Assembly (NCBI GenBank): GCA_945860085.1 | Contig: CAMAPJ010000003.1 | Location: 1-64,000, forward strand | Direction: 5' to 3' | Origin: Synechococcus sp. UW140 | GTDB lineage: Bacteria > Cyanobacteriota > Cyanobacteriia > PCC-6307 > Cyanobiaceae | Length of the DNA: 64,000 nucleotides | In this document: one piece after another, positions 1 through 64,000 of the stretch | Layout of the letters: each line of letters starts with the position of its first letter | Numbering within the stretch: the first letter of the stretch is position 1 | Notes under the pieces: generated by a model | Seen by the model: only the letters and a program-made list of their open reading frames with translations | Told to the model about the DNA's origin: nothing | The model's database searches: none | Translations under genes and position numbers: made by a program

Positions 1-144
1 CGGGATCGACCTCAGATAGCTGATCAGATCGAGATCGGTTGCAGCAAAAGCGCTGTCAGACACAAGGAGGAGGCGATTCCGCCAACCTCAACCCATGCTG
101 ACAGGAGCGGCAAGAGTGCCTGTGACACACTTTGAATCAGCCCT

Positions 145-2465
145 GCCTACGCAGCTGCCACCACCAATCCCTTTGGCATCGCCAACGTCGGCACTTACGC
201 CAGTCCGGTCTTTGCCGATCCCGATAGCGATGGTGATCTAGATCTCTTTATTGGTAATAGAATGGGGAGTACCATCTATTTTGAGAATACCGCTTCTTTA
301 GGCGCCACGGCTCCCGCCTACGCCGCTGCCACCACCAATCCCTTTGGCATCAGATACTTCGGCGTCCTCGCCTACGCCAGCCCGGACTTTGGTGATGTTG
401 ATGGTGACCTAGATCTTTTCATTGGCATTACACAAGGCAATATCATTTATTTCAAGAACACTGCTGCTTTAGGGGCCTCTGCTCCCGCCTACGCCACTGC
501 CACCACCAATCCCTTTGGCATCACCGATGTCGGATCTAATGCCAGTCCGGTCTTTGCTGATACCGATGCTGATGGGGATCTCGATCTCTTTATTGGTAAT
601 AGAGACGGCAATACCATCTATTTTAAGAATACCGCTTCTTTAGGCGCCACGGCTCCCGCCTACGCCACTGCCACCACCAATCCCTTTCGCATCATCGACA
701 TTGGATCTAATGCCAGTCCGGTCTTGGCTGATACCGATGCTGATGGGGATCTCGATCTTTTCATTGGCAATGATCAAGGCAGCACCTTCTTCTTTCTCAA
801 TACTGCGTCCACGCCCGTTATCCCGCTTGCCTCCAGCAGCGCCAATGGCCGCTACAGCACCGGCGGTCTGATCACGCTCACCCTGCAATTCTCAGAAGCG
901 GTGTTTGTCACAGGCACTCCACGCCTGCAACTGGAAACCGGGGCCACCGATCAATTCGCCACCTATAGCTCCGGCAGTGGCACCACGACCCTCTCCTTCA
1001 CTTACACCGTGCAAGCCGGAGATAGCTCTGCTGATCTCGACCAACTTGCCGCCAATGCCCTCGATCTCGATGGCGGCACGATTAAAGACGCGGCCGGTAA
1101 CAACGCCGTCCTGAGCCTCGCATCACCCGGCTCGGCCGGTTCACTTAGCGCCAATGCGGCCCTCATCATCAACCGCGCCACGGTGACTGCGCTGGGCTCC
1201 AGCTCTGCTAACGGCAGCTACCGCGTCGGTTCGCTGCTCACCCTCACCGTGCAGTTCAGCGATCCGGTGACTGTCACCACCAGCGGGGGCACCCCCATGC
1301 TGGGGCTCGAAACCGGTGCCCTCGATCGCTATGCCACCTACACCTCCGGCTCTGGCACTGGCACCCTTTCCTTCTCCTACACCGTTCGAGCTGGTGATCG
1401 CTCTACTGATCTCGATCAGCTCTCGGCCCATGCCCTCGTCCTTAATGGCGGCACAATTCAAGATGCCGCCGGCTCAGACGCCATTCTCGCCCTGCCTGCC
1501 CCCGGCGCCACCGGCTCCCTGGGTGCCAATGGGACCTTGGGGCTTGATACCCAGGTGCCCACAGGCAGCTTGATCTCCTCCTCTGCTCCCGCCTACGGCG
1601 CTGCCACCATCAATCCTTATGGCATCACCTCCCTGGGCGCCGGTGCCTACGCCAACCCAACCTTTGCCGACGTTGATGGGGACGGCGACCTTGATCTATT
1701 CGTTGGCAATCAAGACGGCAACATCCTCTATTTCAACAACATCGCTACAAGTGCCGTATCCGTTCCCGCCTACGCCACTGCCACCACCAATCCCTTCGGC
1801 ATCACCGATATCGGCTCCTGGGCCAGTCCGGTCCTTGCCGATGTCGACGGCGATGGTGATCTGGATCTTTTCCTTGGCACGAATAACGGCAACATCGTCT
1901 ATTTCAACAACACTGCAGCCCTAGCCGCCACGACTCCCACCTACGCCGCTGCCAGCACCAATCCATTCGAAATCACCTCCCTCGGCGCCAACGCCTACGC
2001 CAGCCCGGTCTTTGGTGATGTTGATGGTGACGGCGATCTGGATCTCTTCATTGGCAATGCTGCCGGCAATACCGTCTATTTCAAGAACACCGCAACCCTA
2101 GGCGCCCGGAACCCGGCCTACGCCGCTGCCACCACCAATCCCTTTGGCATCACTTCGCTTGACGTCAATATTCCTGGTGTCGGTACCTATGCCAAGCCGG
2201 CCCTGTTTGACACCGATGGCGATGGCGATCTGGATCTCTTCATCGGCACGAATAACGGGAATATCGTCTATTTCAATAACACTGCTGCCCTTGGCGTCTC
2301 GGCTCCCGCCTACGCCGCTGCCGCCAGCAATCCCTTCGGCATCAACTCGCTTGGCAACGGCACCTTCGCCAGTCCAGCCTTTGCCGATGGTGATGGCGAT
2401 GGTGATTTGGATCTCTTCATTGGCAATAGTGCCGGAAATACCATCTATTTCAGCAACACCGCCGC
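145..2465 (+). repeat. Tandem FG-GAP-like units in two blocks
   Basis: DNA and protein repeats of about 165-185 bp. Block 1 runs from 145 to about 800 with four units, the first lacking its proper beginning. Block 2 runs from about 1585 to 2465 with five units. Each unit has the consensus PAYAAATTNPFGI, then ASPVFADxDGDGDLDLFIGN, then GNTIYFxNTA. Between the blocks lie two Ig-like domains, so the FG-GAP/Ig module itself appears duplicated. Near-identical DNA stretches make the locus prone to recombination and to assembly error. Confidence 0.8.
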
Positions 2466-4125
2466 CGCGCCCGTCATCCCCGCTACCTACACCACCGCCA
2501 ATGGCAGCTACCCCAGCGGCGCCCTGATCACGCTGACGCTGCAGTTCTCAGAAGCGGTGCTGGTCACCACAACCGGCGGCACACCGCGTTTGCAACTGGA
2601 AACCGGTGCTATTGATCGCTATGCCACCTACACCTCTGGCAGTGGCACCACTACCCTCTCCTTCACCTACACCGTGCAGGCGGGGGATACCAGTTCAGAC
2701 CTCGATTTCACCAGCACCATTGCTCTGGACCCGAATGGCGGCACGATCAGAGATGCTGCAGGAAATGATGCCATCTTGACCCTCGCGGCTCCGGGTGCCG
2801 CTGGCTCGCTTGGGGCAAATGCGGCATTAATAATTGATGTAGTGGCTCCAACAGTTTCGATATCTAGCAATCTCTCTACCTTAAAAGCTACTGAAACTGC
2901 CACCATCACCTTTAGCTTCTCAGAAGATCCAGGCAGCTCCTTCTACTGGGATGGAACTTCCGGTGATCTAGCGGTGAGTGGCGGAACTCTGTCGAGCCTC
3001 AGTGGCAGTGGCTTAACGCGCACAGCAACCTTTACGCCAACAGCAAATAACAATGCCGGCACCGCCTCGATCTCCGTTACAGCTGGTTCCTATAGCGATT
3101 CGGCTGGCAATAACGGCGCAGCTGGCACAACGCCAGCGCTAACTTTTGATACCTTGGCGCCCAGCTTGACCAGCACTATAAGCCTCTCCAATTCAGCGCT
3201 CACAATCGGCGATACCGCCAACGTCACCGTCTCCTTCTCAGAAGCGGTCACGGCCTTCGACCTCAACGATATCACCAGTGACAACGGCCTGCTTTCTAAT
3301 CTCAGCACAGCTGATAATGGCCACACCTGGACTGCTACCTTCACGCCCACAGCCAACACAACTGATGCCAGCAATCTAATCGGCCTTAATCTCACCACTA
3401 TCACTGACCTCGCTGGTAATGCAGGCAGCGGCAGCGCTGATAGTGGTAATTACACAATCGATACCCAGCGCCCCAGCCTCAGCAACCCGAGCGGACTCAC
3501 CACCACTACTGCCAACGGCAGCTATGCCGTTGGCAGTACCATCACCATCTTGGTGCCCTTCTTAGAAGTCGTAACTGTCAACACATCTAGCGGTACACCC
3601 ACCCTTCTGCTCGAAACTGGTGCCACCGATCGCACCGCTACCTATAGCTCCGGCAGTGGGACGAATACTCTCGCCTTCTCCTACACCGTTCAGACCGGAG
3701 ATACAAGCGCCGATCTCGATTACACCAGCACTATTGCTCTAGACCCGAATGGCGGCACAATCCAAGATGCTGCAGGCAATGACGCCATCCTTAGCCTCTC
3801 GACTCCAGGCGAAGCGGGCTCTCTTGGGGCGAATGCGGCCTTGGTGATCGATACCAGCAACAGTCAAGACGGTCTGGACAATGATGGGGCACTTGATAGC
3901 TATGAAAGCAACAAAGATGCCAACAGCGACGGTACATATGACAACTATCAAGCCAACGTGGCAACATTTATCACTTCAGACGGAACTAGCAGTATCGCCA
4001 TCAGGGACCAGATCATCGCAGAAGAAACCGATCCAGATACGGGCGGCACCCCGTGTCAGCCAATACGTTGCTTTACTTTGACAATGCCACCACTGATCCG
4101 CAGGCGAGCAGTGGCCTACAGCTAA
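262..4125 (+). CDS. FG-GAP/VCBS-repeat and Ig-like repeat protein, N-terminal part (frameshifted)
   Basis: Large, probably secreted or surface protein of unknown role. Residues 1-175 hold FG-GAP/VCBS-like units of about 55-60 residues, each with an acidic calcium-type loop (DADGDLDLFIGN and variants). Residues about 180-430 are two Ig-like domains rich in SGSGTTTLSFTYTVQAGD-type strands. Residues about 435-735 carry five more FG-GAP units. These are followed by further Ig-like (Big-type) domains and a short Asp-rich segment (residues about 1200-1240) resembling thrombospondin type-3 calcium motifs. The stop at 4125 follows a reading-frame break: the natural continuation lies in the ORF that starts at 4053. 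The 5' end is also abnormal, because the repeat frame is already open from 136 and begins mid-unit just after a TGA at 133-135. Base composition is visibly less GC-rich than its neighbours, which suggests a laterally acquired or fast-evolving gene. The product class is clear; integrity and function are not. Confidence 0.75.
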   Translation: MGSTIYFENTASLGATAPAYAAATTNPFGIRYFGVLAYASPDFGDVDGDLDLFIGITQGNIIYFKNTAALGASAPAYATATTNPFGITDVGSNASPVFADTDADGDLDLFIGNRDGNTIYFKNTASLGATAPAYATATTNPFRIIDIGSNASPVLADTDADGDLDLFIGNDQGSTFFFLNTASTPVIPLASSSANGRYSTGGLITLTLQFSEAVFVTGTPRLQLETGATDQFATYSSGSGTTTLSFTYTVQAGDSSADLDQLAANALDLDGGTIKDAAGNNAVLSLASPGSAGSLSANAALIINRATVTALGSSSANGSYRVGSLLTLTVQFSDPVTVTTSGGTPMLGLETGALDRYATYTSGSGTGTLSFSYTVRAGDRSTDLDQLSAHALVLNGGTIQDAAGSDAILALPAPGATGSLGANGTLGLDTQVPTGSLISSSAPAYGAATINPYGITSLGAGAYANPTFADVDGDGDLDLFVGNQDGNILYFNNIATSAVSVPAYATATTNPFGITDIGSWASPVLADVDGDGDLDLFLGTNNGNIVYFNNTAALAATTPTYAAASTNPFEITSLGANAYASPVFGDVDGDGDLDLFIGNAAGNTVYFKNTATLGARNPAYAAATTNPFGITSLDVNIPGVGTYAKPALFDTDGDGDLDLFIGTNNGNIVYFNNTAALGVSAPAYAAAASNPFGINSLGNGTFASPAFADGDGDGDLDLFIGNSAGNTIYFSNTAAAPVIPATYTTANGSYPSGALITLTLQFSEAVLVTTTGGTPRLQLETGAIDRYATYTSGSGTTTLSFTYTVQAGDTSSDLDFTSTIALDPNGGTIRDAAGNDAILTLAAPGAAGSLGANAALIIDVVAPTVSISSNLSTLKATETATITFSFSEDPGSSFYWDGTSGDLAVSGGTLSSLSGSGLTRTATFTPTANNNAGTASISVTAGSYSDSAGNNGAAGTTPALTFDTLAPSLTSTISLSNSALTIGDTANVTVSFSEAVTAFDLNDITSDNGLLSNLSTADNGHTWTATFTPTANTTDASNLIGLNLTTITDLAGNAGSGSADSGNYTIDTQRPSLSNPSGLTTTTANGSYAVGSTITILVPFLEVVTVNTSSGTPTLLLETGATDRTATYSSGSGTNTLAFSYTVQTGDTSADLDYTSTIALDPNGGTIQDAAGNDAILSLSTPGEAGSLGANAALVIDTSNSQDGLDNDGALDSYESNKDANSDGTYDNYQANVATFITSDGTSSIAIRDQIIAEETDPDTGGTPCQPIRCFTLTMPPLIRRRAVAYS

Positions 4126-5465
4126 GGGTTGATAGCAGCGATTCAAGCGTTCATGTCAGCGCTGTATCAGACCTACTAAGCTTCACAATTAACCCAACCG
4201 TCACGACGGTTGGCAGCGTCAATTCTTCTATTATTGCTGACATTACAACCAGTGCCATTGACGCCTTCAAGGCAAACATCCAGGAAGTTGATCTTTACCT
4301 TCCGGAACACGAAGTCACTGGAGGGCAAGAAGTTTATTTCAATTGGAATTCGCTCTATAAAACCAAGGCCAATAATAACGCCATCGAATACTACCTATTC
4401 AACTATAATCCCCTAACAGGCCTAGGCGGCATCCTCTTGGATCGCGATGGCAACGGCAAAATCGATGGAGCCAAGCTCTATCTCAAAGATGGCGAACTTG
4501 GCGATTTTGATGAAACAGTTAATGGCCAAATCGTCGATCCCATTGGTTTTAGCACTCTCGACTCCGCTCCCGTCCTGCACATCACCGCTGACCAGGGACT
4601 AGCCGTTGATGGAGTAGATGGTACCGGACTCTGGCTCTCGCTGGATGTGACAGGCTTCAATTCCCTAACCCAAGGTAACCTGGAGCTCTACAACGCCAGC
4701 ACCGGCGACTCCTATGGCGCCATCGGTGCCACCCTGGGCTCAGGTCCCACTAGTGAACAGTCGATTTATCTCGCCTCTGGAAACACTCTAAATTTCCGCT
4801 ACAGCAATGGTGCTGGTCAAACCACAAACAACCCCGCCATCAGCATCAGCAGCACAGCCACTGGCTTCAGCCTAGGCCTTGATGCCGACCTTAACGGCAT
4901 CTACACCGACTTGATGCTTGACATCAGCAGCTCGATCGCTGCCAGCTCTCCCGCCAGCCTTGCTATGGCCCGCAAGCAACTCACCAGTAGCGATGCCATC
5001 CTTGATCTCACCAACATCTCAGCCAGTGGTATCCACCTAACGCTCGATATTTCAACCGATTGCGGTCTCCATAACCGATTCGGCTTTGTCAAAATTGATC
5101 CGCTCACCGGAACGACCTATTACCAAGTGGCAGGCGTCGCCCAGAACGATGGCGCTGCCTTCCGCAGCGCCGTGTTGAGCCAGTGGATCAACCCCTATGA
5201 AGGCAGCGGCACCAGCCATCTCTACAATAAATCAAAGCAGACGATCACCTGGAGCCTAGACAGCACTGAATCCGGCTATTACGCCCCCGTGATGATTACC
5301 CAGGACGGCGAAGTCCTCACCTTTGGCGCCAGCACCGCCAGCGATAGGCGCCAGCACGTCAAACTGCTGGGAACCAACACCTTTGGCTTTGAAGATCTGC
5401 TCGCAAGCCAGGGATCTGATTGGGACTTCAATGACACCAAAATCAGGGTGAGCCTGCTGGCTTAA
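4053..5465 (+). CDS. C-terminal part of the same repeat protein, DUF4114 domain
   Basis: This ORF opens with GTG at 4053, inside the preceding ORF but in another frame. Its first residues (VSANTLLYFDNATTDPQ) read as a natural continuation of the upstream Asp-rich segment. Adding one C to the C4 run at 4049-4052 would fuse the two ORFs through ...DTGGTPVSANTLLY.... The C-terminus (about residues 400-470) has the DUF4114 pattern, with FGFEDL followed by DWDFND. That domain is common at the end of cyanobacterial calcium-binding extracellular proteins. The middle part has an acidic loop (LDRDGNGKIDGAKLYL) but no recognised catalytic motif. It is probably not an independent gene but the distal third of one protein of about 1,760 residues. 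Confidence 0.7.
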   Translation: MSANTLLYFDNATTDPQASSGLQLRVDSSDSSVHVSAVSDLLSFTINPTVTTVGSVNSSIIADITTSAIDAFKANIQEVDLYLPEHEVTGGQEVYFNWNSLYKTKANNNAIEYYLFNYNPLTGLGGILLDRDGNGKIDGAKLYLKDGELGDFDETVNGQIVDPIGFSTLDSAPVLHITADQGLAVDGVDGTGLWLSLDVTGFNSLTQGNLELYNASTGDSYGAIGATLGSGPTSEQSIYLASGNTLNFRYSNGAGQTTNNPAISISSTATGFSLGLDADLNGIYTDLMLDISSSIAASSPASLAMARKQLTSSDAILDLTNISASGIHLTLDISTDCGLHNRFGFVKIDPLTGTTYYQVAGVAQNDGAAFRSAVLSQWINPYEGSGTSHLYNKSKQTITWSLDSTESGYYAPVMITQDGEVLTFGASTASDRRQHVKLLGTNTFGFEDLLASQGSDWDFNDTKIRVSLLA

Positions 5466-5568
5466 GGCCTGGCGCCCAGAGCCCCAATCCAAGGCTGATC
5501 CCGAGGCTCCCACCAGAGCCAGCAATCCTGGCCCGCTAGCTGGGGAGCTTGACTGAATTAATCCGCCT

Positions 5569-6981
5569 CTAAGGCTGGTTCAACTGGCTCTCCGCCAAAC
5601 CAGCTAGATGGCCTGCCCAATGATCCACATCAACCTGGGAAGCCGCCTCTACCATCACACGCAGCAGGGGTTCGGTGCCGCTGGCGCGCACCAGCACCCG
5701 GCCATGGCCGACCATCGCCGCCTCGGCTTCGTCCACGGCGCTGCGCAACGGGTCGCACTGCTGCCAGTGGGTGCGGCGCTGGCGATCCGGCACGATCACG
5801 TTCACCAGCTTCTGGGGATAGGGCTGGAAGCTGCCCTCCAGCCACTGGGCCAGGGAACCCCCCTGGGCCTGGATCAACACGGCCACCTGCAGGGCCGTGA
5901 GCAAACCATCGCCACTCATGCCGTGGCGGGCTGAGAGGATGTGACCCGATTGTTCGCCGCCCAGGCCGGCACCCAGCTCCTCCATGGCCTGGTGCACGTA
6001 CTGATCACCCACGGCCGTGCGCTCCAGCAGGCCGCCTTTGGCCTGCCAGGCCCGTTCAAAGCCCAGGTTGGACATCACCGTGGCGACGATGCGGTTATCC
6101 GGCAACTGGCCCTGGGCCATCAGCGCCTGGCCCCAGAGGTAAAGGATCTGGTCGCCATCAACGAACCGCCCCTGGCCATCCACCGCAAGCATGCGGTCGG
6201 CATCGCCATCGAAGGCAAAGCCCATGCTGGCCCCCTGGGCCAGCACCGCCTGGCGCAGGGGCTCCATGTGGGTGCTGCCGCAGCCCAGGTTGATCCGCTC
6301 CCCATCCGGTTCGCCATGGAGAACAGTGAGATCGGCGCCGAGGGCCCGGAACACGCTCTCGCCGCAGGCCGTTGCCGATCCCCAGCAGAGATCGAGCACC
6401 ACCTTGCAGCCCTCGAGCCGGGCGCCGGCCACGCTGGCGAGCAGGCTATCCCGATAGGCGGCCAGGAGATCGGGGCGCTGACGCACCCGGCCAACGCCAC
6501 TGAAGGGCAGGCGCTCAGCCGCTGTCCCATGCAGCCCGGCCTCAATCGCCTGCTGCTGGTCTTCCTTGAGTTTGGCGCCAGTGGCGCCAAACACCTTGAT
6601 GCCGTTGTCGTGGGGCGGATTATGGCTGGCCGAAACCATCAGGCCGCCGGCGCAACCATGGGCGCGGATCGTGCCGGGTACGGCGGGGGTGGGGCAGAGA
6701 CCTAGGTCCCAGACCTCCCGACCCGCCGCGGCCAGACCGGCCGTCAGCGCCGCCACCAGCATTGGCCCGCTGCTGCGCGAATCGGCCCCAATCACGATCG
6801 GCCCCTGGGCCGGCAACACCTGGCCGCACCAATAGCCCAGTTGCAAGGCCAGGGCCGGGGTGATCACCGCGCCAACCCGGCCGCGGATGCCATCGGTGCC
6901 GAAGCGGGCCTGTCCGGCCGGAAGGGGCTCACCCAACGGGAAGCGGGCCAGCTCCGCCATGGGGAGATCTCCAGAAACCAT
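5569..6981 (-). CDS. glmM: Phosphoglucosamine mutase
   Basis: Converts glucosamine-6-phosphate to glucosamine-1-phosphate for UDP-GlcNAc, hence for peptidoglycan and lipopolysaccharide. The 470 residues contain the family landmarks in order: RFGTDGIRG at the N-terminus (residues 26-34), the phosphoserine loop SASHNPPHDNG with Ser119 as the catalytic residue, the metal loop DGDADR, the sugar-binding GEQSGH and the phosphate-binding RASGTEP near the end. Length is slightly above the usual 445-450 because of a short N-terminal extension; an internal ATG at residue 8 is an alternative start. It is convergent with the repeat-protein gene and lies upstream of thyX on the opposite DNA end of a short gap. 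Confidence 0.95.
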   Translation of the reverse strand: MVSGDLPMAELARFPLGEPLPAGQARFGTDGIRGRVGAVITPALALQLGYWCGQVLPAQGPIVIGADSRSSGPMLVAALTAGLAAAGREVWDLGLCPTPAVPGTIRAHGCAGGLMVSASHNPPHDNGIKVFGATGAKLKEDQQQAIEAGLHGTAAERLPFSGVGRVRQRPDLLAAYRDSLLASVAGARLEGCKVVLDLCWGSATACGESVFRALGADLTVLHGEPDGERINLGCGSTHMEPLRQAVLAQGASMGFAFDGDADRMLAVDGQGRFVDGDQILYLWGQALMAQGQLPDNRIVATVMSNLGFERAWQAKGGLLERTAVGDQYVHQAMEELGAGLGGEQSGHILSARHGMSGDGLLTALQVAVLIQAQGGSLAQWLEGSFQPYPQKLVNVIVPDRQRRTHWQQCDPLRSAVDEAEAAMVGHGRVLVRASGTEPLLRVMVEAASQVDVDHWAGHLAGLAESQLNQP

Positions 6982-7057
6982 CTGGGGCCAAGGCTAAGGG
7001 GTGGCTTCTGGCCCCGATCCGCCAGGGGGGCCCGAAGCCACGCCCATCGAGGCCCAG

Positions 7058-7780
7058 TTAGGGCGCCAGCCGGGCTTTGTGCAGGCGGCTTTTTTCATAC
7101 CAGAGGGCAATCTCCGGAGCCCAGGCCTGGAAATGGGGCCAAAGCAGATCACACAGTTCGCGGATCTCCTGCTGGGCATCGAGCTTGGCGCGCAGGTCCA
7201 TGAAATGCAGGAAAGCCCGCAGGCTGAAACTGACGACAAAGTGCTGGCGATAGTCGAAGGGCAGGATGCCGCGGGCATGCTCTTCGGCAAAGCCAGCCGC
7301 CAACATTTCGCGATAGCGCTCCGCAGCCGTGACGCACAGGGCCAGATCCTTAGCACGCTCTTCAGGCGTGTAGTTGTATTTTTTGCCCTGGCGATCGCTA
7401 TAGCTGCCCACCGGCCGCAGGTAAAACACCTCCTCAAGTTCCAGCTCGCCAGTGGCAGCCCGCGAGATGCGCTCCCCGGTATACCGCATCGACTGCACAT
7501 CGAAACTGACCCCAACCCGGTGGGTGCGGGCCTGCTGCATCACCGAATGGGGAAACCAGCCCACATTGAGGGTGATCTGGGGGTGCTCCAACGGTCCGTA
7601 ATGGCCCCGCTCCCCGGCCAGCAAGCGTTTGACGCAGATCTCACCGGCCTTGGCCTCCTCCGGCCAGTTGGCTCGCTCTGAAGCCACGAAGCCCTCGAAA
7701 TAGTCCTGGTGCATCGCCGCAAAGATGCACTGCTGGGGGTTGGGGGTGGCGGCGATCAGCTCAACCCGGAAGCGCTTCAT
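7058..7780 (-). CDS. thyX: Flavin-dependent thymidylate synthase
   Basis: Makes dTMP from dUMP using methylene-tetrahydrofolate and FAD/NADPH; it is the ThyA-independent route found in many cyanobacteria. The 240-residue product has the ThyX signature RHRxxSxNxxSxRY in the form RTHRVGVSFDVQSMRY, and the C-terminal helix with FxxxRxxxxAQxEIR (FLHFMDLRAKLDAQQEIREL). Start is ATG at 7780. It lies directly downstream of the thioredoxin-like gene on the same strand (36-bp gap), so the two are probably co-transcribed. With dcd about 5 kb away, it forms part of the thymidylate-precursor supply. Confidence 0.95.
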   Translation of the reverse strand: MKRFRVELIAATPNPQQCIFAAMHQDYFEGFVASERANWPEEAKAGEICVKRLLAGERGHYGPLEHPQITLNVGWFPHSVMQQARTHRVGVSFDVQSMRYTGERISRAATGELELEEVFYLRPVGSYSDRQGKKYNYTPEERAKDLALCVTAAERYREMLAAGFAEEHARGILPFDYRQHFVVSFSLRAFLHFMDLRAKLDAQQEIRELCDLLWPHFQAWAPEIALWYEKSRLHKARLAP

Positions 7781-7816
7781 GGCACAAGGAACAAGGGGAA
7801 TCGAGGCAAAACAGGC

Positions 7817-8527
7817 TCACCCGTGGCTGCGGGGACCGGCCATGGCGGCAGGAGCCTTCGGGCCGGCGGCAGCTCCGGCAACCCCTGCGGCTGGGCGCAC
7901 ACTGGAGCCGGCCTCTCCGGCCGCCAGGCTGCTGACGCTACCGACCCCGGCCAGCTGGGGCAGGGGGGTTTCGGCAAGCAGGGCACTGGTGAGCGCCTCG
8001 AGTTCGGGCTTGCTGCGGGCCCCTAGGGAGCGGCCCACGGCCGTGCCCGCCGCATTGAATAGTTCCAACTGGGGGATCCCGTTCACTTCATAGCGGTCGA
8101 GCTCCGGCTGCCAACGGGGGTTATCCACGTTGAGCAGCACCACATCGAGGCTGCCGTGGTGCTCCTGTTCCAGCGAGGCCATCGCCGGCGCCATCGCCCG
8201 GCAGGCCTCACACCAATCGGCATAGAACTCCACCAAGGTGGGGCGGCCGTCCTTAAGGGCCACAGGTAGGTCGAGGGACTGGCGGGCCAGTTGCTCCAGG
8301 GGGGCCGCCGGATGGAGCCCGCCCCGCACCAGGAACAGCAACAGAGCCAGGGCGGCGGCCACGGCCGCCAGCAGCATCCGTTCGCGGCGGCCCGAGAGCG
8401 GAGCGGCCGCCGCCGCCAGGGGCAGGGACGTCGCCTGACCCGCTGGGGCGGAACCTGGTGCGGGCGAAGGCTCGGTCACGGACGGGGGCATGGGCGGGAC
8501 TTCACTTTGCCAGCGTCCACCGGTCAC
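7817..8527 (-). CDS. txlA: Membrane-anchored thioredoxin-like protein (TxlA/HCF164 type)
   Basis: Thioredoxin-fold disulfide reductase tethered to a membrane. In chloroplasts the relative HCF164 acts on the lumen side for cytochrome b6f assembly. A hydrophobic segment at residues 51-68 is followed by a thioredoxin domain with the active site WCEAC (Cys106 and Cys109) after the strand PTLVEFYAD. The C-terminal 40 residues are low-complexity Ala/Pro/Gly-rich. The longest frame begins with GTG at 8527; ATG at 8491 (residue 13) is an alternative. Divergent from the ferredoxin gene at 8668, with a 140-bp shared upstream region. Confidence 0.85.
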   Translation of the reverse strand: MTGGRWQSEVPPMPPSVTEPSPAPGSAPAGQATSLPLAAAAAPLSGRRERMLLAAVAAALALLLFLVRGGLHPAAPLEQLARQSLDLPVALKDGRPTLVEFYADWCEACRAMAPAMASLEQEHHGSLDVVLLNVDNPRWQPELDRYEVNGIPQLELFNAAGTAVGRSLGARSKPELEALTSALLAETPLPQLAGVGSVSSLAAGEAGSSVRPAAGVAGAAAGPKAPAAMAGPRSHG

Positions 8528-8667
8528 CGCTGGCGAATAGCGCTGGCAGATGGGCTGGGGAATGGGGCTAGCGCTGCTCGCCGCAGGCGCCAGGAGCCGG
8601 AGCCTCCAGCCGGAACGGCGCCTCAGCCGGCACCCTTGCTAGCGTCCACCCGGGCGACGGTGCACCC

Positions 8668-9081
8668 TTGAAACGCCGGATCACCCTGCATTTCCCGCGA
8701 GAAGCGGTTCACGAGCCAATCACCTATCGGTTGGCCGTCGAATTTGATGTGGCCGCCAAGATCCTGCGCGCCCAGATCGCCCCCAACCAGAGCGGCACCA
8801 TGGTGGTGGAGCTCTCCGGCGACATCGACGATCTGGCGGCAGCCGAGCAGTGGCTGGAGGCCCAGGGCCTGGGCCTCAACCGCACCCCTGGCCAGATCAC
8901 GATCAATCGGGATCTGTGCGTGGACTGTGGCATTTGCTCCAGCCTTTGTCCCAGTGGCGCCCTGGCCAGCCAGGCTCCCACTTGGCAGCTGCACTTCGAT
9001 GCACAACGCTGCCTCGTCTGTGAGCAGTGCATCCCCAGTTGTCCCCTGGGGGCCATTGCCCTGGAGCTAAAAGGACCCTGA
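8668..9081 (+). CDS. NIL-domain ferredoxin with two [4Fe-4S] motifs
   Basis: Small iron-sulfur protein of 137 residues. Residues 1-75 match the NIL domain, named for its NIL motif in methionine-transporter ATPases and thought to bind small ligands. Residues 80-130 form a bacterial two-cluster ferredoxin: CVDCGICSSLCP (Cys84, 87, 90, 94) and CLVCEQCIPSCP (Cys115, 118, 121, 125). The architecture is common in cyanobacteria, but the physiological partner is not established. It sits one base from the next ORF (stop 9079-9081, ATG 9082), which indicates translational coupling. The ATG at 8668 is preceded by no strong Shine-Dalgarno. Confidence 0.9.
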   Translation: MKRRITLHFPREAVHEPITYRLAVEFDVAAKILRAQIAPNQSGTMVVELSGDIDDLAAAEQWLEAQGLGLNRTPGQITINRDLCVDCGICSSLCPSGALASQAPTWQLHFDAQRCLVCEQCIPSCPLGAIALELKGP

Positions 9082-9597
9082 ATGACGATGTTGCGCCTGC
9101 TGCTGCTGCCGTTCCGGGCCCCGATGCTGCTGGTGCTGCTTGTGGTGAGTGCCTACCTGGGGTTGAACTGGTCGACCCTGGCCCCCCAGACCGTGGTACT
9201 GCCCTGGTTTCCGGGTAACGGCCAGAACGTCACCCTGCTCCAGGATCTGGTCATGCCGCTGGAGTGCCTCCAGGCCGTGGCGGTGGTGGTGATCTGCACC
9301 GTGCCAGACCTACTGGTGCGAGAGATGTCTTTCTTCATGGCCCGCAGCAAGGTGCTCACCCTGGTGACGACCCTGTTTCTGGTGATCACCGGCGGGGTGT
9401 ACCTGATGCATCTCAATGTGCTCACCGATGTGCTCCTGCTCGGGGCCGCGGTGTTGCTGGCCCGGCTGGATCTGATCCGAATCCGCATGCCGATGAATCC
9501 GGTTGGGGTCTCCTCCGGCCTGAGTGCCCTGGTGCTCACCGGGGTCTGGATCGGCCATCGCCTACACGTCCTGGGCCTGACCCCGCTCCACTCCTGA
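9082..9597 (+). CDS. Conserved multi-spanning membrane protein
   Basis: A 171-residue hydrophobic protein with four or five likely membrane segments (about residues 5-25, 55-75, 85-107, 110-128 and 143-160). No catalytic motif is recognised. Its start codon follows the ferredoxin stop without a gap, so the two products may act together, for example as a membrane anchor for an electron carrier; that is inference from position only. Convergent with the transglycosylase gene. Confidence 0.65.
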   Translation: MTMLRLLLLPFRAPMLLVLLVVSAYLGLNWSTLAPQTVVLPWFPGNGQNVTLLQDLVMPLECLQAVAVVVICTVPDLLVREMSFFMARSKVLTLVTTLFLVITGGVYLMHLNVLTDVLLLGAAVLLARLDLIRIRMPMNPVGVSSGLSALVLTGVWIGHRLHVLGLTPLHS

Positions 9598-9658
9598 GGG
9601 GCCAGGCCCTCCTGGGGCCGCTGCACCGATCCGGCTTCAGGGGCGGCCCGTCAGCCGA

Positions 9659-11761
9659 TTAGCAGCCAGGCGCGACCCCCTGATTGAGGCGCCGGTAGCT
9701 CCAGAGGTTGCCGAGCACCTTCTTGGTGTAAAGCCGGGTTTCGGGGTATGGAATCGCCTCGATCCACAGCTCTGGATCGCGCTGGAAATCGATCAAGCGG
9801 CCCGTGCTGCCGGTGTCACGGCCCAGGCCGGCCTGGAGCCAGTGGCCAACGGCCCCGGCACCGGCGTTGTAGCTGGCCACCGCCAGCAGCGGATTGCCCT
9901 GCCATTGCTCCAGCAGCTGGCGCAAGTAGCGGGCGCCGAGGCGGGTATTGAGGGCCGGATCCCTGAGGCTGGCTCCCTCAAGCCGGCGGCCGGCCAGGTC
10001 GCTGGCGGTGGCTGGCATCAGCTGCATGAGGCCCACCGCCCCCACCGGCGACTCGACCCCGGCCGTGAACCGGGATTCCTGCCGGGCCACGGCCTGGAGC
10101 AGGGCCGGATCCACACCCGTATCCGCCGCCGCCTGGCTGAAAAGCTCGCCGTAGCGCTGCGGATGCAGCTGCAGCTCCAGCTCCGCTTGCTGCCGGCAGC
10201 TGCCCTTCGGCAAGCGCAGGCTGGCCTGCTCCAGTTGGCCCAGCCCGATCCAGTCGTCGCCCACGGCGCTGCGTAGCCGGCCCTCAAGCTGCAGGTCCCG
10301 GGCCGCTTGGGGCGACTGGCCGCCGCGCCGGAAGCGCCAGCTTTCCCAAGCCTCCAGCGGCTGGTTCAGACGCCAGAGCCGATCCAGCCCAGGATCGCCA
10401 CTAGCCAGGGGCTGCCAGGGGCTGCGGGGCAGGCCCTGCGGCGACTCTGCCGGGGCGTGCCGCAGCTCAGGCTCTGGCTCGCCCAGGTGCAGGCGCGCCC
10501 GCCAGTTGTAATAGCCGCCTGGCACCAGGGCCAGCACCTGGCGCCAGAGCTGCCCGGCCCTGGCGCCATCGCCTAGGCGCCAGTAGCAATAGCCCAGCCA
10601 GAAGAGCTGGCGGGCGGCCAGGGGCGCGGCCAACTGCTGAGCTGGCAGGGCCTGGAGGATCAGGGCGGCCCCAGCCCAACGCTGCTGCACCAGGGCCTGA
10701 CGGGCCAGCTGCCACTGCAGCTCCCAACTGGCGGGATCCCGGGGCCAGCGCTTGAGAACCCCCTGCCAGGGGCGCTGGCCATCGAGGGCCAGCCGGGCCT
10801 GCACCGAGGCGCTGTCTTGCAGGGAAGCGGGCAACTGGGTCAGCAAGGCCTCGGTATCGGTTCCCTCCCGCTGGCTGAGCAGGGCGCTGGCCTCCTGGGC
10901 CGCCGCACTGGCGGGCCAGCGCTGGGCCAGGGCCAGCAGCCGCCGATCGCCCAGCCCTTGCTGCCTGGCATCGCCCTTGTTCAGGGCCTGGCCCAGGGCC
11001 AGCTCCAACGCTTGATCTCCCCGGGCGCCCTGCAGGCAGCCCAGGGCGGTCTCGCCGCGGCCCAGCTGGGCCAGGCCCAGGGCCAGCTGGCGCCGTTGCT
11101 GGCTCTGCAAAGGTCCGTCCTGGCCGCGGCAGGCTGCCACCAGCAGGGCCTCGGCCCCGGGCCAGCGGGGCCCCCAGCGGGCCAGGTGCAGGCTGGCCGT
11201 CAGGCGGCTGGAGGGGGAGCGGCCCAGCTCCTGGGCGGCCGCCAGGGCAGCGGGATGGGCGGGGAAGCGCTGCAGCAGCAGCTGGCGCCAGCGGGGTTGC
11301 TGGCGCCCCAGGCTGTAAAGGGCATCGGCGCTGGCAGGGCTCTGGGGGAACCGCACCAGCAGGCTCTGCCAGAGGGAGCGGGCCTGGTCGGTGCGGCCCG
11401 TGGCCTCAGCCGCCTGGGCGGCCCGTTTCAGGGCCAGGGCGGCCAGGGGATCGCGGCCCCAGCCCTGGCCCAAGAGCAGCTGCCGTTGCCTGGCGCTGCC
11501 GACGGCTTCCCTACCGGCCAGCAGCAGGCTGGCCTCGCGGCGCAGGGCCGGATCAGGGCTAAGCAGCCGCCAGGCCCGCAGGCTGGCGAGCGGCGTGTCC
11601 GGCGTGAAGGTGGGAGCGACCTGCAGCAATAGGGCTCGGCCGGCCAGCAGGGCGAGGGCCGTGCCCAGGCAGGTACCGCCCAGCAGGCGCAGACCTTTGG
11701 CCGGGGGGGGCTGGGGCGACAGGAGCTGGGGCGTCAACGGCCGGGGTGTGGCTATTGCCAT
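9659..11761 (-). CDS. slt: Soluble lytic transglycosylase (Slt70-like)
   Basis: Cleaves the MurNAc-GlcNAc bond of peptidoglycan, leaving 1,6-anhydro-MurNAc. The 700-residue product has an N-terminal membrane or signal segment (about residues 22-50), a long Ala/Leu/Arg/Gln-rich alpha-helical superhelix of TPR-like units, and a C-terminal GH23 domain. The catalytic glutamate sits in ARQESRFTAG (about residue 570), followed by GLMQLMPATA and VASYNAGAGAV, which are typical transglycosylase motifs. Start ATG 11761. It is flanked by a convergent membrane-protein gene and a divergent small ORF. Confidence 0.92.
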   Translation of the reverse strand: MAIATPRPLTPQLLSPQPPPAKGLRLLGGTCLGTALALLAGRALLLQVAPTFTPDTPLASLRAWRLLSPDPALRREASLLLAGREAVGSARQRQLLLGQGWGRDPLAALALKRAAQAAEATGRTDQARSLWQSLLVRFPQSPASADALYSLGRQQPRWRQLLLQRFPAHPAALAAAQELGRSPSSRLTASLHLARWGPRWPGAEALLVAACRGQDGPLQSQQRRQLALGLAQLGRGETALGCLQGARGDQALELALGQALNKGDARQQGLGDRRLLALAQRWPASAAAQEASALLSQREGTDTEALLTQLPASLQDSASVQARLALDGQRPWQGVLKRWPRDPASWELQWQLARQALVQQRWAGAALILQALPAQQLAAPLAARQLFWLGYCYWRLGDGARAGQLWRQVLALVPGGYYNWRARLHLGEPEPELRHAPAESPQGLPRSPWQPLASGDPGLDRLWRLNQPLEAWESWRFRRGGQSPQAARDLQLEGRLRSAVGDDWIGLGQLEQASLRLPKGSCRQQAELELQLHPQRYGELFSQAAADTGVDPALLQAVARQESRFTAGVESPVGAVGLMQLMPATASDLAGRRLEGASLRDPALNTRLGARYLRQLLEQWQGNPLLAVASYNAGAGAVGHWLQAGLGRDTGSTGRLIDFQRDPELWIEAIPYPETRLYTKKVLGNLWSYRRLNQGVAPGC

Positions 11762-11800
11762 TGTGGGGAGGCTTCTCCCCCCATCCCTCTTTCCCTGCCC

Positions 11801-12031
11801 ATGGGTTTGCCCCAGCTGCGGCGCCCGAACCTGCCGCCCTCTCTCACCAGCCTGCCCGGCTGGCGCCAGCGCCGCCGGGCCCTCTCAGCCCTGGCTGCAG
11901 CCGGCCTGGTGATGCTGCTGCGCCCCTGGTGGCCGCTGGTGCTGCTCCCGGGCTGGCTGGTGGGCCTGGCGCTGCTCTGGGCGGTGGTGGAACTGGTGGG
12001 CTGGGCCTGGTGGCCGCGCCGCTGGCGCTGA
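11801..12031 (+). CDS. Small hydrophobic protein of unknown function
   Basis: A 76-residue ORF starting with ATG 39 bp from the divergent slt start. It has a basic N-terminus and two closely spaced hydrophobic stretches (about residues 28-45 and 48-68) rich in Trp and Leu, ending in Arg/Trp. No family recognised. An overlapping longer ORF in another frame runs through the downstream 15-nt repeats and looks like a shadow. Plausible but unproven. Confidence 0.4.
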   Translation: MGLPQLRRPNLPPSLTSLPGWRQRRRALSALAAAGLVMLLRPWWPLVLLPGWLVGLALLWAVVELVGWAWWPRRWR

Positions 12032-12075
12032 GGACACAGGAGCTCAGGTCAGCGGCTATTCAAGGCTTATCTATT

Positions 12076-12150
12076 AAGAATGGAGCCATTAAAGATGGAG
12101 CCGTTGAGGATGTAACTGCTGGGGATGTAACTGCTGAGGGCCCGGCTCTT
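12076..12150. repeat. Degenerate 15-nt tandem repeat, about five units
   Basis: Units of exactly 15 nt: 12076-12090, 12091-12105, 12106-12120, 12121-12135 and a weaker one at 12136-12150. The first pair shares GATGGAGCC-type cores and the second pair shares GGATGTAACTGCT. The tract is noncoding in my reading and lies between the small hydrophobic ORF and the dcd stop. Confidence 0.75.
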
Positions 12151-12188
12151 AGCGCAGCCCTTCGGCCAGAAGCGGCCCCTGCTGATCG

Positions 12189-12782
12189 TCAGACCCGGGC
12201 CAGGGTGACCCGTTCGGCCTGATCCTGATATTTGCCGTTGCGATCGCGGTAGGTGGTTTGGCAGGGATCACCCTCAAAGAAGAGCAGCTGACAGATACCT
12301 TCGTTGGCGTAAATGCGGCAATCGGCGCCGGAAGAATTGCTGAATTCGAGGGTCAGATGGCCCTCCCAACTGGCTTCGGCCGGCGTGGTGTTAACGATGA
12401 TGCCCAACCGGGCATAGGTGCTCTTGCCCAGGCAGATCACCGTGATGTTGGCCGGCACCCGCATCCGCTCCAGGGCCACACCCAGCCCGTAGGAATGGGC
12501 GGGCAGGATGAAATAGGCACCGTCGCCATCCTCATGCAGGGGCGCCGGCTCCAAGTTGGCCGGATTGAAGCGCTTCGGATTCATCACCGTGCCGGGCACG
12601 TGGCGGAAAATCAGAAACTCCTTGGCCGAGAGGCGCAGGTCGTAGCCGTAGGAACTGCAGCCAAAACTGAGCACCGGTGAGGTGCCCTGGTCAGGATCGA
12701 GATGGCGCACCAGCTGGGCCTGGAAGGGTTCGAGCATCCCCTCGGCAGCCCGGGCATTGATCCAGCGGTCGTTCTTGAGCAT
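12189..12782 (-). CDS. dcd: dCTP deaminase
   Basis: Deaminates dCTP to dUTP, feeding dUMP to thymidylate synthesis by ThyX. The 197 residues match the family in length and motifs: GCSSYGYDLR near residue 45, ALERMRVPANI and GKSTYARLG around residues 105-125, then TPAEASWEGHLTLEFSN with the catalytic Glu, and the C-terminal TYRDRNGKYQDQ. Start ATG 12782. It reads in the same direction as the cobO-like gene 29 bp upstream, so the two may form an operon. Confidence 0.95.
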   Translation of the reverse strand: MLKNDRWINARAAEGMLEPFQAQLVRHLDPDQGTSPVLSFGCSSYGYDLRLSAKEFLIFRHVPGTVMNPKRFNPANLEPAPLHEDGDGAYFILPAHSYGLGVALERMRVPANITVICLGKSTYARLGIIVNTTPAEASWEGHLTLEFSNSSGADCRIYANEGICQLLFFEGDPCQTTYRDRNGKYQDQAERVTLARV

Positions 12783-12811
12783 GGGATGCCGCAGGGGCCG
12801 GTGGGAGCAGG

Positions 12812-13483
12812 CTAGAAGCCGCGGCGCAATTGGGTCACCTGATCGGCCATGGCCATTAGGGCCGCCGGCATCGCCGGGCCAGTGAGGATCACATCCACAT
12901 GGCTGGGGCGGCGCTCCAGGGTGGAGCTCACCTCGGCCGCACAGAGGTAGCCCAGGTCAATGGCCAGGCCCAGTTCATCGAGCACCAGCTGGTCGAGCTG
13001 GCCGCCCAGTAACTGCTCCCGGCTGTAGGCCCAGACCGCTTCGACCGCCTCGCGATCCGGATCACAGCCAGGAGGGGCCTGGGGGTCACCGGCGAGGGCG
13101 GGATGGCCAGCCCCTAGGAGCGAATTGGTCGCAGGGGCAGTGGCACAGGGCTCAGACAGGCAGCCAGCCACGGCGGGACGTAGCCACTGCAGACGGCCGC
13201 AGAGCCAGAGGCTGGAATCGAGTCCCTGGTCGACGCCGCCCTTGAGGAACTGGGTGATCAACACGCGGCTGCCCAGACCGGCACTGCGCAGGGCCTGGCT
13301 GAACACGCCACTGAAGCTGCCCCGGAAGGGGGCCGTATGGATCTGGATCAGGCCTTCCTGCTGGGCCACCAGGCGCAAGCTGCGGTTGGTGGCGGGCCGC
13401 GTCGGCACCTGGGACCGGCCGGCCGTTCCGACGGAGCGACCGGGCTCCCGCCGCGGTTGGTGCTGGATCAGGCTCGCTGTCAT
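12812..13483 (-). CDS. cobO: CobO/BtuR-like corrinoid adenosyltransferase with degenerate P-loop
   Basis: Homologous to ATP:cob(I)alamin adenosyltransferases that attach the 5'-deoxyadenosyl group to corrinoids. The fold is recognised from the strands LIQIHTAPFRG, SRVLITQFLKGG, the conserved DQLVLDELGLAIDLGYL, and the C-terminal VILTGPAMPAALMAMAD. The nucleotide loop, normally GxGKGKT, reads APFRGSFSG here, so the canonical Lys and Thr are missing. An insert of about 45 residues follows the second strand. I chose ATG 13483 (223 residues). The longer frame to 13642 adds a low-complexity N-terminus spanning a 15-nt repeat and looks noncoding. A cobS gene lies at 46-47 kb, consistent with cobalamin (pseudocobalamin) synthesis. 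Confidence 0.75.
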   Translation of the reverse strand: MTASLIQHQPRREPGRSVGTAGRSQVPTRPATNRSLRLVAQQEGLIQIHTAPFRGSFSGVFSQALRSAGLGSRVLITQFLKGGVDQGLDSSLWLCGRLQWLRPAVAGCLSEPCATAPATNSLLGAGHPALAGDPQAPPGCDPDREAVEAVWAYSREQLLGGQLDQLVLDELGLAIDLGYLCAAEVSSTLERRPSHVDVILTGPAMPAALMAMADQVTQLRRGF

Positions 13484-13535
13484 CGCTGCTGTCCCAGTCC
13501 CAGGACATGGGCGGCCCCAGAGGGCCCTGTCAGCA

Positions 13536-13580
13536 GGACTGCTGGTCCCAGGACGACTGGTCCCAGGACTGCTGATAGCC
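13536..13580. repeat. 15-nt tandem repeat, three units
   Basis: Units 13536-13550, 13551-13565 and 13566-13580 share GGACxxCTGGTCCCA; the palindromic core TGGTCCCAGGAC recurs. It lies just upstream of the chosen cobO start. Confidence 0.65.
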
Positions 13581-13986
13581 AGCCCCTCGCCCACAACCAG
13601 TTCGCCACCAACTGGCCTGCCGGCCTCCCACTTGCCAGCCACTTGGGCGGCAAGGACCCGCCTGTTGGTGCAATGCCCTGCATGCCTGGCCCCTAGTCAA
13701 TCCCTGTGCCCGGCGCGCCGGGGGTGAAAACCGAATGTAGCGGTGCGGGGCCGCGAAACAAGCCACAAGCGCTACAGGTAGTGCGAACATTTGCACCACC
13801 GCTGCCTCAGCTCTAAGGCGGATCCCAGCTGGAGTCGGTCGCCAAGCAGGTTCCAGAGCCGGAGAAGGAGCGCTCTTCGCCAACAGCAGGGGGAAACGAA
13901 CACAGAGAGAGTCCGGATCGGCCAGGCCCCTCGCCCCTCGGACGCCAGAACTGCCGCAGCGCACGGGCAGCACCGGGGCCGGATTG
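13581..13986. other. Intergenic region upstream of ntcA
   Basis: About 400 bases without a convincing gene. Short ORFs on both strands have no family resemblance. The right end leads into the predicted ntcA promoter. Confidence 0.6.
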
Positions 13987-14028
13987 GTGTCAATCGCTAC
14001 AAGGCGGGCCAAGGGCGATCCTTAGGGT
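13987..14028 (+). promoter_or_regulatory. Predicted NtcA-type promoter of ntcA
   Basis: GTG-N8-TAC at 13987-14000 differs at one base from the NtcA consensus GTA-N8-TAC. It is followed after exactly 22 nt by TAGGGT (14023-14028), which fits the TAN3T -10 box. This is the geometry of class II NtcA-activated promoters, and ntcA autoregulation is established in other cyanobacteria. The start codon is at 14051, so the leader would be short. Confidence 0.6.
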
Positions 14029-14050
14029 CGCCCTAACTTGAACCGCAGGA

Positions 14051-14788
14051 ATGGTTGGCGCCAACGCCGGCTTCAGCCGCTATTCCGGCCCGGCGTCCGG
14101 AGCTCCGGCTCTCTCGCCCCCGCCCCTGGCCACGCCCCCGAGCAGCACCACCCTGCTGGAGGTGATGCGCGGGCTGGGCGGTAGCACCACTGAAACGGTG
14201 GAACGGGGCAAAACCATCTTCTTTCCCGGCGATCCGGCCGAGAAGGTCTATCTGTTGCGCCGCGGCGCCGTGCGCCTATCGCGGGTGTACGAATCCGGTG
14301 AAGAAATTACCGTTGCGCTGTTGCGCGAAAACAGCTTGTTTGGAGTGCTGTCCCTGCTCACGGGCCAGCGTTCCGACCGTTTTTATCACGCTGTCGCCTT
14401 CACCCGGGTGGAGATGGTGACGGCCCCGGCAACCTCGGTGAAACGGGCGATTGAACAGGACGCCGCCGTGGGACTGCTGATGCTGCAGGGCCTGTCCTCC
14501 CGCATCCTCCAAACCGAAACGATGATCGAAACCCTCACCCACCGGGACATGTCCTCCCGGCTGGTGAGCTTCCTTTTGGTGCTCTGCCGCGATTTCGGCG
14601 TGCCGGGGGGGGAAGGCATCACCATCGACCTGCGCCTCTCCCATCAGGCGATCGCCGAGGCGATCGGCTCGACCAGGGTCACGATCACCCGCCTGCTCGG
14701 CGACCTGCGCAACGCCGGCCTGGTCCAGATCGACCGCAAGAAGATCACCGTGTTCGATCCGCTGGCCCTGGCCAAACAGTTCAGCTGA
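14051..14788 (+). CDS. ntcA: Global nitrogen regulator NtcA
   Basis: CRP/FNR-family transcription factor that activates nitrogen-assimilation genes when 2-oxoglutarate signals nitrogen shortage. The 245-residue product has a poorly conserved, Pro/Ser-rich N-terminus (residues 1-35). The effector-binding cyclic-nucleotide-like domain follows ([21 protein letters not shown], then [20 protein letters not shown]), then the long dimerisation helix ([20 protein letters not shown]) and a C-terminal winged helix with recognition helix [19 protein letters not shown]. Start ATG 14051, preceded by GCAGGA. The N-terminus is somewhat longer than the about 222-225 residues usual for NtcA. Confidence 0.96.
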
Positions 14789-14858
14789 CCTGACTCTTGA
14801 GCTGACTCTTGTAGCTGTCTGACTGTTCACCGCTAAGGAGAACGCAGTCTCGACCGCT

Positions 14859-15020
14859 ATGCACTTCGCCCTCTACATCGCTTGTTTGACCGGTGCGTTG
14901 AACGGTCTGTTGGCCGGTGCTTTGACCGATCTGTTGACCGATCTGTTGACCGGTGGGGTCATTGCTCTGTTCAGCCCGGTGACGAGCCCTGCACAGAGCC
15001 TCCCTGCGCGCGGCGGTTGA
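14859..15020 (+). CDS. Possible 53-residue peptide spanning 12-nt repeats
   Basis: ATG at 14859 opens a short frame ending at TGA 15018-15020, with AAGGAG 22 nt upstream, which is rather far for a ribosome site. The predicted peptide is hydrophobic with a TDLLTDLLTGG-type periodic core made by 12-nt DNA repeats. It could be a repeat-expanded small membrane peptide or simply noncoding repeat DNA that happens to stay open, since a 12-nt unit is a multiple of three. Confidence 0.25.
   Translation: MHFALYIACLTGALNGLLAGALTDLLTDLLTGGVIALFSPVTSPAQSLPARGG
14885..14956. repeat. Degenerate 12-nt tandem repeat, six units
   Basis: Six contiguous 12-mers (14885, 14897, 14909, 14921, 14933 and 14945 onward) with consensus G/TTTGACCGGTCT. 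Units 4 and 5 differ at one position. The tract lies between ntcA and the DUF3084 gene. Confidence 0.85.
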
Positions 15021-15044
15021 TACTGGCTGTCCCCGCCTCCTTGC

Positions 15045-16268
15045 GTGTCCGGCTGGCTCCTGATCTTGGCGTTGCTGGTCCTCGGTGGCGTGCTCTCCAC
15101 CCTGGGCGACCGGCTCGGCAGCCTGATCGGTAAGTCCCGACTCAGCCTGTTCAACCTGCGCCCCCGCAAAACAGCCGTGTTGATCACGGTGCTGACGGGC
15201 AGCTTGATCAGTGCCCTCTCCCTAGGACTGATGCTGCTGGTGAGCCAGCAGTTGCGGGTCGGCCTATTTGAGCTCGATCGCATCCAGCATCGACTGCGGG
15301 ACAGTCGCACCGCCCTGCGCCGTAGCCAGCTCGACCTACAACGCAGCCATAGCGACCTGCTTTACGCCGAAAAAGGCCGCAAGCAGGCCCGCAAGCAACT
15401 GGCCCAGGCCGAACGGCAGGCCAGGCAGCTGCGCGCCGCCCTCGGACCGCTGATGCAGCAGCGCCAGGCCCTGGAAACCCAGCGGGACCAACTCAGCCGC
15501 GACATCCGGGCCAAAGACGCCGACATCCTGCGCAACCAGCACGACCTGGCCCAGGTCCGGGCCCGGATCGCCGCGGCGGGCAAGGAACTGAAGGAACTGG
15601 AAGCCAATCTGCTCGCCCTGCGCCGCGGTGATGTGGTGATCAGCAGTGGCCAGTCCCTGGTGATTGCCAAGGTGAAATTGCAGAAGTCTTCCCAGAGCAA
15701 GGAGGTGATCGAAGCCCTGTTGCAACAGGCCAATAAGTTCGCCTTCCAGCGGGTGCTGCCCGGCCAGACCCCCGAACGCCAGGTCCTGCTGGTGCCCCGC
15801 GGCGACATCACCAAACTGGAAGAGGTGATCACCAAGCCGGGCACCTGGGTGGTGAGCATCGTCTCGGCCGGCAACGTGCTGCGGGGCGAACGGCGCGTGG
15901 TGGCCTTCCCCGACGTCCGACCGAACCGCCAGGTAGTGCGCCAAGGCGAACAGATGGCCACCACCGTGCTCGAAGCCGAGGAACGCAGCCCCCAGGAGGT
16001 GCAGAGCCGGCTCAACCTGCTGCTGGCGGCCACCTTCACCCGGGCCCAGCGCCAGGGTGCCCTAGCCGATGGCCTGCAATTCGACATCAGTACCTTCAAC
16101 CGCCTCGGCAAGCAGCTCAGTGAGCGGCCCGCCGGTCAGACAGTGCGCCTGGAGTCCGTGTCCCAGCGGGACAGTGACATCGCCGATCCGCTGGTGGTCG
16201 AATTGCGCTGGCTGCAAGCCCCAGGCAGTGCCCAAGCCGGGGCCCCGGGCAGCCGCAGCCAGCCTTGA
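15045..16268 (+). CDS. DUF3084 coiled-coil membrane protein
   Basis: Cyanobacterial family of unknown role. The 407 residues have two N-terminal membrane segments (residues 4-20 and 45-68), a long Gln/Arg/Leu-rich coiled coil (about residues 75-195) and a globular C-terminal part beginning near GDVVISSGQSLVIAKV. The architecture suggests an envelope-associated scaffold, but no activity is known to me. The start is GTG at 15045; the GTG follows the ntcA downstream repeats. The stop (16266-16268) overlaps the TTG start of the next gene, indicating an operon. Confidence 0.85.
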   Translation: MSGWLLILALLVLGGVLSTLGDRLGSLIGKSRLSLFNLRPRKTAVLITVLTGSLISALSLGLMLLVSQQLRVGLFELDRIQHRLRDSRTALRRSQLDLQRSHSDLLYAEKGRKQARKQLAQAERQARQLRAALGPLMQQRQALETQRDQLSRDIRAKDADILRNQHDLAQVRARIAAAGKELKELEANLLALRRGDVVISSGQSLVIAKVKLQKSSQSKEVIEALLQQANKFAFQRVLPGQTPERQVLLVPRGDITKLEEVITKPGTWVVSIVSAGNVLRGERRVVAFPDVRPNRQVVRQGEQMATTVLEAEERSPQEVQSRLNLLLAATFTRAQRQGALADGLQFDISTFNRLGKQLSERPAGQTVRLESVSQRDSDIADPLVVELRWLQAPGSAQAGAPGSRSQP

Positions 16269-16741
16269 GCGGCCTCGCTGGCGACGCCCCAAAGGCCAAG
16301 ACCAGCGCCGGCCCCCTGGCGGCGATCGATCCGGGACGCAGCAAATGTGGCCTGGTGATCAGCGACAACCAGGCCCGCTGGATCGTCTTTGCGGCCGTGC
16401 TGGCGCCGCAGCAGGCCCTGGCCCAGTTGCGTCAATGGCAGGCCGAACGCTCTCCCCTTGGGGCCGTAGTGCTGGGCAATGGCACAGGCAGTGGCCCCTG
16501 GCGCCAGTGGCTGGCCCCGATCGCGCCGTTGATTGTGGTGCCGGAAGCGGGCACCACCCTGGCGGCACGGCAGCGCTACTGGCAGCTGGAACCGGCCCAG
16601 GGCTGGCGGCGCCTGCTGCCCCGGGGCCTGCGCCAGCCGCCCCGGGACTGGGACGACGTGGTCGCCCAACTGCTGCTGGAACGGCACCTGGGTCGCAGCC
16701 TGCCGCGTCAACTCGACGGGGAGCCGAGCGGCGGTCCCTGA
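16265..16741 (+). CDS. YqgF/RNase H-fold (Holliday-junction resolvase-like) protein
   Basis: The 158-residue protein begins its conserved part with LAAIDPGRSKCGLVISD, the first strand and acidic residue of the YqgF/RuvX RNase H-like fold. GAVVLGNGTGSGPWRQWL (second strand and nucleotide loop) and a C-terminal Asp-bearing helix (PPRDWDDVVAQLLLERHLG) follow. It is a cyanobacterial branch distinct from the pre-16S processing RuvX, so the substrate is uncertain. TTG start overlapping the preceding stop. Confidence 0.7.
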   Translation: MSGLAGDAPKAKTSAGPLAAIDPGRSKCGLVISDNQARWIVFAAVLAPQQALAQLRQWQAERSPLGAVVLGNGTGSGPWRQWLAPIAPLIVVPEAGTTLAARQRYWQLEPAQGWRRLLPRGLRQPPRDWDDVVAQLLLERHLGRSLPRQLDGEPSGGP

Positions 16742-16789
16742 GGCCCTCCGGCCCGTACCAAGCCGCCAGGCTGGCCCCGAGCCTGGCGG

Positions 16790-17047
16790 CTAAAACTTGG
16801 CGCGCACGGTAAAAACGTAGTCGCCACCAGGCTCCAGCTGGTAATCCGCCTTGAGCAGGAAGCGCAGCAGGGCGTCCTGGATCAGGGCGCGGCCGAGGGA
16901 GGGCTCCACGGTCAACTCGCCGCGATCGAAGGCCCAACGGAAGGTCCAGCGGAAACCGCCGGCCGCCACTTCGCCTTCCAGGAGCTTGCTGCTGAAGCTC
17001 TGGTGCAAGACCCGCAGCTGGGCGGTGGTGGTGGGTAAGCGACTCAA
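16790..17047 (-). CDS. DUF3146 family protein
   Basis: Small cyanobacterial protein of unknown function, 85 residues. The conserved core runs from LPTTTAQLRVLHQSF through GEVAAGGFRWTFRWAFDRGEL to the C-terminal GGDYVFTVRAKF. I place the start at TTG 17047, whose bases overlap the TGA stop of pth (17044-17046). The longer frame to 17236 would read through pth in another frame and is low-complexity. Confidence 0.75.
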   Translation of the reverse strand: MSRLPTTTAQLRVLHQSFSSKLLEGEVAAGGFRWTFRWAFDRGELTVEPSLGRALIQDALLRFLLKADYQLEPGGDYVFTVRAKF

Positions 17048-17772
17048 GGGGAAGGGCGGGTAGACGCTGGCGCGCTGGCTGGCGGATCGGGGGCTGGCTG
17101 GCTGGCTAGCTGGGCCAGCGGCTGGGAGCGAGCAGCGGCCTCGACCAGCTTGGCGGCAGAAGGGGCCACAAAACTGTTCAGCCGATTGGCGGCCCGCTCC
17201 AGGCCCAGGCGCTGAATCAGGTCGATCCCCGCACACACCTCCGCCAGCACCTCACCCAGGATCGGCTGCTCCGAGGTCTGAAAGCGGCCAAGCACATGGG
17301 AGATGGTGCGCTGTTTGCGCTCCACCGGATTGGCGGACGGGGCGCCGATGCCGATGCGCAGCCGGGCGAAGTCCTGGCCGCCCAGGTGGGCGATGGTGCT
17401 GCGTAGGCCGTTATGGCCGCCGGCACCACCGGAGGCCCGCAGCCGCAGCCGGCCGAGGGGCAGGTCCATGTCATCGACCAGCAGCAGCAGCTGGCCGGGT
17501 TCTAGGCCATACCAGTCGAGGGCGGCCCGGATCGAGCGGCCGCTGTCGTTCATGAAGGTTTGGGGCATCAGCAGCCTCAGCCGGGTAGGACCTTGCCCGA
17601 CCTCACAGAAGAGACCATGCAGCTTGGCCTGGGTTTTGAACGCGACCCCGCTGGCCGCCGCCAGGCGCTCCAGGGCCATGAAACCGACGTTATGGCGGGT
17701 GCCGGCGTACTTCTCACCGGGGTTGCCCAGGCCAACCAGCAACTGCAGGGACCCGGTGGGCGAGGCGGTCAT
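17044..17772 (-). CDS. pth: Peptidyl-tRNA hydrolase
   Basis: Releases tRNA from prematurely dropped peptidyl-tRNA. The family signature is present: LVGLGNPGEKYAGTRHNVGF with the catalytic His and Asn, PQTFMNDSG, the catalytic Asp in LLLVDDMDLPLG, and GGHNGLRSTIAHLG. I use ATG 17772 (242 residues) rather than the upstream 17796. The last 45 residues are an Ala/Pro/Ser-rich tail beyond the normal domain of about 195 residues. Coupled to the DUF3146 gene by overlapping stop and start. Confidence 0.95.
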   Translation of the reverse strand: MTASPTGSLQLLVGLGNPGEKYAGTRHNVGFMALERLAAASGVAFKTQAKLHGLFCEVGQGPTRLRLLMPQTFMNDSGRSIRAALDWYGLEPGQLLLLVDDMDLPLGRLRLRASGGAGGHNGLRSTIAHLGGQDFARLRIGIGAPSANPVERKQRTISHVLGRFQTSEQPILGEVLAEVCAGIDLIQRLGLERAANRLNSFVAPSAAKLVEAAARSQPLAQLASQPAPDPPASAPASTRPSP

Positions 17773-18186
17773 CGGGCGTGCAACATCGAGCAACAACAGG
17801 GGCAGGATCCCGCTCAGGGGACTCTGGGGCCAACAGCCAGACCCTCTAATCAGGCCCCATCCAACCAGGACGGCTCACGGATGGGGCCCGATGGAGTTCG
17901 TGCTGGGCTCAGGAGCTGCCGACACGGGCGAAGCAGGATCTGGCGACTCGGCCGGAGCCGCGACGGGCTAAGCCACCTGAGCCGGAACGACTCCAGCTGG
18001 CTTAGCCCAGCAGACGACGGGCGAAAGGGGCATCGCGGCCCTGTCCCGCATTGCAAATCCGCGTCCGGTGACACCGTCCGGCCCACGCGTCGCGCAAATG
18101 ATTCAAAAAGCGGCTTCCAGCAACCCATGGCGGCAACCACTGCCTGCAACAGCTGGTTTAAGGGGCTGCCCTCATCAACTGCGGCC
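17773..18186. other. Intergenic region between tatA and pth
   Basis: About 410 bases with no convincing gene. It holds one clear element, a perfect 11-bp inverted repeat listed separately. Confidence 0.6.
17965..18008. terminator. Strong inverted repeat between tatA and pth
   Basis: GGGCTAAGCCA at 17965-17975 and its exact complement TGGCTTAGCCC at 17998-18008 form an 11-bp stem with a 22-nt loop. No T-run follows on either strand, so it may be a factor-dependent terminator, an RNA stabiliser or a protein-binding palindrome rather than a classic terminator. Confidence 0.4.
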
Positions 18187-18606
18187 TTAAACGACTGGGG
18201 GCTCGCTGGATGCCACCAGCGGGGTTGGCGCCGCCATGGCGGTCAACGCCTGAGGTTCGGCCATCACGGTGTCCAGGGCCCGGGGTTCAGGAGCCCCTGG
18301 TTCCGGGGACCCGGCTACGGGAGTAGGGGTGGCTCCAGCAACCAGGTCGGGGCCCGCAGGGCTGACCTGACTGCCAGCCGGTGCCACCGAGTCAGCAGAG
18401 AGAACGGCGGTGGACATCGTGTCATTGGAAACGGTGTCCACCGCCTTGCGGAATTCCTGCTCGAACTGGCTGGAGGCGGATTGGAAGCCCTTAAGCGTCT
18501 TGCCGAGGGTTTTACCCAGTTCGGGCAAGCGTTTGGGGCCAAACACCAGCAGGCCGATGGCGGCAATCACAGCCATTTCCGGCAGGCCGATTCCGAAAAT
18601 ATTCAT
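18187..18606 (-). CDS. tatA: Twin-arginine translocase subunit TatA/TatB-like
   Basis: Component of the Tat system, which moves folded proteins across the thylakoid or plasma membrane. The N-terminal membrane helix (MNIFGIGLPEMAVIAAIGLLVF, residues 1-21) ends in the conserved FGPKRLPELG hinge, followed by an amphipathic helix. The rest (residues 60-139) is a Pro/Ala/Glu-rich variable tail. Length is longer than the about 90 residues of many TatA. Start ATG 18606. TatA and TatB cannot be separated with confidence here. Confidence 0.88.
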   Translation of the reverse strand: MNIFGIGLPEMAVIAAIGLLVFGPKRLPELGKTLGKTLKGFQSASSQFEQEFRKAVDTVSNDTMSTAVLSADSVAPAGSQVSPAGPDLVAGATPTPVAGSPEPGAPEPRALDTVMAEPQALTAMAAPTPLVASSEPPVV

Positions 18607-18710
18607 CGTTTCGAAACACCGAAGGGTGGATCTAGCATCAAGCCGCCCAAGCCAATGGTCGGTGGACCAGGGGCCTGGGCGGACATGACATCCAATTCAA
18701 GGGTTGGCAA

Positions 18711-18911
18711 TCAGCCGGCGCCGTTCCAGTTGACGGTGATGCCGTCAAGCAGCAGGGACTTGTTATAGAGCTGGAGAATCACCAGCAGGAAGACAAGGAA
18801 GAGAACCATGAAAACTCCCATAACAGGAGTGGTTCCCCAACCTGGTACGACCTTGCCGTATTCAGAATTCAGGGGACGCAAAAGGTCTCCGAGGCGGGTG
18901 CGTTGGGCCAT
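18711..18911 (-). CDS. psbH: Photosystem II protein PsbH
   Basis: Single-span 66-residue subunit needed for photosystem II stability and QA-QB electron transfer. It reads [19 protein letters not shown], then the membrane helix (about residues 31-50) and the C-terminal LLDGITVNW; these match PsbH closely. Start ATG 18911. Divergent from psbN with about 150 bp between the starts, the arrangement usual in cyanobacteria. Confidence 0.97.
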
Positions 18912-19059
18912 GACGGCTCGGTCCTCTCTGGCAGGGGATCGGTTTGGTTACTTTAGGGGTGTTGAGGCCCCTAGTGAGCCCAGCTGTCGAGAGTTGTGAT
19001 GGAAAGGGCCCTGCGGCCCTTTCCGGCCGGCTTCGCCACCACCCCCAGCCCCCGCGCCG

Positions 19060-19203
19060 ATGGACACCACCTCCTCCCCAGCCCTCTCCGTGGCCCTGAC
19101 TGTGCTGGCGGTGTTGCTCTCGCTCACCGGCTTTGGCATTTACACAGCCTTTGGCCCCCCCTCCAAGCAACTCACCGATCCCTTCGACGAGCACGAGGAT
19201 TGA
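19060..19203 (+). CDS. psbN: PsbN protein
   Basis: A 47-residue single-span thylakoid protein needed for photosystem II reaction-centre assembly and repair. It starts at ATG 19060 with MDTTSSPALSVALTVLAVLL, continues with SLTGFGIYTAFGPPSKQL and ends in the acidic DPFDEHED. The sequence from TGFGIYTAFGPPS onward is diagnostic. Encoded opposite psbH, as in other cyanobacteria. Confidence 0.95.
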   Translation: MDTTSSPALSVALTVLAVLLSLTGFGIYTAFGPPSKQLTDPFDEHED

Positions 19204-19269
19204 GACCTGGCCTGGGGCCTGAACCCCTGCCAGCCAGCACCTCCGCCAGGAGGCGAGCCCATCGAGGCC

Positions 19270-22200
19270 TCAGGCCAAGCGCCTGATCAGCCAGCTGGCC
19301 AGTTGCCAAGGCCTCAGCACCGCCCCCCCGTCCCCCTGAGGATCCCAGGGCCCTGAACCGCGGGCGTTGGGCCTGGGATCGGCCTCCCCAGTGGACTGAG
19401 CCAGCGGCTGAGCCAAGACTTGATCCAGGGCTTGATCCAGGGGTTGATCCAGTCCATCAATCGGCCCGAGCAGCTGCCAGCCGGGGCCCAGGCGCAGCTG
19501 CTGCCGCATGGGGCTGAGGTTCTGAACCGTGAGGGCCAGCTGGCCCGGCTCCACCGCGGCCGCGGCCCCACAAGCGGGCTGGCTGGAGCCTGTGGGCCAG
19601 CAGCGCAGCCCGATCAGGCGTAAGTGGGGATCGCCCAAGCCCAAGGGCGGGGCTGGCTGGAGCTGCCCCTCGCTGCCGGCCCCAGCCAGCCGCTCTGGGC
19701 CGGAGCCCTGCGGCCAGGGGCGCAGCCAGGGCGGTTCCCGGAACCGCACGGCCTGCTCGCTGACGCCGGCCTGGCGCCAGCCCCCCTGGCAGGGCATCAG
19801 GGCCAGGCGCAGGCGCTGGGGGCCGTTGTCGGCGCCGGGATCGGGCCAGGTGGGCGCCCGCAGCAGCGACACCCCCAGCCGCTCCGGTGTGCCGGACGCC
19901 CCCTGGGGCCCATCCAGCAATACGGCCAGGCCCGAGCCGGCCGCCTCAGCCGCTAGCCAACTGATCACCGGCACCTCCCAGCGGCTGCGCTCCCGCGCCG
20001 TCTGCGCCGCCGCCGGCCGCTCGATCACGCCGCCACTGGTGTCGGCAGCCAGGCGCAGGGCCGGCTGGGCCAGGGGCAACTCCAGCCGCAGCAGTTCATG
20101 CACCTGGCGCCAATCCACCGCCAGGGTGAGCTCCAGAAAAGGGCTAGCAGCCCTAAGGACGACATCGAGCCGCAGCCGCGAGCGTCCACACAGGCCCCGC
20201 CAAACAAGCCGTGCGCAGAGCGGCCCCGTTTCAGCCAGCTGCGGCGGCCCTTCCCAGCTCAGGGGCAGGGGCCGGCTGCGGTAGTTGGCGGCCAGATCCC
20301 AGGCATCCCAGAACTCACCCCGGTCGCCCCAACGACACCACTGCAGCGGCGCGGCCAGCTGGGCCAGACCATCGACCCCCCAGAGCTGCTCGACTCCTGC
20401 GGGACCAAGCAGGGCTGTCACCAAGCCGTTGCTCAGCCGCCAGCGACTGCCCGCCGCGGCAGCCCCCGGAGCAAGCTCTCCGGCCATCTGGTCAGCAGGC
20501 GCCAGATCGACAGCCACCAGATCAGCAGCTACCCGCTCAGCCGCCGCCCCCTCGGGCTCGGGGACCAGGGTCACGGGGTATTGCACAGGCAGCGGTGAGG
20601 CTGGGGAGAACGCCCCGGCTGGCGTGGCCCCCGCCGCCGAATCCGCCCCATCCCCTGGCACCCCCAGGCGGGCCGATCCCGCCTGGGCCGGAGTCCGTTC
20701 ACCCCTCGCCGGCAGATGGCGCTGCAAGACCACGTTGGTGATCCCGGCAGGCAACGGCACTTGCAGCCATTGGCCGCCGCCAGGGGCCGGTTGGCCCACC
20801 AGGGGCCGCCCCGCCAGGCACCAGCGGCCAGGGGGCAGGCGCCGGGTCAGGGCGGCCGCGGCCAGGGGCTGTAGTTGGACCAGGGCCCAGGGCTCGGGCC
20901 CCTGACCCGGCCCGGGGGTTGGCTTCCAGGAGCCAGGGGCGGCCCCAAGCCAAGCCCAAAGGGCCCGATCCCGGCCTCCGGAGGCCGCGCGCCGGGCCGC
21001 ACGCCACTGGGGTTCGGCCTGCTCGAACACGTCCGGAATTGAGGTTCCCGGCAGGATGTCGTGGAACTGCTGAAACAGCAGCGGACGCCAGTCGGGAGCC
21101 GGCTCAGACCCCTGAGAACCGGCCTGGCTGGCCCGCAGGGCCCGGGCGATGTCCGCCTCGCGCAGCAGCCGTTCAAGGCTGCGGTTGTGGCGCTTCTGAT
21201 CCGGGCGGCTGGTGGCACAGCCCCGGTGCAGTTCCAGATAGAGCTCCTCGCGCCACACCGGCAGCCCCGGCGCCAGGGGCTCCAGCTCGGCCAGGTACTG
21301 GCGCAGGGTTCCATGGCGCTGGGGCAAGGCCAGGGGTTGGTCCTGCCAGAGCTCCAATTGCTCGAGCATCTCGACGGTCGGACCGCCGCCGTGGTCGCCG
21401 ACGCCCGGCAGCCACAGGGCCTGATCGAGGCCGGTGGCGGCTTGCCAATCGAGCCGATAGCGCTCCATCGCCACCGGGTCGCCGCCGGTGCCGATCGGCG
21501 CCGTGGCCAGGGCGAGCACCTCTGAGCCGCAGCGGCTGCGCCAGCGGAACAGGCGATGGGGGAAAGGGTTGGTGGCGTTCCAGGCCAGCTTGTGGGTACA
21601 GAACCAGCGCACGCCCGTGGCCTGGGCCACGGCCGGCAGCCCGCCGCCAAAGCCAAAGCTGTCGGGCAGCCAGCAGAGCTGGTGCTGCCATTCCGGGAAA
21701 GTGGCGCGGCTGTAGGCCTGCCCCAACTGGAATTGGCGCAGCAGCGAAGCCGTGGCGATCAAGACGCAGTCGCTTTCCACCCAGGGGCCATTAATCGGCT
21801 CCCAGCGGCCCGCTGCCATGGCCTGGCGGATGCGGGCGAAAAGGGCCGGCCGGTGCTGGGCAATCCAGGCATAAAGGGCCGGCGTGGAGTGGCCGAAATG
21901 GAGCTGGGGGTGGCGCTCCATCAGGCCGAGCACCGACTCAAAAGTGCGCTCCGCCGCCCGCCAGGTGTCCGCCACCGGCCAGAGCCAGGCCAGGTCGAGG
22001 TGGGCATGGCCTAACAGCTGAAAACCGCCTTGAGCAGGCCGCTGCTGGGCCTGGAGGGCGGCGCCACGCCGCTCTGCCGCCCCGGGCGCCTGGGGATCGG
22101 CCCCGGCCAGGGCGGCCTGGAGCGAGCCCGCAGCCGCAGGGTCCTGGCCCCGGGCCGCCCGCAGGGCTAGCAGTTCTAGGGCCGTGCCCGCCAGTAGCCC

Positions 22201-22740
22201 GCCGGGATCGGAGCGATCGCCGGGCTCCAGCTCCAGCCGACTCTCAATCAGGGCACCGTCGTCGTGGCAGGGGCTGCGCAGCGCCAGGCTGAGGGCCAGG
22301 GGTTCGCCCTGCCACCAGCGCTCTGGCAGCACCCAGCGGCAGGCGGTGTCAAACAGGTCGCCGCGATGCACCGCCTGGCCATCCACCGCCAGCACAACCG
22401 CATCGGCCCACCAGCCCAGCACCAGCCGTGCCCGCAGCGGCTGTAGCGGCTGGTGCCCCAGTTGATGTCCCTGCGGGGGCGGCAGCCGGGACAGCTGCCG
22501 CCAGTCGGGCGGGCACTCCAGCTGCAGGCTCAGTCGCAACCACTGGCCGCCCCGGGGCCAAGTCAGCAGGCCCCGGGCGAACCAATCGGGCCGCTGACTG
22601 GCGCCCCAGGGGTTCTCGATCGCCGGTTGCAGCGCTCCAGCCGGACCTGGAGCCAGCCAGCGGGCCTGCAAATCGCGCCGCGTCCGTGACTGAAACGTTT
22701 CAATCCAGGGGCGAACCACCCCCTCCAGGCCCTCTGGCAT
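19270..22740 (-). CDS. Alpha-mannosidase, glycoside hydrolase family 38
   Basis: Very large (1,156 residues) GH38 retaining alpha-mannosidase. The zinc-binding motif GHAHLDLAWLWP lies near residue 250, and the nucleophile Asp is in CWLPDSFGFGG. Further conserved pieces include PINGPWVESDC and LWLPGVGDHGGGP. The C-terminal half has the beta-sandwich domains of the family (EFWDAWDLAANYRS, SRLRLDVVLRAASPFLEL). Probable role is turnover of mannose-containing glycans; no signal peptide is evident, so it is probably cytosolic. The gene reads antiparallel to psbN and psbI and lies between them. A 12-nt repeat tract encodes a GLDQPLDQALDQ-type segment near its C-terminus. Confidence 0.9.
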   Translation of the reverse strand: MPEGLEGVVRPWIETFQSRTRRDLQARWLAPGPAGALQPAIENPWGASQRPDWFARGLLTWPRGGQWLRLSLQLECPPDWRQLSRLPPPQGHQLGHQPLQPLRARLVLGWWADAVVLAVDGQAVHRGDLFDTACRWVLPERWWQGEPLALSLALRSPCHDDGALIESRLELEPGDRSDPGGLLAGTALELLALRAARGQDPAAAGSLQAALAGADPQAPGAAERRGAALQAQQRPAQGGFQLLGHAHLDLAWLWPVADTWRAAERTFESVLGLMERHPQLHFGHSTPALYAWIAQHRPALFARIRQAMAAGRWEPINGPWVESDCVLIATASLLRQFQLGQAYSRATFPEWQHQLCWLPDSFGFGGGLPAVAQATGVRWFCTHKLAWNATNPFPHRLFRWRSRCGSEVLALATAPIGTGGDPVAMERYRLDWQAATGLDQALWLPGVGDHGGGPTVEMLEQLELWQDQPLALPQRHGTLRQYLAELEPLAPGLPVWREELYLELHRGCATSRPDQKRHNRSLERLLREADIARALRASQAGSQGSEPAPDWRPLLFQQFHDILPGTSIPDVFEQAEPQWRAARRAASGGRDRALWAWLGAAPGSWKPTPGPGQGPEPWALVQLQPLAAAALTRRLPPGRWCLAGRPLVGQPAPGGGQWLQVPLPAGITNVVLQRHLPARGERTPAQAGSARLGVPGDGADSAAGATPAGAFSPASPLPVQYPVTLVPEPEGAAAERVAADLVAVDLAPADQMAGELAPGAAAAGSRWRLSNGLVTALLGPAGVEQLWGVDGLAQLAAPLQWCRWGDRGEFWDAWDLAANYRSRPLPLSWEGPPQLAETGPLCARLVWRGLCGRSRLRLDVVLRAASPFLELTLAVDWRQVHELLRLELPLAQPALRLAADTSGGVIERPAAAQTARERSRWEVPVISWLAAEAAGSGLAVLLDGPQGASGTPERLGVSLLRAPTWPDPGADNGPQRLRLALMPCQGGWRQAGVSEQAVRFREPPWLRPWPQGSGPERLAGAGSEGQLQPAPPLGLGDPHLRLIGLRCWPTGSSQPACGAAAAVEPGQLALTVQNLSPMRQQLRLGPGWQLLGPIDGLDQPLDQALDQVLAQPLAQSTGEADPRPNARGSGPWDPQGDGGAVLRPWQLASWLIRRLA
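19394..19452. repeat. 12-nt tandem repeat inside the alpha-mannosidase gene
   Basis: Three clean units, 19417-19428, 19429-19440 and 19441-19452 (consensus GRSTTGATCCAG), preceded by two weaker ones from 19394. In frame, the tract encodes a four-residue LDQx/LAQx periodicity in the C-terminal region. Confidence 0.75.
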
Positions 22741-22841
22741 CGATCAGCGCCATCTGTGCCCCATAGGATGATGCGGCTGCCGCAGGGCCGTCCCAGGGCC
22801 CACCTGGCGCCTGTCACTCCCTGTCACCCGCCGGACGGACC

Positions 22842-22961
22842 ATGCTCGCCCTCAAGATTTCGGTTTACTCGGTCGTTTTCTTCTTTATCGGGATCTTCGT
22901 CTTCGGCTTCCTGGCCAGCGATCCCACCCGCACCCCCAGCCGCAAGGACCTGGAAGACTAA
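22842..22961 (+). CDS. psbI: Photosystem II reaction centre protein PsbI
   Basis: A 39-residue single-span subunit at the photosystem II core. It begins [12 protein letters not shown], passes through the membrane helix [14 protein letters not shown] and ends [13 protein letters not shown], a near-perfect family match. ATG at 22842. The 100-bp gap to the divergent alpha-mannosidase start holds both promoters. Confidence 0.97.
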
Positions 22962-23050
22962 AAAACCCCAACCGGAAGCACAAACCGGTCCTTCCGGCCT
23001 GGAGTTGACCCAGACCCCATGGCAGGATCGGCGCCGTTTCCGCTGCGTCG

Positions 23051-26000
23051 GTGTCCTCGCCCAACTTGTCTCGATGGACACTTGCGGCGATGGGATCGGC
23101 ACTGCTGGTGGCCCTGCCCCCCGCAAGCGCTGAGCCCGTTTCTCCCGTAGCCGCAGCCCCTGAACCGGCCGCGTCTGCAACCCAGGCTGCCGCTGCCCCT
23201 GGAGGCCCTGCCTTAAGCCCAACGGGCGCTGCCCCTAGCCCAACAGGCCCAGCTCCTAGCCAAACGGGCCAAATCCCAGGCCAACCCGGCCCGGTCCCAG
23301 CCCCGCCCACGGCCCGGCCGCTCACCAGCCCAACGCCGGAACAGTCGCCGCCGTTGGAGCTTGAGTTGCAGGCCGATCAGCCGGGTTTCGACCTGCTGAT
23401 CGGCCGTTTCGTGGCTACGGGCCAGGTCAAGGCCCTGCTCAATGGCGGCCGCCTGCTGGCCGACCGGCTCGAATTCGACCCCAGCAGCCGCAGCGTCTAT
23501 GCCAGCGGCAGCGTGCGTTTCCAACGGGGTCATGAATATCTGCAGGCCAGCCGCCTGCGCTTCAACCTGATCCAGTCCGAAGGGGAGCTGGAGGATGTCT
23601 ACGGGGTCATAGACCTCGAGACCGCCGACTCCGACTTCGACCTGGCGCGCCAGCCCAGTGGCGCCCTCCTGCCTCTCAGTGACTGGGATAATCCCGATCC
23701 GCTCTTAAGCCGCCAAGCCACCTTTGGCGTGGCCGACGCCAGTCCGGCGCCGGGGGCAAGGGTGCTGCAGGCCCTAGATCTCCAGCCCCTGGCCCCAGGG
23801 GGCCCGAACGCCAACGCCGGGATTGAGAGCTACCGCAGCGTGGCCGCCACGATCAGGCCCCTGGCGATCAGCGACTGGATCATGCCGCCGGTGGCCCTGG
23901 CGCCCCCAGCCCAGTCGATGGCCTGCCCGCCCCTGCTGCCGCCGATCCCCAACTGGCATCCCTACCCCATGGCCGTGACGCTCTGGGGTGGCAAGAGCAT
24001 CGATTCCAACTTCGGCGACACCTTCAAATTCCAGGGGCGGCTTCGACCCGAATACGAACTCGGCCTTGGCTTCAATAAGCGTTTGATCGATGCCGGCCCG
24101 GTGGCCCTGGAATGGGACAGCAACCTGCTGGGTCACCGGGCCCTAGAGCAGGCAGGCGGCGAGTTCAACCAGAGCGTGAAATACGCCAATTCCCCATCCC
24201 AGGCCTTTGGCGAACTCACTACTGGCCTGGGCCTGCGCCTCTGGGTCCAACCCTGGCTGAGCTTGGCCTTTGTCGAGGGGGTGAGCTGGCTGAGCACCAC
24301 CAGCAACTACGAAAAGACCTTCCGCCAGAACTACACCCAGTTCCTCAACTACCTCGGTTTTGAGATCGAGGCCCTAGTGGCGCCGCAATGGTCCCTGGTG
24401 GGGCGGGTCCACCACCGCTCCGGCGCCTACGGCACCTACAGCGGCGTCTCTGAAGGCAGCAACGCCTACCTAATCGGCCTGCGCTATCGCTTCGGCACCG
24501 CCCCGCCGTCGCGCCAAACGCTGGTGATGGCGCCGCCCTTGGGCTGCGCCGATCCGGGCCGGGCCAACCGGGTCCGGCCTAGGCCCCTTGGAGAGATCCT
24601 CAACAGCGTGGCCATGGGGCCACCGGGCCAGGGCCTGGCCCCCACCCCTGCGGCCCCGTTGCCGGGTCCAACGCCCCCGGAGCTGCCACCTGCCAAGGCC
24701 GAGGGGTTGCGCCAACAGGCAATTGCAGCCAGCGTTGATCAACGCATCACGGCCCTCAAATACCGCGGCAGCCTTTCGGCCCAGCAACGGGCGGGTGTCA
24801 CAGGCACCTTCACCACACCCGATGAGGCCAACACCTACGGCGGCGCCAGGCCGGCCCAGATCCAGTCGATCCGCACCACCAGCAACCGCCAGCTGGTGAG
24901 CGGCACGGTCAGCCGCTGGCGTTTCCAGGCCGCCACGCTCTCGCTCACTCCCGAAGGCTGGCGCGGCGATCGGGTCGCCTTCAGCAACGATCCGTTCACA
25001 CCGGCCCAGTCCTGGGTGGATGCTGAAAACGTTGAAGCTCGCCTGCGCACCAATGGCGACACGGTGATTCAAGCGAAGCGCAACCGCCTGATCCTGGAAG
25101 ATCGCCTGCCCATTCCTCTCCAGCACAACCTGGTCTTCAAGAAGAAAAAGGAAGTGGACAACCGTTGGGTTCTCTCCAGCGATGGCACCGATCGCGATGG
25201 CTTCTACATCGGTCACAACCTCAAGCCGATCAAACTGGGTGCGCGGGCCCTGCTCGATCTCCAGCCCCAATTCATGGTGCAACGGGCCCTCAATGGCAGC
25301 ACCAACAGCTATGTGCTGCCGGGCCAGCCAGCAGGCGATGCCCCCAGCAGCCAGCCCGCCCAGATCGGTGATTTGTTCGGCGTGGTGGCGCGGCTGCATG
25401 GCCCCCTGCTCGGCTTCGACACCGATGTGACCCTCAACGCCAGCACCCTCGATCCCACCAACTTCGCCAACGGCGCCCGCAGCTGGGGTGAACTGCGGCG
25501 GCCGATTGCCCTGCCGTTGCTGGGCGAGGTGACCTCACGCCTGTACGGCGCCTACCGCTACCGCATCTGGAACGGCTCCCTGGGTGAACAGGACATCTAT
25601 TCCGCGATCGGGGTTTCGCTGGAGCAGAACAAAGCCCTACCCAATCTCGGGGCGATCCAGAACAGCTACTACGCCCGGATCGGCTACGGCACCTTCCAAG
25701 GCAATCTCTACCAGAGCACCACGACTGGCAGTTTCTCGCGCAGCAGTCTGTTTGCCTCGCTTAACAGTTCCCTGCCGATCTGGAGCGGCCATCCGCTCGA
25801 TCTGAGCTTGGCCAGCACCTATCCCTATTCGCCTGTACCGGTGGTGCCCGGCCTGAGCCTAAACACCAACCTATCATTGAGCCTATTTAACTACAGTGAC
25901 GGCAATACTCAGAATGCTTACACTATTTCCGGTGGTCCCACCCTGACCCTGGGCCATTTCAGCAAGCCCTTCCTCGATTATACCCAGATCACAATCACTG

Positions 26001-26350
26001 GCGGGGGCAGTCGTCGCACAGGCCAAAGCCCCCTCAGTTTCGATCAGTTAGTGGATCTGGGCACGATCGGCGTGGGCCTGACCCAGCAGATCGTCGGGCC
26101 GCTGGTGTTTAACGGCGGCATCGGCATGAACATCGACCCCAATTCCCCCTACTACGGCAATGTCACCGGCTCCTATGTGGAGCTGCGCTGGCAGCGACGC
26201 TCCTATGAACTAGGCATCTATTACAGCCCTTACGAACAACTGGGCGGCATTCGCGTCAAGCTGCATGACTTCAACTTCGACGGCACCGGCGTCCCGTTCG
26301 TGCCCTACCAACCCAGCACGGCACAAAGCGCGCGCAGCAGGCCCTTCTGA
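23051..26350 (+). CDS. LptD-like outer-membrane protein (DUF3769)
   Basis: A 1,099-residue cyanobacterial relative of the LPS-assembly protein LptD/OstA. A signal peptide (about residues 1-28, ending ASA) is followed by a Pro-rich linker encoded by a 21-nt repeat. An OstA/LptA-like jelly-roll strand repeat comes next (GRFVATGQVKALLNGGRLLADRLEF, then SVYASGSVRFQRG), and then a long C-terminal beta-barrel-like region with many alternating aromatic strands, ending in SPYEQLGGIRVKLHDFNFDG. Probable function is outer-membrane lipopolysaccharide or lipid insertion. The start is GTG 23051. The middle region (residues 460-560) is Pro/Gly-rich and poorly conserved. Confidence 0.82.
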   Translation: MSSPNLSRWTLAAMGSALLVALPPASAEPVSPVAAAPEPAASATQAAAAPGGPALSPTGAAPSPTGPAPSQTGQIPGQPGPVPAPPTARPLTSPTPEQSPPLELELQADQPGFDLLIGRFVATGQVKALLNGGRLLADRLEFDPSSRSVYASGSVRFQRGHEYLQASRLRFNLIQSEGELEDVYGVIDLETADSDFDLARQPSGALLPLSDWDNPDPLLSRQATFGVADASPAPGARVLQALDLQPLAPGGPNANAGIESYRSVAATIRPLAISDWIMPPVALAPPAQSMACPPLLPPIPNWHPYPMAVTLWGGKSIDSNFGDTFKFQGRLRPEYELGLGFNKRLIDAGPVALEWDSNLLGHRALEQAGGEFNQSVKYANSPSQAFGELTTGLGLRLWVQPWLSLAFVEGVSWLSTTSNYEKTFRQNYTQFLNYLGFEIEALVAPQWSLVGRVHHRSGAYGTYSGVSEGSNAYLIGLRYRFGTAPPSRQTLVMAPPLGCADPGRANRVRPRPLGEILNSVAMGPPGQGLAPTPAAPLPGPTPPELPPAKAEGLRQQAIAASVDQRITALKYRGSLSAQQRAGVTGTFTTPDEANTYGGARPAQIQSIRTTSNRQLVSGTVSRWRFQAATLSLTPEGWRGDRVAFSNDPFTPAQSWVDAENVEARLRTNGDTVIQAKRNRLILEDRLPIPLQHNLVFKKKKEVDNRWVLSSDGTDRDGFYIGHNLKPIKLGARALLDLQPQFMVQRALNGSTNSYVLPGQPAGDAPSSQPAQIGDLFGVVARLHGPLLGFDTDVTLNASTLDPTNFANGARSWGELRRPIALPLLGEVTSRLYGAYRYRIWNGSLGEQDIYSAIGVSLEQNKALPNLGAIQNSYYARIGYGTFQGNLYQSTTTGSFSRSSLFASLNSSLPIWSGHPLDLSLASTYPYSPVPVVPGLSLNTNLSLSLFNYSDGNTQNAYTISGGPTLTLGHFSKPFLDYTQITITGGGSRRTGQSPLSFDQLVDLGTIGVGLTQQIVGPLVFNGGIGMNIDPNSPYYGNVTGSYVELRWQRRSYELGIYYSPYEQLGGIRVKLHDFNFDGTGVPFVPYQPSTAQSARSRPF
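23211..23294. repeat. 21-nt tandem repeat in the LptD-like gene linker
   Basis: Four units of exactly 21 nt (23211, 23232, 23253 and 23274 onward), encoding a heptad of the form LSPTGAA / PSPTGPA / PSQTGQI / PGQPGPV just after the signal peptide. Confidence 0.8.
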
Positions 26351-26412
26351 GCGCTTCAGCCGCCTTCAGCTCAAGGCCGGCCGGCGCTCACACGACCCCA
26401 GCGATTGATCAA

Positions 26413-27048
26413 TCAACCCGCAAAGTTAGTCATGTAGGGCAAGCGGGCGGCCGTCGCCGCCAGGGCTGGGGCGTTGGCTACCAGCTGGCCAGTGCCATCC
26501 CATAGGCCGGTGCTGAGCATCTGGCGTGGTCCGGGGGCCAGCTCCAGCTCCCAGCCGGTCGCCGCCTGGCTGGAGCTCAGGCTGGCTGTGGTCACCTCGA
26601 GGGCCAACTCGGCAGCAGGATCGGCCCCAGCCGCCGCCTGAATCGCCAGCATCAGCTCGTGGGAGGCGGTGAGACAGGGAATACCCAGGGCCAGGCAGTT
26701 GCCGTAGAAAATTTCGGCGAAACTCTCGCCAACCACGGCGCGAATGCCCCAGCGCATCAGCGCCTGGGGAGCGTGTTCGCGGCTGGAGCCGCAACCGAAG
26801 TTGCGGTTCACCAGCAGCAGCCGCGCCCCCTGGTGTTCAGGCCGGTCAAAGGGATGGGCGCCCTGGAGCTCGATCCGGTCGTCGGCGAACACCTGCTGGC
26901 CCAGGCCGTCAAAGGTGACGCACTTGAGAAAGCGGGCCGGAATGATCCGGTCGGTGTCGATGTCATCGCCGCGCAGCACCAGGGCGCGGCCCGTGACCCG
27001 GGTGATCGGCCCAACGGGCAGGAGGGACGCAAGCGCAGCGCTGGTCAT
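26413..27048 (-). CDS. leuD: 3-isopropylmalate dehydratase small subunit
   Basis: With LeuC it isomerises 2-isopropylmalate to 3-isopropylmalate in leucine synthesis. The 211-residue product has the swivel-domain motifs GDDIDTDRIIPARFLK (residues 28-43) and NRNFGCGSSREHAPQAL, and GNCLALGIPCL further on. Start ATG 27048. It follows leuC on the same strand after 74 bp, forming a leuCD operon. Confidence 0.96.
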   Translation of the reverse strand: MTSAALASLLPVGPITRVTGRALVLRGDDIDTDRIIPARFLKCVTFDGLGQQVFADDRIELQGAHPFDRPEHQGARLLLVNRNFGCGSSREHAPQALMRWGIRAVVGESFAEIFYGNCLALGIPCLTASHELMLAIQAAAGADPAAELALEVTTASLSSSQAATGWELELAPGPRQMLSTGLWDGTGQLVANAPALAATAARLPYMTNFAG

Positions 27049-27122
27049 GGTGGATCAGGGGGCAGACGGGCTGGAAGGGTGGGGGGGATAGGGGGGGCAG
27101 ACGGGGCAGTCCCGCGGGGGCT

Positions 27123-28532
27123 TCAGGCGTCGAGCAGTAGGCGCACATCGGCCACGTGGCCTGTCACTGCGGCCGCCGCCACCATCGCCGGACTCATCAG
27201 CAGGGTGCGACCGCTGGCGGAGCCCTGGCGGCCCTTGAAGTTGCGGTTGCTGGAACTGGCGCTGATCTGGCGGCCTTCGAGCCGGTCCGGGTTCATCGCC
27301 AGGCACATTGAGCAGCCCGGTTCGCGCCACTGGAAGCCGGCCTCCCGGAAGATGACATCCAGCCCTTCGGCCTCAGCCGCCGCCGCCACCTGTTCCGAAC
27401 CCGGCACCACAAAGGCGGTGATCCCGGCAGCGACCTGGCGGCCCTTAGCCACGGCCGCCGCAGCCTGCAGATCGCTGAGGCGGCCGTTGGTGCAGCTGCC
27501 GATGAAGCAGACATCCACCGCCAACCCTGCAATCGGGGTTCCGGGAGCCAGGTCCATGTAGCGGTAGGCCTCCTCGGCGATCGGCCGTTCGTCGGGCTCG
27601 GTCTGCTCGAGGCTGGGCACGGCCTCATCGACACCGATGCCCTGGCCCGGGGTGATCCCCCAGGTGATCGTCGGGGGAATCGTGGCGGCATCAAAATCCA
27701 CCTGGTCGTCAAAGACGGCCTCGGGGCCGCTGGCCAGGCTTTGCCACCAGGCCACCGCCCGCTCCCAGGCCGCCCCAGCGGGCGCAGAGGGGCGACCCTC
27801 CAGGTAGGCGAAGGTGGTGGCATCGGGGTTGACGTAGCCGCAGCGGGCGCCGCCCTCGATCGCCATGTTGCAGAGGGTCATGCGTTCCTCCATCGAGAGG
27901 GCGTCGATCGCAGGGCCGGCAAATTCGTAGGCGTAACCCACGCCGGCCTTCACCCCGAGGCGGCGAATCACGTGCAACACCAGGTCCTTGGCATACACGC
28001 CCCGCTGCAGCTGGCCGTCTACCCAGAGGCGGCGCACCTTGAGCTTGGTCATGGCCAAGCTCTGGCTGGCCAATACATCGCGCACCTGGCTGGTGCCAAT
28101 GCCGAAGGCGATCGCGCCAAAGGCGCCGTGGGTGGAGGTATGGGAATCGCCGCAAGCCACGGTCATGCCGGGCTGGGTCAGCCCCAGTTCGGGCGCGATC
28201 ACATGCACGATCCCCTGGCGGCCGCTGCCGAGGCCATGCAGGGTGATGCCGTGGTCGGCGCAATTACGCTCCAGGGTCTCCAGCATCGCTTCGGCCAGGG
28301 GGTCGGCAAAGGGCCTCTCCTGGGACGTGGTCGGCACGATGTGATCGACCGTGGCCACGGTGCGCTCGGGATGGCGCACGGTCAGGCCTAAGTCGCGCAG
28401 GCCGGCGAAGGCCTGGGGGGTGGTCACCTCATGGATGAGATGCAGGCCGATGAACAGCTGGGTGGATCCACCGGGCAGCTCGGCGACCCGGTGCAGATCC
28501 CAGACCTTGTCGTAGAGGGTGCCGGCGCTCAA
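27123..28532 (-). CDS. leuC: 3-isopropylmalate dehydratase large subunit
   Basis: Aconitase-family [4Fe-4S] enzyme of 469 residues. It contains [10 protein letters not shown] at the N-terminus, the conserved [23 protein letters not shown], and the three cluster cysteines in FIGSCTNGR and [11 protein letters not shown]. Near the C-terminus [11 protein letters not shown] matches the substrate-contact signature. Start ATG 28532, 41 bp from the cinA stop. cinA, leuC and leuD run in one direction, the gene order also seen in related picocyanobacteria. Confidence 0.97.
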
Positions 28533-28573
28533 GAACGTTCCCCAATCTGGAAATCAGCCTAAAACCGTGGCCT

Positions 28574-29932
28574 CTAGCCGCCTGGGCAGGAATCCGCCTC
28601 TAGTGCCTCCAGCCGCAGCCGCAGCCGATTGAGCGCCTCGCCGGCAGCCACCGCCTGGAGCCAGGCCCGGCCCCGCGTCGCTCCGGCCTGCCACAGCCCC
28701 GAGCTGCACTCCAGCCCCGCGGACGCAACTGGGGGCCCGGCAACAGCCATAAACACCGTGCCAACCGGTTTTTCGGCGCTACCGCCCCCCGGACCGGCAA
28801 CCCCAGTCACGGAGATCGTCCAGGTGGCGCCGGTCAGGCGCTGAACCCCCCTGGCCATGGCCCGGGCCACCGGATCGCTGACGGCTCCATGGCTGTGCAA
28901 CAGCTCGGCTGGCACCCCCAGCAGCTCCTGCTTGACGGCGTTGGCGTAGGCAATCACGCCCCCCAGGAAAACATCCGAGGCGCCAGGCACCGCCGCCAGG
29001 GCCGCGCCGAGGCCGCCGCCTGTGCAGGACTCCGCCACCGCCAGGGTGTCGCCCCGCTGGCGCAGGCGATCCAGCACCACCGAAGCGAGCGAATCGCCAT
29101 CGGCGCCGAAGCAGGTGACGCCGGTGCGTTGGCGTAGCTCTGCCTCCACCGGCTGCAGCAGGGCCTCAGCCGCCGCGGCCGTCTCGGCGCGGGCGGTGAT
29201 GCGCAGCTTCACCTCGCCAGTGCCGGCATAGGGCGCCACTGTGGGGTTCTCCAAGGCCAGCAGATCGGCCACCGATTCGGCCAGGCTTGATTCGGCCACC
29301 CCCCAGAAACGCAGCAGCCGGCTGGCAAACACGCCCTTGGCCAGGCCGGCCTGGCGCAACCAGGGAACGGCTGTGGCGGCCCACATGGCCCGCAGCTCGC
29401 TGGGGACCCCCGGGAAGGTGAGCACGGTGAAACCCGGACGGATCGGGAATCCCGGCTCGGGCGGCATGGGGCTCCAGATCATGCCGGGAGCCGTGCCGCT
29501 GGGATTGGGCAACAACGTCGCCCCTTGCGGCAGCAGGGCCTGCTTGCGGTTGCTCGGTGAGGCCACCCGCCCGCGGGCGGCCATTTTGGCCTGGATATCG
29601 GCCCAGACCTCAGCCCGCTCCTGCAGCGGGGCGCCGAAGGCCGCCGCGATCGCTTCGGTGGTCAGGTCGTCGGGGGTGGGCCCGAGGCCGCCAGTGGTGA
29701 TCAAGATCTGGCAGCGGCCCGCCGCCTCGCGCAGCTGGGCGATCAGGCGCTCACGGTTGTCGCCGACCACACTCTGGCGGAAATGGGGTACCCCTAGGGC
29801 CGCCAATTCTTCAGCCAGCCAGCGGGCATTGCCGTTGGTGATCGTGCCAAGCAGCAACTCAGTGCCGATGCAGAGAATCTCAGCCCCGGCGCTGGTCAGG
29901 GCTACGGGTGACGGAGCAGGCGCGTCAGGCAA
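28574..29932 (-). CDS. cinA: CinA family protein (nicotinamide-nucleotide amidase / ADP-ribose pyrophosphatase)
   Basis: Repairs pyridine nucleotides. The N-terminal MoCF-like domain ([29 protein letters not shown]) is followed by the C-terminal amidohydrolase-like domain with [22 protein letters not shown] and [19 protein letters not shown], the NMN deamidase motifs. The frame opens with TTG at 29932, which lies inside the first unit of a 13-nt repeat tract, so the true start may be a few codons downstream or upstream. At 452 residues it is slightly longer than typical (about 415-425). Confidence 0.92.
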
Positions 29933-30005
29933 GGGATTCAGGCAAAGGATTCAGCCAAGGGATTCAGGAAATTGATTCAGGGAGTGGATTCAGGCAAAGG
30001 ATCAA
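29928..30005. repeat. 13-nt tandem repeat, six units, at the cinA start
   Basis: Six contiguous units (29928, 29941, 29954, 29967, 29980 and 29993 onward) with consensus GGCAAGGGATTCA. The tract covers the 69-bp gap to the next gene, the first codon of cinA and the last four bases of the upstream transferase gene. A 13-nt period changes frame with each unit, so copy-number change would alter the upstream end of cinA. Confidence 0.9.
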
Positions 30006-31189
30006 GCCAGGGGGACGTCTTCACAGCTGGGACCGGCCTCACTCGCAGCCAGCGCCGAGCCTGAGGCGGCCCCAGCCTGGGCTTCCGCCGCCTGGAGATC
30101 GCTGGCCCGGTCCCGCTCCAGGCTGCGGTGACAGGCGACCACAACTGCAACCAGAACAGAGGTGGCCAGAGCCAGCCAGAGGAAGCGCATTTCGGCATTG
30201 GCCAGCACCAGGGCCAGGGAGGCGAGCCACTGGGTAAAGGCGTAGATCAACACCACCGTGCGGCGGTGGCTAAAGCCGGCCCGCAGCAGGCGGTGGTGCA
30301 GGTGTCGGCGATCCGGGTGGAAGGGGGAGCGGCCGGCGCTGAGGCGCCCCATGATCACTGCCGACATGTCGGCTAGGGGCAACGAGAGGATCAGCAGGGG
30401 CAGCAGCAGACTGACCGTGGTGAGGCCCTTGGCCGGACCAACGATGCTGATCGCCGCTAGGGCAAAACCAAGGAAGTAGGACCCCCCGTCGCCCATGAAG
30501 ATGCGGGCCGGGTTGAAGTTGTGGCGCAGAAAGCCGAAACAGGAGCCGGCCAGGGCCGCCGCCAAGATGGCCGCGGCCGGTTGATGCAGGCTGAAGCTCA
30601 CTGACACCAGCCCGACGGCGGCGATCCCCGCCACCCCGGCCGCCAGACCATCAAGGCCATCGAGCCAGTTGATCGCGTTGGTGATGCCCACCAGCCAGAT
30701 CACCGTGGCCAGCAGGCTCAGCGGCTCCGGTAACACCAGCGGAGCATCCGGACTGATCTGCAGAAATTCAAGCGGCAGATCAATCGCTCCAATCCGCACC
30801 CCCTGGCTCCAGGCCGCCATCGCCACCGCCACCTGGGCCGCCAACCGCGGCAGGGGCGGCAGGGCCCAGAGGTCATCGGCAAGGCCGATCAGAAAAAAGC
30901 AGAGCGCACCCTCCAGGGTGGTCCAGATCAGGCGATCCTTGGCGGGCTCCAGGCTGCCAAACCAGCCCAGGCCCCAGACCAGGGCCAAGGTGAAGACGAA
31001 GCCGGCGACGATGCCGATGCCGCCCAGGCGCACCATCGGCGTGGTGTGCTGCTTGCGGGAATCGGGCCGATCGATCAGGCCCAAGCGCAAACCGCCGCGG
31101 CGCACCAGTGGTACCACCCCAGTGGTGACCAGGGCCGAGCTGGCAAAGGTGACCAGGGCAGCAATGACCGGACTGCTGGTGATCGTCAC
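30002..31189 (-). CDS. WecA/MraY-type undecaprenyl-phosphate sugar-1-phosphate transferase
   Basis: Integral membrane enzyme that starts a polyprenyl-linked glycan, most likely by moving GlcNAc-1-phosphate to undecaprenyl phosphate. The 395 residues show about ten membrane helices. Motifs are GLIDRPDSRKQHTTP and VRLGGIGI near the N-terminus, NAINWLDGLDGLAAG (Asp-rich catalytic loop), RIFMGDGGSYFLGF, and the His-rich loop FHPDRRHLHHRLL. Start GTG 31189. The C-terminal 40 residues are a nonconserved soluble tail. Sugar specificity cannot be told from sequence alone. Confidence 0.88.
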   Translation of the reverse strand: MTITSSPVIAALVTFASSALVTTGVVPLVRRGGLRLGLIDRPDSRKQHTTPMVRLGGIGIVAGFVFTLALVWGLGWFGSLEPAKDRLIWTTLEGALCFFLIGLADDLWALPPLPRLAAQVAVAMAAWSQGVRIGAIDLPLEFLQISPDAPLVLPEPLSLLATVIWLVGITNAINWLDGLDGLAAGVAGIAAVGLVSVSFSLHQPAAAILAAALAGSCFGFLRHNFNPARIFMGDGGSYFLGFALAAISIVGPAKGLTTVSLLLPLLILSLPLADMSAVIMGRLSAGRSPFHPDRRHLHHRLLRAGFSHRRTVVLIYAFTQWLASLALVLANAEMRFLWLALATSVLVAVVVACHRSLERDRASDLQAAEAQAGAASGSALAASEAGPSCEDVPLA

Positions 31190-31273
31190 GGTCGCTCCAT
31201 GGGGAGAACTGCCAGCTGGAGACGGACGTGGACGCTCAGCTTAATCAGCTGGGTCATGCCGCCAGGGCCAGGC

Positions 31274-32563
31274 TCAAGCCGGCTGCAACTGGCGTTGGCT
31301 TCCATAAAGGGGGAAGCGCTCGCACAGGGCCGCCACCCGCTCACGGCAGCGCAGCTCGATCGCGTCATCGCTGGGGTTGAGCAGGCGATCGGCGATCACG
31401 TCGGCCACCTCGCGGAAGGCCTCCTCGTCAAATCCGCGGGTGGTCATCGCGGCACTGCCGAGGCGCAGTCCGCTGGTCACAAACGGCGATTCGGGGTCAA
31501 AGGGAACGGTGTTCTTGTTGGCGGTGATGTTGACATCACTAACCAGCAGATCAGCCACCTTGCCGGTCAGGCCGATCGAACGCAGATCCAGCAGCACGAT
31601 GTGGTTGTCGGTGCCGCCGGACACCACGGCGATGCCCCGCTCCTGGATGCGGCTGGAGAGGGCCTGGGCATTGGCCACCACCTGCTGGCTGTAGGTGATG
31701 AAGGCCGGCTGCAAGGCTTCGCCGAAGGCCACCGCCTTGGCAGCGATCACATGCTCCAGGGGGCCCCCCTGGCTTCCGGGGAACACGGCCTTGTCGAACT
31801 GGCGACCGAACTCGGCGTCGTTAGTCAGGATCAGGCCGCCGCGGGGCCCGCGCAAGGTCTTGTGGGTGGTGGTGGTGACCACATGGCAGTGGGGCAGCGG
31901 GCTCGGGTGCACGCCTGCGGCCACCAGACCGGCGATGTGGGCCATGTCGGCCAGCAGGTAGGCGCCCACCTCATCGGCATTGGCGCGGAAAGCGGCAAAG
32001 TCAATCGTGCGCGGGTAGGCCGAGTAGCCGCAGACGATCAGCTTGGGCCGGTGTTCGAGGGCCAGCTCGCGGATGCGATCGAAGCGCAGCTGCTGGGTGT
32101 CGGGGTCCACGCCGTAATGGACGGCCTTGAACCACTTGCCCGACACATTCACCGGCGAGCCATGGGTTAGGTGGCCGCCATGGGAGAGATCCATGCCCAG
32201 GATCGTGTCGCCGGGCTGGAGCAGGGCCAGGAACACGGCGAAGTTCGCCTGGGCGCCGCTGTGGGGCTGCACGTTGGCCCAGGCGGCGCCAAACAGGCGT
32301 TTGGCCCGCTCGATTGCCAGATCCTCGATCGCATCGACGTGTTCGCAGCCGCCGTAGTAGCGCTTGTGGGGCAGGCCTTCGGCGTACTTGTTGGTCAGCA
32401 CCGACCCCTGGGCCTCCATCACGGCGGCGGAGGTGAAGTTCTCGCTGGCGATCAGCTCTAGGTGGGTCTGCTGACGCTGCAGTTCTCGGGCGATCAGGGC
32501 CGCGATGGCGGGGTCGGTGCTGGCCAGGGCCCCTTGGGGGGTCGCGCCGTTGGAGTCCGCCAT
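31274..32563 (-). CDS. glyA: Serine hydroxymethyltransferase
   Basis: PLP enzyme interconverting serine and glycine with production of methylene-tetrahydrofolate. Key motifs are [20 protein letters not shown] near the start, [20 protein letters not shown], and the PLP-lysine site [18 protein letters not shown] use the ATG at 32563 (429 residues), the standard length. The frame extends upstream to 32635, but that region is the terminator of the tRNA gene. It supplies the one-carbon unit that ThyX uses. Confidence 0.96.
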
Positions 32564-32634
32564 GGGAGGCCTGCTGGGTTGACTGGATCGTAAGAAACGG
32601 GGCCTCCCTCGGCAGCGACCGGTTCGGGAAGCCA

Positions 32635-32658
32635 TAAAAAAACCGCCCTTGCGGACGG
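32635..32658 (-). terminator. Rho-independent terminator downstream of tRNA-Arg
   Basis: On the minus strand CCGTCC and GGGCGG pair around a GCAA tetraloop (32643-32658), followed by a run of eight T (32635-32642). Confidence 0.85.
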
Positions 32659-32671
32659 CTTTATCTGGAAA

Positions 32672-32745
32672 CGCGCCTGGAGAGATTCGAACTCCCGACC
32701 CTCTGATCCGTAGTCAGATGCTCTAATCCGCTGAGCTACAAGCGC
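32672..32745 (-). tRNA. tRNA-Arg(ACG)
   Basis: 74-nt gene without encoded CCA. The acceptor stem GCGCTTG pairs with CAGGCGC, the D-arm holds AGCTCAGCGGATTAGAGC, the anticodon loop reads CTACGGA (anticodon ACG) on a TCTGA/TCAGA stem, and the T-arm is GGGAGTTCGAATCTCTC. A clear terminator follows. Confidence 0.96.
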
Positions 32746-32894
32746 CTACCTAGCCATTGTTGGCTCATGGAGGGCCCATCCGTCAACCTGCTGGCCTCTG
32801 GCCTGTCAACCGGCCCGCCGCCGGCCCTTCGCCAGCGGGCCCGGGCGAGGGCCACAATCGGGCCAGCTCCCTTCCCCACCCTCGGGTCCCACCC

Positions 32895-33146
32895 ATGCCC
32901 ATCCGCTGGTACGGCCCCGCCGATCCCACAGACCCGACCTACCGGCACTTCGAGAGAATCGTCAATCTCTGCTTGCACGGCGGCGTTTTTGCCGCCGTCA
33001 ACAGTGGCCTCTGGTTTGTGCAGGGCATGCGCCACCCCTGGCCCCAGTTGGGCTGGCTCACAGGGACCTGGGCCCTGCTCTGGCTAGTGCAGCTGCTGCT
33101 TGTGTTGCAGCAACGCCCCACCCCCAAGTCCGCCGATCCATCCTGA
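32895..33146 (+). CDS. Small 2TM-domain protein
   Basis: An 83-residue protein that begins at ATG 32895 (MPIRWYGPADP). It has two membrane segments (about residues 28-45 and 52-70) separated by a short loop with GMRHPWPQLGW, as in the 2TM domain family seen across cyanobacteria. Function unknown. First of three short co-directional genes (32895-33767) with gaps of about 25 and 50 bp. Confidence 0.65.
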   Translation: MPIRWYGPADPTDPTYRHFERIVNLCLHGGVFAAVNSGLWFVQGMRHPWPQLGWLTGTWALLWLVQLLLVLQQRPTPKSADPS

Positions 33147-33171
33147 AGCAATCCGTCCAGCAGGTTGTGCC

Positions 33172-33462
33172 ATGGCCCTGAGCCCCCAAGCCATTCGCGA
33201 TCTAACCGCCGAACTGGCCGATCGGCTTTACATCCAGGTCGGCGGCTGGCACCTCTACCTAGGCGATGCCGCCCTGGCCGAGCCCCTGGCGATCGAATGT
33301 GCCGCCCGACTCGACCAGGGCGCTGCGGTCTGCGCCCGCCAGGCCCTGGAAGCCCTGCAAGTGCCGATCGGCGGCGGCAGCAGCCGCCTGCCCCTGGCCC
33401 GCCTGGTGCCTCCGGGCCAACTCCAGGATCTCGAGGATTTGCTCGAGCCCTACAGCCGCTGA
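33172..33462 (+). CDS. DUF3181 family protein
   Basis: A 96-residue cyanobacterial protein of unknown function. The conserved stretch is LADRLYIQVGGWHLYLGDAALAEPLA, followed by VPIGGGSSRLPLARLVP. It is soluble and has no cofactor motif. Start ATG 33172 follows the 2TM gene by 25 bp. Confidence 0.8.
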   Translation: MALSPQAIRDLTAELADRLYIQVGGWHLYLGDAALAEPLAIECAARLDQGAAVCARQALEALQVPIGGGSSRLPLARLVPPGQLQDLEDLLEPYSR

Positions 33463-33512
33463 GGCGGGGGCTTGATCCGACCGATAGGGTTTGGCCCTGC
33501 TGCAGTGACCCA

Positions 33513-33767
33513 GTGCTGGTTATCGAGGTCACCAACGCCCGTGAGGTGATGCGTCAGCGGATCGGCCCCCTGGGCAGTCGCCTGATCGGCAAGGTCGTCG
33601 ATGCGGAGGCCCAAGTGGAGAAGGCCCTGATCCAGGAGCTGGAAACGGCCTTCAAGGATTTCGGCATCGAAGCGCGCATCCTCTCGATCGAAGGCCCCAA
33701 GCTGCTGGGCCGCAACCACCTAGAGATCCCGGTGCAGGTGCGCGAGGAACGCCAAGTTGGCTCCTGA
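33513..33767 (+). CDS. Small conserved-looking protein of unknown function
   Basis: GTG at 33513 opens an 84-residue charged alpha/beta protein (MLVIEVTNAREVMRQRIGPL to EIPVQVREERQVGS) with a central helix rich in Glu/Ala/Lys. No domain recognised. Its position behind DUF3181 in the same direction, and the balanced composition unlike shadow ORFs here, support a real gene. Confidence 0.6.
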   Translation: MLVIEVTNAREVMRQRIGPLGSRLIGKVVDAEAQVEKALIQELETAFKDFGIEARILSIEGPKLLGRNHLEIPVQVREERQVGS

Positions 33768-33805
33768 ACTGGCCGAAGTCCCCAGCTGGGCTCAACAGAG
33801 CCGGA

Positions 33806-35431
33806 TCAGGGCCGGGGCTTGAGCCGCTGAGCCAGCTGGCGTCGGATCTGGCGTGTGAACTGGCGCGCCTCCTGGACCCCGGCAGCCGAGGCCAGCAGCC
33901 CGTAAGCCCCAAAACCCAGCCCACCGCTGAGGCCGCAATCGAGCAGCTTGCCCACCAGACCCGCCGGCCAAGGGATCACCCTCGATAGGCACCAGGCCAC
34001 AAGCCCCCCCACCAGGGCCGAGCCAAGCAGCAGCAGGCTGTCCCTGCCCCAGAGCCGCAGGGGCAGCCCCCCCAGCCGGCCCTGGAGGGCCAGAAGCAGC
34101 CCCAGACAGGTGATCACATTCACCGCCACGGTGGCCAGCACCAGGCCTGGAGCCCCGAAATAGAGCGCCGGCAGTTGCAGCCCCCAGGGCGTCGGCCCAC
34201 CGACCAGCAACCAATCGAAGACCACATTCAGGCCGATGCCGGCCATCGAGAAGCGGAACGGGGTGGTGCCATCGCCGAGGGCATAGAAGACCCTTACCAA
34301 CACATCGCGGCCCAAGTAGGCCGGCATGCCGACCCCGTAGGCCATCAGCAGGCCTCCCACCAGCCGGGCCGCTTGGACGTCAAAGGCGCCACGCTCATAC
34401 ACAAGCCCGACGATCGGGCCGGCCAGGGCCACCATCAGGGCACCGAGGGGCAGCATCGTGGCGCTGGAGGCCATCAGGCCCTGGCGGATCCGACCAATCA
34501 ATTCCGGCCTGTCCCCAGGGGCCGTGAGCCGGGCAAAGACGGGCAGCAGCGGCACCAGCAGCACGTTGGAGAGCAGACCCAAGGGCGTCTGAACCAGCAG
34601 GTTGGCGTAACCCAGGCCCGCTGCGGCACCCACGATGCCGGAGGCAAAGAACAGGTCGGTGAACACGTTGATCTGCAGCATCCCCGAGGAGAGGGTGGCG
34701 GGGCCCATCACCTTCAACACCTCCTGCACGCCGGGATGGCGCCAGTCCCAGGAGAGGGACTGCTGATGCAGACCCTGGCGGGCGAGGGCTGGCAACTGGA
34801 TCAGCCATTGCAAGAGGGCCCCAAGCAAGGTGCTACCCGCCAGAACCGCTCCGCCGAGCACGGCCTTCTCTGGCAGGGCGATCGCCGGTCCCAGCTGCCA
34901 CCAGAGCAGGCCCAGGCCGGCGATCACGGCCAGGCTTGAGAGCAGGGGGCTCACCGACGGCAGCCAGAACTCATCGGCGGCATTGAGGGCGCCAAAGCCG
35001 AGACCGATCAGGCCCGCCAGCAAGGCCATTGGCGCCATCCAGCGCAGTTCAATCACGGCGATCGCGTGGCGGGGACCATCGAGCCCCGGTCCCACCAGGG
35101 TGATCAGGGGATCGGCGGCCACCACCAGCAGCACGGTGACGCCTACCAGTCCCACCCCCACCAGGGTGTTGATCGTGGCCAGCACATGGGCTCCCTCGTC
35201 CCGGGGCCGCCGCGCCAACACACTCACCATGGCGCTGTGGAAGGGGCCGTTGATGCCCCCCAGCAACACCAACAGGAAGCCGGGCAGCACGTAGGCGTAG
35301 TTGTAGGCGTCGTAGACGATGCCGACGCCAAAAGCGGCGGCGATCACGGTCTGCCGCACCAGGCCGGCCACCTTGCTGAGGGCTGTCGCCACAGCCACCA
35401 CCAGGGCAATGCGGCGCAGGGATTTCGCCAT
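33806..35431 (-). CDS. murJ: Lipid II flippase MurJ
   Basis: MOP-superfamily transporter that flips lipid II to the periplasmic face for peptidoglycan synthesis. The 541 residues have about fourteen membrane helices. The N-terminal SKVAGLVRQTVIAAAFGVG and AYNYAYVLPGFLLVLLGGINGPFHSAMVSVL are diagnostic, and further segments include VGLVYERGAFDV and the charged ALGDGTTPFRFS. ATG 35431 gives the usual N-terminus; the longer frame to 35482 is unnecessary. Divergent from sfsA. Confidence 0.94.
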   Translation of the reverse strand: MAKSLRRIALVVAVATALSKVAGLVRQTVIAAAFGVGIVYDAYNYAYVLPGFLLVLLGGINGPFHSAMVSVLARRPRDEGAHVLATINTLVGVGLVGVTVLLVVAADPLITLVGPGLDGPRHAIAVIELRWMAPMALLAGLIGLGFGALNAADEFWLPSVSPLLSSLAVIAGLGLLWWQLGPAIALPEKAVLGGAVLAGSTLLGALLQWLIQLPALARQGLHQQSLSWDWRHPGVQEVLKVMGPATLSSGMLQINVFTDLFFASGIVGAAAGLGYANLLVQTPLGLLSNVLLVPLLPVFARLTAPGDRPELIGRIRQGLMASSATMLPLGALMVALAGPIVGLVYERGAFDVQAARLVGGLLMAYGVGMPAYLGRDVLVRVFYALGDGTTPFRFSMAGIGLNVVFDWLLVGGPTPWGLQLPALYFGAPGLVLATVAVNVITCLGLLLALQGRLGGLPLRLWGRDSLLLLGSALVGGLVAWCLSRVIPWPAGLVGKLLDCGLSGGLGFGAYGLLASAAGVQEARQFTRQIRRQLAQRLKPRP

Positions 35432-35536
35432 CCGGTTGGGCCGCGGCCATTCACTGGCGCCGATTCTCCCGTCCGGGCGCACGGCACCATGGGGCCGATC
35501 CGCCGGACAGCAAGCCGGCTCCAGCCGGCTTCCCCC

Positions 35537-36355
35537 ATGACCATGACGGCCCCAAGCGCCGGCGCAGCCCCCAAGCCTGGGCAGCCTTCGGCGCCGCTAA
35601 CGGGACCAGGGACGCTGATCTGGCCGCTGGAGGGGCTGGTCGAAGGGCTGCTTGTAAAGCGCTACAAGCGCTTCCTGGCCGATGTGGAGCTAGCCAGCGG
35701 CGACGTGGTGACAGCCCACTGCCCCAACACCGGCCCGATGACCGGCGTGCTCCATCCCGGCGGTCGGGTGCGGCTCCGCCACGCCCCCTCGCCGACGCGC
35801 AAGCTGGCCTGGACCTGGGAGCAGGCCGAGGTGATCGGCGCCACAGGCGAACCACTCTGGGTGGGCATCAACACGGCCCTGCCTAATCACCTGGTGAAGG
35901 CCACGATCGCGGCGGGGCTGCTGGAGCCCTGGCTGGGGCCAATTGAGGCGATCCGCGCCGAGGTGCCCTACGGGGTGAATCGCCGCAGCCGTATCGACCT
36001 GCTGCTCACCCCCAGCGCCGCCAACAGCGATCCGCGGCCGATTTACGTGGAAGTGAAAAACACCACCTGGACCGAGGGCGATCTAGCCCTGTTTCCCGAC
36101 ACCGTGACCGAGCGAGGCCAGAAACACCTGGAGGAATTGGCGGCGCTGTTGCCAGACGCCCGGGGCGTGCTGCTGCCCTGCCTCAGCCGCGACGATGTGA
36201 ACCGCTTTGCGCCGGGGGATCAGGCCGATCGCCGCTATGGAGAGCTGTTCCGCCAGGCCCTAGCGGCGGGGGTGGAGGTGCTGCCCTGTCGCTATGGCTT
36301 CTCGGCCACAGCCATCCACTGGCTCGGCCTAGCGGCCGTGCAGCCCCACAGCTGA
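35537..36355 (+). CDS. sfsA: SfsA family DNA/RNA nuclease-like protein
   Basis: Homologous to E. coli SfsA (sugar fermentation stimulation), a nucleic-acid-binding protein with a nuclease-like fold. The core starts GLLVKRYKRFLADVELASGD, then AHCPNTGPMTGVL, ALPNHLVKATI, VPYGVNRRSRIDLLL and the PD-(D/E)XK-like YVEVKNTTW. Start ATG 35537 (272 residues); ATG 35543 is nearly equivalent. The first 25 residues are a variable Ala/Pro-rich extension. Confidence 0.92.
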   Translation: MTMTAPSAGAAPKPGQPSAPLTGPGTLIWPLEGLVEGLLVKRYKRFLADVELASGDVVTAHCPNTGPMTGVLHPGGRVRLRHAPSPTRKLAWTWEQAEVIGATGEPLWVGINTALPNHLVKATIAAGLLEPWLGPIEAIRAEVPYGVNRRSRIDLLLTPSAANSDPRPIYVEVKNTTWTEGDLALFPDTVTERGQKHLEELAALLPDARGVLLPCLSRDDVNRFAPGDQADRRYGELFRQALAAGVEVLPCRYGFSATAIHWLGLAAVQPHS

Positions 36356-36389
36356 AAGGGAACGCAGCCAGGCAGCAACTCTGCATTTG

Positions 36390-36403
36390 GTACAGCTTGA
36401 TAC
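36390..36403 (+). promoter_or_regulatory. NtcA-binding box upstream of amt
   Basis: GTA-CAGCTTGA-TAC at 36390-36403 is a perfect match to the palindromic NtcA consensus GTA-N8-TAC, 63 bp before the amt start. A well-placed TAN3T -10 box is not obvious (TAACCG at 36431 is the nearest weak candidate). NtcA control of ammonium transporter genes is well established in cyanobacteria. Confidence 0.7.
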
Positions 36404-36465
36404 AGATTAGGCCTGCCCAAGCGGGGAAGGTAACCGGGTGATCGCCGGAGAGGTTCCCCCCCTTG

Positions 36466-38263
<1,798 letters not shown>

Positions 38264-38308
38264 AGCCTGAACGAGCCTATTTAGATCTAGGCCCCCAAGG
38301 GGCAACCT

Positions 38309-38334
38309 GCCCCCGGTCCCCACCGGGGGCTTTT
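38309..38334 (+). terminator. Rho-independent terminator after the P-II gene
   Basis: GCCCCCGGT (38309-38317) pairs with ACCGGGGGC (38322-38330) around a CCCC loop and is followed by TTTT. It ends the amt-P-II operon. Confidence 0.88.
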
Positions 38335-38498
38335 GCTTGGCCGTGCGGCTGGTTGGCCATGCGTCAGCCCGGGTGTTCGCTTAGGAGCCCGGGGGCTCGG
38401 GGGGACCGCTGGCGAAGGGCTGTTTGTGGGTCTGAAAGCTGGGGACTGCAGCCGGTCTGCCAGGCCCCATAGAGTTGCTGCAAGCCGTGATCTGCCCC

Positions 38499-39752
38499 GT
38501 GGATACCCATGCCTTCAAGCGATCGCTGCACCACTCCGAGCGCTACAACCGCCGCGGGTTTGGCCGCGCCGAAGAGGTGGCCGGCAGCCTGGAGCAGGCC
38601 TACCAGAGCGATCTGGTCGCCAAGATCCGCGAGAACGGCTACGCCCTAGAGCATGGGCGGCTGAGCGTGAAGCTGGCCGAGGCCTTCGGGTTCTGCTGGG
38701 GGGTGGAGCGGGCCGTGGCCATGGCCTACGAGACCCGGCGCCACTACCCCACCGAACGGCTCTGGATCACCAACGAGATCATCCACAACCCATCGGTGAA
38801 CCACCATCTGCGCGAGATGGACGTGTTGTTCATCCCGGTGGAGGAAGGCGTGAAGGACTTCTCCGATGTTGCCAGCGGCGACGTGGTGATCCTGCCGGCC
38901 TTCGGCGCCACCGTGCAGGAGATGCAGCTCCTCAACGAGCGCGGCTGCCACATCGTTGACACCACCTGTCCCTGGGTCTCGAAGGTGTGGAACACGGTGG
39001 AGAAGCACAAAAAGCATGCCTTCACCTCGATCATTCACGGCAAGGTCAAACACGAGGAAACCCTCGCCACCAGCTCCTTCGCCGGCACCTACCTAGTGGT
39101 GCTCGACCTGGCTGAAGCCCAGATGGTCAGCGACTACATCCTGGCCAGCGCCGCTGGCGAGCGCCCTGGGAGCGACAGCCCCGAGGCGGCAGCAACAGCG
39201 ACGGGCCTCGATCGGGACGCCTTCATGGCCCGGTTTGCCCGGGCCTGCTCGCCCGGCTTCGATCCGGACCTGGACCTGGCCCGGATCGGGGTTGCCAACC
39301 AGACCACCATGCTCAAAAGCGAAACCGAGGAGATCGGCCGCCTGTTCGAGCGCACGATGCTGCGCCGCTACGGCCCCAAGGAGCTCCAGGAACACTTCCT
39401 GGCTTTCAACACGATCTGCGATGCCACCCAGGAGCGCCAGGACGCGATGTTCTCCTTGGTGGACGAACCCCTCGACCTGATGGTGGTGATCGGTGGGTAC
39501 AACTCCTCCAACACCACCCACCTGCAGGAAATCGCCGTGAGCCGCGGCATCCGCTCCTTCCACATCGACACCCCCGAGCGAATCGGACCGGGCAACCGCA
39601 TCGAACACAAACCGCTCGGCGCCGAGCTGGAGCTGCTGGAGCCCTTCCTGCCGGCCGGGCCCCTACGGGTGGGCATCACCTCCGGCGCCTCCACCCCGGA
39701 TCGGGTCGTTGAGGATGTGATCCATCGCCTGATGGATCTCAGTGCCAACTGA
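38499..39752 (+). CDS. ispH: 4-hydroxy-3-methylbut-2-enyl diphosphate reductase
   Basis: Last enzyme of the MEP isoprenoid pathway, which supplies carotenoids, phytol and quinones. Iron-sulfur enzyme of 417 residues with the three cluster cysteines in [10 protein letters not shown] (Cys66), [11 protein letters not shown] and [12 protein letters not shown]. The N-terminal extension [21 protein letters not shown] is typical of the cyanobacterial/plastid type. I place the start at GTG 38499, which matches that N-terminus; the frame is open upstream to 38475. An Ala/Gly-rich insert lies near residues 215-240. Confidence 0.95.
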
Positions 39753-39880
39753 GGGCCCGGCAGCAAACCTGACCCCAGGTCCCGCCAAACGCTGTCACAT
39801 TTGCTGCCAAGCTGATCTGGACCTGGCTTTACATTGGTTCATCAATTGCGCCTGCGGGCGTTGAGGAGACTGAAATCCCG

Positions 39881-40516
39881 TTGACCACCTCCCTCTCTCC
39901 CCCGATTGCTGCACCTGAGTGCGCGGGTCTGCTGCGTGACAGCGCCGACCCGAAGTTGCGCTGCTACAGCAGCCACTTCAGCGACTTGATGGAGATGCGG
40001 GCGCCGGCGGCAACGGTGGAGGGTTACCTCGATCGCCATGAGGGCTGGTTCCGCCGCTGCGCGGCGCCGATGCGGGTCGATCCACTCGGACGCAATGGCT
40101 ACCTGCTCACCCTGGGGCGCTTCGGCAACTTCGGCTTCGAGGTAGAGCCCACCATCGGCCTGGAACTACTGCCCCAGAGCGCCGGCATCTATCGCATCGT
40201 CACGGTGACCCAGACGGGGGCTGACAGCAAGCTGCAGGAGCTCTACGACGTGGAGTTCAACGCCTCGCTGCGGCTTGACCAGGAGGCTGAGGATTCAGCC
40301 CTGACCCTGGTGCGCTGGGAGCTCGATCTCAGCGTTTGGATCAAGCTGCCCGGCGTGATCGCCCTACTGCCGGAAAGCCTGGTGCAAAGCAGCGGCGACC
40401 ACCTACTTCGCCAGGTCGTGCGCCAGGTGTCCCGCAAGCTCACCTGGAAGGTTCAGGACGACTTCCACGCCTGTCACAACCTCGAATGCCCGCCCCGCAA
40501 GCGCGCCCAATTCTGA
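39881..40516 (+). CDS. DUF1997 family protein
   Basis: Cyanobacterial/plastid family of unknown biochemical role, 211 residues. The core CYSSHFSDLMEMRAPAATVEGYL resembles a START-like lipid-binding fold, followed by FGNFGFEVEPTIGLEL and the C-terminal SRKLTWKVQDDFHACHNL with a conserved Cys/His. TTG at 39881 is the first start; no ATG precedes the conserved part. Convergent with the DUF4079 gene. Confidence 0.85.
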   Translation: MTTSLSPPIAAPECAGLLRDSADPKLRCYSSHFSDLMEMRAPAATVEGYLDRHEGWFRRCAAPMRVDPLGRNGYLLTLGRFGNFGFEVEPTIGLELLPQSAGIYRIVTVTQTGADSKLQELYDVEFNASLRLDQEAEDSALTLVRWELDLSVWIKLPGVIALLPESLVQSSGDHLLRQVVRQVSRKLTWKVQDDFHACHNLECPPRKRAQF

Positions 40517-40588
40517 GCGTCAGCCAGGGGCTTTGACAGGGTTGAGGGCCTGGCTGCTGATGGCCTGGCCCCTTCAGCTCGTCCCTGT

Positions 40589-41050
40589 TCAGCTGCGGCT
40601 CGTCCAGATCTTGTTGACGATCTGCATGCCGGTGACGGCCTGCCAAAGGAACAGGGTCATCAGGCCCATGTTCAAGCCAACGTGGATCTTGCGGGCGATC
40701 AGGTTGCCCTGCTGCATCAGCGGCGTGAGGGAGGCCGCAATCGCGATCATTGAAGTCATGGTGATGCCCACCAGCAGGTGGGGGCTCACAAACAGCTTGC
40801 CGTTATTGAGGTAGGTGACCGCCATGCCACCGAAGGTGCCAAGCACCATCACGGCCAGAACGATGCTGCCGAGCTGGAAGTGGCGACGGCCGAACTGGCC
40901 CTTGATCAGGGCCTTGCGGTCCTCCGCATCGGCGGTGCGGGTTTTCTTGGCCTTGAGGCCAAGAACCATCGAATAGCCGGACAGGGCCAGCAGCCCCCAC
41001 ATCAGCAAGGGATGGAGGAAGTTGAGATTGAAGGCGAGGGCGTCCGGCAT
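40589..41050 (-). CDS. DUF4079 membrane protein
   Basis: A 153-residue protein with four predicted helices (about residues 12-30, 58-80, 88-110 and 125-145), resembling cytochrome b561-like membrane proteins. Conserved stretches are NLNFLHPLLMWGLLALSGYSM, RRHFQLGSIVLAVMVLG and the paired His in VSPHLLVG and KIHVGLNMG. Histidine-rich helices suggest haem binding, but that is inference. Start ATG 41050. Confidence 0.82.
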   Translation of the reverse strand: MPDALAFNLNFLHPLLMWGLLALSGYSMVLGLKAKKTRTADAEDRKALIKGQFGRRHFQLGSIVLAVMVLGTFGGMAVTYLNNGKLFVSPHLLVGITMTSMIAIAASLTPLMQQGNLIARKIHVGLNMGLMTLFLWQAVTGMQIVNKIWTSRS

Positions 41051-41170
41051 GAGGAGGACTTGGCGATGGAGGCGAAGCTACTGCCCGCCCAGGCCGCCCT
41101 GGCCCAGAGCCCCTCGCCAGAGGCTTCAGAAAGGGGCCCAAGCAGGGCTTAACGGGGGCCTGGCGGGGGG

Positions 41171-42778
41171 CTAGTGCAGGAAGTGGCGCCGAGCGGTGGT
41201 CACCATCGCCAGGCCGAGCTCATCGCAGGCCTTGATCGAGTCCCCATCACGCATGCTGCCGCCCGGCTGGATCACGGCCGTGATGCCATGGGCCGCCGCC
41301 AGGCGCACCGTGTCATCGAAGGGGAAAAAGCCATCGCTGGCCAGCACCGCCCCTTGGGCCCGCTCTGCGGCAGCGTCTAGGGCCAGGCGGGCCGAACCAA
41401 CCCGGTTCATCTGGCCCGCACCAATGCCCAGGCTCTGGCCGGCGCCGGCCACGACGATGGCGTTGGAGCGCACATGACGCACAAGGCACCAGGCGAAGCG
41501 CAGGTCCTCGAGTTCGGCGGCGCTGGGCGGGCGGGCACTGACCACCTGCCAGACCTCCTCCTGCACCGGCTGGTCATCGAGGTCCTGCACCAAGACCCCG
41601 CCAAGCAGGCTGCGCAGCTGCTGGCCCGAGGCCAGGGCCAGGGCGGCCGGAGCTAGCTCCAGCAGGCGCAGGTTCGGCTTGGCCGAGAGCAGCTGGCGCG
41701 CCTCGGGACTGAAGGCCGGCGCCACGACGCATTCCAGGAACAGGCTGGTGAGCTGGCTGGCCGCGGTCGCATCCACCGGGCCATTAAGGGCGACGATGCC
41801 GCCAAAGGCCGAGACCCGATCGGCGTCAAGGGCCCGGCCTAGGGCTGCCGCCGGATCGGGCCCCGTGGCCACACCGCAGGGGTTGGTGTGCTTTACCACC
41901 ACGGCTGCACTCTGGGCAGACACGCTCTCACCGGCGGAGTCAGCCAGGCCATAGCCAAACTCGCGCACGGTGGCCAGGGCGGCCTCGAGGTCGATCAGGT
42001 TGTTGTAGCTGAGCTCTTTGCCCTGCAACTGGATCGCGCCGCCCCAACCGGCGCCGCCCTTGGAATACCAATGGGCGGGCTGGTGGGGGTTTTCGCCATA
42101 GCGCAGGCTCTGCTGCAGGGGCAGCTCCAGGCGCAGGGGCGCTCCTTCGCCTGGAACGGATTCCTGTGTTGGGAGCGCTTCAGGGCTGGCCAGCTCGGGG
42201 CGGGAGGCCATCCAGGCGCTGATGGCGCTGTCGTAGCTGGCGGTGTGGCGGAAGGCTTCCAGTGCCAGCTGGCGGCGCAAGGCGCCATCGACGCGGCCGG
42301 CGGTCAGGGCGGCGAGGAAGGCGGCGTATTGGCCGGGGCTCGTCAGCACCGCCACATCAGCGTGGTTTTTGGCGGCGGCGCGAACCATGGCCGGACCGCC
42401 GATATCGATTGTTTCGATCGCCTTGGCCCAGCTGACAGCCGGATCGGCAACGGTTTCGCGGAAGGGATAAAGATTCACCACCACCACATCGATCAGATCG
42501 ATCGCCTGGGCGGTCAGGTCGGCCTGGTGGGATGGGTCGTCGCGCTTGGCGAGGATGCCCCCATGCACGCGGGGGTGCAGGGTCTTGACCCGGCCGCCGA
42601 GGATTTCCGGAGCCCCCGTGTGGTCAGCCACCCGGGTCACCGGCAGGCCAGCCGCCTCCAGGGCCGAGGCCGTGCCGCCGCTGGAGAGCAGCCGAAAGCC
42701 ATGCAGCCGGTGCAGGGCTTCGGCCAGGGGCACCAGTCCCTGCTTGTCGGACACACTCAGAAGGGCCGTAGGGGCCAT
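41171..42778 (-). CDS. purH: Bifunctional AICAR formyltransferase / IMP cyclohydrolase
   Basis: Catalyses the last two steps of de novo IMP synthesis. The 535-residue product starts [22 protein letters not shown], the IMP cyclohydrolase domain with [15 protein letters not shown] and [15 protein letters not shown]. The C-terminal transformylase domain contains [25 protein letters not shown] and the terminal [30 protein letters not shown] 42778 gives the standard N-terminus. Divergent from the esterase gene by about 165 bp. Confidence 0.97.
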
Positions 42779-42941
42779 CGCGCTCACTGGGGCTAGCGCC
42801 AACCTACGCAGCAAGGCCAGGGGCCCCACGGGGGTTGGAGCCCCCTGACAGGCAGGCGCCCGAGCCCGGCCGGCCCGGGCGCCCAAGCGGGCGGGATCCT
42901 GGCGCCAGGGACCTGGGACCTACGGGCTGGGACCAAGCAGC

Positions 42942-43595
42942 ATGGAGCGCTGTGAACGCGCTGCTGCGCCGGTGCCCATGGAGATCTGGCAAGGGGAGCA
43001 AGCGGTGGGCGAGGCCTTGCAAAGCGGGCCAGAGGCCGCCAGCAAACGGCTGGTACTCCTGCACGGCTGGGGGGCCGATGCCGATGACCTGCTGGAGCTG
43101 GGCCGGTTGCTCTGTGGTGAGCGGCGCCAACTGCTGGCCCTGCGGGCACCCCAGCCCCATCCGGGCGGCCTCGGGCGCCAGTGGTATGACCTGCAGAACC
43201 CGACCTGGCCGGACCTGCCCGCAGCCAGGCTCTCCCTGCGCCAGCGCCTGGAGGCCCTGGGCCGCAGCCTGCCTCTGGAGCACACGGTTGTGCTGGGCTT
43301 CTCTCAAGGGGCGGCCATGGCCCTGGATGTGGGCAGCGAGTTGCCCTTGGAAGGGATCGTGTCCTGTAGCGGCTACCCCCACCCGGGCTGGCACGCCAGC
43401 TCAGCGATGGCCAGGGTGCTGCTAACCCATGGCAAGAACGACCCGGTGGTGCCTTACGCAGCCAGTGAAGAGCTGCTGCGATTGCTGCGACTGCAGCAGG
43501 CCCCAGTGGAGCTGCTGAGCAGCCCTGGTCAGCACGGCATTGATCCGGAGCTGCTGCCGGCGATCCGCCGATTTATCGATCCCGAAGTGGTCTGA
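42942..43595 (+). CDS. Phospholipase/carboxylesterase family hydrolase
   Basis: Alpha/beta hydrolase of 217 residues related to YpfH/acyl-protein thioesterases. The oxyanion region is VLLHGWGADADDLLELG, the nucleophile Ser sits in VVLGFSQGAAMALD, the acid Asp in HGKNDPVVP, and the catalytic His in SPGQHGIDPELL. Soluble, no signal peptide. Start ATG 42942, or ATG 42978 (MEIWQGEQ) as an alternative. Substrate unknown. Confidence 0.85.
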   Translation: MERCERAAAPVPMEIWQGEQAVGEALQSGPEAASKRLVLLHGWGADADDLLELGRLLCGERRQLLALRAPQPHPGGLGRQWYDLQNPTWPDLPAARLSLRQRLEALGRSLPLEHTVVLGFSQGAAMALDVGSELPLEGIVSCSGYPHPGWHASSAMARVLLTHGKNDPVVPYAASEELLRLLRLQQAPVELLSSPGQHGIDPELLPAIRRFIDPEVV

Positions 43596-43756
43596 CCACC
43601 AAACCGCTCCCGCCAGGCCGGCCGCTTGAGCGCTGCCGCTGGCACGGCTGGGCAATAAAATTACCGCCACAGTTGCCCCCAACGGGAAAGGGACACCTGC
43701 GACGGAAATGAATGGGGTGGACATCTGGAATGCCCACCATTTGCATATTTACTGTA
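43596..43756. other. Left part of the intergenic region between esterase and DUF3155 genes
   Basis: No gene seen. It is more AT-rich than its surroundings towards the right end and leads directly into the 17-nt repeat array. Confidence 0.5.
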
Positions 43757-43909
43757 TGAGGAGACCTTCTGCGTGAGGAGACCTTCTGCGTGAAGAAGCC
43801 TTCTGAGTGGAGAAACCTTCTGCGTGAGGAAACTTTCTATTCGCAGAGACCTTCTATTTGCAGAGATCTGCTGTTTGAAGGGATCTGCTGTTTGAAGGGA
43901 TCTGCTATG
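43757..43909. repeat. 17-nt tandem repeat array, nine units
   Basis: Nine contiguous units of exactly 17 nt starting at 43757, 43774, 43791, 43808, 43825, 43842, 43859, 43876 and 43893. Units 1 and 2 are identical (TGAGGAGACCTTCTGCG) and later units drift to TGAAGGGATCTGCTGTT, giving a gradient of divergence. Markedly purine-rich on one strand. It occupies a convergent intergenic gap between the esterase and DUF3155 genes. Confidence 0.9.
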
Positions 43910-43938
43910 TGCAGGGACCGGACTTCAGAAGAACCTGC

Positions 43939-44310
43939 TCAAACGAAAGCGTATTCGTACTCCTCCATTTCCTCCCAGTCGTCGGCCGCCATAGCTTCTA
44001 TACCGGCAAATAGAGCGTCCTCACCGATGCGATCGACGATGGCGCGCAGGGAGGGGAACAGGAAGTGGTTCTCCTCGGCGTACTGGGCACTGAACAGGCC
44101 CTTTTCGCCCCAGAAGAAGCGATCGGTGGTGTGCTCGTTACGGCGCACGTTCAGCAGAGCTGGCGGCACCAAGGAAGACTCGGCGATATAGCGGCGAGCA
44201 GCGGTGACCGGCTTGTGGTCGCCGGTTTCAAGGTTGTGGGTCGGGACATGGGCCAGCACGCGCTGTCCGGCCAGACGACGACGGCTGATGCGCTTGCGCT
44301 TCTTGGACAT
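43939..44310 (-). CDS. DUF3155 family protein
   Basis: A 123-residue cyanobacterial protein of unknown role. It has a very basic start (MSKKRKRISRRRLAGQRVL) and an acidic Tyr/Glu-rich end (DDWEEMEEYEYAFV), with HTTDRFFWGEKGLFSAQYAEENHFLFPSL between. The charged ends suggest nucleic-acid or ribosome contact, which is speculation. Start ATG 44310 with GGGGAG upstream. Confidence 0.85.
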   Translation of the reverse strand: MSKKRKRISRRRLAGQRVLAHVPTHNLETGDHKPVTAARRYIAESSLVPPALLNVRRNEHTTDRFFWGEKGLFSAQYAEENHFLFPSLRAIVDRIGEDALFAGIEAMAADDWEEMEEYEYAFV

Positions 44311-44728
44311 GGACTTCACTCCCCAAAAGGGAGGCTGAGGGATGGGACTTGAAGGAAAGGGACGACGAGGCTCCAATCCGGTCTGGCCAGGGGACCCGCA
44401 CGATTGCGGAGCCCGAAGCCCGGGAACGCCCAAACGTCTGTCTACCGGGAGGGAGAGCGCCGCGGGCCACCCTTTGAGGGGCAGGCCTTTGGCAACCGCA
44501 CTGACAGCGACACGGCCGCCTGGTGAGCAGGCAGCCAAACAGCAAGGGGACGTAACTGCTCCTGCTGTAGCCTGAATGCGGCAAACCCGCAACAAAGGCC
44601 GACGCGACAGTGCCCTTGGATCCGTTCCCGGTCCGCGAGGTATTGGTCGATACGTAGATCTTAAGACTTTTCCCCGGATTTCGAACACGGGCTTCGAAAA
44701 TTTCCCAGCAGCTTCGGGATCGGTGCCG
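44311..44728. other. Divergent intergenic region, DUF3155 / histidine kinase
   Basis: About 420 bases without a convincing gene. The frame of the kinase is open from 44576, but that part shows no family resemblance. The NtcA-type box at 44640 is the only element I recognise. Confidence 0.55.
44640..44653 (+). promoter_or_regulatory. NtcA-like box upstream of histidine kinase
   Basis: GTA-TTGGTCGA-TAC matches GTA-N8-TAC perfectly, 76 bp before the chosen kinase ATG. No properly spaced -10 box is evident, and a few chance matches are expected in a window of this size, so support is moderate at best. Confidence 0.35.
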
Positions 44729-46069
44729 ATGACGCCTGTTTCCGCCCGGTTAGTCGCCCTGCTGAAGCAGCAGTTGGCCCAGTTCGGCGATCGCCCTGAC
44801 CTAGTGGCCTTGGTGGTGTATCTCACCATTCCCTCGGCCAACGGCAAGCCCGCCCTCGAACCGATTGGCCAGTGGCCCGATTCGGCCCAGGCCCTGGCCG
44901 CCGGTCCCGATGACAGCGCCCTGGAGTTGGCGCCCACCCCCCAGGCCGTGACCCGCCGCTGGCTGCCATTGCGCGATGGCCCCCAACTGGTCGGCGCCCT
45001 GCGGGTGGACAGCCGCGATTGGCCCTGGCCCCAGGCCCTGGCCGAGCGCCTTGAGGCCACGGCCGGCTGCCTCACCGAGGCCCTGGGCCTGGACCTAGAG
45101 CAGCAGCGGCTGAGCCGAGCCCTGGCCGAGCAGGACGACCAACTGCGCCTGCTCGTGCACCAGCTGCGCAACCCGTTGACGGCCCTACGCACCTTCGGTC
45201 AGCTGCTGCTGCGGCGGCTGGAACGGGATCCGCTCAACCGCCCCTTGGTCGAGAACCTGCTGGCCGAGCAGCGGCAGCTCAACCGCTATGTCGATGCCAT
45301 CGACCAGCTGGCCGATCCCACCCCCCTAGTGGCCGCCGGATCCCGAAGCGAACCCCTGCTACTGCCTCCCTCCCTAGACGGCCCGGCCCAGCAGCCCCTG
45401 GCCGAGTGGCTGACGCCCCTACTGGAGCGGGCCGCGGCTACCGCCAGCCTCCAGGGGCGCCCGTGGCAGGGCCCCAAGCAGCTGCCGGCCTGGCGGGGCG
45501 CCGGTGGAGCCGTGGCTGAGATTCTGGCCAACCTGCTCGAAAATGCCTTTCGCTACAGCCCGAACGAGGCCTGCATCGGCCTGCACTGCGCCGCCATCGC
45601 CAGCAGCAAAGACAAGTCCATCGACAAGGCCATCCACAACTCCCTCGACAACTTCCTCGACAATTCCCTTCACAATTCCCTGGACAGCGCCCAAGACCCT
45701 GACCGAGAGAGTGCCCTGAATAGTGCCCTGGACAACCAGGGCCAGGCGGGCGCTGATCGGGGCCCAGACCCTGCGCCTCGCCGATCTCAACCCAACGCCG
45801 ACACCCAGGCGGTGCCCACCGCCATCAGCCTCACGGTCTGGGAAACGGGTCCAGCGATCCCGTTGGACGAGCGGCAACGGATCTTTGAGCGCGGCGTGCG
45901 CGGCCGGGCCCAAGGCGCCATCCCCGGCAGTGGCCTGGGGCTGGCCCTGGCCCGCGACCTGGCTCGGCGGCTCGGCGGCGACCTGGAACTGGTGGTCCCC
46001 CCCCAGGCTGTCGATCCGGCCCTACCGGACCAGGGCAACGCCTTTCGCCTGACCTTGCCGGCGCCCTGA
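44729..46069 (+). CDS. Two-component sensor histidine kinase with repeat-expanded catalytic domain
   Basis: Soluble sensor kinase of 446 residues. The N-terminal part (about residues 5-125) looks like a GAF-type sensor domain. The phospho-acceptor His lies in LLVHQLRNPLTALRTFGQL (near residue 140). The ATPase domain has the N-box EILANLLENAFRYSP, a weak D-box-like VWETGPAIPLDE and the G-box PGSGLGLALARDLARRLGG. Between N-box and D-box sits an insert of about 80 residues built on 12-nt DNA repeats. The D-box lacks the canonical DxGxG. I chose ATG 44729 at MTPVSARLVALL; the frame is open upstream to 44576. No response regulator is adjacent. Confidence 0.82.
   Translation: MTPVSARLVALLKQQLAQFGDRPDLVALVVYLTIPSANGKPALEPIGQWPDSAQALAAGPDDSALELAPTPQAVTRRWLPLRDGPQLVGALRVDSRDWPWPQALAERLEATAGCLTEALGLDLEQQRLSRALAEQDDQLRLLVHQLRNPLTALRTFGQLLLRRLERDPLNRPLVENLLAEQRQLNRYVDAIDQLADPTPLVAAGSRSEPLLLPPSLDGPAQQPLAEWLTPLLERAAATASLQGRPWQGPKQLPAWRGAGGAVAEILANLLENAFRYSPNEACIGLHCAAIASSKDKSIDKAIHNSLDNFLDNSLHNSLDSAQDPDRESALNSALDNQGQAGADRGPDPAPRRSQPNADTQAVPTAISLTVWETGPAIPLDERQRIFERGVRGRAQGAIPGSGLGLALARDLARRLGGDLELVVPPQAVDPALPDQGNAFRLTLPAP
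45611..45694. repeat. 12-nt tandem repeat inside the histidine kinase gene, seven units
   Basis: Units begin at 45611, 45623, 45635, 45647, 45659, 45671 and 45683, consensus GACAAYTCCCTC. In frame they encode a four-residue periodicity (DKSI, DKAI, HNSL, DNFL, DNSL, HNSL) that would form an amphipathic helix or loop. Confidence 0.88.
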
Positions 46070-46243
46070 ACCCAGCCATCCCAAAGCCGGCCCAACACCC
46101 GGGCAACGTCCTCGCCCGGGAGTCAGCAGACACTCCCGCCTTGACCAGGCCGTCGCGATTGGGCCGCGAGGGGGCAGGGGCCGCCGCAGTGGGCAGGGGC
46201 GAAGGCGAGTCAGGAGGGCTGCCCCCGCAGCTAGGGGCCCTTA

Positions 46244-47053
46244 TCAAGGAGCCAGCACCAGCGCCAGGGCCATCAGCAGCAGGGTCCAGCTGCAAGTCCA
46301 TTCGACGCAGGCCCCATAGCTATCGCCGCTGTGGCCCCCCAGGCGCCGCCCCAACCCCCAGGGCACCAGGACTGCCGGAATCACACCGAGCCAGCCCTGC
46401 CAGGGGATGTCCGTTGACGCGCTCCAGGCGGTGAGCAGGCCCAGAAGCAGGAACGCAGGCAGCAGCTCCTGGGCAAAGCCCGCCCAGTGGCGGCGATGGA
46501 AACCGGCGCTGCCGCCTGTCCCAGGGCTGTCGCCAGAGGATGGGCTCTCGCGTAAATAGGGGAAGCCGCCCATCGCCACTAGGGGGGCAATCCGCCCCCA
46601 CACCGAGGCCCAGACCAGGGCCCAGGGGGCCGCGGCCGCCAGGGTGACCAGGGCCCCGGCCCGCAGCAGCAACAGCACCACTAGGGCCTGGACGCCACTG
46701 GCCCCGACCCGGCTGTCCTGCATCGCCTCCAGGCAGCGCTCGCCGGCGGCCAGGCCATCGGCCGTATCCATGGCGCCATCGAGATGGAGCCCGCCGCTGA
46801 GCCAGATCGCCAGGGCCATCACTAGGGCCACTTGGGCTAGCAATGGCAGATGGCCCTGGCCCAGCCCCCAGGCCAGGGCTTCGATCGCGCCCAGCACCGC
46901 CCCGATCCAGGGGGCGAAGCGGGCGATGCGCTCAAAACGGGGCTGGGGCCAGGGGGCGGGTGGCAGAACGCTGTAAAAGATCCAGGCCCCGGCTAGGTCG
47001 GCGAGCCAGCCGGGCGTCTTCGCCAACCGCAAGGGCGCTTGGGGCGGGGCCAT
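46244..47053 (-). CDS. cobS: Adenosylcobinamide-GDP ribazoletransferase (cobalamin synthase)
   Basis: Membrane enzyme joining adenosylcobinamide-GDP and a lower ligand riboside in the last stage of cobalamin (pseudocobalamin) synthesis. The 269 residues form several helices. The signature GGLHLDGAMDTADGLAAG carries the acidic metal-binding residues, and RVGASGVQALVVLLLLRAGAL and the C-terminal GHSGDSYGACVEWT match the family. ATG 47053 chosen; the frame is open to 47383 but overlaps tgt. Divergent from tgt with about 80 bp between starts. Confidence 0.93.
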   Translation of the reverse strand: MAPPQAPLRLAKTPGWLADLAGAWIFYSVLPPAPWPQPRFERIARFAPWIGAVLGAIEALAWGLGQGHLPLLAQVALVMALAIWLSGGLHLDGAMDTADGLAAGERCLEAMQDSRVGASGVQALVVLLLLRAGALVTLAAAAPWALVWASVWGRIAPLVAMGGFPYLRESPSSGDSPGTGGSAGFHRRHWAGFAQELLPAFLLLGLLTAWSASTDIPWQGWLGVIPAVLVPWGLGRRLGGHSGDSYGACVEWTCSWTLLLMALALVLAP

Positions 47054-47135
47054 CGACGCAAATGCTCCGGCGCAAGGAGGCTGATCCTGGCGCGACGGCT
47101 TCTTAGGTTCCAGGTCGTCCTGATCCAACGCTCCC

Positions 47136-48320
47136 TTGAGCTCCAGTGGCCCAACCCAGCCCTTGCTCTTCGGGGACGAGAGCGCCCAGCCTGAGGCAGC
47201 GACGTTTCGCTTTGAGATCTCCGCCCGCAGCGGCCGCAACCGGGCCCGCTGCGGCTGCTTCCACACCCCCCATGGGGTGGTGACGACGCCGCGGTTCATG
47301 CCGGTGGGCACCCTGGGAACCGTGAAGGGGGTGAGCGCCGCCCAGCTGGCCGAAACCGGCGCCCAGATGGTTCTGGCCAACACCTATCACCTCCATCTCC
47401 AGCCCGGTGAGGCGGTGGTGGCGGAGGCCGGCGGCCTGCATCGCTTCATGGGCTGGAACGGACCGCTACTCACCGATTCCGGTGGTTTTCAGGTGTTCAG
47501 CCTGGGCGGGATCAACAAGATCGACGACCAGGGGGTGATCTTTCGTTCGCCCCGGGATGGGGCCCGCATCGAGCTCACCCCCGAGCGGGCGATGGAGATC
47601 CAGATGGCCCTGGGGGCCGATGTGGCCATGGCCTTCGACCAGTGCCCCCCCTACCCGGCCAGCGAGGCCGATGTGGCCAGCGCCTGCCGCCGCACCCACG
47701 GCTGGCTGGAGCGCTGCATCAGCCGCCACAGCCGCCCCGACCAGGCCCTGTTCGGCATTGTCCAGGGGGGCTGCTTCCCCCACCTGCGCGCCGAATCGGC
47801 CCAGGTTGTGGCCTCGATGAACCTGCCGGGCATTGCCGTCGGTGGCGTGAGCGTGGGCGAACCGGTGGAGGAGATGCACCGGATCGTGCGTCAAGTGGGA
47901 CCGCTGTTGCCGGAGGACAAGCCCCACTACCTGATGGGGATCGGCAGCCTGCGCGAGATGGCGATCGCCGTGGCCGAAGGCTTCGACCTGTTCGACTGCG
48001 TGCTGCCGACCCGGTTGGGCCGCCACGGCACGGCCCTGGTGGAGGGGGAGCGCTGGAACCTGCGTAACGCCCGCTTCCGCCACGACCACAGCCCCCTCGA
48101 TCCCAGCTGCCCCTGCCCGGCCTGCCGGCACCACAGCCGCGCCTACCTGCACCACCTGATTCGCAGTGAGGAACTGCTGGGTCGCACCCTGCTCAGCCTT
48201 CACAACCTCACCCATCTGATCCGCTTCACGACGGCCATGGGCCAGGCGATTGCCGATGGTTCCTTTGCAGAGGATTTCGCTCCCTGGGAGGCCAACTCCG
48301 AGGCCGCCCACACGTGGTAA
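47136..48320 (+). CDS. tgt: Queuine tRNA-ribosyltransferase
   Basis: Exchanges guanine at position 34 of GUN-anticodon tRNAs for a queuine precursor. The 394 residues contain [26 protein letters not shown], the nucleophile region [33 protein letters not shown], and the zinc site [17 protein letters not shown] near the end. The start is taken as TTG 47136; the conserved part begins about 25 residues later ([11 protein letters not shown]). Confidence 0.95.
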
Positions 48321-48352
48321 CGTCCGCTGACCGATCGCCTACGCACCCAGGA

Positions 48353-48514
48353 ATGGCCCTTTCCGCGCTACTGGCCGCTTCCGCTGTTCACCCGATGGCC
48401 CAGTTGCCAGAGGCCTACCAGGCCTTCGCGCCGTTGGTGGACATCCTGCCAATTATCCCCTTCTTCTTCCTGCTACTGGCCTTCGTCTGGCAAGCCTCGG
48501 TCGGTTTCCGCTGA
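48353..48514 (+). CDS. psbK: Photosystem II protein PsbK
   Basis: Single-span subunit made as a 53-residue precursor; the mature protein starts near residue 17. The C-terminal part, [19 protein letters not shown] then [16 protein letters not shown], is diagnostic. ATG 48353, preceded by CCCAGGA. It follows tgt by 32 bp, the usual picocyanobacterial order, and is closed by a strong hairpin. Confidence 0.97.
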
Positions 48515-48558
48515 AGCTGGGTCCCAGAAGGGCAAAGTTGCTGCTGCCTTTTGCGATT

Positions 48559-48590
48559 GAGCCCTGAACAACCTTCAGGGCTCTATTGAT
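48559..48590 (+). terminator. Terminator hairpin after psbK
   Basis: GAGCCCTGAA (48559-48568) pairs perfectly with TTCAGGGCTC (48574-48583) around a 5-nt loop and is followed by TATTGAT and TTG, a modest T-rich end. Confidence 0.75.
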
Positions 48591-48599
48591 TTGTCCCAC

Positions 48600-48635
48600 A
48601 AACAGGCCAGGAGCTCAGGGCTTCAGGCCTGTTTT
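48600..48635. terminator. Second hairpin between convergent psbK and WecG-type genes
   Basis: AAACAGGCC (48600-48608) and GGCCTGTTT (48626-48634) form a 9-bp stem with T-rich exits on both strands. It probably acts as a bidirectional terminator between the converging genes. Confidence 0.55.
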
Positions 48636-48725
48636 GCTGTGATAGGGGCCTGGCCCCCATCGAAGGGAAGCCCCAGGCCAGGGCCGTGCGTCTCGAGCGT
48701 TGCCGCCCGGGACCTGGTGGCTGGG

Positions 48726-49490
48726 CTACCCCTGGCGCAGCACCTGCCAGGCGAAGGCGGGCAACGAGAGCATGCGGCGCCAGCGGCTGGGCTCCTGGAT
48801 CAGGCGAAAGAGCCATTCGATCTGTAACCGGCCCATCCAGCCCGGCGCCCGGGTCTTGACCCCCGCCCAGACATCGAAACTGCCACCCACCCCCATCCAC
48901 AGGCCCGGCTGACCCTGGTGGATCCGCTGGGTCCAGGTTTCCTGGCGCGGCACCCCCAGGGCAACCAGCACCAGATCCGGTTGCAAGCCCTGAAGCTGCT
49001 GCTCCAGGCCCGGCCAGGCCCCCGGCTCCTGATAGCCATGCACCGCCAGCACCAGCTGCAGGCTGGGCAGCGCCTGGCCCAGGCGGGAGCGCAGGGCGGC
49101 CATCACCTCGGGGCTGGCGCCCACCAGGGCCACCCGCCATTGCTGGCGGGCGGCGTGCTCGAGCAGGCGCCAGGCCAATTCAATGCCAGGGCTGCGGCGC
49201 ACGCGCTGGCCCTGCCGGGCCAGGGCCCAGACCACACCAGCACCATCGGGGATCACCAGCTGGGCGGCGGCGATCGCCGCCCCTAGGGCCCGGTCAGCCC
49301 GGGCCGCCATTGTCATCTCGGCATTAAGGGTGACGATCTGGCCGCCACCGCGCTCATGCAGGGCCACAGCGGCATCAAAGACATCGGCGCAGACCGCCAC
49401 CGGCACCCCCAGTACCGTCACCGCGGGAATGGGGTCGCCAAGGCCTGAACCGGCCGGAGGGCCTGGGGGGGCAGTCGCCATTGATGCCAT
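48726..49490 (-). CDS. WecG/TagA/CpsF family glycosyltransferase
   Basis: Adds a sugar (typically N-acetylmannosaminuronate or N-acetylmannosamine) to a polyprenyl-linked intermediate in envelope glycan synthesis. The 254 residues show IVTLNAEMTMAARAD, VIPDGAGVVWALA, WRVALVGASPEVM, PDLVLVALGVPRQE and the terminal GLWMGVGGSFDVWAG. It may act after the WecA-type transferase at 30-31 kb; that link is inference. Start ATG 49490 or 49481. Divergent from the GH15-like gene. Confidence 0.9.
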   Translation of the reverse strand: MASMATAPPGPPAGSGLGDPIPAVTVLGVPVAVCADVFDAAVALHERGGGQIVTLNAEMTMAARADRALGAAIAAAQLVIPDGAGVVWALARQGQRVRRSPGIELAWRLLEHAARQQWRVALVGASPEVMAALRSRLGQALPSLQLVLAVHGYQEPGAWPGLEQQLQGLQPDLVLVALGVPRQETWTQRIHQGQPGLWMGVGGSFDVWAGVKTRAPGWMGRLQIEWLFRLIQEPSRWRRMLSLPAFAWQVLRQG

Positions 49491-49532
49491 GGGCTGGAGG
49501 CTCGGGGCTGGACGGTCGGCGCGAGAGAATCT

Positions 49533-52500
49533 ATGGCCCGCGCCCTGGACCCCGCCGGTATGGTCCCCTCGCCCGTTTCCGGAACCCCGGCCCCACTCCA
49601 GCTGGAGTGCAGCACCCAGGCCACCGCCGGCGCACGCCAGGCGCCCCTGCAGCTGGAGCCGGCCGAGGCCAGGCGCACGCTTCAGGCCCTCGATGCCCAG
49701 ATCGAGGCCGTGGTGCTGGCCCGCCAGCACCCGATTAGTGGCCTGCTGCCGGCCAGCACCGCCCACACCGTGCATGGCAACTACGGCGATGCCTGGGTGC
49801 GGGATTGCGTCTATTCGATCCAGTGCGTTTGGGGGCTGGCCCTGGCCTACCGGCGCCTAGGCGGCCACGACACCCGGGCCTTTGAGCTCGAACAGCGGGT
49901 GTTGCAGCTGATGCGCGGCCTGCTGGCGGCGATGTTGCGCCAGGCCGCCAAGGTGGAGCGCTTCAAGATCAGCCTGGCGCCCCTCGATGCGCTCCACGCC
50001 AAGTTCGACACCGCCAGCGGCGAACCGGTGGTGGCCGATGACGGCTGGGGCCACCTGCAACTGGACGCGACGGCCCTGTTCCTACTACAACTGGCCCAGC
50101 TGACCCGCTCGGGCCTGGTGGTGGTTCAGACCAGCCACGAGCGGGACTTCCTCCAGAATCTTGTTTATTACGTGAGCCGCGCCTACCGGGTGGCCGATTA
50201 CGGCATCTGGGAGCGGGGCGACAAGGGCAACCACGGCCTGCCGGAACGCAATGCCAGCTCGATTGGCCTGGTGAAAGCGGCCCTCGAGGCCCTTGATGGT
50301 CTCGACCTCTATGGCCCCCATGGCGACGGCCGCTGCCGGCTGCTGATTCCCCATGACGCAATCGTGCGGCTGCGGCGGGCCCTGCGCAGCCTGTTGCCGC
50401 GCGAATCGGCCAGCAAGGAGGTGGACAGCACCTGCCTGGCGGTGATCGGCTACCCGGCCTGGGCGGTGGAGAACGCGTCGCTGGTCCAGCGCACCCGCCA
50501 GAAGATCCGCCAGGACCTGGGCGGCCCCTACGGCTACAAGCGCTTCCGCCGAGACGGTCACCAGACCGTGATCGAGGACCACACGCGGCTCCACTACCAG
50601 CGCGAGGAGCTGGCCCAGTTCGAGTGCATTGAATGCGAATGGCCCCTGTTCATCGCCTATGAGCTAGTCACAGCCTGCTGCGAAGGGCGTTGGCAAGAGG
50701 CCTGGAGCTGGCGCGACCAGCTCGACCGCCTGGCCGTTGACGTCGAGGGGGTGCCCCTGCTGCCCGAGCTCTACCTGGTGCCGGAGGCGGCGATCAGCGC
50801 CGAACGGCGCCAACCGGGCAGCCAAGTGCGGATTGCCAACCCCAACGTGCCCCTGCTCTGGACCCAGAGCCTCGCCTGGCTGGGAGATTTGATGTTGCAG
50901 GGCCTGCTTCTGCCTGAAGACCTCGACCCCTGTGGTCGGCGCCTAGCCCGCCCCCTCGGCGCCGATCGGGTGCTGGTGGCCCTGGTGCCGGCCAGCACCG
51001 CCATAGGCGAGGCCTTGGCGCAAGCCGGCCTGCCCGTGACCCCGGCCAATCCCGGCCCCGATCAGCCATCCAGCCCGCGGGTGGCCAGCTCCCGGGAGCT
51101 GAGCGAACGGATGGCGGCTGTGGGCGCCAACCCGAAACTGGGCCTCAGCGGCCATCCGGCGGTGCGCATGGAAGCGATGGCCACCGCCCGCCTCTATCGC
51201 TGTGGCGGCGAACAGCTGGCCTTCCTGGCGGCGGTGCTGGAGGAAAGCACCTTCTACCTCTCCGACGATCCCGACCAGCTAGCCGATGCCGTCGGCGCCG
51301 AGCTACGCCTGCTGCAGCGCCACTGGCGCCACAGCCAGCCGCCCCTGCTGCTGATCCCTGTGGCCGAAGGCCCCTTTCAGCGCACCCCCGAGACGATCCT
51401 GCGCCTGGGAGCCCAACTACAAAGCGGCCAGCTCGAGGGAGTACCTGTGCAGCTGGGCCGCCTGGCCGAGCTCCAGGACCTGGCCGGCTGGGTGGAACTA
51501 CCGGCCCAGGCCCAACCGAGCAGCAGCGTCCGGCCCCTGGGGCGCCCGCTGCTGCGTGCCAGCACCAGCAAGCGGACCCTCACGGCCACCGAAGAGCAGG
51601 AACTCGAGGAGATCCCAATTCCCGACCTGGCCGAACGGCTCTGGCGCAGCACCTCCTTGACAGAGCAGGCGGAAGTGCTGGAACAGCTGGTACGGCGCCT
51701 AGGGCCCCACGCCCTGCTGCAGGGTCCGGCCGTCAGCGACAGCGTCGCGTTGCAGGTGCTGGTAGAGGAGATTTACCGCCGCGGCCTGGCCCAGGGGGAC
51801 TGGACCGTGGTGCGCCGCTGCGCCGGCACGATCGGCCTGGTCCATCCCCAACTGGAGGATGCCCTCACCGACCTGCTGGTGCGCCAGAAGCAGGTGGTCG
51901 TGGGCCGCAACTACACCCACGAGTCCCTGATCAGCCAGCCCCAGGGCAGCCTGGCGATCGCCGCCATGATCGAGCGCTTCAGCGGCATCGACGGCCGCGA
52001 ATGGATGCTGCAACAGGAGCTGCTGCTGGCCCTCGATGGCCTGGCCCGCTTAGAGCCGGCCCTGCTCAGCGGCAGCCTAACCCTGCAGCTCGGCCAGTTG
52101 CTGTTGCTGCTGACCGGCGAACTGGCGGCGGAGCGGGATCTCGCCGCCGATGAGGCCTTCGAGGCCCTCTGCGGCCTGGCTCCCCATGCGATCCGGCGGC
52201 GCCTACGGGCCGTGCTCACCGACGTCGAACACGCCAAGGCCACCCTGCAACGCAAGGAACAGCTGCATGTCAGCGGCCGGGTGCGCTGGGAGGTGCCCGA
52301 TCCCCTCGAAGAGCTGCCCCGGGGCAGCGGCTGGCTGCAACACCGCCAAAGGCTCGGGGCCCTGCAGCAGGTGCCGCGCGATTTCTACCCAGGCATCTGG
52401 GACCTGCTGCACCACTGCCGCGGCCTGGTGATCGGCGACAAGCTCGATCGCCGCAACCGACTCGAAAGCGGTCCCTTGATGAGCGAAAAGACCCCGGGCG

Positions 52501-52973
52501 AACGCAACTTCGCCAGCCTGGTGGAACATTTGCTTAGCAAGATCGACGCCTCGGAATACCGCCAGCTCTGCACCGAAACCCTGCTCACCCTGGTGACTTT
52601 CGTCGGTGCCAACCCGGAGGTGCGCTTCAACGACTACCTGGCCCTCGATGTGGTGATCGGCCACGCCGTGCGGGTGGGCTGGCAACAGGAACATCCCGAA
52701 ACCCCCAGCTCCCTCTACGGCCAGCACAAGGCCGAGGCCTGGGACCGCTTCTACGTGTCCTCTCCGGGCCAATGCCGGCGCTGGCAACTGCTAGCCCTCA
52801 AAGAGCTGGCTGAGGGTGAACTGGCCCAGAACCAAGCTGAGGCACAAGGCGGGGCCGCTAACGCGCAAGACAGGACCGCCGACGCGCAAGGCAGGGCCGC
52901 CGGCGACCCGGGTTCAGATCGGAGCGCTCAGGGTCATGCAGATGTTGGGCTGCTCAACACACTGCTCGATTAG
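49533..52973 (+). CDS. Phosphorylase-kinase alpha/beta-like GH15-family protein
   Basis: A 1,146-residue protein resembling the alpha/beta subunits of eukaryotic phosphorylase kinase, whose N-terminal part is a glucoamylase-like (GH15) domain. The (alpha/alpha)6 barrel is seen in HTVHGNYGDAWVRDCVYSIQ (residues 77-97), ADDGWGHLQLDATALFLLQL, YGIWERGDKGNHGLPERNASS and GYPAWAVENASLV. A long C-terminal region follows. It probably binds or senses glycogen-like glucans; hydrolytic activity is not assured. The last 40 residues are repeat-derived, and the 3' end overlaps the convergent oxidoreductase gene by 60 nt. The conserved part begins after about 40 variable residues. Confidence 0.82.
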   Translation: MARALDPAGMVPSPVSGTPAPLQLECSTQATAGARQAPLQLEPAEARRTLQALDAQIEAVVLARQHPISGLLPASTAHTVHGNYGDAWVRDCVYSIQCVWGLALAYRRLGGHDTRAFELEQRVLQLMRGLLAAMLRQAAKVERFKISLAPLDALHAKFDTASGEPVVADDGWGHLQLDATALFLLQLAQLTRSGLVVVQTSHERDFLQNLVYYVSRAYRVADYGIWERGDKGNHGLPERNASSIGLVKAALEALDGLDLYGPHGDGRCRLLIPHDAIVRLRRALRSLLPRESASKEVDSTCLAVIGYPAWAVENASLVQRTRQKIRQDLGGPYGYKRFRRDGHQTVIEDHTRLHYQREELAQFECIECEWPLFIAYELVTACCEGRWQEAWSWRDQLDRLAVDVEGVPLLPELYLVPEAAISAERRQPGSQVRIANPNVPLLWTQSLAWLGDLMLQGLLLPEDLDPCGRRLARPLGADRVLVALVPASTAIGEALAQAGLPVTPANPGPDQPSSPRVASSRELSERMAAVGANPKLGLSGHPAVRMEAMATARLYRCGGEQLAFLAAVLEESTFYLSDDPDQLADAVGAELRLLQRHWRHSQPPLLLIPVAEGPFQRTPETILRLGAQLQSGQLEGVPVQLGRLAELQDLAGWVELPAQAQPSSSVRPLGRPLLRASTSKRTLTATEEQELEEIPIPDLAERLWRSTSLTEQAEVLEQLVRRLGPHALLQGPAVSDSVALQVLVEEIYRRGLAQGDWTVVRRCAGTIGLVHPQLEDALTDLLVRQKQVVVGRNYTHESLISQPQGSLAIAAMIERFSGIDGREWMLQQELLLALDGLARLEPALLSGSLTLQLGQLLLLLTGELAAERDLAADEAFEALCGLAPHAIRRRLRAVLTDVEHAKATLQRKEQLHVSGRVRWEVPDPLEELPRGSGWLQHRQRLGALQQVPRDFYPGIWDLLHHCRGLVIGDKLDRRNRLESGPLMSEKTPGERNFASLVEHLLSKIDASEYRQLCTETLLTLVTFVGANPEVRFNDYLALDVVIGHAVRVGWQQEHPETPSSLYGQHKAEAWDRFYVSSPGQCRRWQLLALKELAEGELAQNQAEAQGGAANAQDRTADAQGRAAGDPGSDRSAQGHADVGLLNTLLD
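52842..52904. repeat. 21-nt tandem repeat at the 3' end of the GH15-like gene
   Basis: Three units of exactly 21 nt (52842, 52863 and 52884 onward), encoding AQGGAAN / AQDRTAD / AQGRAAG. It forms a nonconserved C-terminal tail just before the convergent gene overlap. Confidence 0.8.
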
Positions 52974-53906
52974 ATCAGCAAGCTGGAGGGCGCGGGAGGC
53001 CTGCAGGCCATCCACGGCAGGAATTTCGCGGCCGCGCACACATTGGAGGAAGTGCTCCAATTCGGCATAGAGGGGCTCGATCGAGGTGGTGCTCACCTCT
53101 TCGATGAAGCCATCGTTGCGATAGAGCAGTTCGCCGTGGTCGGCGGAAACTGACTGGTGGGTGCGCCGATGGATATGCAGGCTGCGGTTAAGGAAGTCGG
53201 TTTCCACCAGGCTGTCGCGGCAGTGGGCGCTGAGGCTGCGGATCTTGCGATGGGCCATCTTGCTGGCCGTGAGGCTGGCCACCACCCCATTCGCGAAGCC
53301 GAGGGTGGCGTTGACGTAGTCGATTGGGCCGTCGCCACTGCGGCCGCCGGCGGCCGCCAACTGCACCACCGGCGATGCCGCCAGTTCCAACACCAGATCG
53401 ATGTCATGGATCATCAGATCCAGCACGACTGACACATCATTGGCCCGGTCGCCATTGGGGCTGTGGCGCCTGGCTTCCAGCACCACCACCTGCTCGTTGG
53501 CGACCACCTTGGTGAGTTCGCGGAAGGCGGGGTTAAAGCGCTCGATATGGCCCACCTGCAGGAGCCGTGCCGAACCTTCGGCCGCCCGAATCAGGTCAGC
53601 GGCCTCTTCCTGGCTGGCGGCGATCGGCTTTTCGATCAACACATGCAGACCGGCCTGCAGGCATGCCATCCCGACGCGGTGGTGCAGCAGCGTCGGCACA
53701 GCGATGCAGACCGCCTCCACCTCCTGAAGCAGGTCGGTGTAGGAGGGAAACCAGCGACAACCGAACTGCTCGACAGCGAGCTGACCACGCTGGGCATCGA
53801 GGTCGGCGACACCGATCAGTTCGGCATCCCGCAGCAGGCTGAGCACCCGGGCATGGTGCCAGCCCATGTTGCCGATACCGATGACGCCAACGCGTACGGG
53901 CTTCAT
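52914..53906 (-). CDS. Gfo/Idh/MocA family oxidoreductase
   Basis: NAD(P)-dependent sugar or sugar-acid dehydrogenase of 330 residues. The Rossmann start is VRVGVIGIGNMGWHHARVL, followed by the family motif ALIEKPIAAS (here HVLIEKPIAAS) with the catalytic Lys, and VGHIERFNPAF. The C-terminal half is the alpha/beta substrate domain. The second half resembles bacterial UDP-N-acetylglucosamine 3-dehydrogenase-type enzymes of lipid A or polysaccharide synthesis, but the substrate cannot be fixed. ATG 53906 chosen over the open frame to 53981. Confidence 0.88.
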   Translation of the reverse strand: MKPVRVGVIGIGNMGWHHARVLSLLRDAELIGVADLDAQRGQLAVEQFGCRWFPSYTDLLQEVEAVCIAVPTLLHHRVGMACLQAGLHVLIEKPIAASQEEAADLIRAAEGSARLLQVGHIERFNPAFRELTKVVANEQVVVLEARRHSPNGDRANDVSVVLDLMIHDIDLVLELAASPVVQLAAAGGRSGDGPIDYVNATLGFANGVVASLTASKMAHRKIRSLSAHCRDSLVETDFLNRSLHIHRRTHQSVSADHGELLYRNDGFIEEVSTTSIEPLYAELEHFLQCVRGREIPAVDGLQASRALQLADLIEQCVEQPNICMTLSAPI

Positions 53907-53991
53907 GGCGCTGGGGTCGGGGTTGAGGATCACGGCAGCCGGGGGGGCAACAGAAGCGCTCCCTTGATGCCAGCGCCGCAATTATCGACGA

Positions 53992-55260
53992 TCAGCTGTC
54001 CGGCTCGCGGCCCCGGGCGGTGATCTGGACCCGTTCGATGCGCGGGCCATCCATGGCCACGATCACAAACTGATGGCCTTGCCAGCGCAAACTCTCGCCG
54101 GGGGCTGGGATGTGCTGCAAACGCTCCAGCAAAAAGCCCGCCAGGGTGTGGTGGCCATCGGCCTCCGGCAGGTTGAAGGCGAGCTGGCGGTTCAGTTCGG
54201 CGATCTCCAGGTCGCCGGCCACCAGCCAGCTGTCTTCACGCAGCTGCTGGAGGTCGTCATCGGCGCTTTCGGCATCGACGCCATCGCCGACGATTTCGTT
54301 GGTGAGATCGGCCACGGTGACCAGGCCTTCGGTGCCGCCGTGTTCATCCACCACCACCAGCAGCGGCTGGCCGCTGCGAATCACCGGCAGCAAATCGGCG
54401 AGCGAAGCGGTTTCCTGAACCCGGGCCACCGGGGTGATGTAAGGGGCTAGGGGCGTGTCGCTCTGCAGCTGGCCCCGGGCGATCGGTTCGGCCAGGCGAC
54501 GCAGGTCGAGCATGCCGCGCACGTCATCGAGAGACTGGCCAATCACCGGGAAACGGGCGTGGTGGGTGGCATGTACTACCTCCATCATCTCGGCGAAGCG
54601 CACCCCCAACGGCAAGGTGACCATGCCGTTGCGGGGCACCATCACCTCACGCACCTGGGTGTCGCGCAGGGCGAACAGGCCCTCGAGGATGCTGCGCTCA
54701 TCGGGCATCAGGCCGGTGACGCTGTTGGATTCGATCAAGGTTTCCAGCTCGCCGGCCGAGAGGGCGGGCACCAGCTCATCCCAGTTGCGCGGCAAGCCCA
54801 GCAGCCGCAACAACCCATCGCCGAGACGCTCGAGCAGCAGCAGCAGGGGCCCAAGCGTGGCGTTGACCGCCTCCAGCAGGGGGGCCAGCCGCAGGGCCGA
54901 GGCTTCCGGCCGGTGCAGCACCCAGGCCTTGGGCACCAGGCCGCCCACCAGGGTGGCCAGCACCACCAGCATCAGAAAAACCCCCAGGTCGATCCAGGGC
55001 CGCTGGGCGGTTGGATCCCAGCGCACCGCCACGCCGCGGCCGGCCCAGCCCAGGGCCACCAGGGCCAGGGCCGCCCCCAGCTGGGTGGCAACAAGGGCCC
55101 GGCGCAGACGGTGTTGCAAGCGGGCGACGGAGCGGGCGCCGCGATGGCCATCGGCAGCCAGCAGCTGCACCCGGCTGGGGCGCAGATGGATCAGGGCGAA
55201 TTCCCCGGCCGCAAAGAAAGCCAGCAGGGCAAGCAACGCCGCCAGGGCCAGGTAGCGCAT
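53992..55260 (-). CDS. CNNM/CorC-HlyC family membrane protein with CBS domains
   Basis: A 422-residue hemolysin-related membrane protein probably involved in Mg2+/Co2+ transport. The N-terminal CNNM domain (residues 1-170) has three or four membrane helices, including AALLALLAFFAAGEFALIHLRPSR. A CBS pair follows (VREVMVPRNGMVTLPLG, then ARVQETASLADLLP and LVVVDEHGGTEGLVTVADL), and the C-terminal CorC/HlyC domain ends the protein (EDSWLVAGDLEIAELNRQL). Start ATG 55260. Its 5' end lies 15 bp from the tRNA fragment, so it marks the last core gene. Confidence 0.92.
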   Translation of the reverse strand: MRYLALAALLALLAFFAAGEFALIHLRPSRVQLLAADGHRGARSVARLQHRLRRALVATQLGAALALVALGWAGRGVAVRWDPTAQRPWIDLGVFLMLVVLATLVGGLVPKAWVLHRPEASALRLAPLLEAVNATLGPLLLLLERLGDGLLRLLGLPRNWDELVPALSAGELETLIESNSVTGLMPDERSILEGLFALRDTQVREVMVPRNGMVTLPLGVRFAEMMEVVHATHHARFPVIGQSLDDVRGMLDLRRLAEPIARGQLQSDTPLAPYITPVARVQETASLADLLPVIRSGQPLLVVVDEHGGTEGLVTVADLTNEIVGDGVDAESADDDLQQLREDSWLVAGDLEIAELNRQLAFNLPEADGHHTLAGFLLERLQHIPAPGESLRWQGHQFVIVAMDGPRIERVQITARGREPDS

Positions 55261-55275
55261 GGATCGGGCTCTGGA

Positions 55276-55317
55276 TGGGGGTCCCGGGGATCGAACCCGG
55301 CTAAGGCGAATTATGAG
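55276..55317 (-). mobile_element. Fragment of tRNA-Met(CAU) 3' half, candidate attachment site
   Basis: On the minus strand, 42 nt match the 3' half of an elongator tRNA-Met(CAU): anticodon loop CTCATAA (55317-55311), 3' anticodon-stem strand TTCGC, variable loop CTTAG, T-stem and loop CCGGG-TTCGATC-CCCGG, acceptor strand GACCCCC and discriminator A (55276). The 5' half is absent: bases beyond 55317 cannot pair with the anticodon stem, and no GGGGGTC acceptor strand follows. The cut falls precisely at the anticodon loop, as expected for an att site left by a tRNA-targeting tyrosine integrase. Confidence 0.8.
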
Positions 55318-55476
55318 GGAGCCTGGAGGCCAGATCTAGCAATGGATTTCAGCTACGCCATGCCTAGCGGATGCCTAGCCATGGTGGGTAATGTGTCCAA
55401 CCCTGACAAAAGCAGGCTGACTGCGGCCACACCGGCAATCCGGATGGTCAGTGGCGATTAACGAAGAACTCCACCA

Positions 55477-56742
55477 ATGGAGCCCTTTGGGCGTCGGCGA
55501 GCCGCCAAGGCACCAGCCCTAGCGCATAACCAGCGCACAAATGAGCTAAACATCGATACAATTGGGAGCTATCGGGATTCCCGACGGAAATTCCCAGGCC
55601 TTTTCATCAGCTCGGGTCATGCGCGACGGGATAGTCCACCTGCGTTCCAACCAACAGGGCCGCCCCCATCGGCCGGTTCGCGTCCCCTGCAGGCTCTCGG
55701 GGCCTCTGCTCACGAGGAGGGCAACCAACTGACGGACTGGCTGGAACGCTTCGGCACACTCAATGCCATCGCAGCCATCCTGGACGCCGCCCGCAAGCAA
55801 CAGACAGAGGCAGGCCCGCAAGCCGCTGGCGGCAGCGATGCTCGCGCGATGGGGATCGAGGGCTTGGGCTGGCTTTCAGGGGCTATGACCGCAGCCATCC
55901 AGCGAATCCAGCCAGATGGGAGCCAAGAGCCCCGCACACCTCCGATCCAAATTCAGCCGCAGGTGACGCCGGTTGCACCCCTGAGCCCCCACAGGCCCGC
56001 CAACAGCTCAACCCTGGGCCAAGGCCGCTGGGTCCTAGTCGCCCGGCTCTCGATTCACCCGCCAGGCAGCGACGGCGATCGACATGTGCCCCATCGCAGC
56101 GTGCCAGCCGCTGCAGATCGATCACCGAACCCTCAGCGCCCTTCCCGTCCCCAGTGGGTCACGGCAAGCCAGCAGCAGCTGCAGTCTCACCTCGGTGCCT
56201 TCCTGGCCCAAGCCGATGCAGCTGCAGACATCAAAACGGCCGTGGCAGAGCTGTTGAACTGGTGGAAGTTGCATGAAACGGCCATCAGCGATTCCGACAG
56301 CAGCGAGCTGGTGGCCCTGCTGCATGGCTTCATTTGCTCATGGCTGCAGCAGCAAGACCCCAGCGCACTATCCGAGCCAACGACAGGGCTGGATGGACCG
56401 CCAGCCAGCAGCCAGCTGACAAACCCAGAGCTGGAGTCCAAGCTCTTCTCCTGCGGTGACGTGGCCCGGGAGCTCAATTACCAGGAATCGACGATCCGCC
56501 GTTGCGCCAAAAAGTCCTGGCTGTGCGGACCAGGGCCCTACCCCCTACGCGGCATCCCCAGCTTTTATGTGGTGACCAGACCCAATCCAGCGTGCGGGCG
56601 CGGGCACGGCTGGAAATTCCAGCGCATCAAGGCAACCTGCAACGCCAGCAGCAACTCGTCAGCGGCCCAAACAAGGGGGAGAGCAAGACACAACAAGGCA
56701 ACACAAAGCTGCTTTAGACACAACACTTGCAGCCAAATGTGA
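55477..56742 (+). CDS. Hypothetical protein with C-terminal helix-turn-helix
   Basis: A 421-residue open frame from ATG 55477. The first half is Pro/Ala/Gln-rich with no recognisable fold, and the real start may be internal. The C-terminal part (about residues 325-385) reads SCGDVARELNYQESTIRRCAKK, then PSFYVV and GRGHGWKFQRI. This is an excisionase/MerR-like helix-turn-helix followed by a motif common in cyanobacterial phage and island proteins. The frame lies directly behind the tRNA fragment and in front of a terminase-like gene, which fits a role in an integrative element. The function is not known. Confidence 0.45.
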   Translation: MEPFGRRRAAKAPALAHNQRTNELNIDTIGSYRDSRRKFPGLFISSGHARRDSPPAFQPTGPPPSAGSRPLQALGASAHEEGNQLTDWLERFGTLNAIAAILDAARKQQTEAGPQAAGGSDARAMGIEGLGWLSGAMTAAIQRIQPDGSQEPRTPPIQIQPQVTPVAPLSPHRPANSSTLGQGRWVLVARLSIHPPGSDGDRHVPHRSVPAAADRSPNPQRPSRPQWVTASQQQLQSHLGAFLAQADAAADIKTAVAELLNWWKLHETAISDSDSSELVALLHGFICSWLQQQDPSALSEPTTGLDGPPASSQLTNPELESKLFSCGDVARELNYQESTIRRCAKKSWLCGPGPYPLRGIPSFYVVTRPNPACGRGHGWKFQRIKATCNASSNSSAAQTRGRARHNKATQSCFRHNTCSQM

Positions 56743-56752
56743 TCACAGGAGA

Positions 56753-57355
56753 ATGATCCTGATCTCTTCCCAAACGACCTCCATGGCGATGCGACATCGG
56801 CCCGGAGCTTATCTCACACAGGCACCTGACAGGAGTGAGTGCGCAGGCGATTTAATTGAAGTGCTGCGCTCCCAAGCAAGCGAAGAAGATGGCGATGGGC
56901 GACCGCTGTGGAACGCCGCCCAAGAGTCGCCCGCCCAACCAAAACGCCGCGATAGCAGCCGGCGGCATCAACAGCCACCCCGGCCCACCAAAGCAAAACC
57001 TTTCTCGCCGCGGCCCAGCCGCCAGGAGGTGGAGCGGCGTGTCGCAGAGGCTCAACTGTGGATTGCCCAGCGCCTGCCCCTGGTGGACATTCGGGCCAAT
57101 GCCCGACAAAACTGGGGGATCACCAACGTGCGCACCGTCAGCCGCCATCTCTCCCTGGCGCGGCAGCGCATGGTGGAAGAACTGATTAAGAACCGCCTCC
57201 AACACCAGGCCGAGCAGATCTACGGTTTAAACGAACTGATCCACCAGGCCATGGCCGCCGGCCAGTTCAATGCCGCCGTAGGCGCGTTCCGGGTGATCGC
57301 CGAGATCGGTGGACTGCTGCGTGCGCCGCTCAAAGCACCCGAGAGCAGGCTCTGA
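56753..57355 (+). CDS. Phage terminase small subunit-like protein
   Basis: A 200-residue protein whose C-terminal half (about residues 90-190) contains a DNA-binding helix pair (EAQLWIAQRLPLVDIRANA, NVRTVSRHLSLARQRMVEEL) and a final helical AVGAFRVIAEIGGLLRAP. That pattern is typical of small terminase and packaging-initiation proteins. The N-terminal 85 residues are low-complexity. ATG 56753 sits one base behind AGGAG, too close to be ideal; an ATG a few codons later is possible. No large terminase or structural gene is seen in the window, so this looks like a phage-satellite or remnant component. Confidence 0.5.
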   Translation: MILISSQTTSMAMRHRPGAYLTQAPDRSECAGDLIEVLRSQASEEDGDGRPLWNAAQESPAQPKRRDSSRRHQQPPRPTKAKPFSPRPSRQEVERRVAEAQLWIAQRLPLVDIRANARQNWGITNVRTVSRHLSLARQRMVEELIKNRLQHQAEQIYGLNELIHQAMAAGQFNAAVGAFRVIAEIGGLLRAPLKAPESRL

Positions 57356-57442
57356 AACATCCGTATGGCGGATGGAAAATGGCCGCAGCGGCGGCCCCAC
57401 CAAGCAACACCGATAGCATTGCTATTGACGAGTGGGGGCGTC

Positions 57443-57712
57443 ATGGCTGATCTGTTGGTGCGCGGCGTCGATGACGCCCTGGTTCAGGCGCTCAAGAAGC
57501 GGGCCGGGGAGCAGGGCCGCAGCCAGGAAGCGGAACTGCGGGCCATCTTGGCCGCTGCTTTGGTGAGCCCCCCGCGGCGCAACCTGGCTGAATTACTGGC
57601 TGCCATGCCGGATGTTGGGGTGGACGCCGATTTCCAGCGCCAGGACGATCGAGCAGATCGCCGCCATCGCCTTGCTGCACGATCTCACCATGGTGACGCG
57701 CAACATCGATAA
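57443..57712 (+). CDS. FitA/VapB-type antitoxin with altered C-terminus
   Basis: Ribbon-helix-helix antitoxin of the FitA type. MADLLVRGVDDALVQALKKR then GRSQEAELRAILAAAL (residues 1-41) is the DNA-binding domain, and LAELLAAMPDVGVDADFQRQ (residues 50-70) is the toxin-neutralising segment. After about residue 72 the frame continues through out-of-frame toxin DNA, giving an Arg/His-rich tail unlike any antitoxin. ATG 57443 is preferred over the open frame to 57365. Without its toxin it is probably a relic or an orphan repressor. Confidence 0.65.
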   Translation: MADLLVRGVDDALVQALKKRAGEQGRSQEAELRAILAAALVSPPRRNLAELLAAMPDVGVDADFQRQDDRADRRHRLAARSHHGDAQHR

Positions 57713-57761
57713 CTTCGCCGGCTGCGGGGTGCGGCTGCCCAATCCGTTTCAGGGTCGTTGA
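57651..57761 (+). pseudogene. Remnant of VapC/FitB PIN-domain toxin
   Basis: In another frame from the antitoxin, 57651-57761 encodes EQIAAIALLHDLTMVTRNID then NFAGCGVRLPNPFQGR and a stop. This is the C-terminal end of a PIN-domain ribonuclease (conserved QIAAIAL, TRN and NPF positions). The first 90-100 residues with the essential acidic residues are missing. The junction at about 57645-57651 suggests one internal deletion joining antitoxin 3' end to toxin 3' end. Confidence 0.75.
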
Positions 57762-58981
57762 TGGGCTCCCAACGGCTGATCAGGACCCTCCATCGCCCTC
57801 CGCCCTGGAGATGGTTAGCAGGAGGACGACTCTGGCTAAGGCTGGGGTCAGAACCGCTGTGGCGGGTGCCGCTGGAACTGCTCCAGCAGCTGCACTGGTG
57901 GTTGATTCGTCCCTGGCGTTGGCCAAGGCGCCCGCCCAAGGGCCGGCCAGCACTGCCTTGGCAACTGACCCTGCCGGCCTGCTGGCTGAACAGCTATCGG
58001 CCAGCGGAGGTGTCGTGGTGGTGGGCCCTGGGCGTTCGCTCCTGGAGCCAGCTGGCGCAGTACACCCCAGACAGCCTGGCCGGTGCAATGCATGCAAAGC
58101 GCCGGCAGCACTGGCCGGATCAATGCCGCCCTGCCCTGCAGTTGCTGGCCGACAAAGCGGCCCTCCTTGCCTACACGCCCGAGCGCTGGCGAGCTCCATT
58201 CACGCTGCTCCACCTACAACAAAACATTCATCAGCCCGACGGCATCGATGAGGGACACCCAGAGATTCCGAATTGGTGGTGGGAGGCCTTGAGGGCAGAA
58301 GGAGTGGTGCTCAAGCCCCAACGCGGCCATGCCGGCCGGGGGGTGATCCGTTTCCGCTGGTCTGGCTCAGCCCTGGAGCAGCAGGCCCTATTCGGCCAGC
58401 TTCCGGCTGATGCACCGTATGCAGCCGAAGCACCGCCTGCAGCCGATGCCGAACCTCCCACCCCCGCCCAGCTGCTGGCCCATTGGCATCGGCTCTGCCG
58501 CAGCGACGAACCAGCCCTGGCTGCTCCCTACCTTTGCCACAGCAGCGAGCTGCCGGCCGCCGACCCGGCCGTAGTTGTTCGCGTGATTACCTCCCGGCCA
58601 TCGCCTGGGGGGCCGGTTGCCGTGCAGCAGGCCTGGCTGGAAGTGCCGTTGGGCGAGGGCGCAGTGGCCTTCATCCGTGCGGATGGCGTCAGCCTGCCGA
58701 AGCCAGGGGAGCCGTTGACGGCGGCCCAACAGGACGCTCTGGATCGATGGACACAACAACTCCAAAGCAATGCTCCGTTGTGTGTTCGTGCCTGTTTGGA
58801 GGCAGCGAAGGCCATGCACCAGCGGTTGCCAACCATGGACCAGGTGGCCTGGGACTGGATTCCCGCGTCTCCCGAGCCCTTGCTACTGGAGGGCAATGGC
58901 GGCTTTGGTCTGCTGGTGCCCCAACTGTTTGCCCAGCTCAGTACACCCCCGTGCAGCCTTGAGCCCAGGTCCAATCGCTGA
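57761..58981 (+). CDS. ATP-grasp enzyme, sugar-transfer-associated type
   Basis: A 406-residue protein resembling the ATPgrasp_ST family found in polysaccharide and RiPP neighbourhoods. The Trp/Arg-rich N-terminus (residues 1-130) is family-specific. The ATP-grasp part shows LADKAALLAY (130-138), the glycine-rich loop VVLKPQRGHAGRGVIRF (183-198), VVVRVITSRP (271-280) and the C-terminal metal-binding VAWDWIPASPEPLLLEGN (362-379). It would couple ATP to carboxyl activation and amide-type bond formation, with the substrate unknown. ATG 57761 shares its A with the stop of the VapC remnant; a TTG lies one codon earlier. It is followed after 28 bp by the PqqD gene, so it belongs to the RiPP operon. 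Confidence 0.65.
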   Translation: MGSQRLIRTLHRPPPWRWLAGGRLWLRLGSEPLWRVPLELLQQLHWWLIRPWRWPRRPPKGRPALPWQLTLPACWLNSYRPAEVSWWWALGVRSWSQLAQYTPDSLAGAMHAKRRQHWPDQCRPALQLLADKAALLAYTPERWRAPFTLLHLQQNIHQPDGIDEGHPEIPNWWWEALRAEGVVLKPQRGHAGRGVIRFRWSGSALEQQALFGQLPADAPYAAEAPPAADAEPPTPAQLLAHWHRLCRSDEPALAAPYLCHSSELPAADPAVVVRVITSRPSPGGPVAVQQAWLEVPLGEGAVAFIRADGVSLPKPGEPLTAAQQDALDRWTQQLQSNAPLCVRACLEAAKAMHQRLPTMDQVAWDWIPASPEPLLLEGNGGFGLLVPQLFAQLSTPPCSLEPRSNR

Positions 58982-59009
58982 GAGGATATCCATATTTGAT
59001 ATGTGAGCC

Positions 59010-59279
59010 GTGCCCCTCAGCCGCAACCCCGAGATCTGTGCCGCTGAACTGGATGGCGAGATGTGCCTGTTCAACCCCGAGAACGCCGAGTATCTGAACC
59101 TCAACGGCACCGGTTCCAGCATCTGGAACCTGCTCGATGCGCCTGCCGAATTGGAAGAGCTGATCTGCAACCTGCAAGCGCGCTACGCCGTGGACCCGGA
59201 GACCTGCCGCCATGAGACGGAAGCCTTTGTGGCAGAAGCGCTCAAGCGAGGCATGCTCGCGGAAGCCCAACCGGCATGA
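59010..59279 (+). CDS. PqqD-like RiPP recognition element (lasso B1)
   Basis: An 89-residue winged-helix RRE that binds a leader peptide and delivers it to modifying enzymes. PEICAAELDGEMCLFNPENA then YLNLNGTGSSIWNLLD, followed by a C-terminal helical ETEAFVAEALKRGML, is the standard PqqD pattern. GTG start at 59010. Its TGA (59277-59279) overlaps the ATG of the B2 gene, a four-base ATGA overlap that implies translational coupling. Confidence 0.88.
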   Translation: MPLSRNPEICAAELDGEMCLFNPENAEYLNLNGTGSSIWNLLDAPAELEELICNLQARYAVDPETCRHETEAFVAEALKRGMLAEAQPA

Positions 59280-59707
59280 GGCCGCTGCTGCGCTGGCCCA
59301 CCCGGCTGTTTGCCTATGGTTTGTTTTGTCTGCTGGATCACAGCATCTGGCTGCTGATCCAACTGCTGCCCGGCCCAACGCTGATCGGTTTGGCCCGCCA
59401 GCGCCCCTGGACACGCTGGCAACTGCAGCTCGCCCCAGCCCGGCAGCAGCTCTGGCGCAGCCGCCTGGCTTGGCTGATGCGCACCCGCTGCCGGCGCGCA
59501 GGTTGGGCCAGCACCTGCCTGAGCCGTTCGCTAGGTGGCAGGCTGCTGCTGGATCTGATTGGCGTGGCCAATGAACTGCATCTGGGCATGAGCAAGTTCA
59601 GTGATGGCCGCAAGGTGCCCCATGCCTGGCTCAGAGATCCCCAGTCCGGCCGGCTCTACACCCCTGGGCTCAGCCCTGGCGCTGGTGCGCCCCTCACCCA
59701 GTTCTGA
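59276..59707 (+). CDS. Lasso-type B2 transglutaminase-like peptidase
   Basis: A 143-residue protein of the B2 family that removes the leader peptide in lasso-peptide maturation. The N-terminal half is hydrophobic and basic. The papain-like catalytic residues are present: Cys81 in STCLSRSLGGRLLL, His116 in VPHAWLRDP, and Asp121 close behind, with GRLYTPGLS following. The length and arrangement fit a standalone B2. It starts at ATG 59276, overlapping the PqqD stop, and is followed 15 bp later by the asparagine-synthetase-like gene. Confidence 0.88.
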   Translation: MRPLLRWPTRLFAYGLFCLLDHSIWLLIQLLPGPTLIGLARQRPWTRWQLQLAPARQQLWRSRLAWLMRTRCRRAGWASTCLSRSLGGRLLLDLIGVANELHLGMSKFSDGRKVPHAWLRDPQSGRLYTPGLSPGAGAPLTQF

Positions 59708-59722
59708 TCCCCAGCCGCAGTC

Positions 59723-61261
59723 ATGCCTCTTCCGCTGCCCAGCACAGATCCCCAACCTCTGGCCGCGGGGCTTTACAGAACGGATGCCTTCCATCGCCAA
59801 CCCCTTTTTGCGGTGGGCTCCGAGCTGGTGCGCAGCTGGACGGAAGCCCACGCCCTGCATGGGGATGCCCGGCCGGACGATGTGAATCCCGCCTATGTGG
59901 CTGCCCTGATTAGCGGCAACCACAGCGCAGAAGCGGCGCCCTACACCCGCATCCGCCGCTTACCGCGGGCTCAGCACGTGCTGGTTGGTAGCGACGGCGC
60001 GGTGCACGCCAGCGCCTATGACCCGCTAGCTGGTGGGGCAACGGCCATGGAGCCAGAGACGCTGCATCAGTTCCTGCGGCAGGGGTTGCTGGACCACGTG
60101 CAACAGGCCCTGGGGGGGCACAACGGCGCGATCGGCTGCGAGCACAGCAGCGGCCTCGATTCCAATGCGGTGCTCGGTGCCCTGGTGCATGGCATCGGTG
60201 TGGAGCCCCAGCGCTTGCATACCTGGAGCCAGGAAGGGGGCGGTGAGGGAGCTCCCCTGCAGCAGTTCAGGCCGTTTCACCGCTTGCTGCCCGAGCAGTG
60301 CCATCGCTTTGAACCAGGGAATGGTGAAGGGGAGCTGGGCATTGATCTGCTCCAGCAGCAGCTGAATGTGTTTGGGGCTCCAGCCCAAATCGGCGGCAAT
60401 CCCCAGGCCGTGGCGCTGCTGCGCCAGCAGGGCTGCACCGTGCTGTTCAGCGGTTTTGGTGGCGATCAGGCCATCAGCCACAACGCCGCCAATGTGCCCA
60501 GTGACCTGGTGGCGCTGGGGCGCTGGCGGGCCTTGCTGCACTGGATGGGCGGCAGGCGGGCGGCATTAAAAACCGCAGGGGGCCGCGCCCTGGCGCTGAG
60601 CTATCGCCCTTGGGCAGTGAACAAGGTGCTGCGCCGCACCCGCGATTTCTGCTCCAGTGATGTGTTGAGCCGCACGCTCACCCCTGAAGGCAGCAAGTGG
60701 TTAGGGCCTCACATCAAGGAGCAATACCCCTGGGAAATCGATGGCTACCTGAGGCAGCACCACTCGATTCGCCGGCGGGTGCTAGCCGATTGGGTCGCCG
60801 TACGAGCAGAAGACGAAACCCGTCTGGCCGCCTCTCTTGGGATGGCCAAAGCATTTCCCCTGCTGGATGAACGCTTGATTGCGGCCCTACTGCAGCAGGA
60901 TCCGGCGCTGTTTGGTGAGGGTGCTGGCCGCGGGCGGCTGTTGCACCGCAGGGCTTTTGCACCGTTTCTGCCGCCGTTTCTACGCGACAACCCCACCAAG
61001 GACCGTGAGCCAGAAGGCGGCCTAGATCAATGGCGTTCTGAGCTGATCAGCAAGCAACATCAGGCGCTGGAACGCAGCTTGAAGGCAACGAGCGATTGGC
61101 ATCCAGCCCTGGCGAGGTATTGGGATTTGGAGGCGATTCGCCGCGAAACAGAAGACGTGTTGGCCAGCGCTGAGCCGACGATGAAAGGAGTGATGGGCAC
61201 TAGCCGTGCCCTCGCCACCATGAAGGCCCTCAGCGGCTGGTGGCAAGCGCTCGATGGCTAA
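59723..61261 (+). CDS. Asparagine-synthetase-like lasso cyclase (C protein)
   Basis: A 512-residue AsnB homologue. In lasso systems such proteins adenylate an Asp/Glu side chain and form the macrolactam ring. The PPi-loop is GCEHSSGLDSNAV (residues 138-149, SSGLDS instead of SGGLDS), and the second synthetase motif is LFSGFGGDQAISH (241-253). The glutaminase domain is shortened: there is no N-terminal catalytic Cys, and the recognisable part begins with AVGSELVRSW and TRIRRLPRAQHVLV. Glutamine hydrolysis is therefore unlikely and a free-amine or peptide amine acceptor is implied, as in lasso cyclases. The 3' end overlaps the convergent SET gene by four bases. Confidence 0.85.
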   Translation: MPLPLPSTDPQPLAAGLYRTDAFHRQPLFAVGSELVRSWTEAHALHGDARPDDVNPAYVAALISGNHSAEAAPYTRIRRLPRAQHVLVGSDGAVHASAYDPLAGGATAMEPETLHQFLRQGLLDHVQQALGGHNGAIGCEHSSGLDSNAVLGALVHGIGVEPQRLHTWSQEGGGEGAPLQQFRPFHRLLPEQCHRFEPGNGEGELGIDLLQQQLNVFGAPAQIGGNPQAVALLRQQGCTVLFSGFGGDQAISHNAANVPSDLVALGRWRALLHWMGGRRAALKTAGGRALALSYRPWAVNKVLRRTRDFCSSDVLSRTLTPEGSKWLGPHIKEQYPWEIDGYLRQHHSIRRRVLADWVAVRAEDETRLAASLGMAKAFPLLDERLIAALLQQDPALFGEGAGRGRLLHRRAFAPFLPPFLRDNPTKDREPEGGLDQWRSELISKQHQALERSLKATSDWHPALARYWDLEAIRRETEDVLASAEPTMKGVMGTSRALATMKALSGWWQALDG

Positions 61262-62352
61262 GTGCCCAGCACCGCTTGGATGATTAACGCCTGGCGATGG
61301 GCTGCTGCCGCAAGCGTTGCAGCGCCTGGATGCAGTGAGGGTTGAGCTGCAGCTGCCAGCTGATCCAGCAGGCGCAGGTTTGCTGCTCCAATGGCGTTCA
61401 AGCCCTTCTGAGCTAATTGCCGGGCCCCGATCGCGTCGTGGCCGCTGCGTTTAAGGCTTCCTTGCAGTGCCAGCTTGAGCATCGTTTGCACTCGCTCAGG
61501 GTGTTCCTGGTGGCAACACAGGTGGCTGAGCCTCAGACCATCGGGCTCGAGCGTTACACGTGGTGGATCAAAGGGATGCAGGGGTGCTCGTTGGCCTTGA
61601 TGCTCCACTCGAATGGTTCCCACCCCTTCAACCGTGATCTCCAGAGGAGCACTGTGGGCAAACGGGGTGGAGTGATCGCAGTGGCCGTAGTGGAGGGCTA
61701 GATCGAGCACGTCGCGGCGATTGCCGTAGTGGGCAAAACACTCGCGGCTTCCTGCTTGCGCGGTTTTGATCCGCATCGCACCATCGCTGATCGCATAAGG
61801 GGCTCCCTGGTGATGGTGGTTGAGGAGATCAATCAAGGGCATCAGCACCGGCTGGCGATGATCTTTTTCAAGATCGGATCGCCAGCCAAAGCTGCGGGTG
61901 GCCAGGAAGCCCTCGGCCGCCGAGCGTTCCGCCTTGGCCCCATGGCCAGGCTTGAGCGGTGCAAGGGCAGCCGCGACGTTGGCTGAGCCGTCAACAAGCC
62001 GGGCAGGATGCTGGCTGCTCCACCAATGCAACTTGCCAGTGGCGTTGTAGAGCTCGACATGCAGTTGCAGCAGCTCGCGCTGTATCGCGGTGGCGGCTGG
62101 TGGTGGCTGCAGCAACTGCAGGGCATCGGCTGAGCCGGACCATTGGGCCGCCTCAATCGGCAGCAGCAACTCGACGGGCAGGCTGATCAGAGCGCCAGTT
62201 GTTTCTGGTGGTGCCAGCAGGCGCATGGCGCCCTGGGCCACCTCCACTTGCAGCTGGGGATGCCACTGGGCCCCATGGGCAGCGCACAGGTGGGCAATCT
62301 CCGCTAAGAGCGCCGCGGTGGCTGGCTGGTCGCTGGCAATTGCGAGCTTCAT
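61258..62352 (-). CDS. SET-domain protein lysine methyltransferase-like protein
   Basis: A 364-residue protein with the core motifs of Rubisco-methyltransferase-like SET proteins: ATRSFGWRSD (151-160), PVLMPLIDLLNHHHQ (168-182, with the NH knot motif), and RECFAHYGNRRDVLDLALHYG (203-223). A helical C-terminal substrate-binding-like domain follows (QTMLKLALQGSLKR). Such enzymes methylate lysine or related amines with S-adenosylmethionine. ATG 62352 overlaps the stop of the upstream beta-propeller gene (ATGA), so the two are co-translated. A role in modifying the cluster's peptide or a host protein is inference from position only. Confidence 0.7.
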   Translation of the reverse strand: MKLAIASDQPATAALLAEIAHLCAAHGAQWHPQLQVEVAQGAMRLLAPPETTGALISLPVELLLPIEAAQWSGSADALQLLQPPPAATAIQRELLQLHVELYNATGKLHWWSSQHPARLVDGSANVAAALAPLKPGHGAKAERSAAEGFLATRSFGWRSDLEKDHRQPVLMPLIDLLNHHHQGAPYAISDGAMRIKTAQAGSRECFAHYGNRRDVLDLALHYGHCDHSTPFAHSAPLEITVEGVGTIRVEHQGQRAPLHPFDPPRVTLEPDGLRLSHLCCHQEHPERVQTMLKLALQGSLKRSGHDAIGARQLAQKGLNAIGAANLRLLDQLAAAAQPSLHPGAATLAAAAHRQALIIQAVLGT

Positions 62353-63740
62353 TCGAACTCGGCTGGTTGGCTGGCGGGCGAGATGGCCACCACACTCCCA
62401 CTGAGCTGATCCGCCGCGCTGCATGGCCCGGGCGTTGTCTCAGGCTGGAAGGGCGGATGGCCCAATCCAACCCAAAAGGTGGTGCCATCGCTGGCGAGTG
62501 ACCAGGCCGGTAGCTCTGCCTCGAAGCTCAGCCGCGGCGTTTGGTTGATGCGCTGACCGCTGGCTTGCACCGCTGTGATCTGGCTGCGCCAGCGCTGTGA
62601 TGCGCGCTGCTCGCTGGTGAGCAGCAACCAGCCCGCTTGGTTGGCAATCAGATCCATTGCCTGAACGCCGGATCTCAGAGGAATGGGCTGGACCTGAATC
62701 CTGCCGGACTCACCTTTTTTGGCAATGAAGGCCAGACGCCGGGCCGGATCATCACGCCAGGGGCCCAGGCTGCCAATCCAAGCCAGCTGGTTTTGGGCGG
62801 GGGTGGCCCGCTCAATCCAGGCAAAGCGCTGCCCAGCCCCGGGTACTCCTGGCAGCAGATCAATTGCGCTGATGTCTTGGCGCGCTTGCCAAAGGCCATC
62901 TGGCCTCAATTGGTGCACCGCCGCAAAACGCTGCCAGCGGCCGCCGGCCTGCAGCCAACGCTTAAGACCTGGCCCTGGCAACGCCTCAACGGCAAACAAT
63001 TCGCCAGCTAGGGGCAGCAGGGCCGTGGCCCGCCTGCCCGCCAGCCGTTGCACGCTCCAGCGGCTGCCGCCATCGCGCGACACCGCCAGCGCCGAACCAT
63101 GGCGTTCCAGCGCAGGACCTGAGGTCACCGCGTCCGGCACATTGCCGGCAACCACCATCGCGCCTTGGTGCCAGGCCAGGTCGTAGGCGTGAATGAAGCG
63201 AGGCAGCCTGCGCTCTTGCCACCACAGGCTGCCAGTGCTGGAGCGGCGGTAGAGATTGCCCCAGCGCCAGCTGCCGCGGGCATCGGCACCGGTGATCCAG
63301 AGCTGCTGGCCATGGGGCACAAAGCGGCTGATCTCCTCCTCGCTCAGGCTTGCCTCCTGCAGCCAGCGCCCTTGATCGAGGGCATAGGCCCACACCGGCA
63401 CTGGGCCTGCGTTAGCAGTGGGACCGTCGTTGGCGGCATTGCCTAAGCCCACGTAGAGCCGCCCGTCAAAGCGCGCAAGATCCCAGGGGGTGCGCGGCAG
63501 GCTCTGCCAGCAGGCGGGGTAGCGCAGGGCGGCGGGATTGCCCAGGTTGCGGGCCTGCCAGCCTTTGCTGAGCACCTGCAGCGGCGCCGCCGTTGGTTTG
63601 CTGCTTGCTGGTTGCTGCCAAGGCAAGGGGGGGAGCAGCGGCAGGCTGTAAGCCGGCTCGAGCTGGGGCCAGAGCCAGCGGGTCAAGCCAACGCCGGCCA
63701 TTAAGGTCGCGGCAAGGGCCGTCCACTCCTTCTGCCCCAT
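62349..63740 (-). CDS. Membrane-anchored beta-propeller-like protein of unknown function
   Basis: A 463-residue protein with an N-terminal hydrophobic anchor (about residues 5-25, LAATLMAGVGLTRWLW). A repeated strand pattern follows (FDGRLYVGLGNAANDG, GQQLWITGADARG, WHQGAMVVAGNVPD, TTFWVGLGHPP), including a sialidase-type Asp-box SRDGGSRW. This suggests a periplasmic five- to seven-bladed propeller for binding or recognition; no catalytic residues can be assigned. ATG 63740 is paired with the divergent exporter start in a shared CATG. Alternatives at 63755 and 63767 would overlap that gene further. Confidence 0.55.
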   Translation of the reverse strand: MGQKEWTALAATLMAGVGLTRWLWPQLEPAYSLPLLPPLPWQQPASSKPTAAPLQVLSKGWQARNLGNPAALRYPACWQSLPRTPWDLARFDGRLYVGLGNAANDGPTANAGPVPVWAYALDQGRWLQEASLSEEEISRFVPHGQQLWITGADARGSWRWGNLYRRSSTGSLWWQERRLPRFIHAYDLAWHQGAMVVAGNVPDAVTSGPALERHGSALAVSRDGGSRWSVQRLAGRRATALLPLAGELFAVEALPGPGLKRWLQAGGRWQRFAAVHQLRPDGLWQARQDISAIDLLPGVPGAGQRFAWIERATPAQNQLAWIGSLGPWRDDPARRLAFIAKKGESGRIQVQPIPLRSGVQAMDLIANQAGWLLLTSEQRASQRWRSQITAVQASGQRINQTPRLSFEAELPAWSLASDGTTFWVGLGHPPFQPETTPGPCSAADQLSGSVVAISPASQPAEFE

Positions 63741-64000
63741 GCCGCCCGACTTCATCAGCCAGCGCATCCTGCCTCGGCTACAGCGGTGGCGGCTTGTGGC
63801 TCGCTTGGCCCGGGAAGCCGGCTGGCGCCACCTGAGCGGCCTGGCGCTGCTGAGCGGCTTGAGCAGTGTGCTGGATATCGCCGGCCTGGGCGTTGGTGTG
63901 TCACTGCTGCTCGGTGCTGCCCCAGGCACCAGCTGGCAGCTGCCGGTGCAACTCCCCTTGCAGCAGGGGCTGGCGGTATTGGTGGGGCTGATGCTGTTGC
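63739..64000 (+). CDS. Probable ABC exporter (lasso D), 5' part only
   Basis: Open to the window end. 87 residues are visible: a basic amphipathic N-terminus (ISQRILPRLQRWRLVARLAR) followed by a first membrane helix with the pattern of ABC exporter TM1 (GLALLSGLSSVLDIAGLGVG), a short periplasmic loop and the beginning of TM2. The ATPase domain is outside the window. In lasso clusters the D protein is such an exporter, and the position here supports that reading. Confidence 0.55.
   Translation, partial: MPPDFISQRILPRLQRWRLVARLAREAGWRHLSGLALLSGLSSVLDIAGLGVGVSLLLGAAPGTSWQLPVQLPLQQGLAVLVGLMLL

Follow-up and report, generated by a model that had tools for sequence, protein, structure and literature searches.

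Anatomy of an Island Almost Certainly Integrated into a tRNA-Met(CAU) Gene of Synechococcus sp. UW140

Introduction

The tycheposons, a family of mobile elements of marine picocyanobacteria, were reportedly named in 2023. In marine Prochlorococcus they are cargo islands that occupy tRNA genes and encode tyrosine recombinases. Seven targets are reported for them, one of which is tRNA-Met (PMC10872708). The Islander class of tDNA islands is described in broader terms: those that use the anticodon-loop (A) subsite leave an intact tRNA gene and, downstream in the same orientation, a displaced 3′ fragment of it, with a tyrosine integrase between the two, a crossover in the anticodon loop, and an empty site in related genomes (PMC4383910). 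A core with an overlap region is the classic arrangement for tyrosine integrases acting in tRNA genes (PMC8371274, PMC4383910). In lambda-type systems, the integrase combines arm-binding, core-binding, and catalytic domains, clusters of arm sites lie on both sides of the core, and a small xis gene is present.

The DNA analyzed here, referred to as the window, comprises the first 64,000 nt of contig CAMAPJ010000003.1 (C3) of the draft genome of Synechococcus sp. UW140 (GCA_945860085.1, hereafter G000). A preliminary description, prepared from the sequence alone, had suggested that the 3′ half of a tRNA-Met(CAU) gene at 55276–55317 marks the boundary of an island inserted by an integrase, as in the tycheposons. 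Compared with the Islander class, nothing essential differs: an intact tRNA gene and an end fragment of that gene were found, the 3′ fragment lies downstream on the same strand according to the order deduced from the empty site of sister genomes, a tyrosine integrase lies inside the island (C9:4028–4963), and four genomes of the same genus carry the empty site. The island of G000 has its ends on two contigs and an internally deleted integrase, and it fits the general definition of a tRNA island on almost every point. This kind of insertion is already well known; the added value lies in the detailed structure of the ends and in an integrase clade whose members seem to have changed tRNA target.

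The Two Junctions and the Empty Site

The 3′ half of tRNA-Met(CAU) is present as proposed, and the exact repeat is slightly longer than first thought. Positions 55274–55317 of the window (minus strand) match the 3′ half of the intact tRNA-Met(CAU) gene at C9:5094–5166 (minus strand) over 44 nt with zero mismatches, a stretch that opens at the start of the CTCATAA anticodon loop and closes two bases beyond the discriminator. When the copies were compared outside these 44 nt, no further match was found on either side. The window and the intact gene on C9 hold the only two exact copies in the 2.91-Mb draft, and the two further CAU tRNAs of the genome have quite different sequences. A chance origin of the repeat is excluded because of its length. 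ARAGORN and Rfam called no tRNA at the fragment, where Rfam gave chance matches alone, because the 5′ half is missing and only the 3′ half is left. In the intact gene, the CTCATAA loop is bracketed by the palindromic stem GCGAA/TTCGC. Its counterpart in the window (55311–55317, minus strand) is where the identity of the two copies begins, as does the repeat of a complete related island in genome G203, and this 7-nt loop is the putative overlap region of strand exchange.

The gene that bounds the island on the left encodes a CNNM/CBS/CorC_HlyC membrane protein (53992–55260, minus strand; Pfam CNNM, CBS, and CorC_HlyC), which is 97–98% identical in four sister genomes and stands there beside the intact tRNA-Met. 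The next core gene (52914–53981, minus strand), oxidoreductase-like by inspection, is 87–96% identical in its N-terminal part in L036–L039, where it adjoins the CNNM gene in the order of the empty-site genomes. The 8.7 kb to the right of the fragment are absent from the sister genomes except for short patches, which bears out the proposed switch from core to accessory genes at the fragment.

Five other genomes of the same genus were compared. Four of them carry a single copy of the repeat, always as part of an intact tRNA-Met, and the fifth (G004) gave no tRNA match and counts neither for nor against. All four show the unbroken order pyrE, hypothetical ORF, tRNA-Met, CNNM/CBS gene, and oxidoreductase-like gene. 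G000 splits this order: pyrE, the ORF, and tRNA-Met lie on C9, and the CNNM/CBS and oxidoreductase-like genes lie in the window, where the fragment runs into the left flank as it does in the four sisters. Once the flanks of G000 had been joined by script through the 44-nt repeat, the resulting 444 bp aligned end to end with the four relatives (83–86%). By itself, the C9 junction stops aligning to them at base 246, where the repeat ends, and the alignment of the C3 junction begins no earlier than base 201, the start of the repeat. Because the joined empty site aligns end to end while each junction aligns in part, there is direct evidence of an insertion that separated the anticodon loop from the CNNM gene.

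The preliminary description had called for strains with an uninterrupted site, and these four genomes provide them. It had also named two patterns that would speak against an island, namely an intact tRNA-Met elsewhere with no island between, and the same fragment with the same flanks in all relatives; neither was found. A lone truncated tRNA copy left by an old duplication, with no mobile element involved, would look like the fragment in the window. Such a pseudogene is ruled out by the empty site in the four sisters, and the integrase beside the intact copy and the arm sites at both ends likewise oppose it, which leaves this origin a negligible probability.

The Integrase and Its Deletion

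The intact tRNA-Met with an identical end, expected on the minus strand, is located on C9, and the anticipated tyrosine integrase stands next to it. The integrase gene (C9:4028–4963, minus strand) encodes 311 aa, begins about 130 nt behind the tRNA, and is followed by a convergent xis-like gene (3749–4048) and then by the gene of a 998-aa Prim-Pol/DUF3987 replication protein (689–3685). In most islands at tRNA-Met and tRNA-Leu, the xis-like gene behind the integrase is 82–93% identical, and this small conserved gene presumably has the role that its likeness to xis suggests.

An alignment of the integrases revealed that the G000 copy has lost, in frame, 168 bp (56 aa) found in its intact relatives, and that the break point carries short imperfect repeats. 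The usual catalytic residues of tyrosine integrases are retained, and the PF00589 score of this deleted copy is below the curated cut-off. In the AlphaFold model of a full-length relative (L080), an N-terminal three-stranded domain plus a helix is accompanied by a core-binding region built of helices and by a catalytic domain. Judged by modeling, the loss removes three of the five predicted core-binding helices. Since these 56 residues are gone, the integrase is probably dead and the island frozen at present, barring an assembly error in the deletion; the deleted copy may not itself have been the agent of the insertion. Another integrase (L043/L086), also shortened in that region, is degraded.

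Arm-Type Sites and Proposed Mechanism

Four TAGGCA sites lie upstream of the G000 integrase gene, at −67, −56, −25, and −13 from its start. Four such hexamers also precede the integrase genes of most of the closer relatives, at nearly fixed positions whichever of four tRNA types is occupied. At the opposite end, on the island side of the distal junction, the window contains a pair of putative integrase arm-type sites, TAGGCATCCGCTAGGCATG (55359–55377, minus strand), which are 11 bp apart and share motif and spacing with the distal ends of the islands of G203 and of a second genome, G116. The background frequency of TAGGCA in sampled DNA of G000 is about 0.3 per kb, both strands together. The pattern TAGGCAYNNNNTAGGCATG occurs in three of 400 family genomes, at one site each, and these are the far ends of the G000, G203, and G116 islands; the reversed pattern, used as a control, gave one match. 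In draft genomes, this short arm-site motif picks out distal island ends.

The L080 model matches lambda integrase along its whole length, with modest confidence and about 15% identity in the structure match. On the basis of this model, the TAGGCA clusters are read as arm-type sites, to which the integrase would presumably bind. Features in common with lambda-type systems are an integrase with predicted arm-binding-like, core-binding, and catalytic domains, clusters of arm sites to either side of the core, and a small xis-like gene. Unlike lambda, the island has an integrase of low identity, shows no phage genes, and targets a tRNA anticodon loop.

The locus is almost certainly a mobile island that integrated site-specifically into an elongator-type tRNA-Met(CAU) gene. 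In the proposed mechanism, the tyrosine integrase would bind the TAGGCA arm-type sites flanking the island attP, and strand exchange would take place where attP and the chromosomal tRNA-Met gene share the 7-bp anticodon loop CTCATAA. The tRNA 3′ half carried by the island would restore a full tRNA gene beside the integrase on C9, and the original 3′ half would be displaced to the far end, where it would now form the 44-nt fragment at 55274–55317 of the window, the distal attachment site. The exact cut positions, the functions of the arm sites, and the assignment of C3 and C9 to opposite ends of a single island are inferred. No direct overlap was detected between the ends of the two contigs, and no contig joins both ends of the island; two separate elements or a mixture of strains would, strictly speaking, still be conceivable.

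Unrelated contigs might also have been joined in the assembly through the short tRNA repeat. The draft consists of 162 contigs, is 85% complete with 2.9% contamination, and the 44-nt repeat is a possible point of mis-joining. However, the arm-site pair adjoining the fragment, about 60 nt, and two ORFs match the G203 and G116 islands at the same position in their distal ends, as a random mis-join would not, and an artefact is accordingly very improbable. With an inserted island as the preferred reading, a guess from raw sequence has become an exactly mapped element with its junctions, its empty site, and its presumed integrase binding sites.

Island Extent and Cargo

On C3 the island occupies 55318–71804, where the contig ends, and on C9 it occupies 1–5093, a minimum of 21.6 kb in all; 55318–64000 fall within the window. 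A segment of the remaining part (C3:70467–70703) resembles the interior of related islands. The first gene (55477–56742, plus strand) encodes a 421-aa protein that has no Pfam or PHROG match; in blastp, it is 28–32% identical over 153–196 aa to a 447-aa ORF of G203 and a 506-aa ORF of G116, and its C-terminal part is conserved at those distal ends. The second (56753–57355, plus strand) encodes a helical protein of 200 aa with five homologues, one of which, a 194-aa ORF, is 61% identical and occupies the same place in the G203 island. Its structural model has a low-confidence fold and gave no structural match. Homologues were noted at G000:C130:720–1044 (L078), G001:C44 (L071), and G005:C66 (L072). 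Because they occur elsewhere in G000 and in empty-site sisters, other related islands or remnants probably exist in these genomes.

The cargo that follows, all on the plus strand, begins with a FitA-like antitoxin gene (57365–57712; Pfam FitA-like_RHH, 5.8e-13) and an ATP-grasp-like gene (57758–58981; Pfam ATPgrasp_ST, 8.7e-05, sub-threshold). Next come a PqqD-like gene resembling lasso B1 (59010–59279; Pfam PqqD, 6.1e-18; NCBIfam lasso_PqqD below the cut-off), a lasso-peptide B2-like protease gene (59276–59707; Pfam Transglut_core3; NCBIfam lasso_biosyn_B2, 38.3 bits against a cut-off of 33), and an asparagine-synthase/lasso-cyclase-like gene (59723–61261; Pfam Asn_synthase, 2.1e-08). An ABC exporter gene (C3:63739–65466; Pfam ABC_tran and ABC_membrane) enters the window at 63739–64000 and runs past its end. 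Other island genes encode a glycosyltransferase, a nucleotidyltransferase, an HPr-kinase-like protein, and a sulfotransferase. A simple motif search near the cargo genes returned no lasso precursor peptide, and no relaxase or mating-pair genes were present among the proteins scanned from the incomplete island. A second, diverged and partial copy of lasso-like cargo lies at G000:C70:6083–8094 (L076, L079), with 65–74% DNA identity to 59312–60981 of the window.

An integrase, a Prim-Pol/DUF3987 replication protein, and an xis-like gene are common in phage satellites. All three are present here, as would be expected if the island were a satellite or a prophage remnant. Against this stands the absence of any phage structural or packaging family among eight island proteins scanned against PHROGs; the same eight, taken from outside the unsequenced middle of the island, included no packaging or capsid-hijacking genes. 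Moreover, neither the integrase nor the 200-aa protein has a match in 50,697 phage records or in the scanned viral contigs, and the idea that the latter is a small terminase found no support in PHROGs, phage records, or structure searches. A phage-derived origin is considered improbable.

Related Islands and the Integrase Clade

Relatives were sought in 400 family genomes and in GTDB contigs. Most of the closer relatives have their integrase gene behind an intact tRNA gene, which is Met(CAU), Leu(UAA), Arg(CCU), or Ser(UGA). Two single-contig genomes carry complete islands with the layout seen in G000: that of G203 is at tRNA-Met, has a 43-nt repeat, and measures 58.6 kb from the tRNA start to the repeat end, and that of G116 is at tRNA-Leu, with a 58-nt repeat and a length of 46.6 kb. 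Islander elements are defined as 2–200 kb on a single replicon, which is to be set beside these lengths and the minimum obtained for G000 over C3 and C9. In both genomes, a TAGGCA site pair precedes the distal repeat, as in G000. A search over 60 kb revealed no distal repeat for G089, G227, or G027. The G203 island carries BREX-like genes (BrxL, methylase) and the G116 island metal-resistance genes (MerR, P-type ATPase, multicopper oxidase). Thus, the island ends are conserved and the cargo varies.

In the integrase tree, one clade of 14 members (support 99/98) includes tRNA-Met, Leu, Arg, and Ser targets in different genomes. A near-universal single-copy recombinase falls outside it, as do the sampled marine tRNA-adjacent recombinases, some of which sit 5′ of tRNA-Ser. 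Most family genomes searched encode a conserved tyrosine recombinase (about 390 aa) that has no tRNA next to it (L126, L069, L122, L120, L124, L064, and others).

These data bear on the name given to the island at the outset. The same broad host group, the presence of a tyrosine recombinase, a bordering tRNA gene, and tRNA-Met as a reported target (PMC10872708) would all suit a tycheposon in the strict sense, that is, a member of the marine picocyanobacterial family. In contrast, the integrase clade stands apart from the sampled marine tRNA-adjacent recombinases, and the G000 integrase is 3′ of its tRNA, on the other side from that of the marine tRNA-Ser group. Strict membership is considered unlikely. 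An integrase acting within a tRNA gene, as the preliminary description had it, is well supported, with the intact tRNA and the integrase on another contig; the label tycheposon outran the evidence.

About evenly balanced, in our estimate, is the proposal that these elements form a family of freshwater picocyanobacterial islands distinct from the marine tycheposons, where "freshwater" and "marine" are labels presumed from record titles and genome sizes. Such a family would share the same TAGGCA sites, its integrases would move among the anticodon loops of tRNA-Met, Leu(UAA), Arg(CCU), and Ser(UGA), and its cargo (BREX, metal resistance, lasso peptide) would be freely exchanged. The clade can be regarded as a natural series in which an integrase family switched its tRNA target and kept its arm sites, and would be useful for studies of specificity change.

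In the rebuilt tRNA of L080, the 5′ stem GCGGA pairs with the 3′ stem TTCGC, a combination that would fit tRNA halves of different source. The rebuilt tRNA-Met genes at L080:7798–7870 and L081:7798–7870, which adjoin related islands, contain wobble pairs between their halves, a possible trace of an island-borne 3′ half. Finally, L085 and L088 (CALPNT020000134.1 and CALPNT020000004.1), titled as a Bifidobacterium breve MAG, contain picocyanobacterial island sequence, and their label or bin looks wrong.
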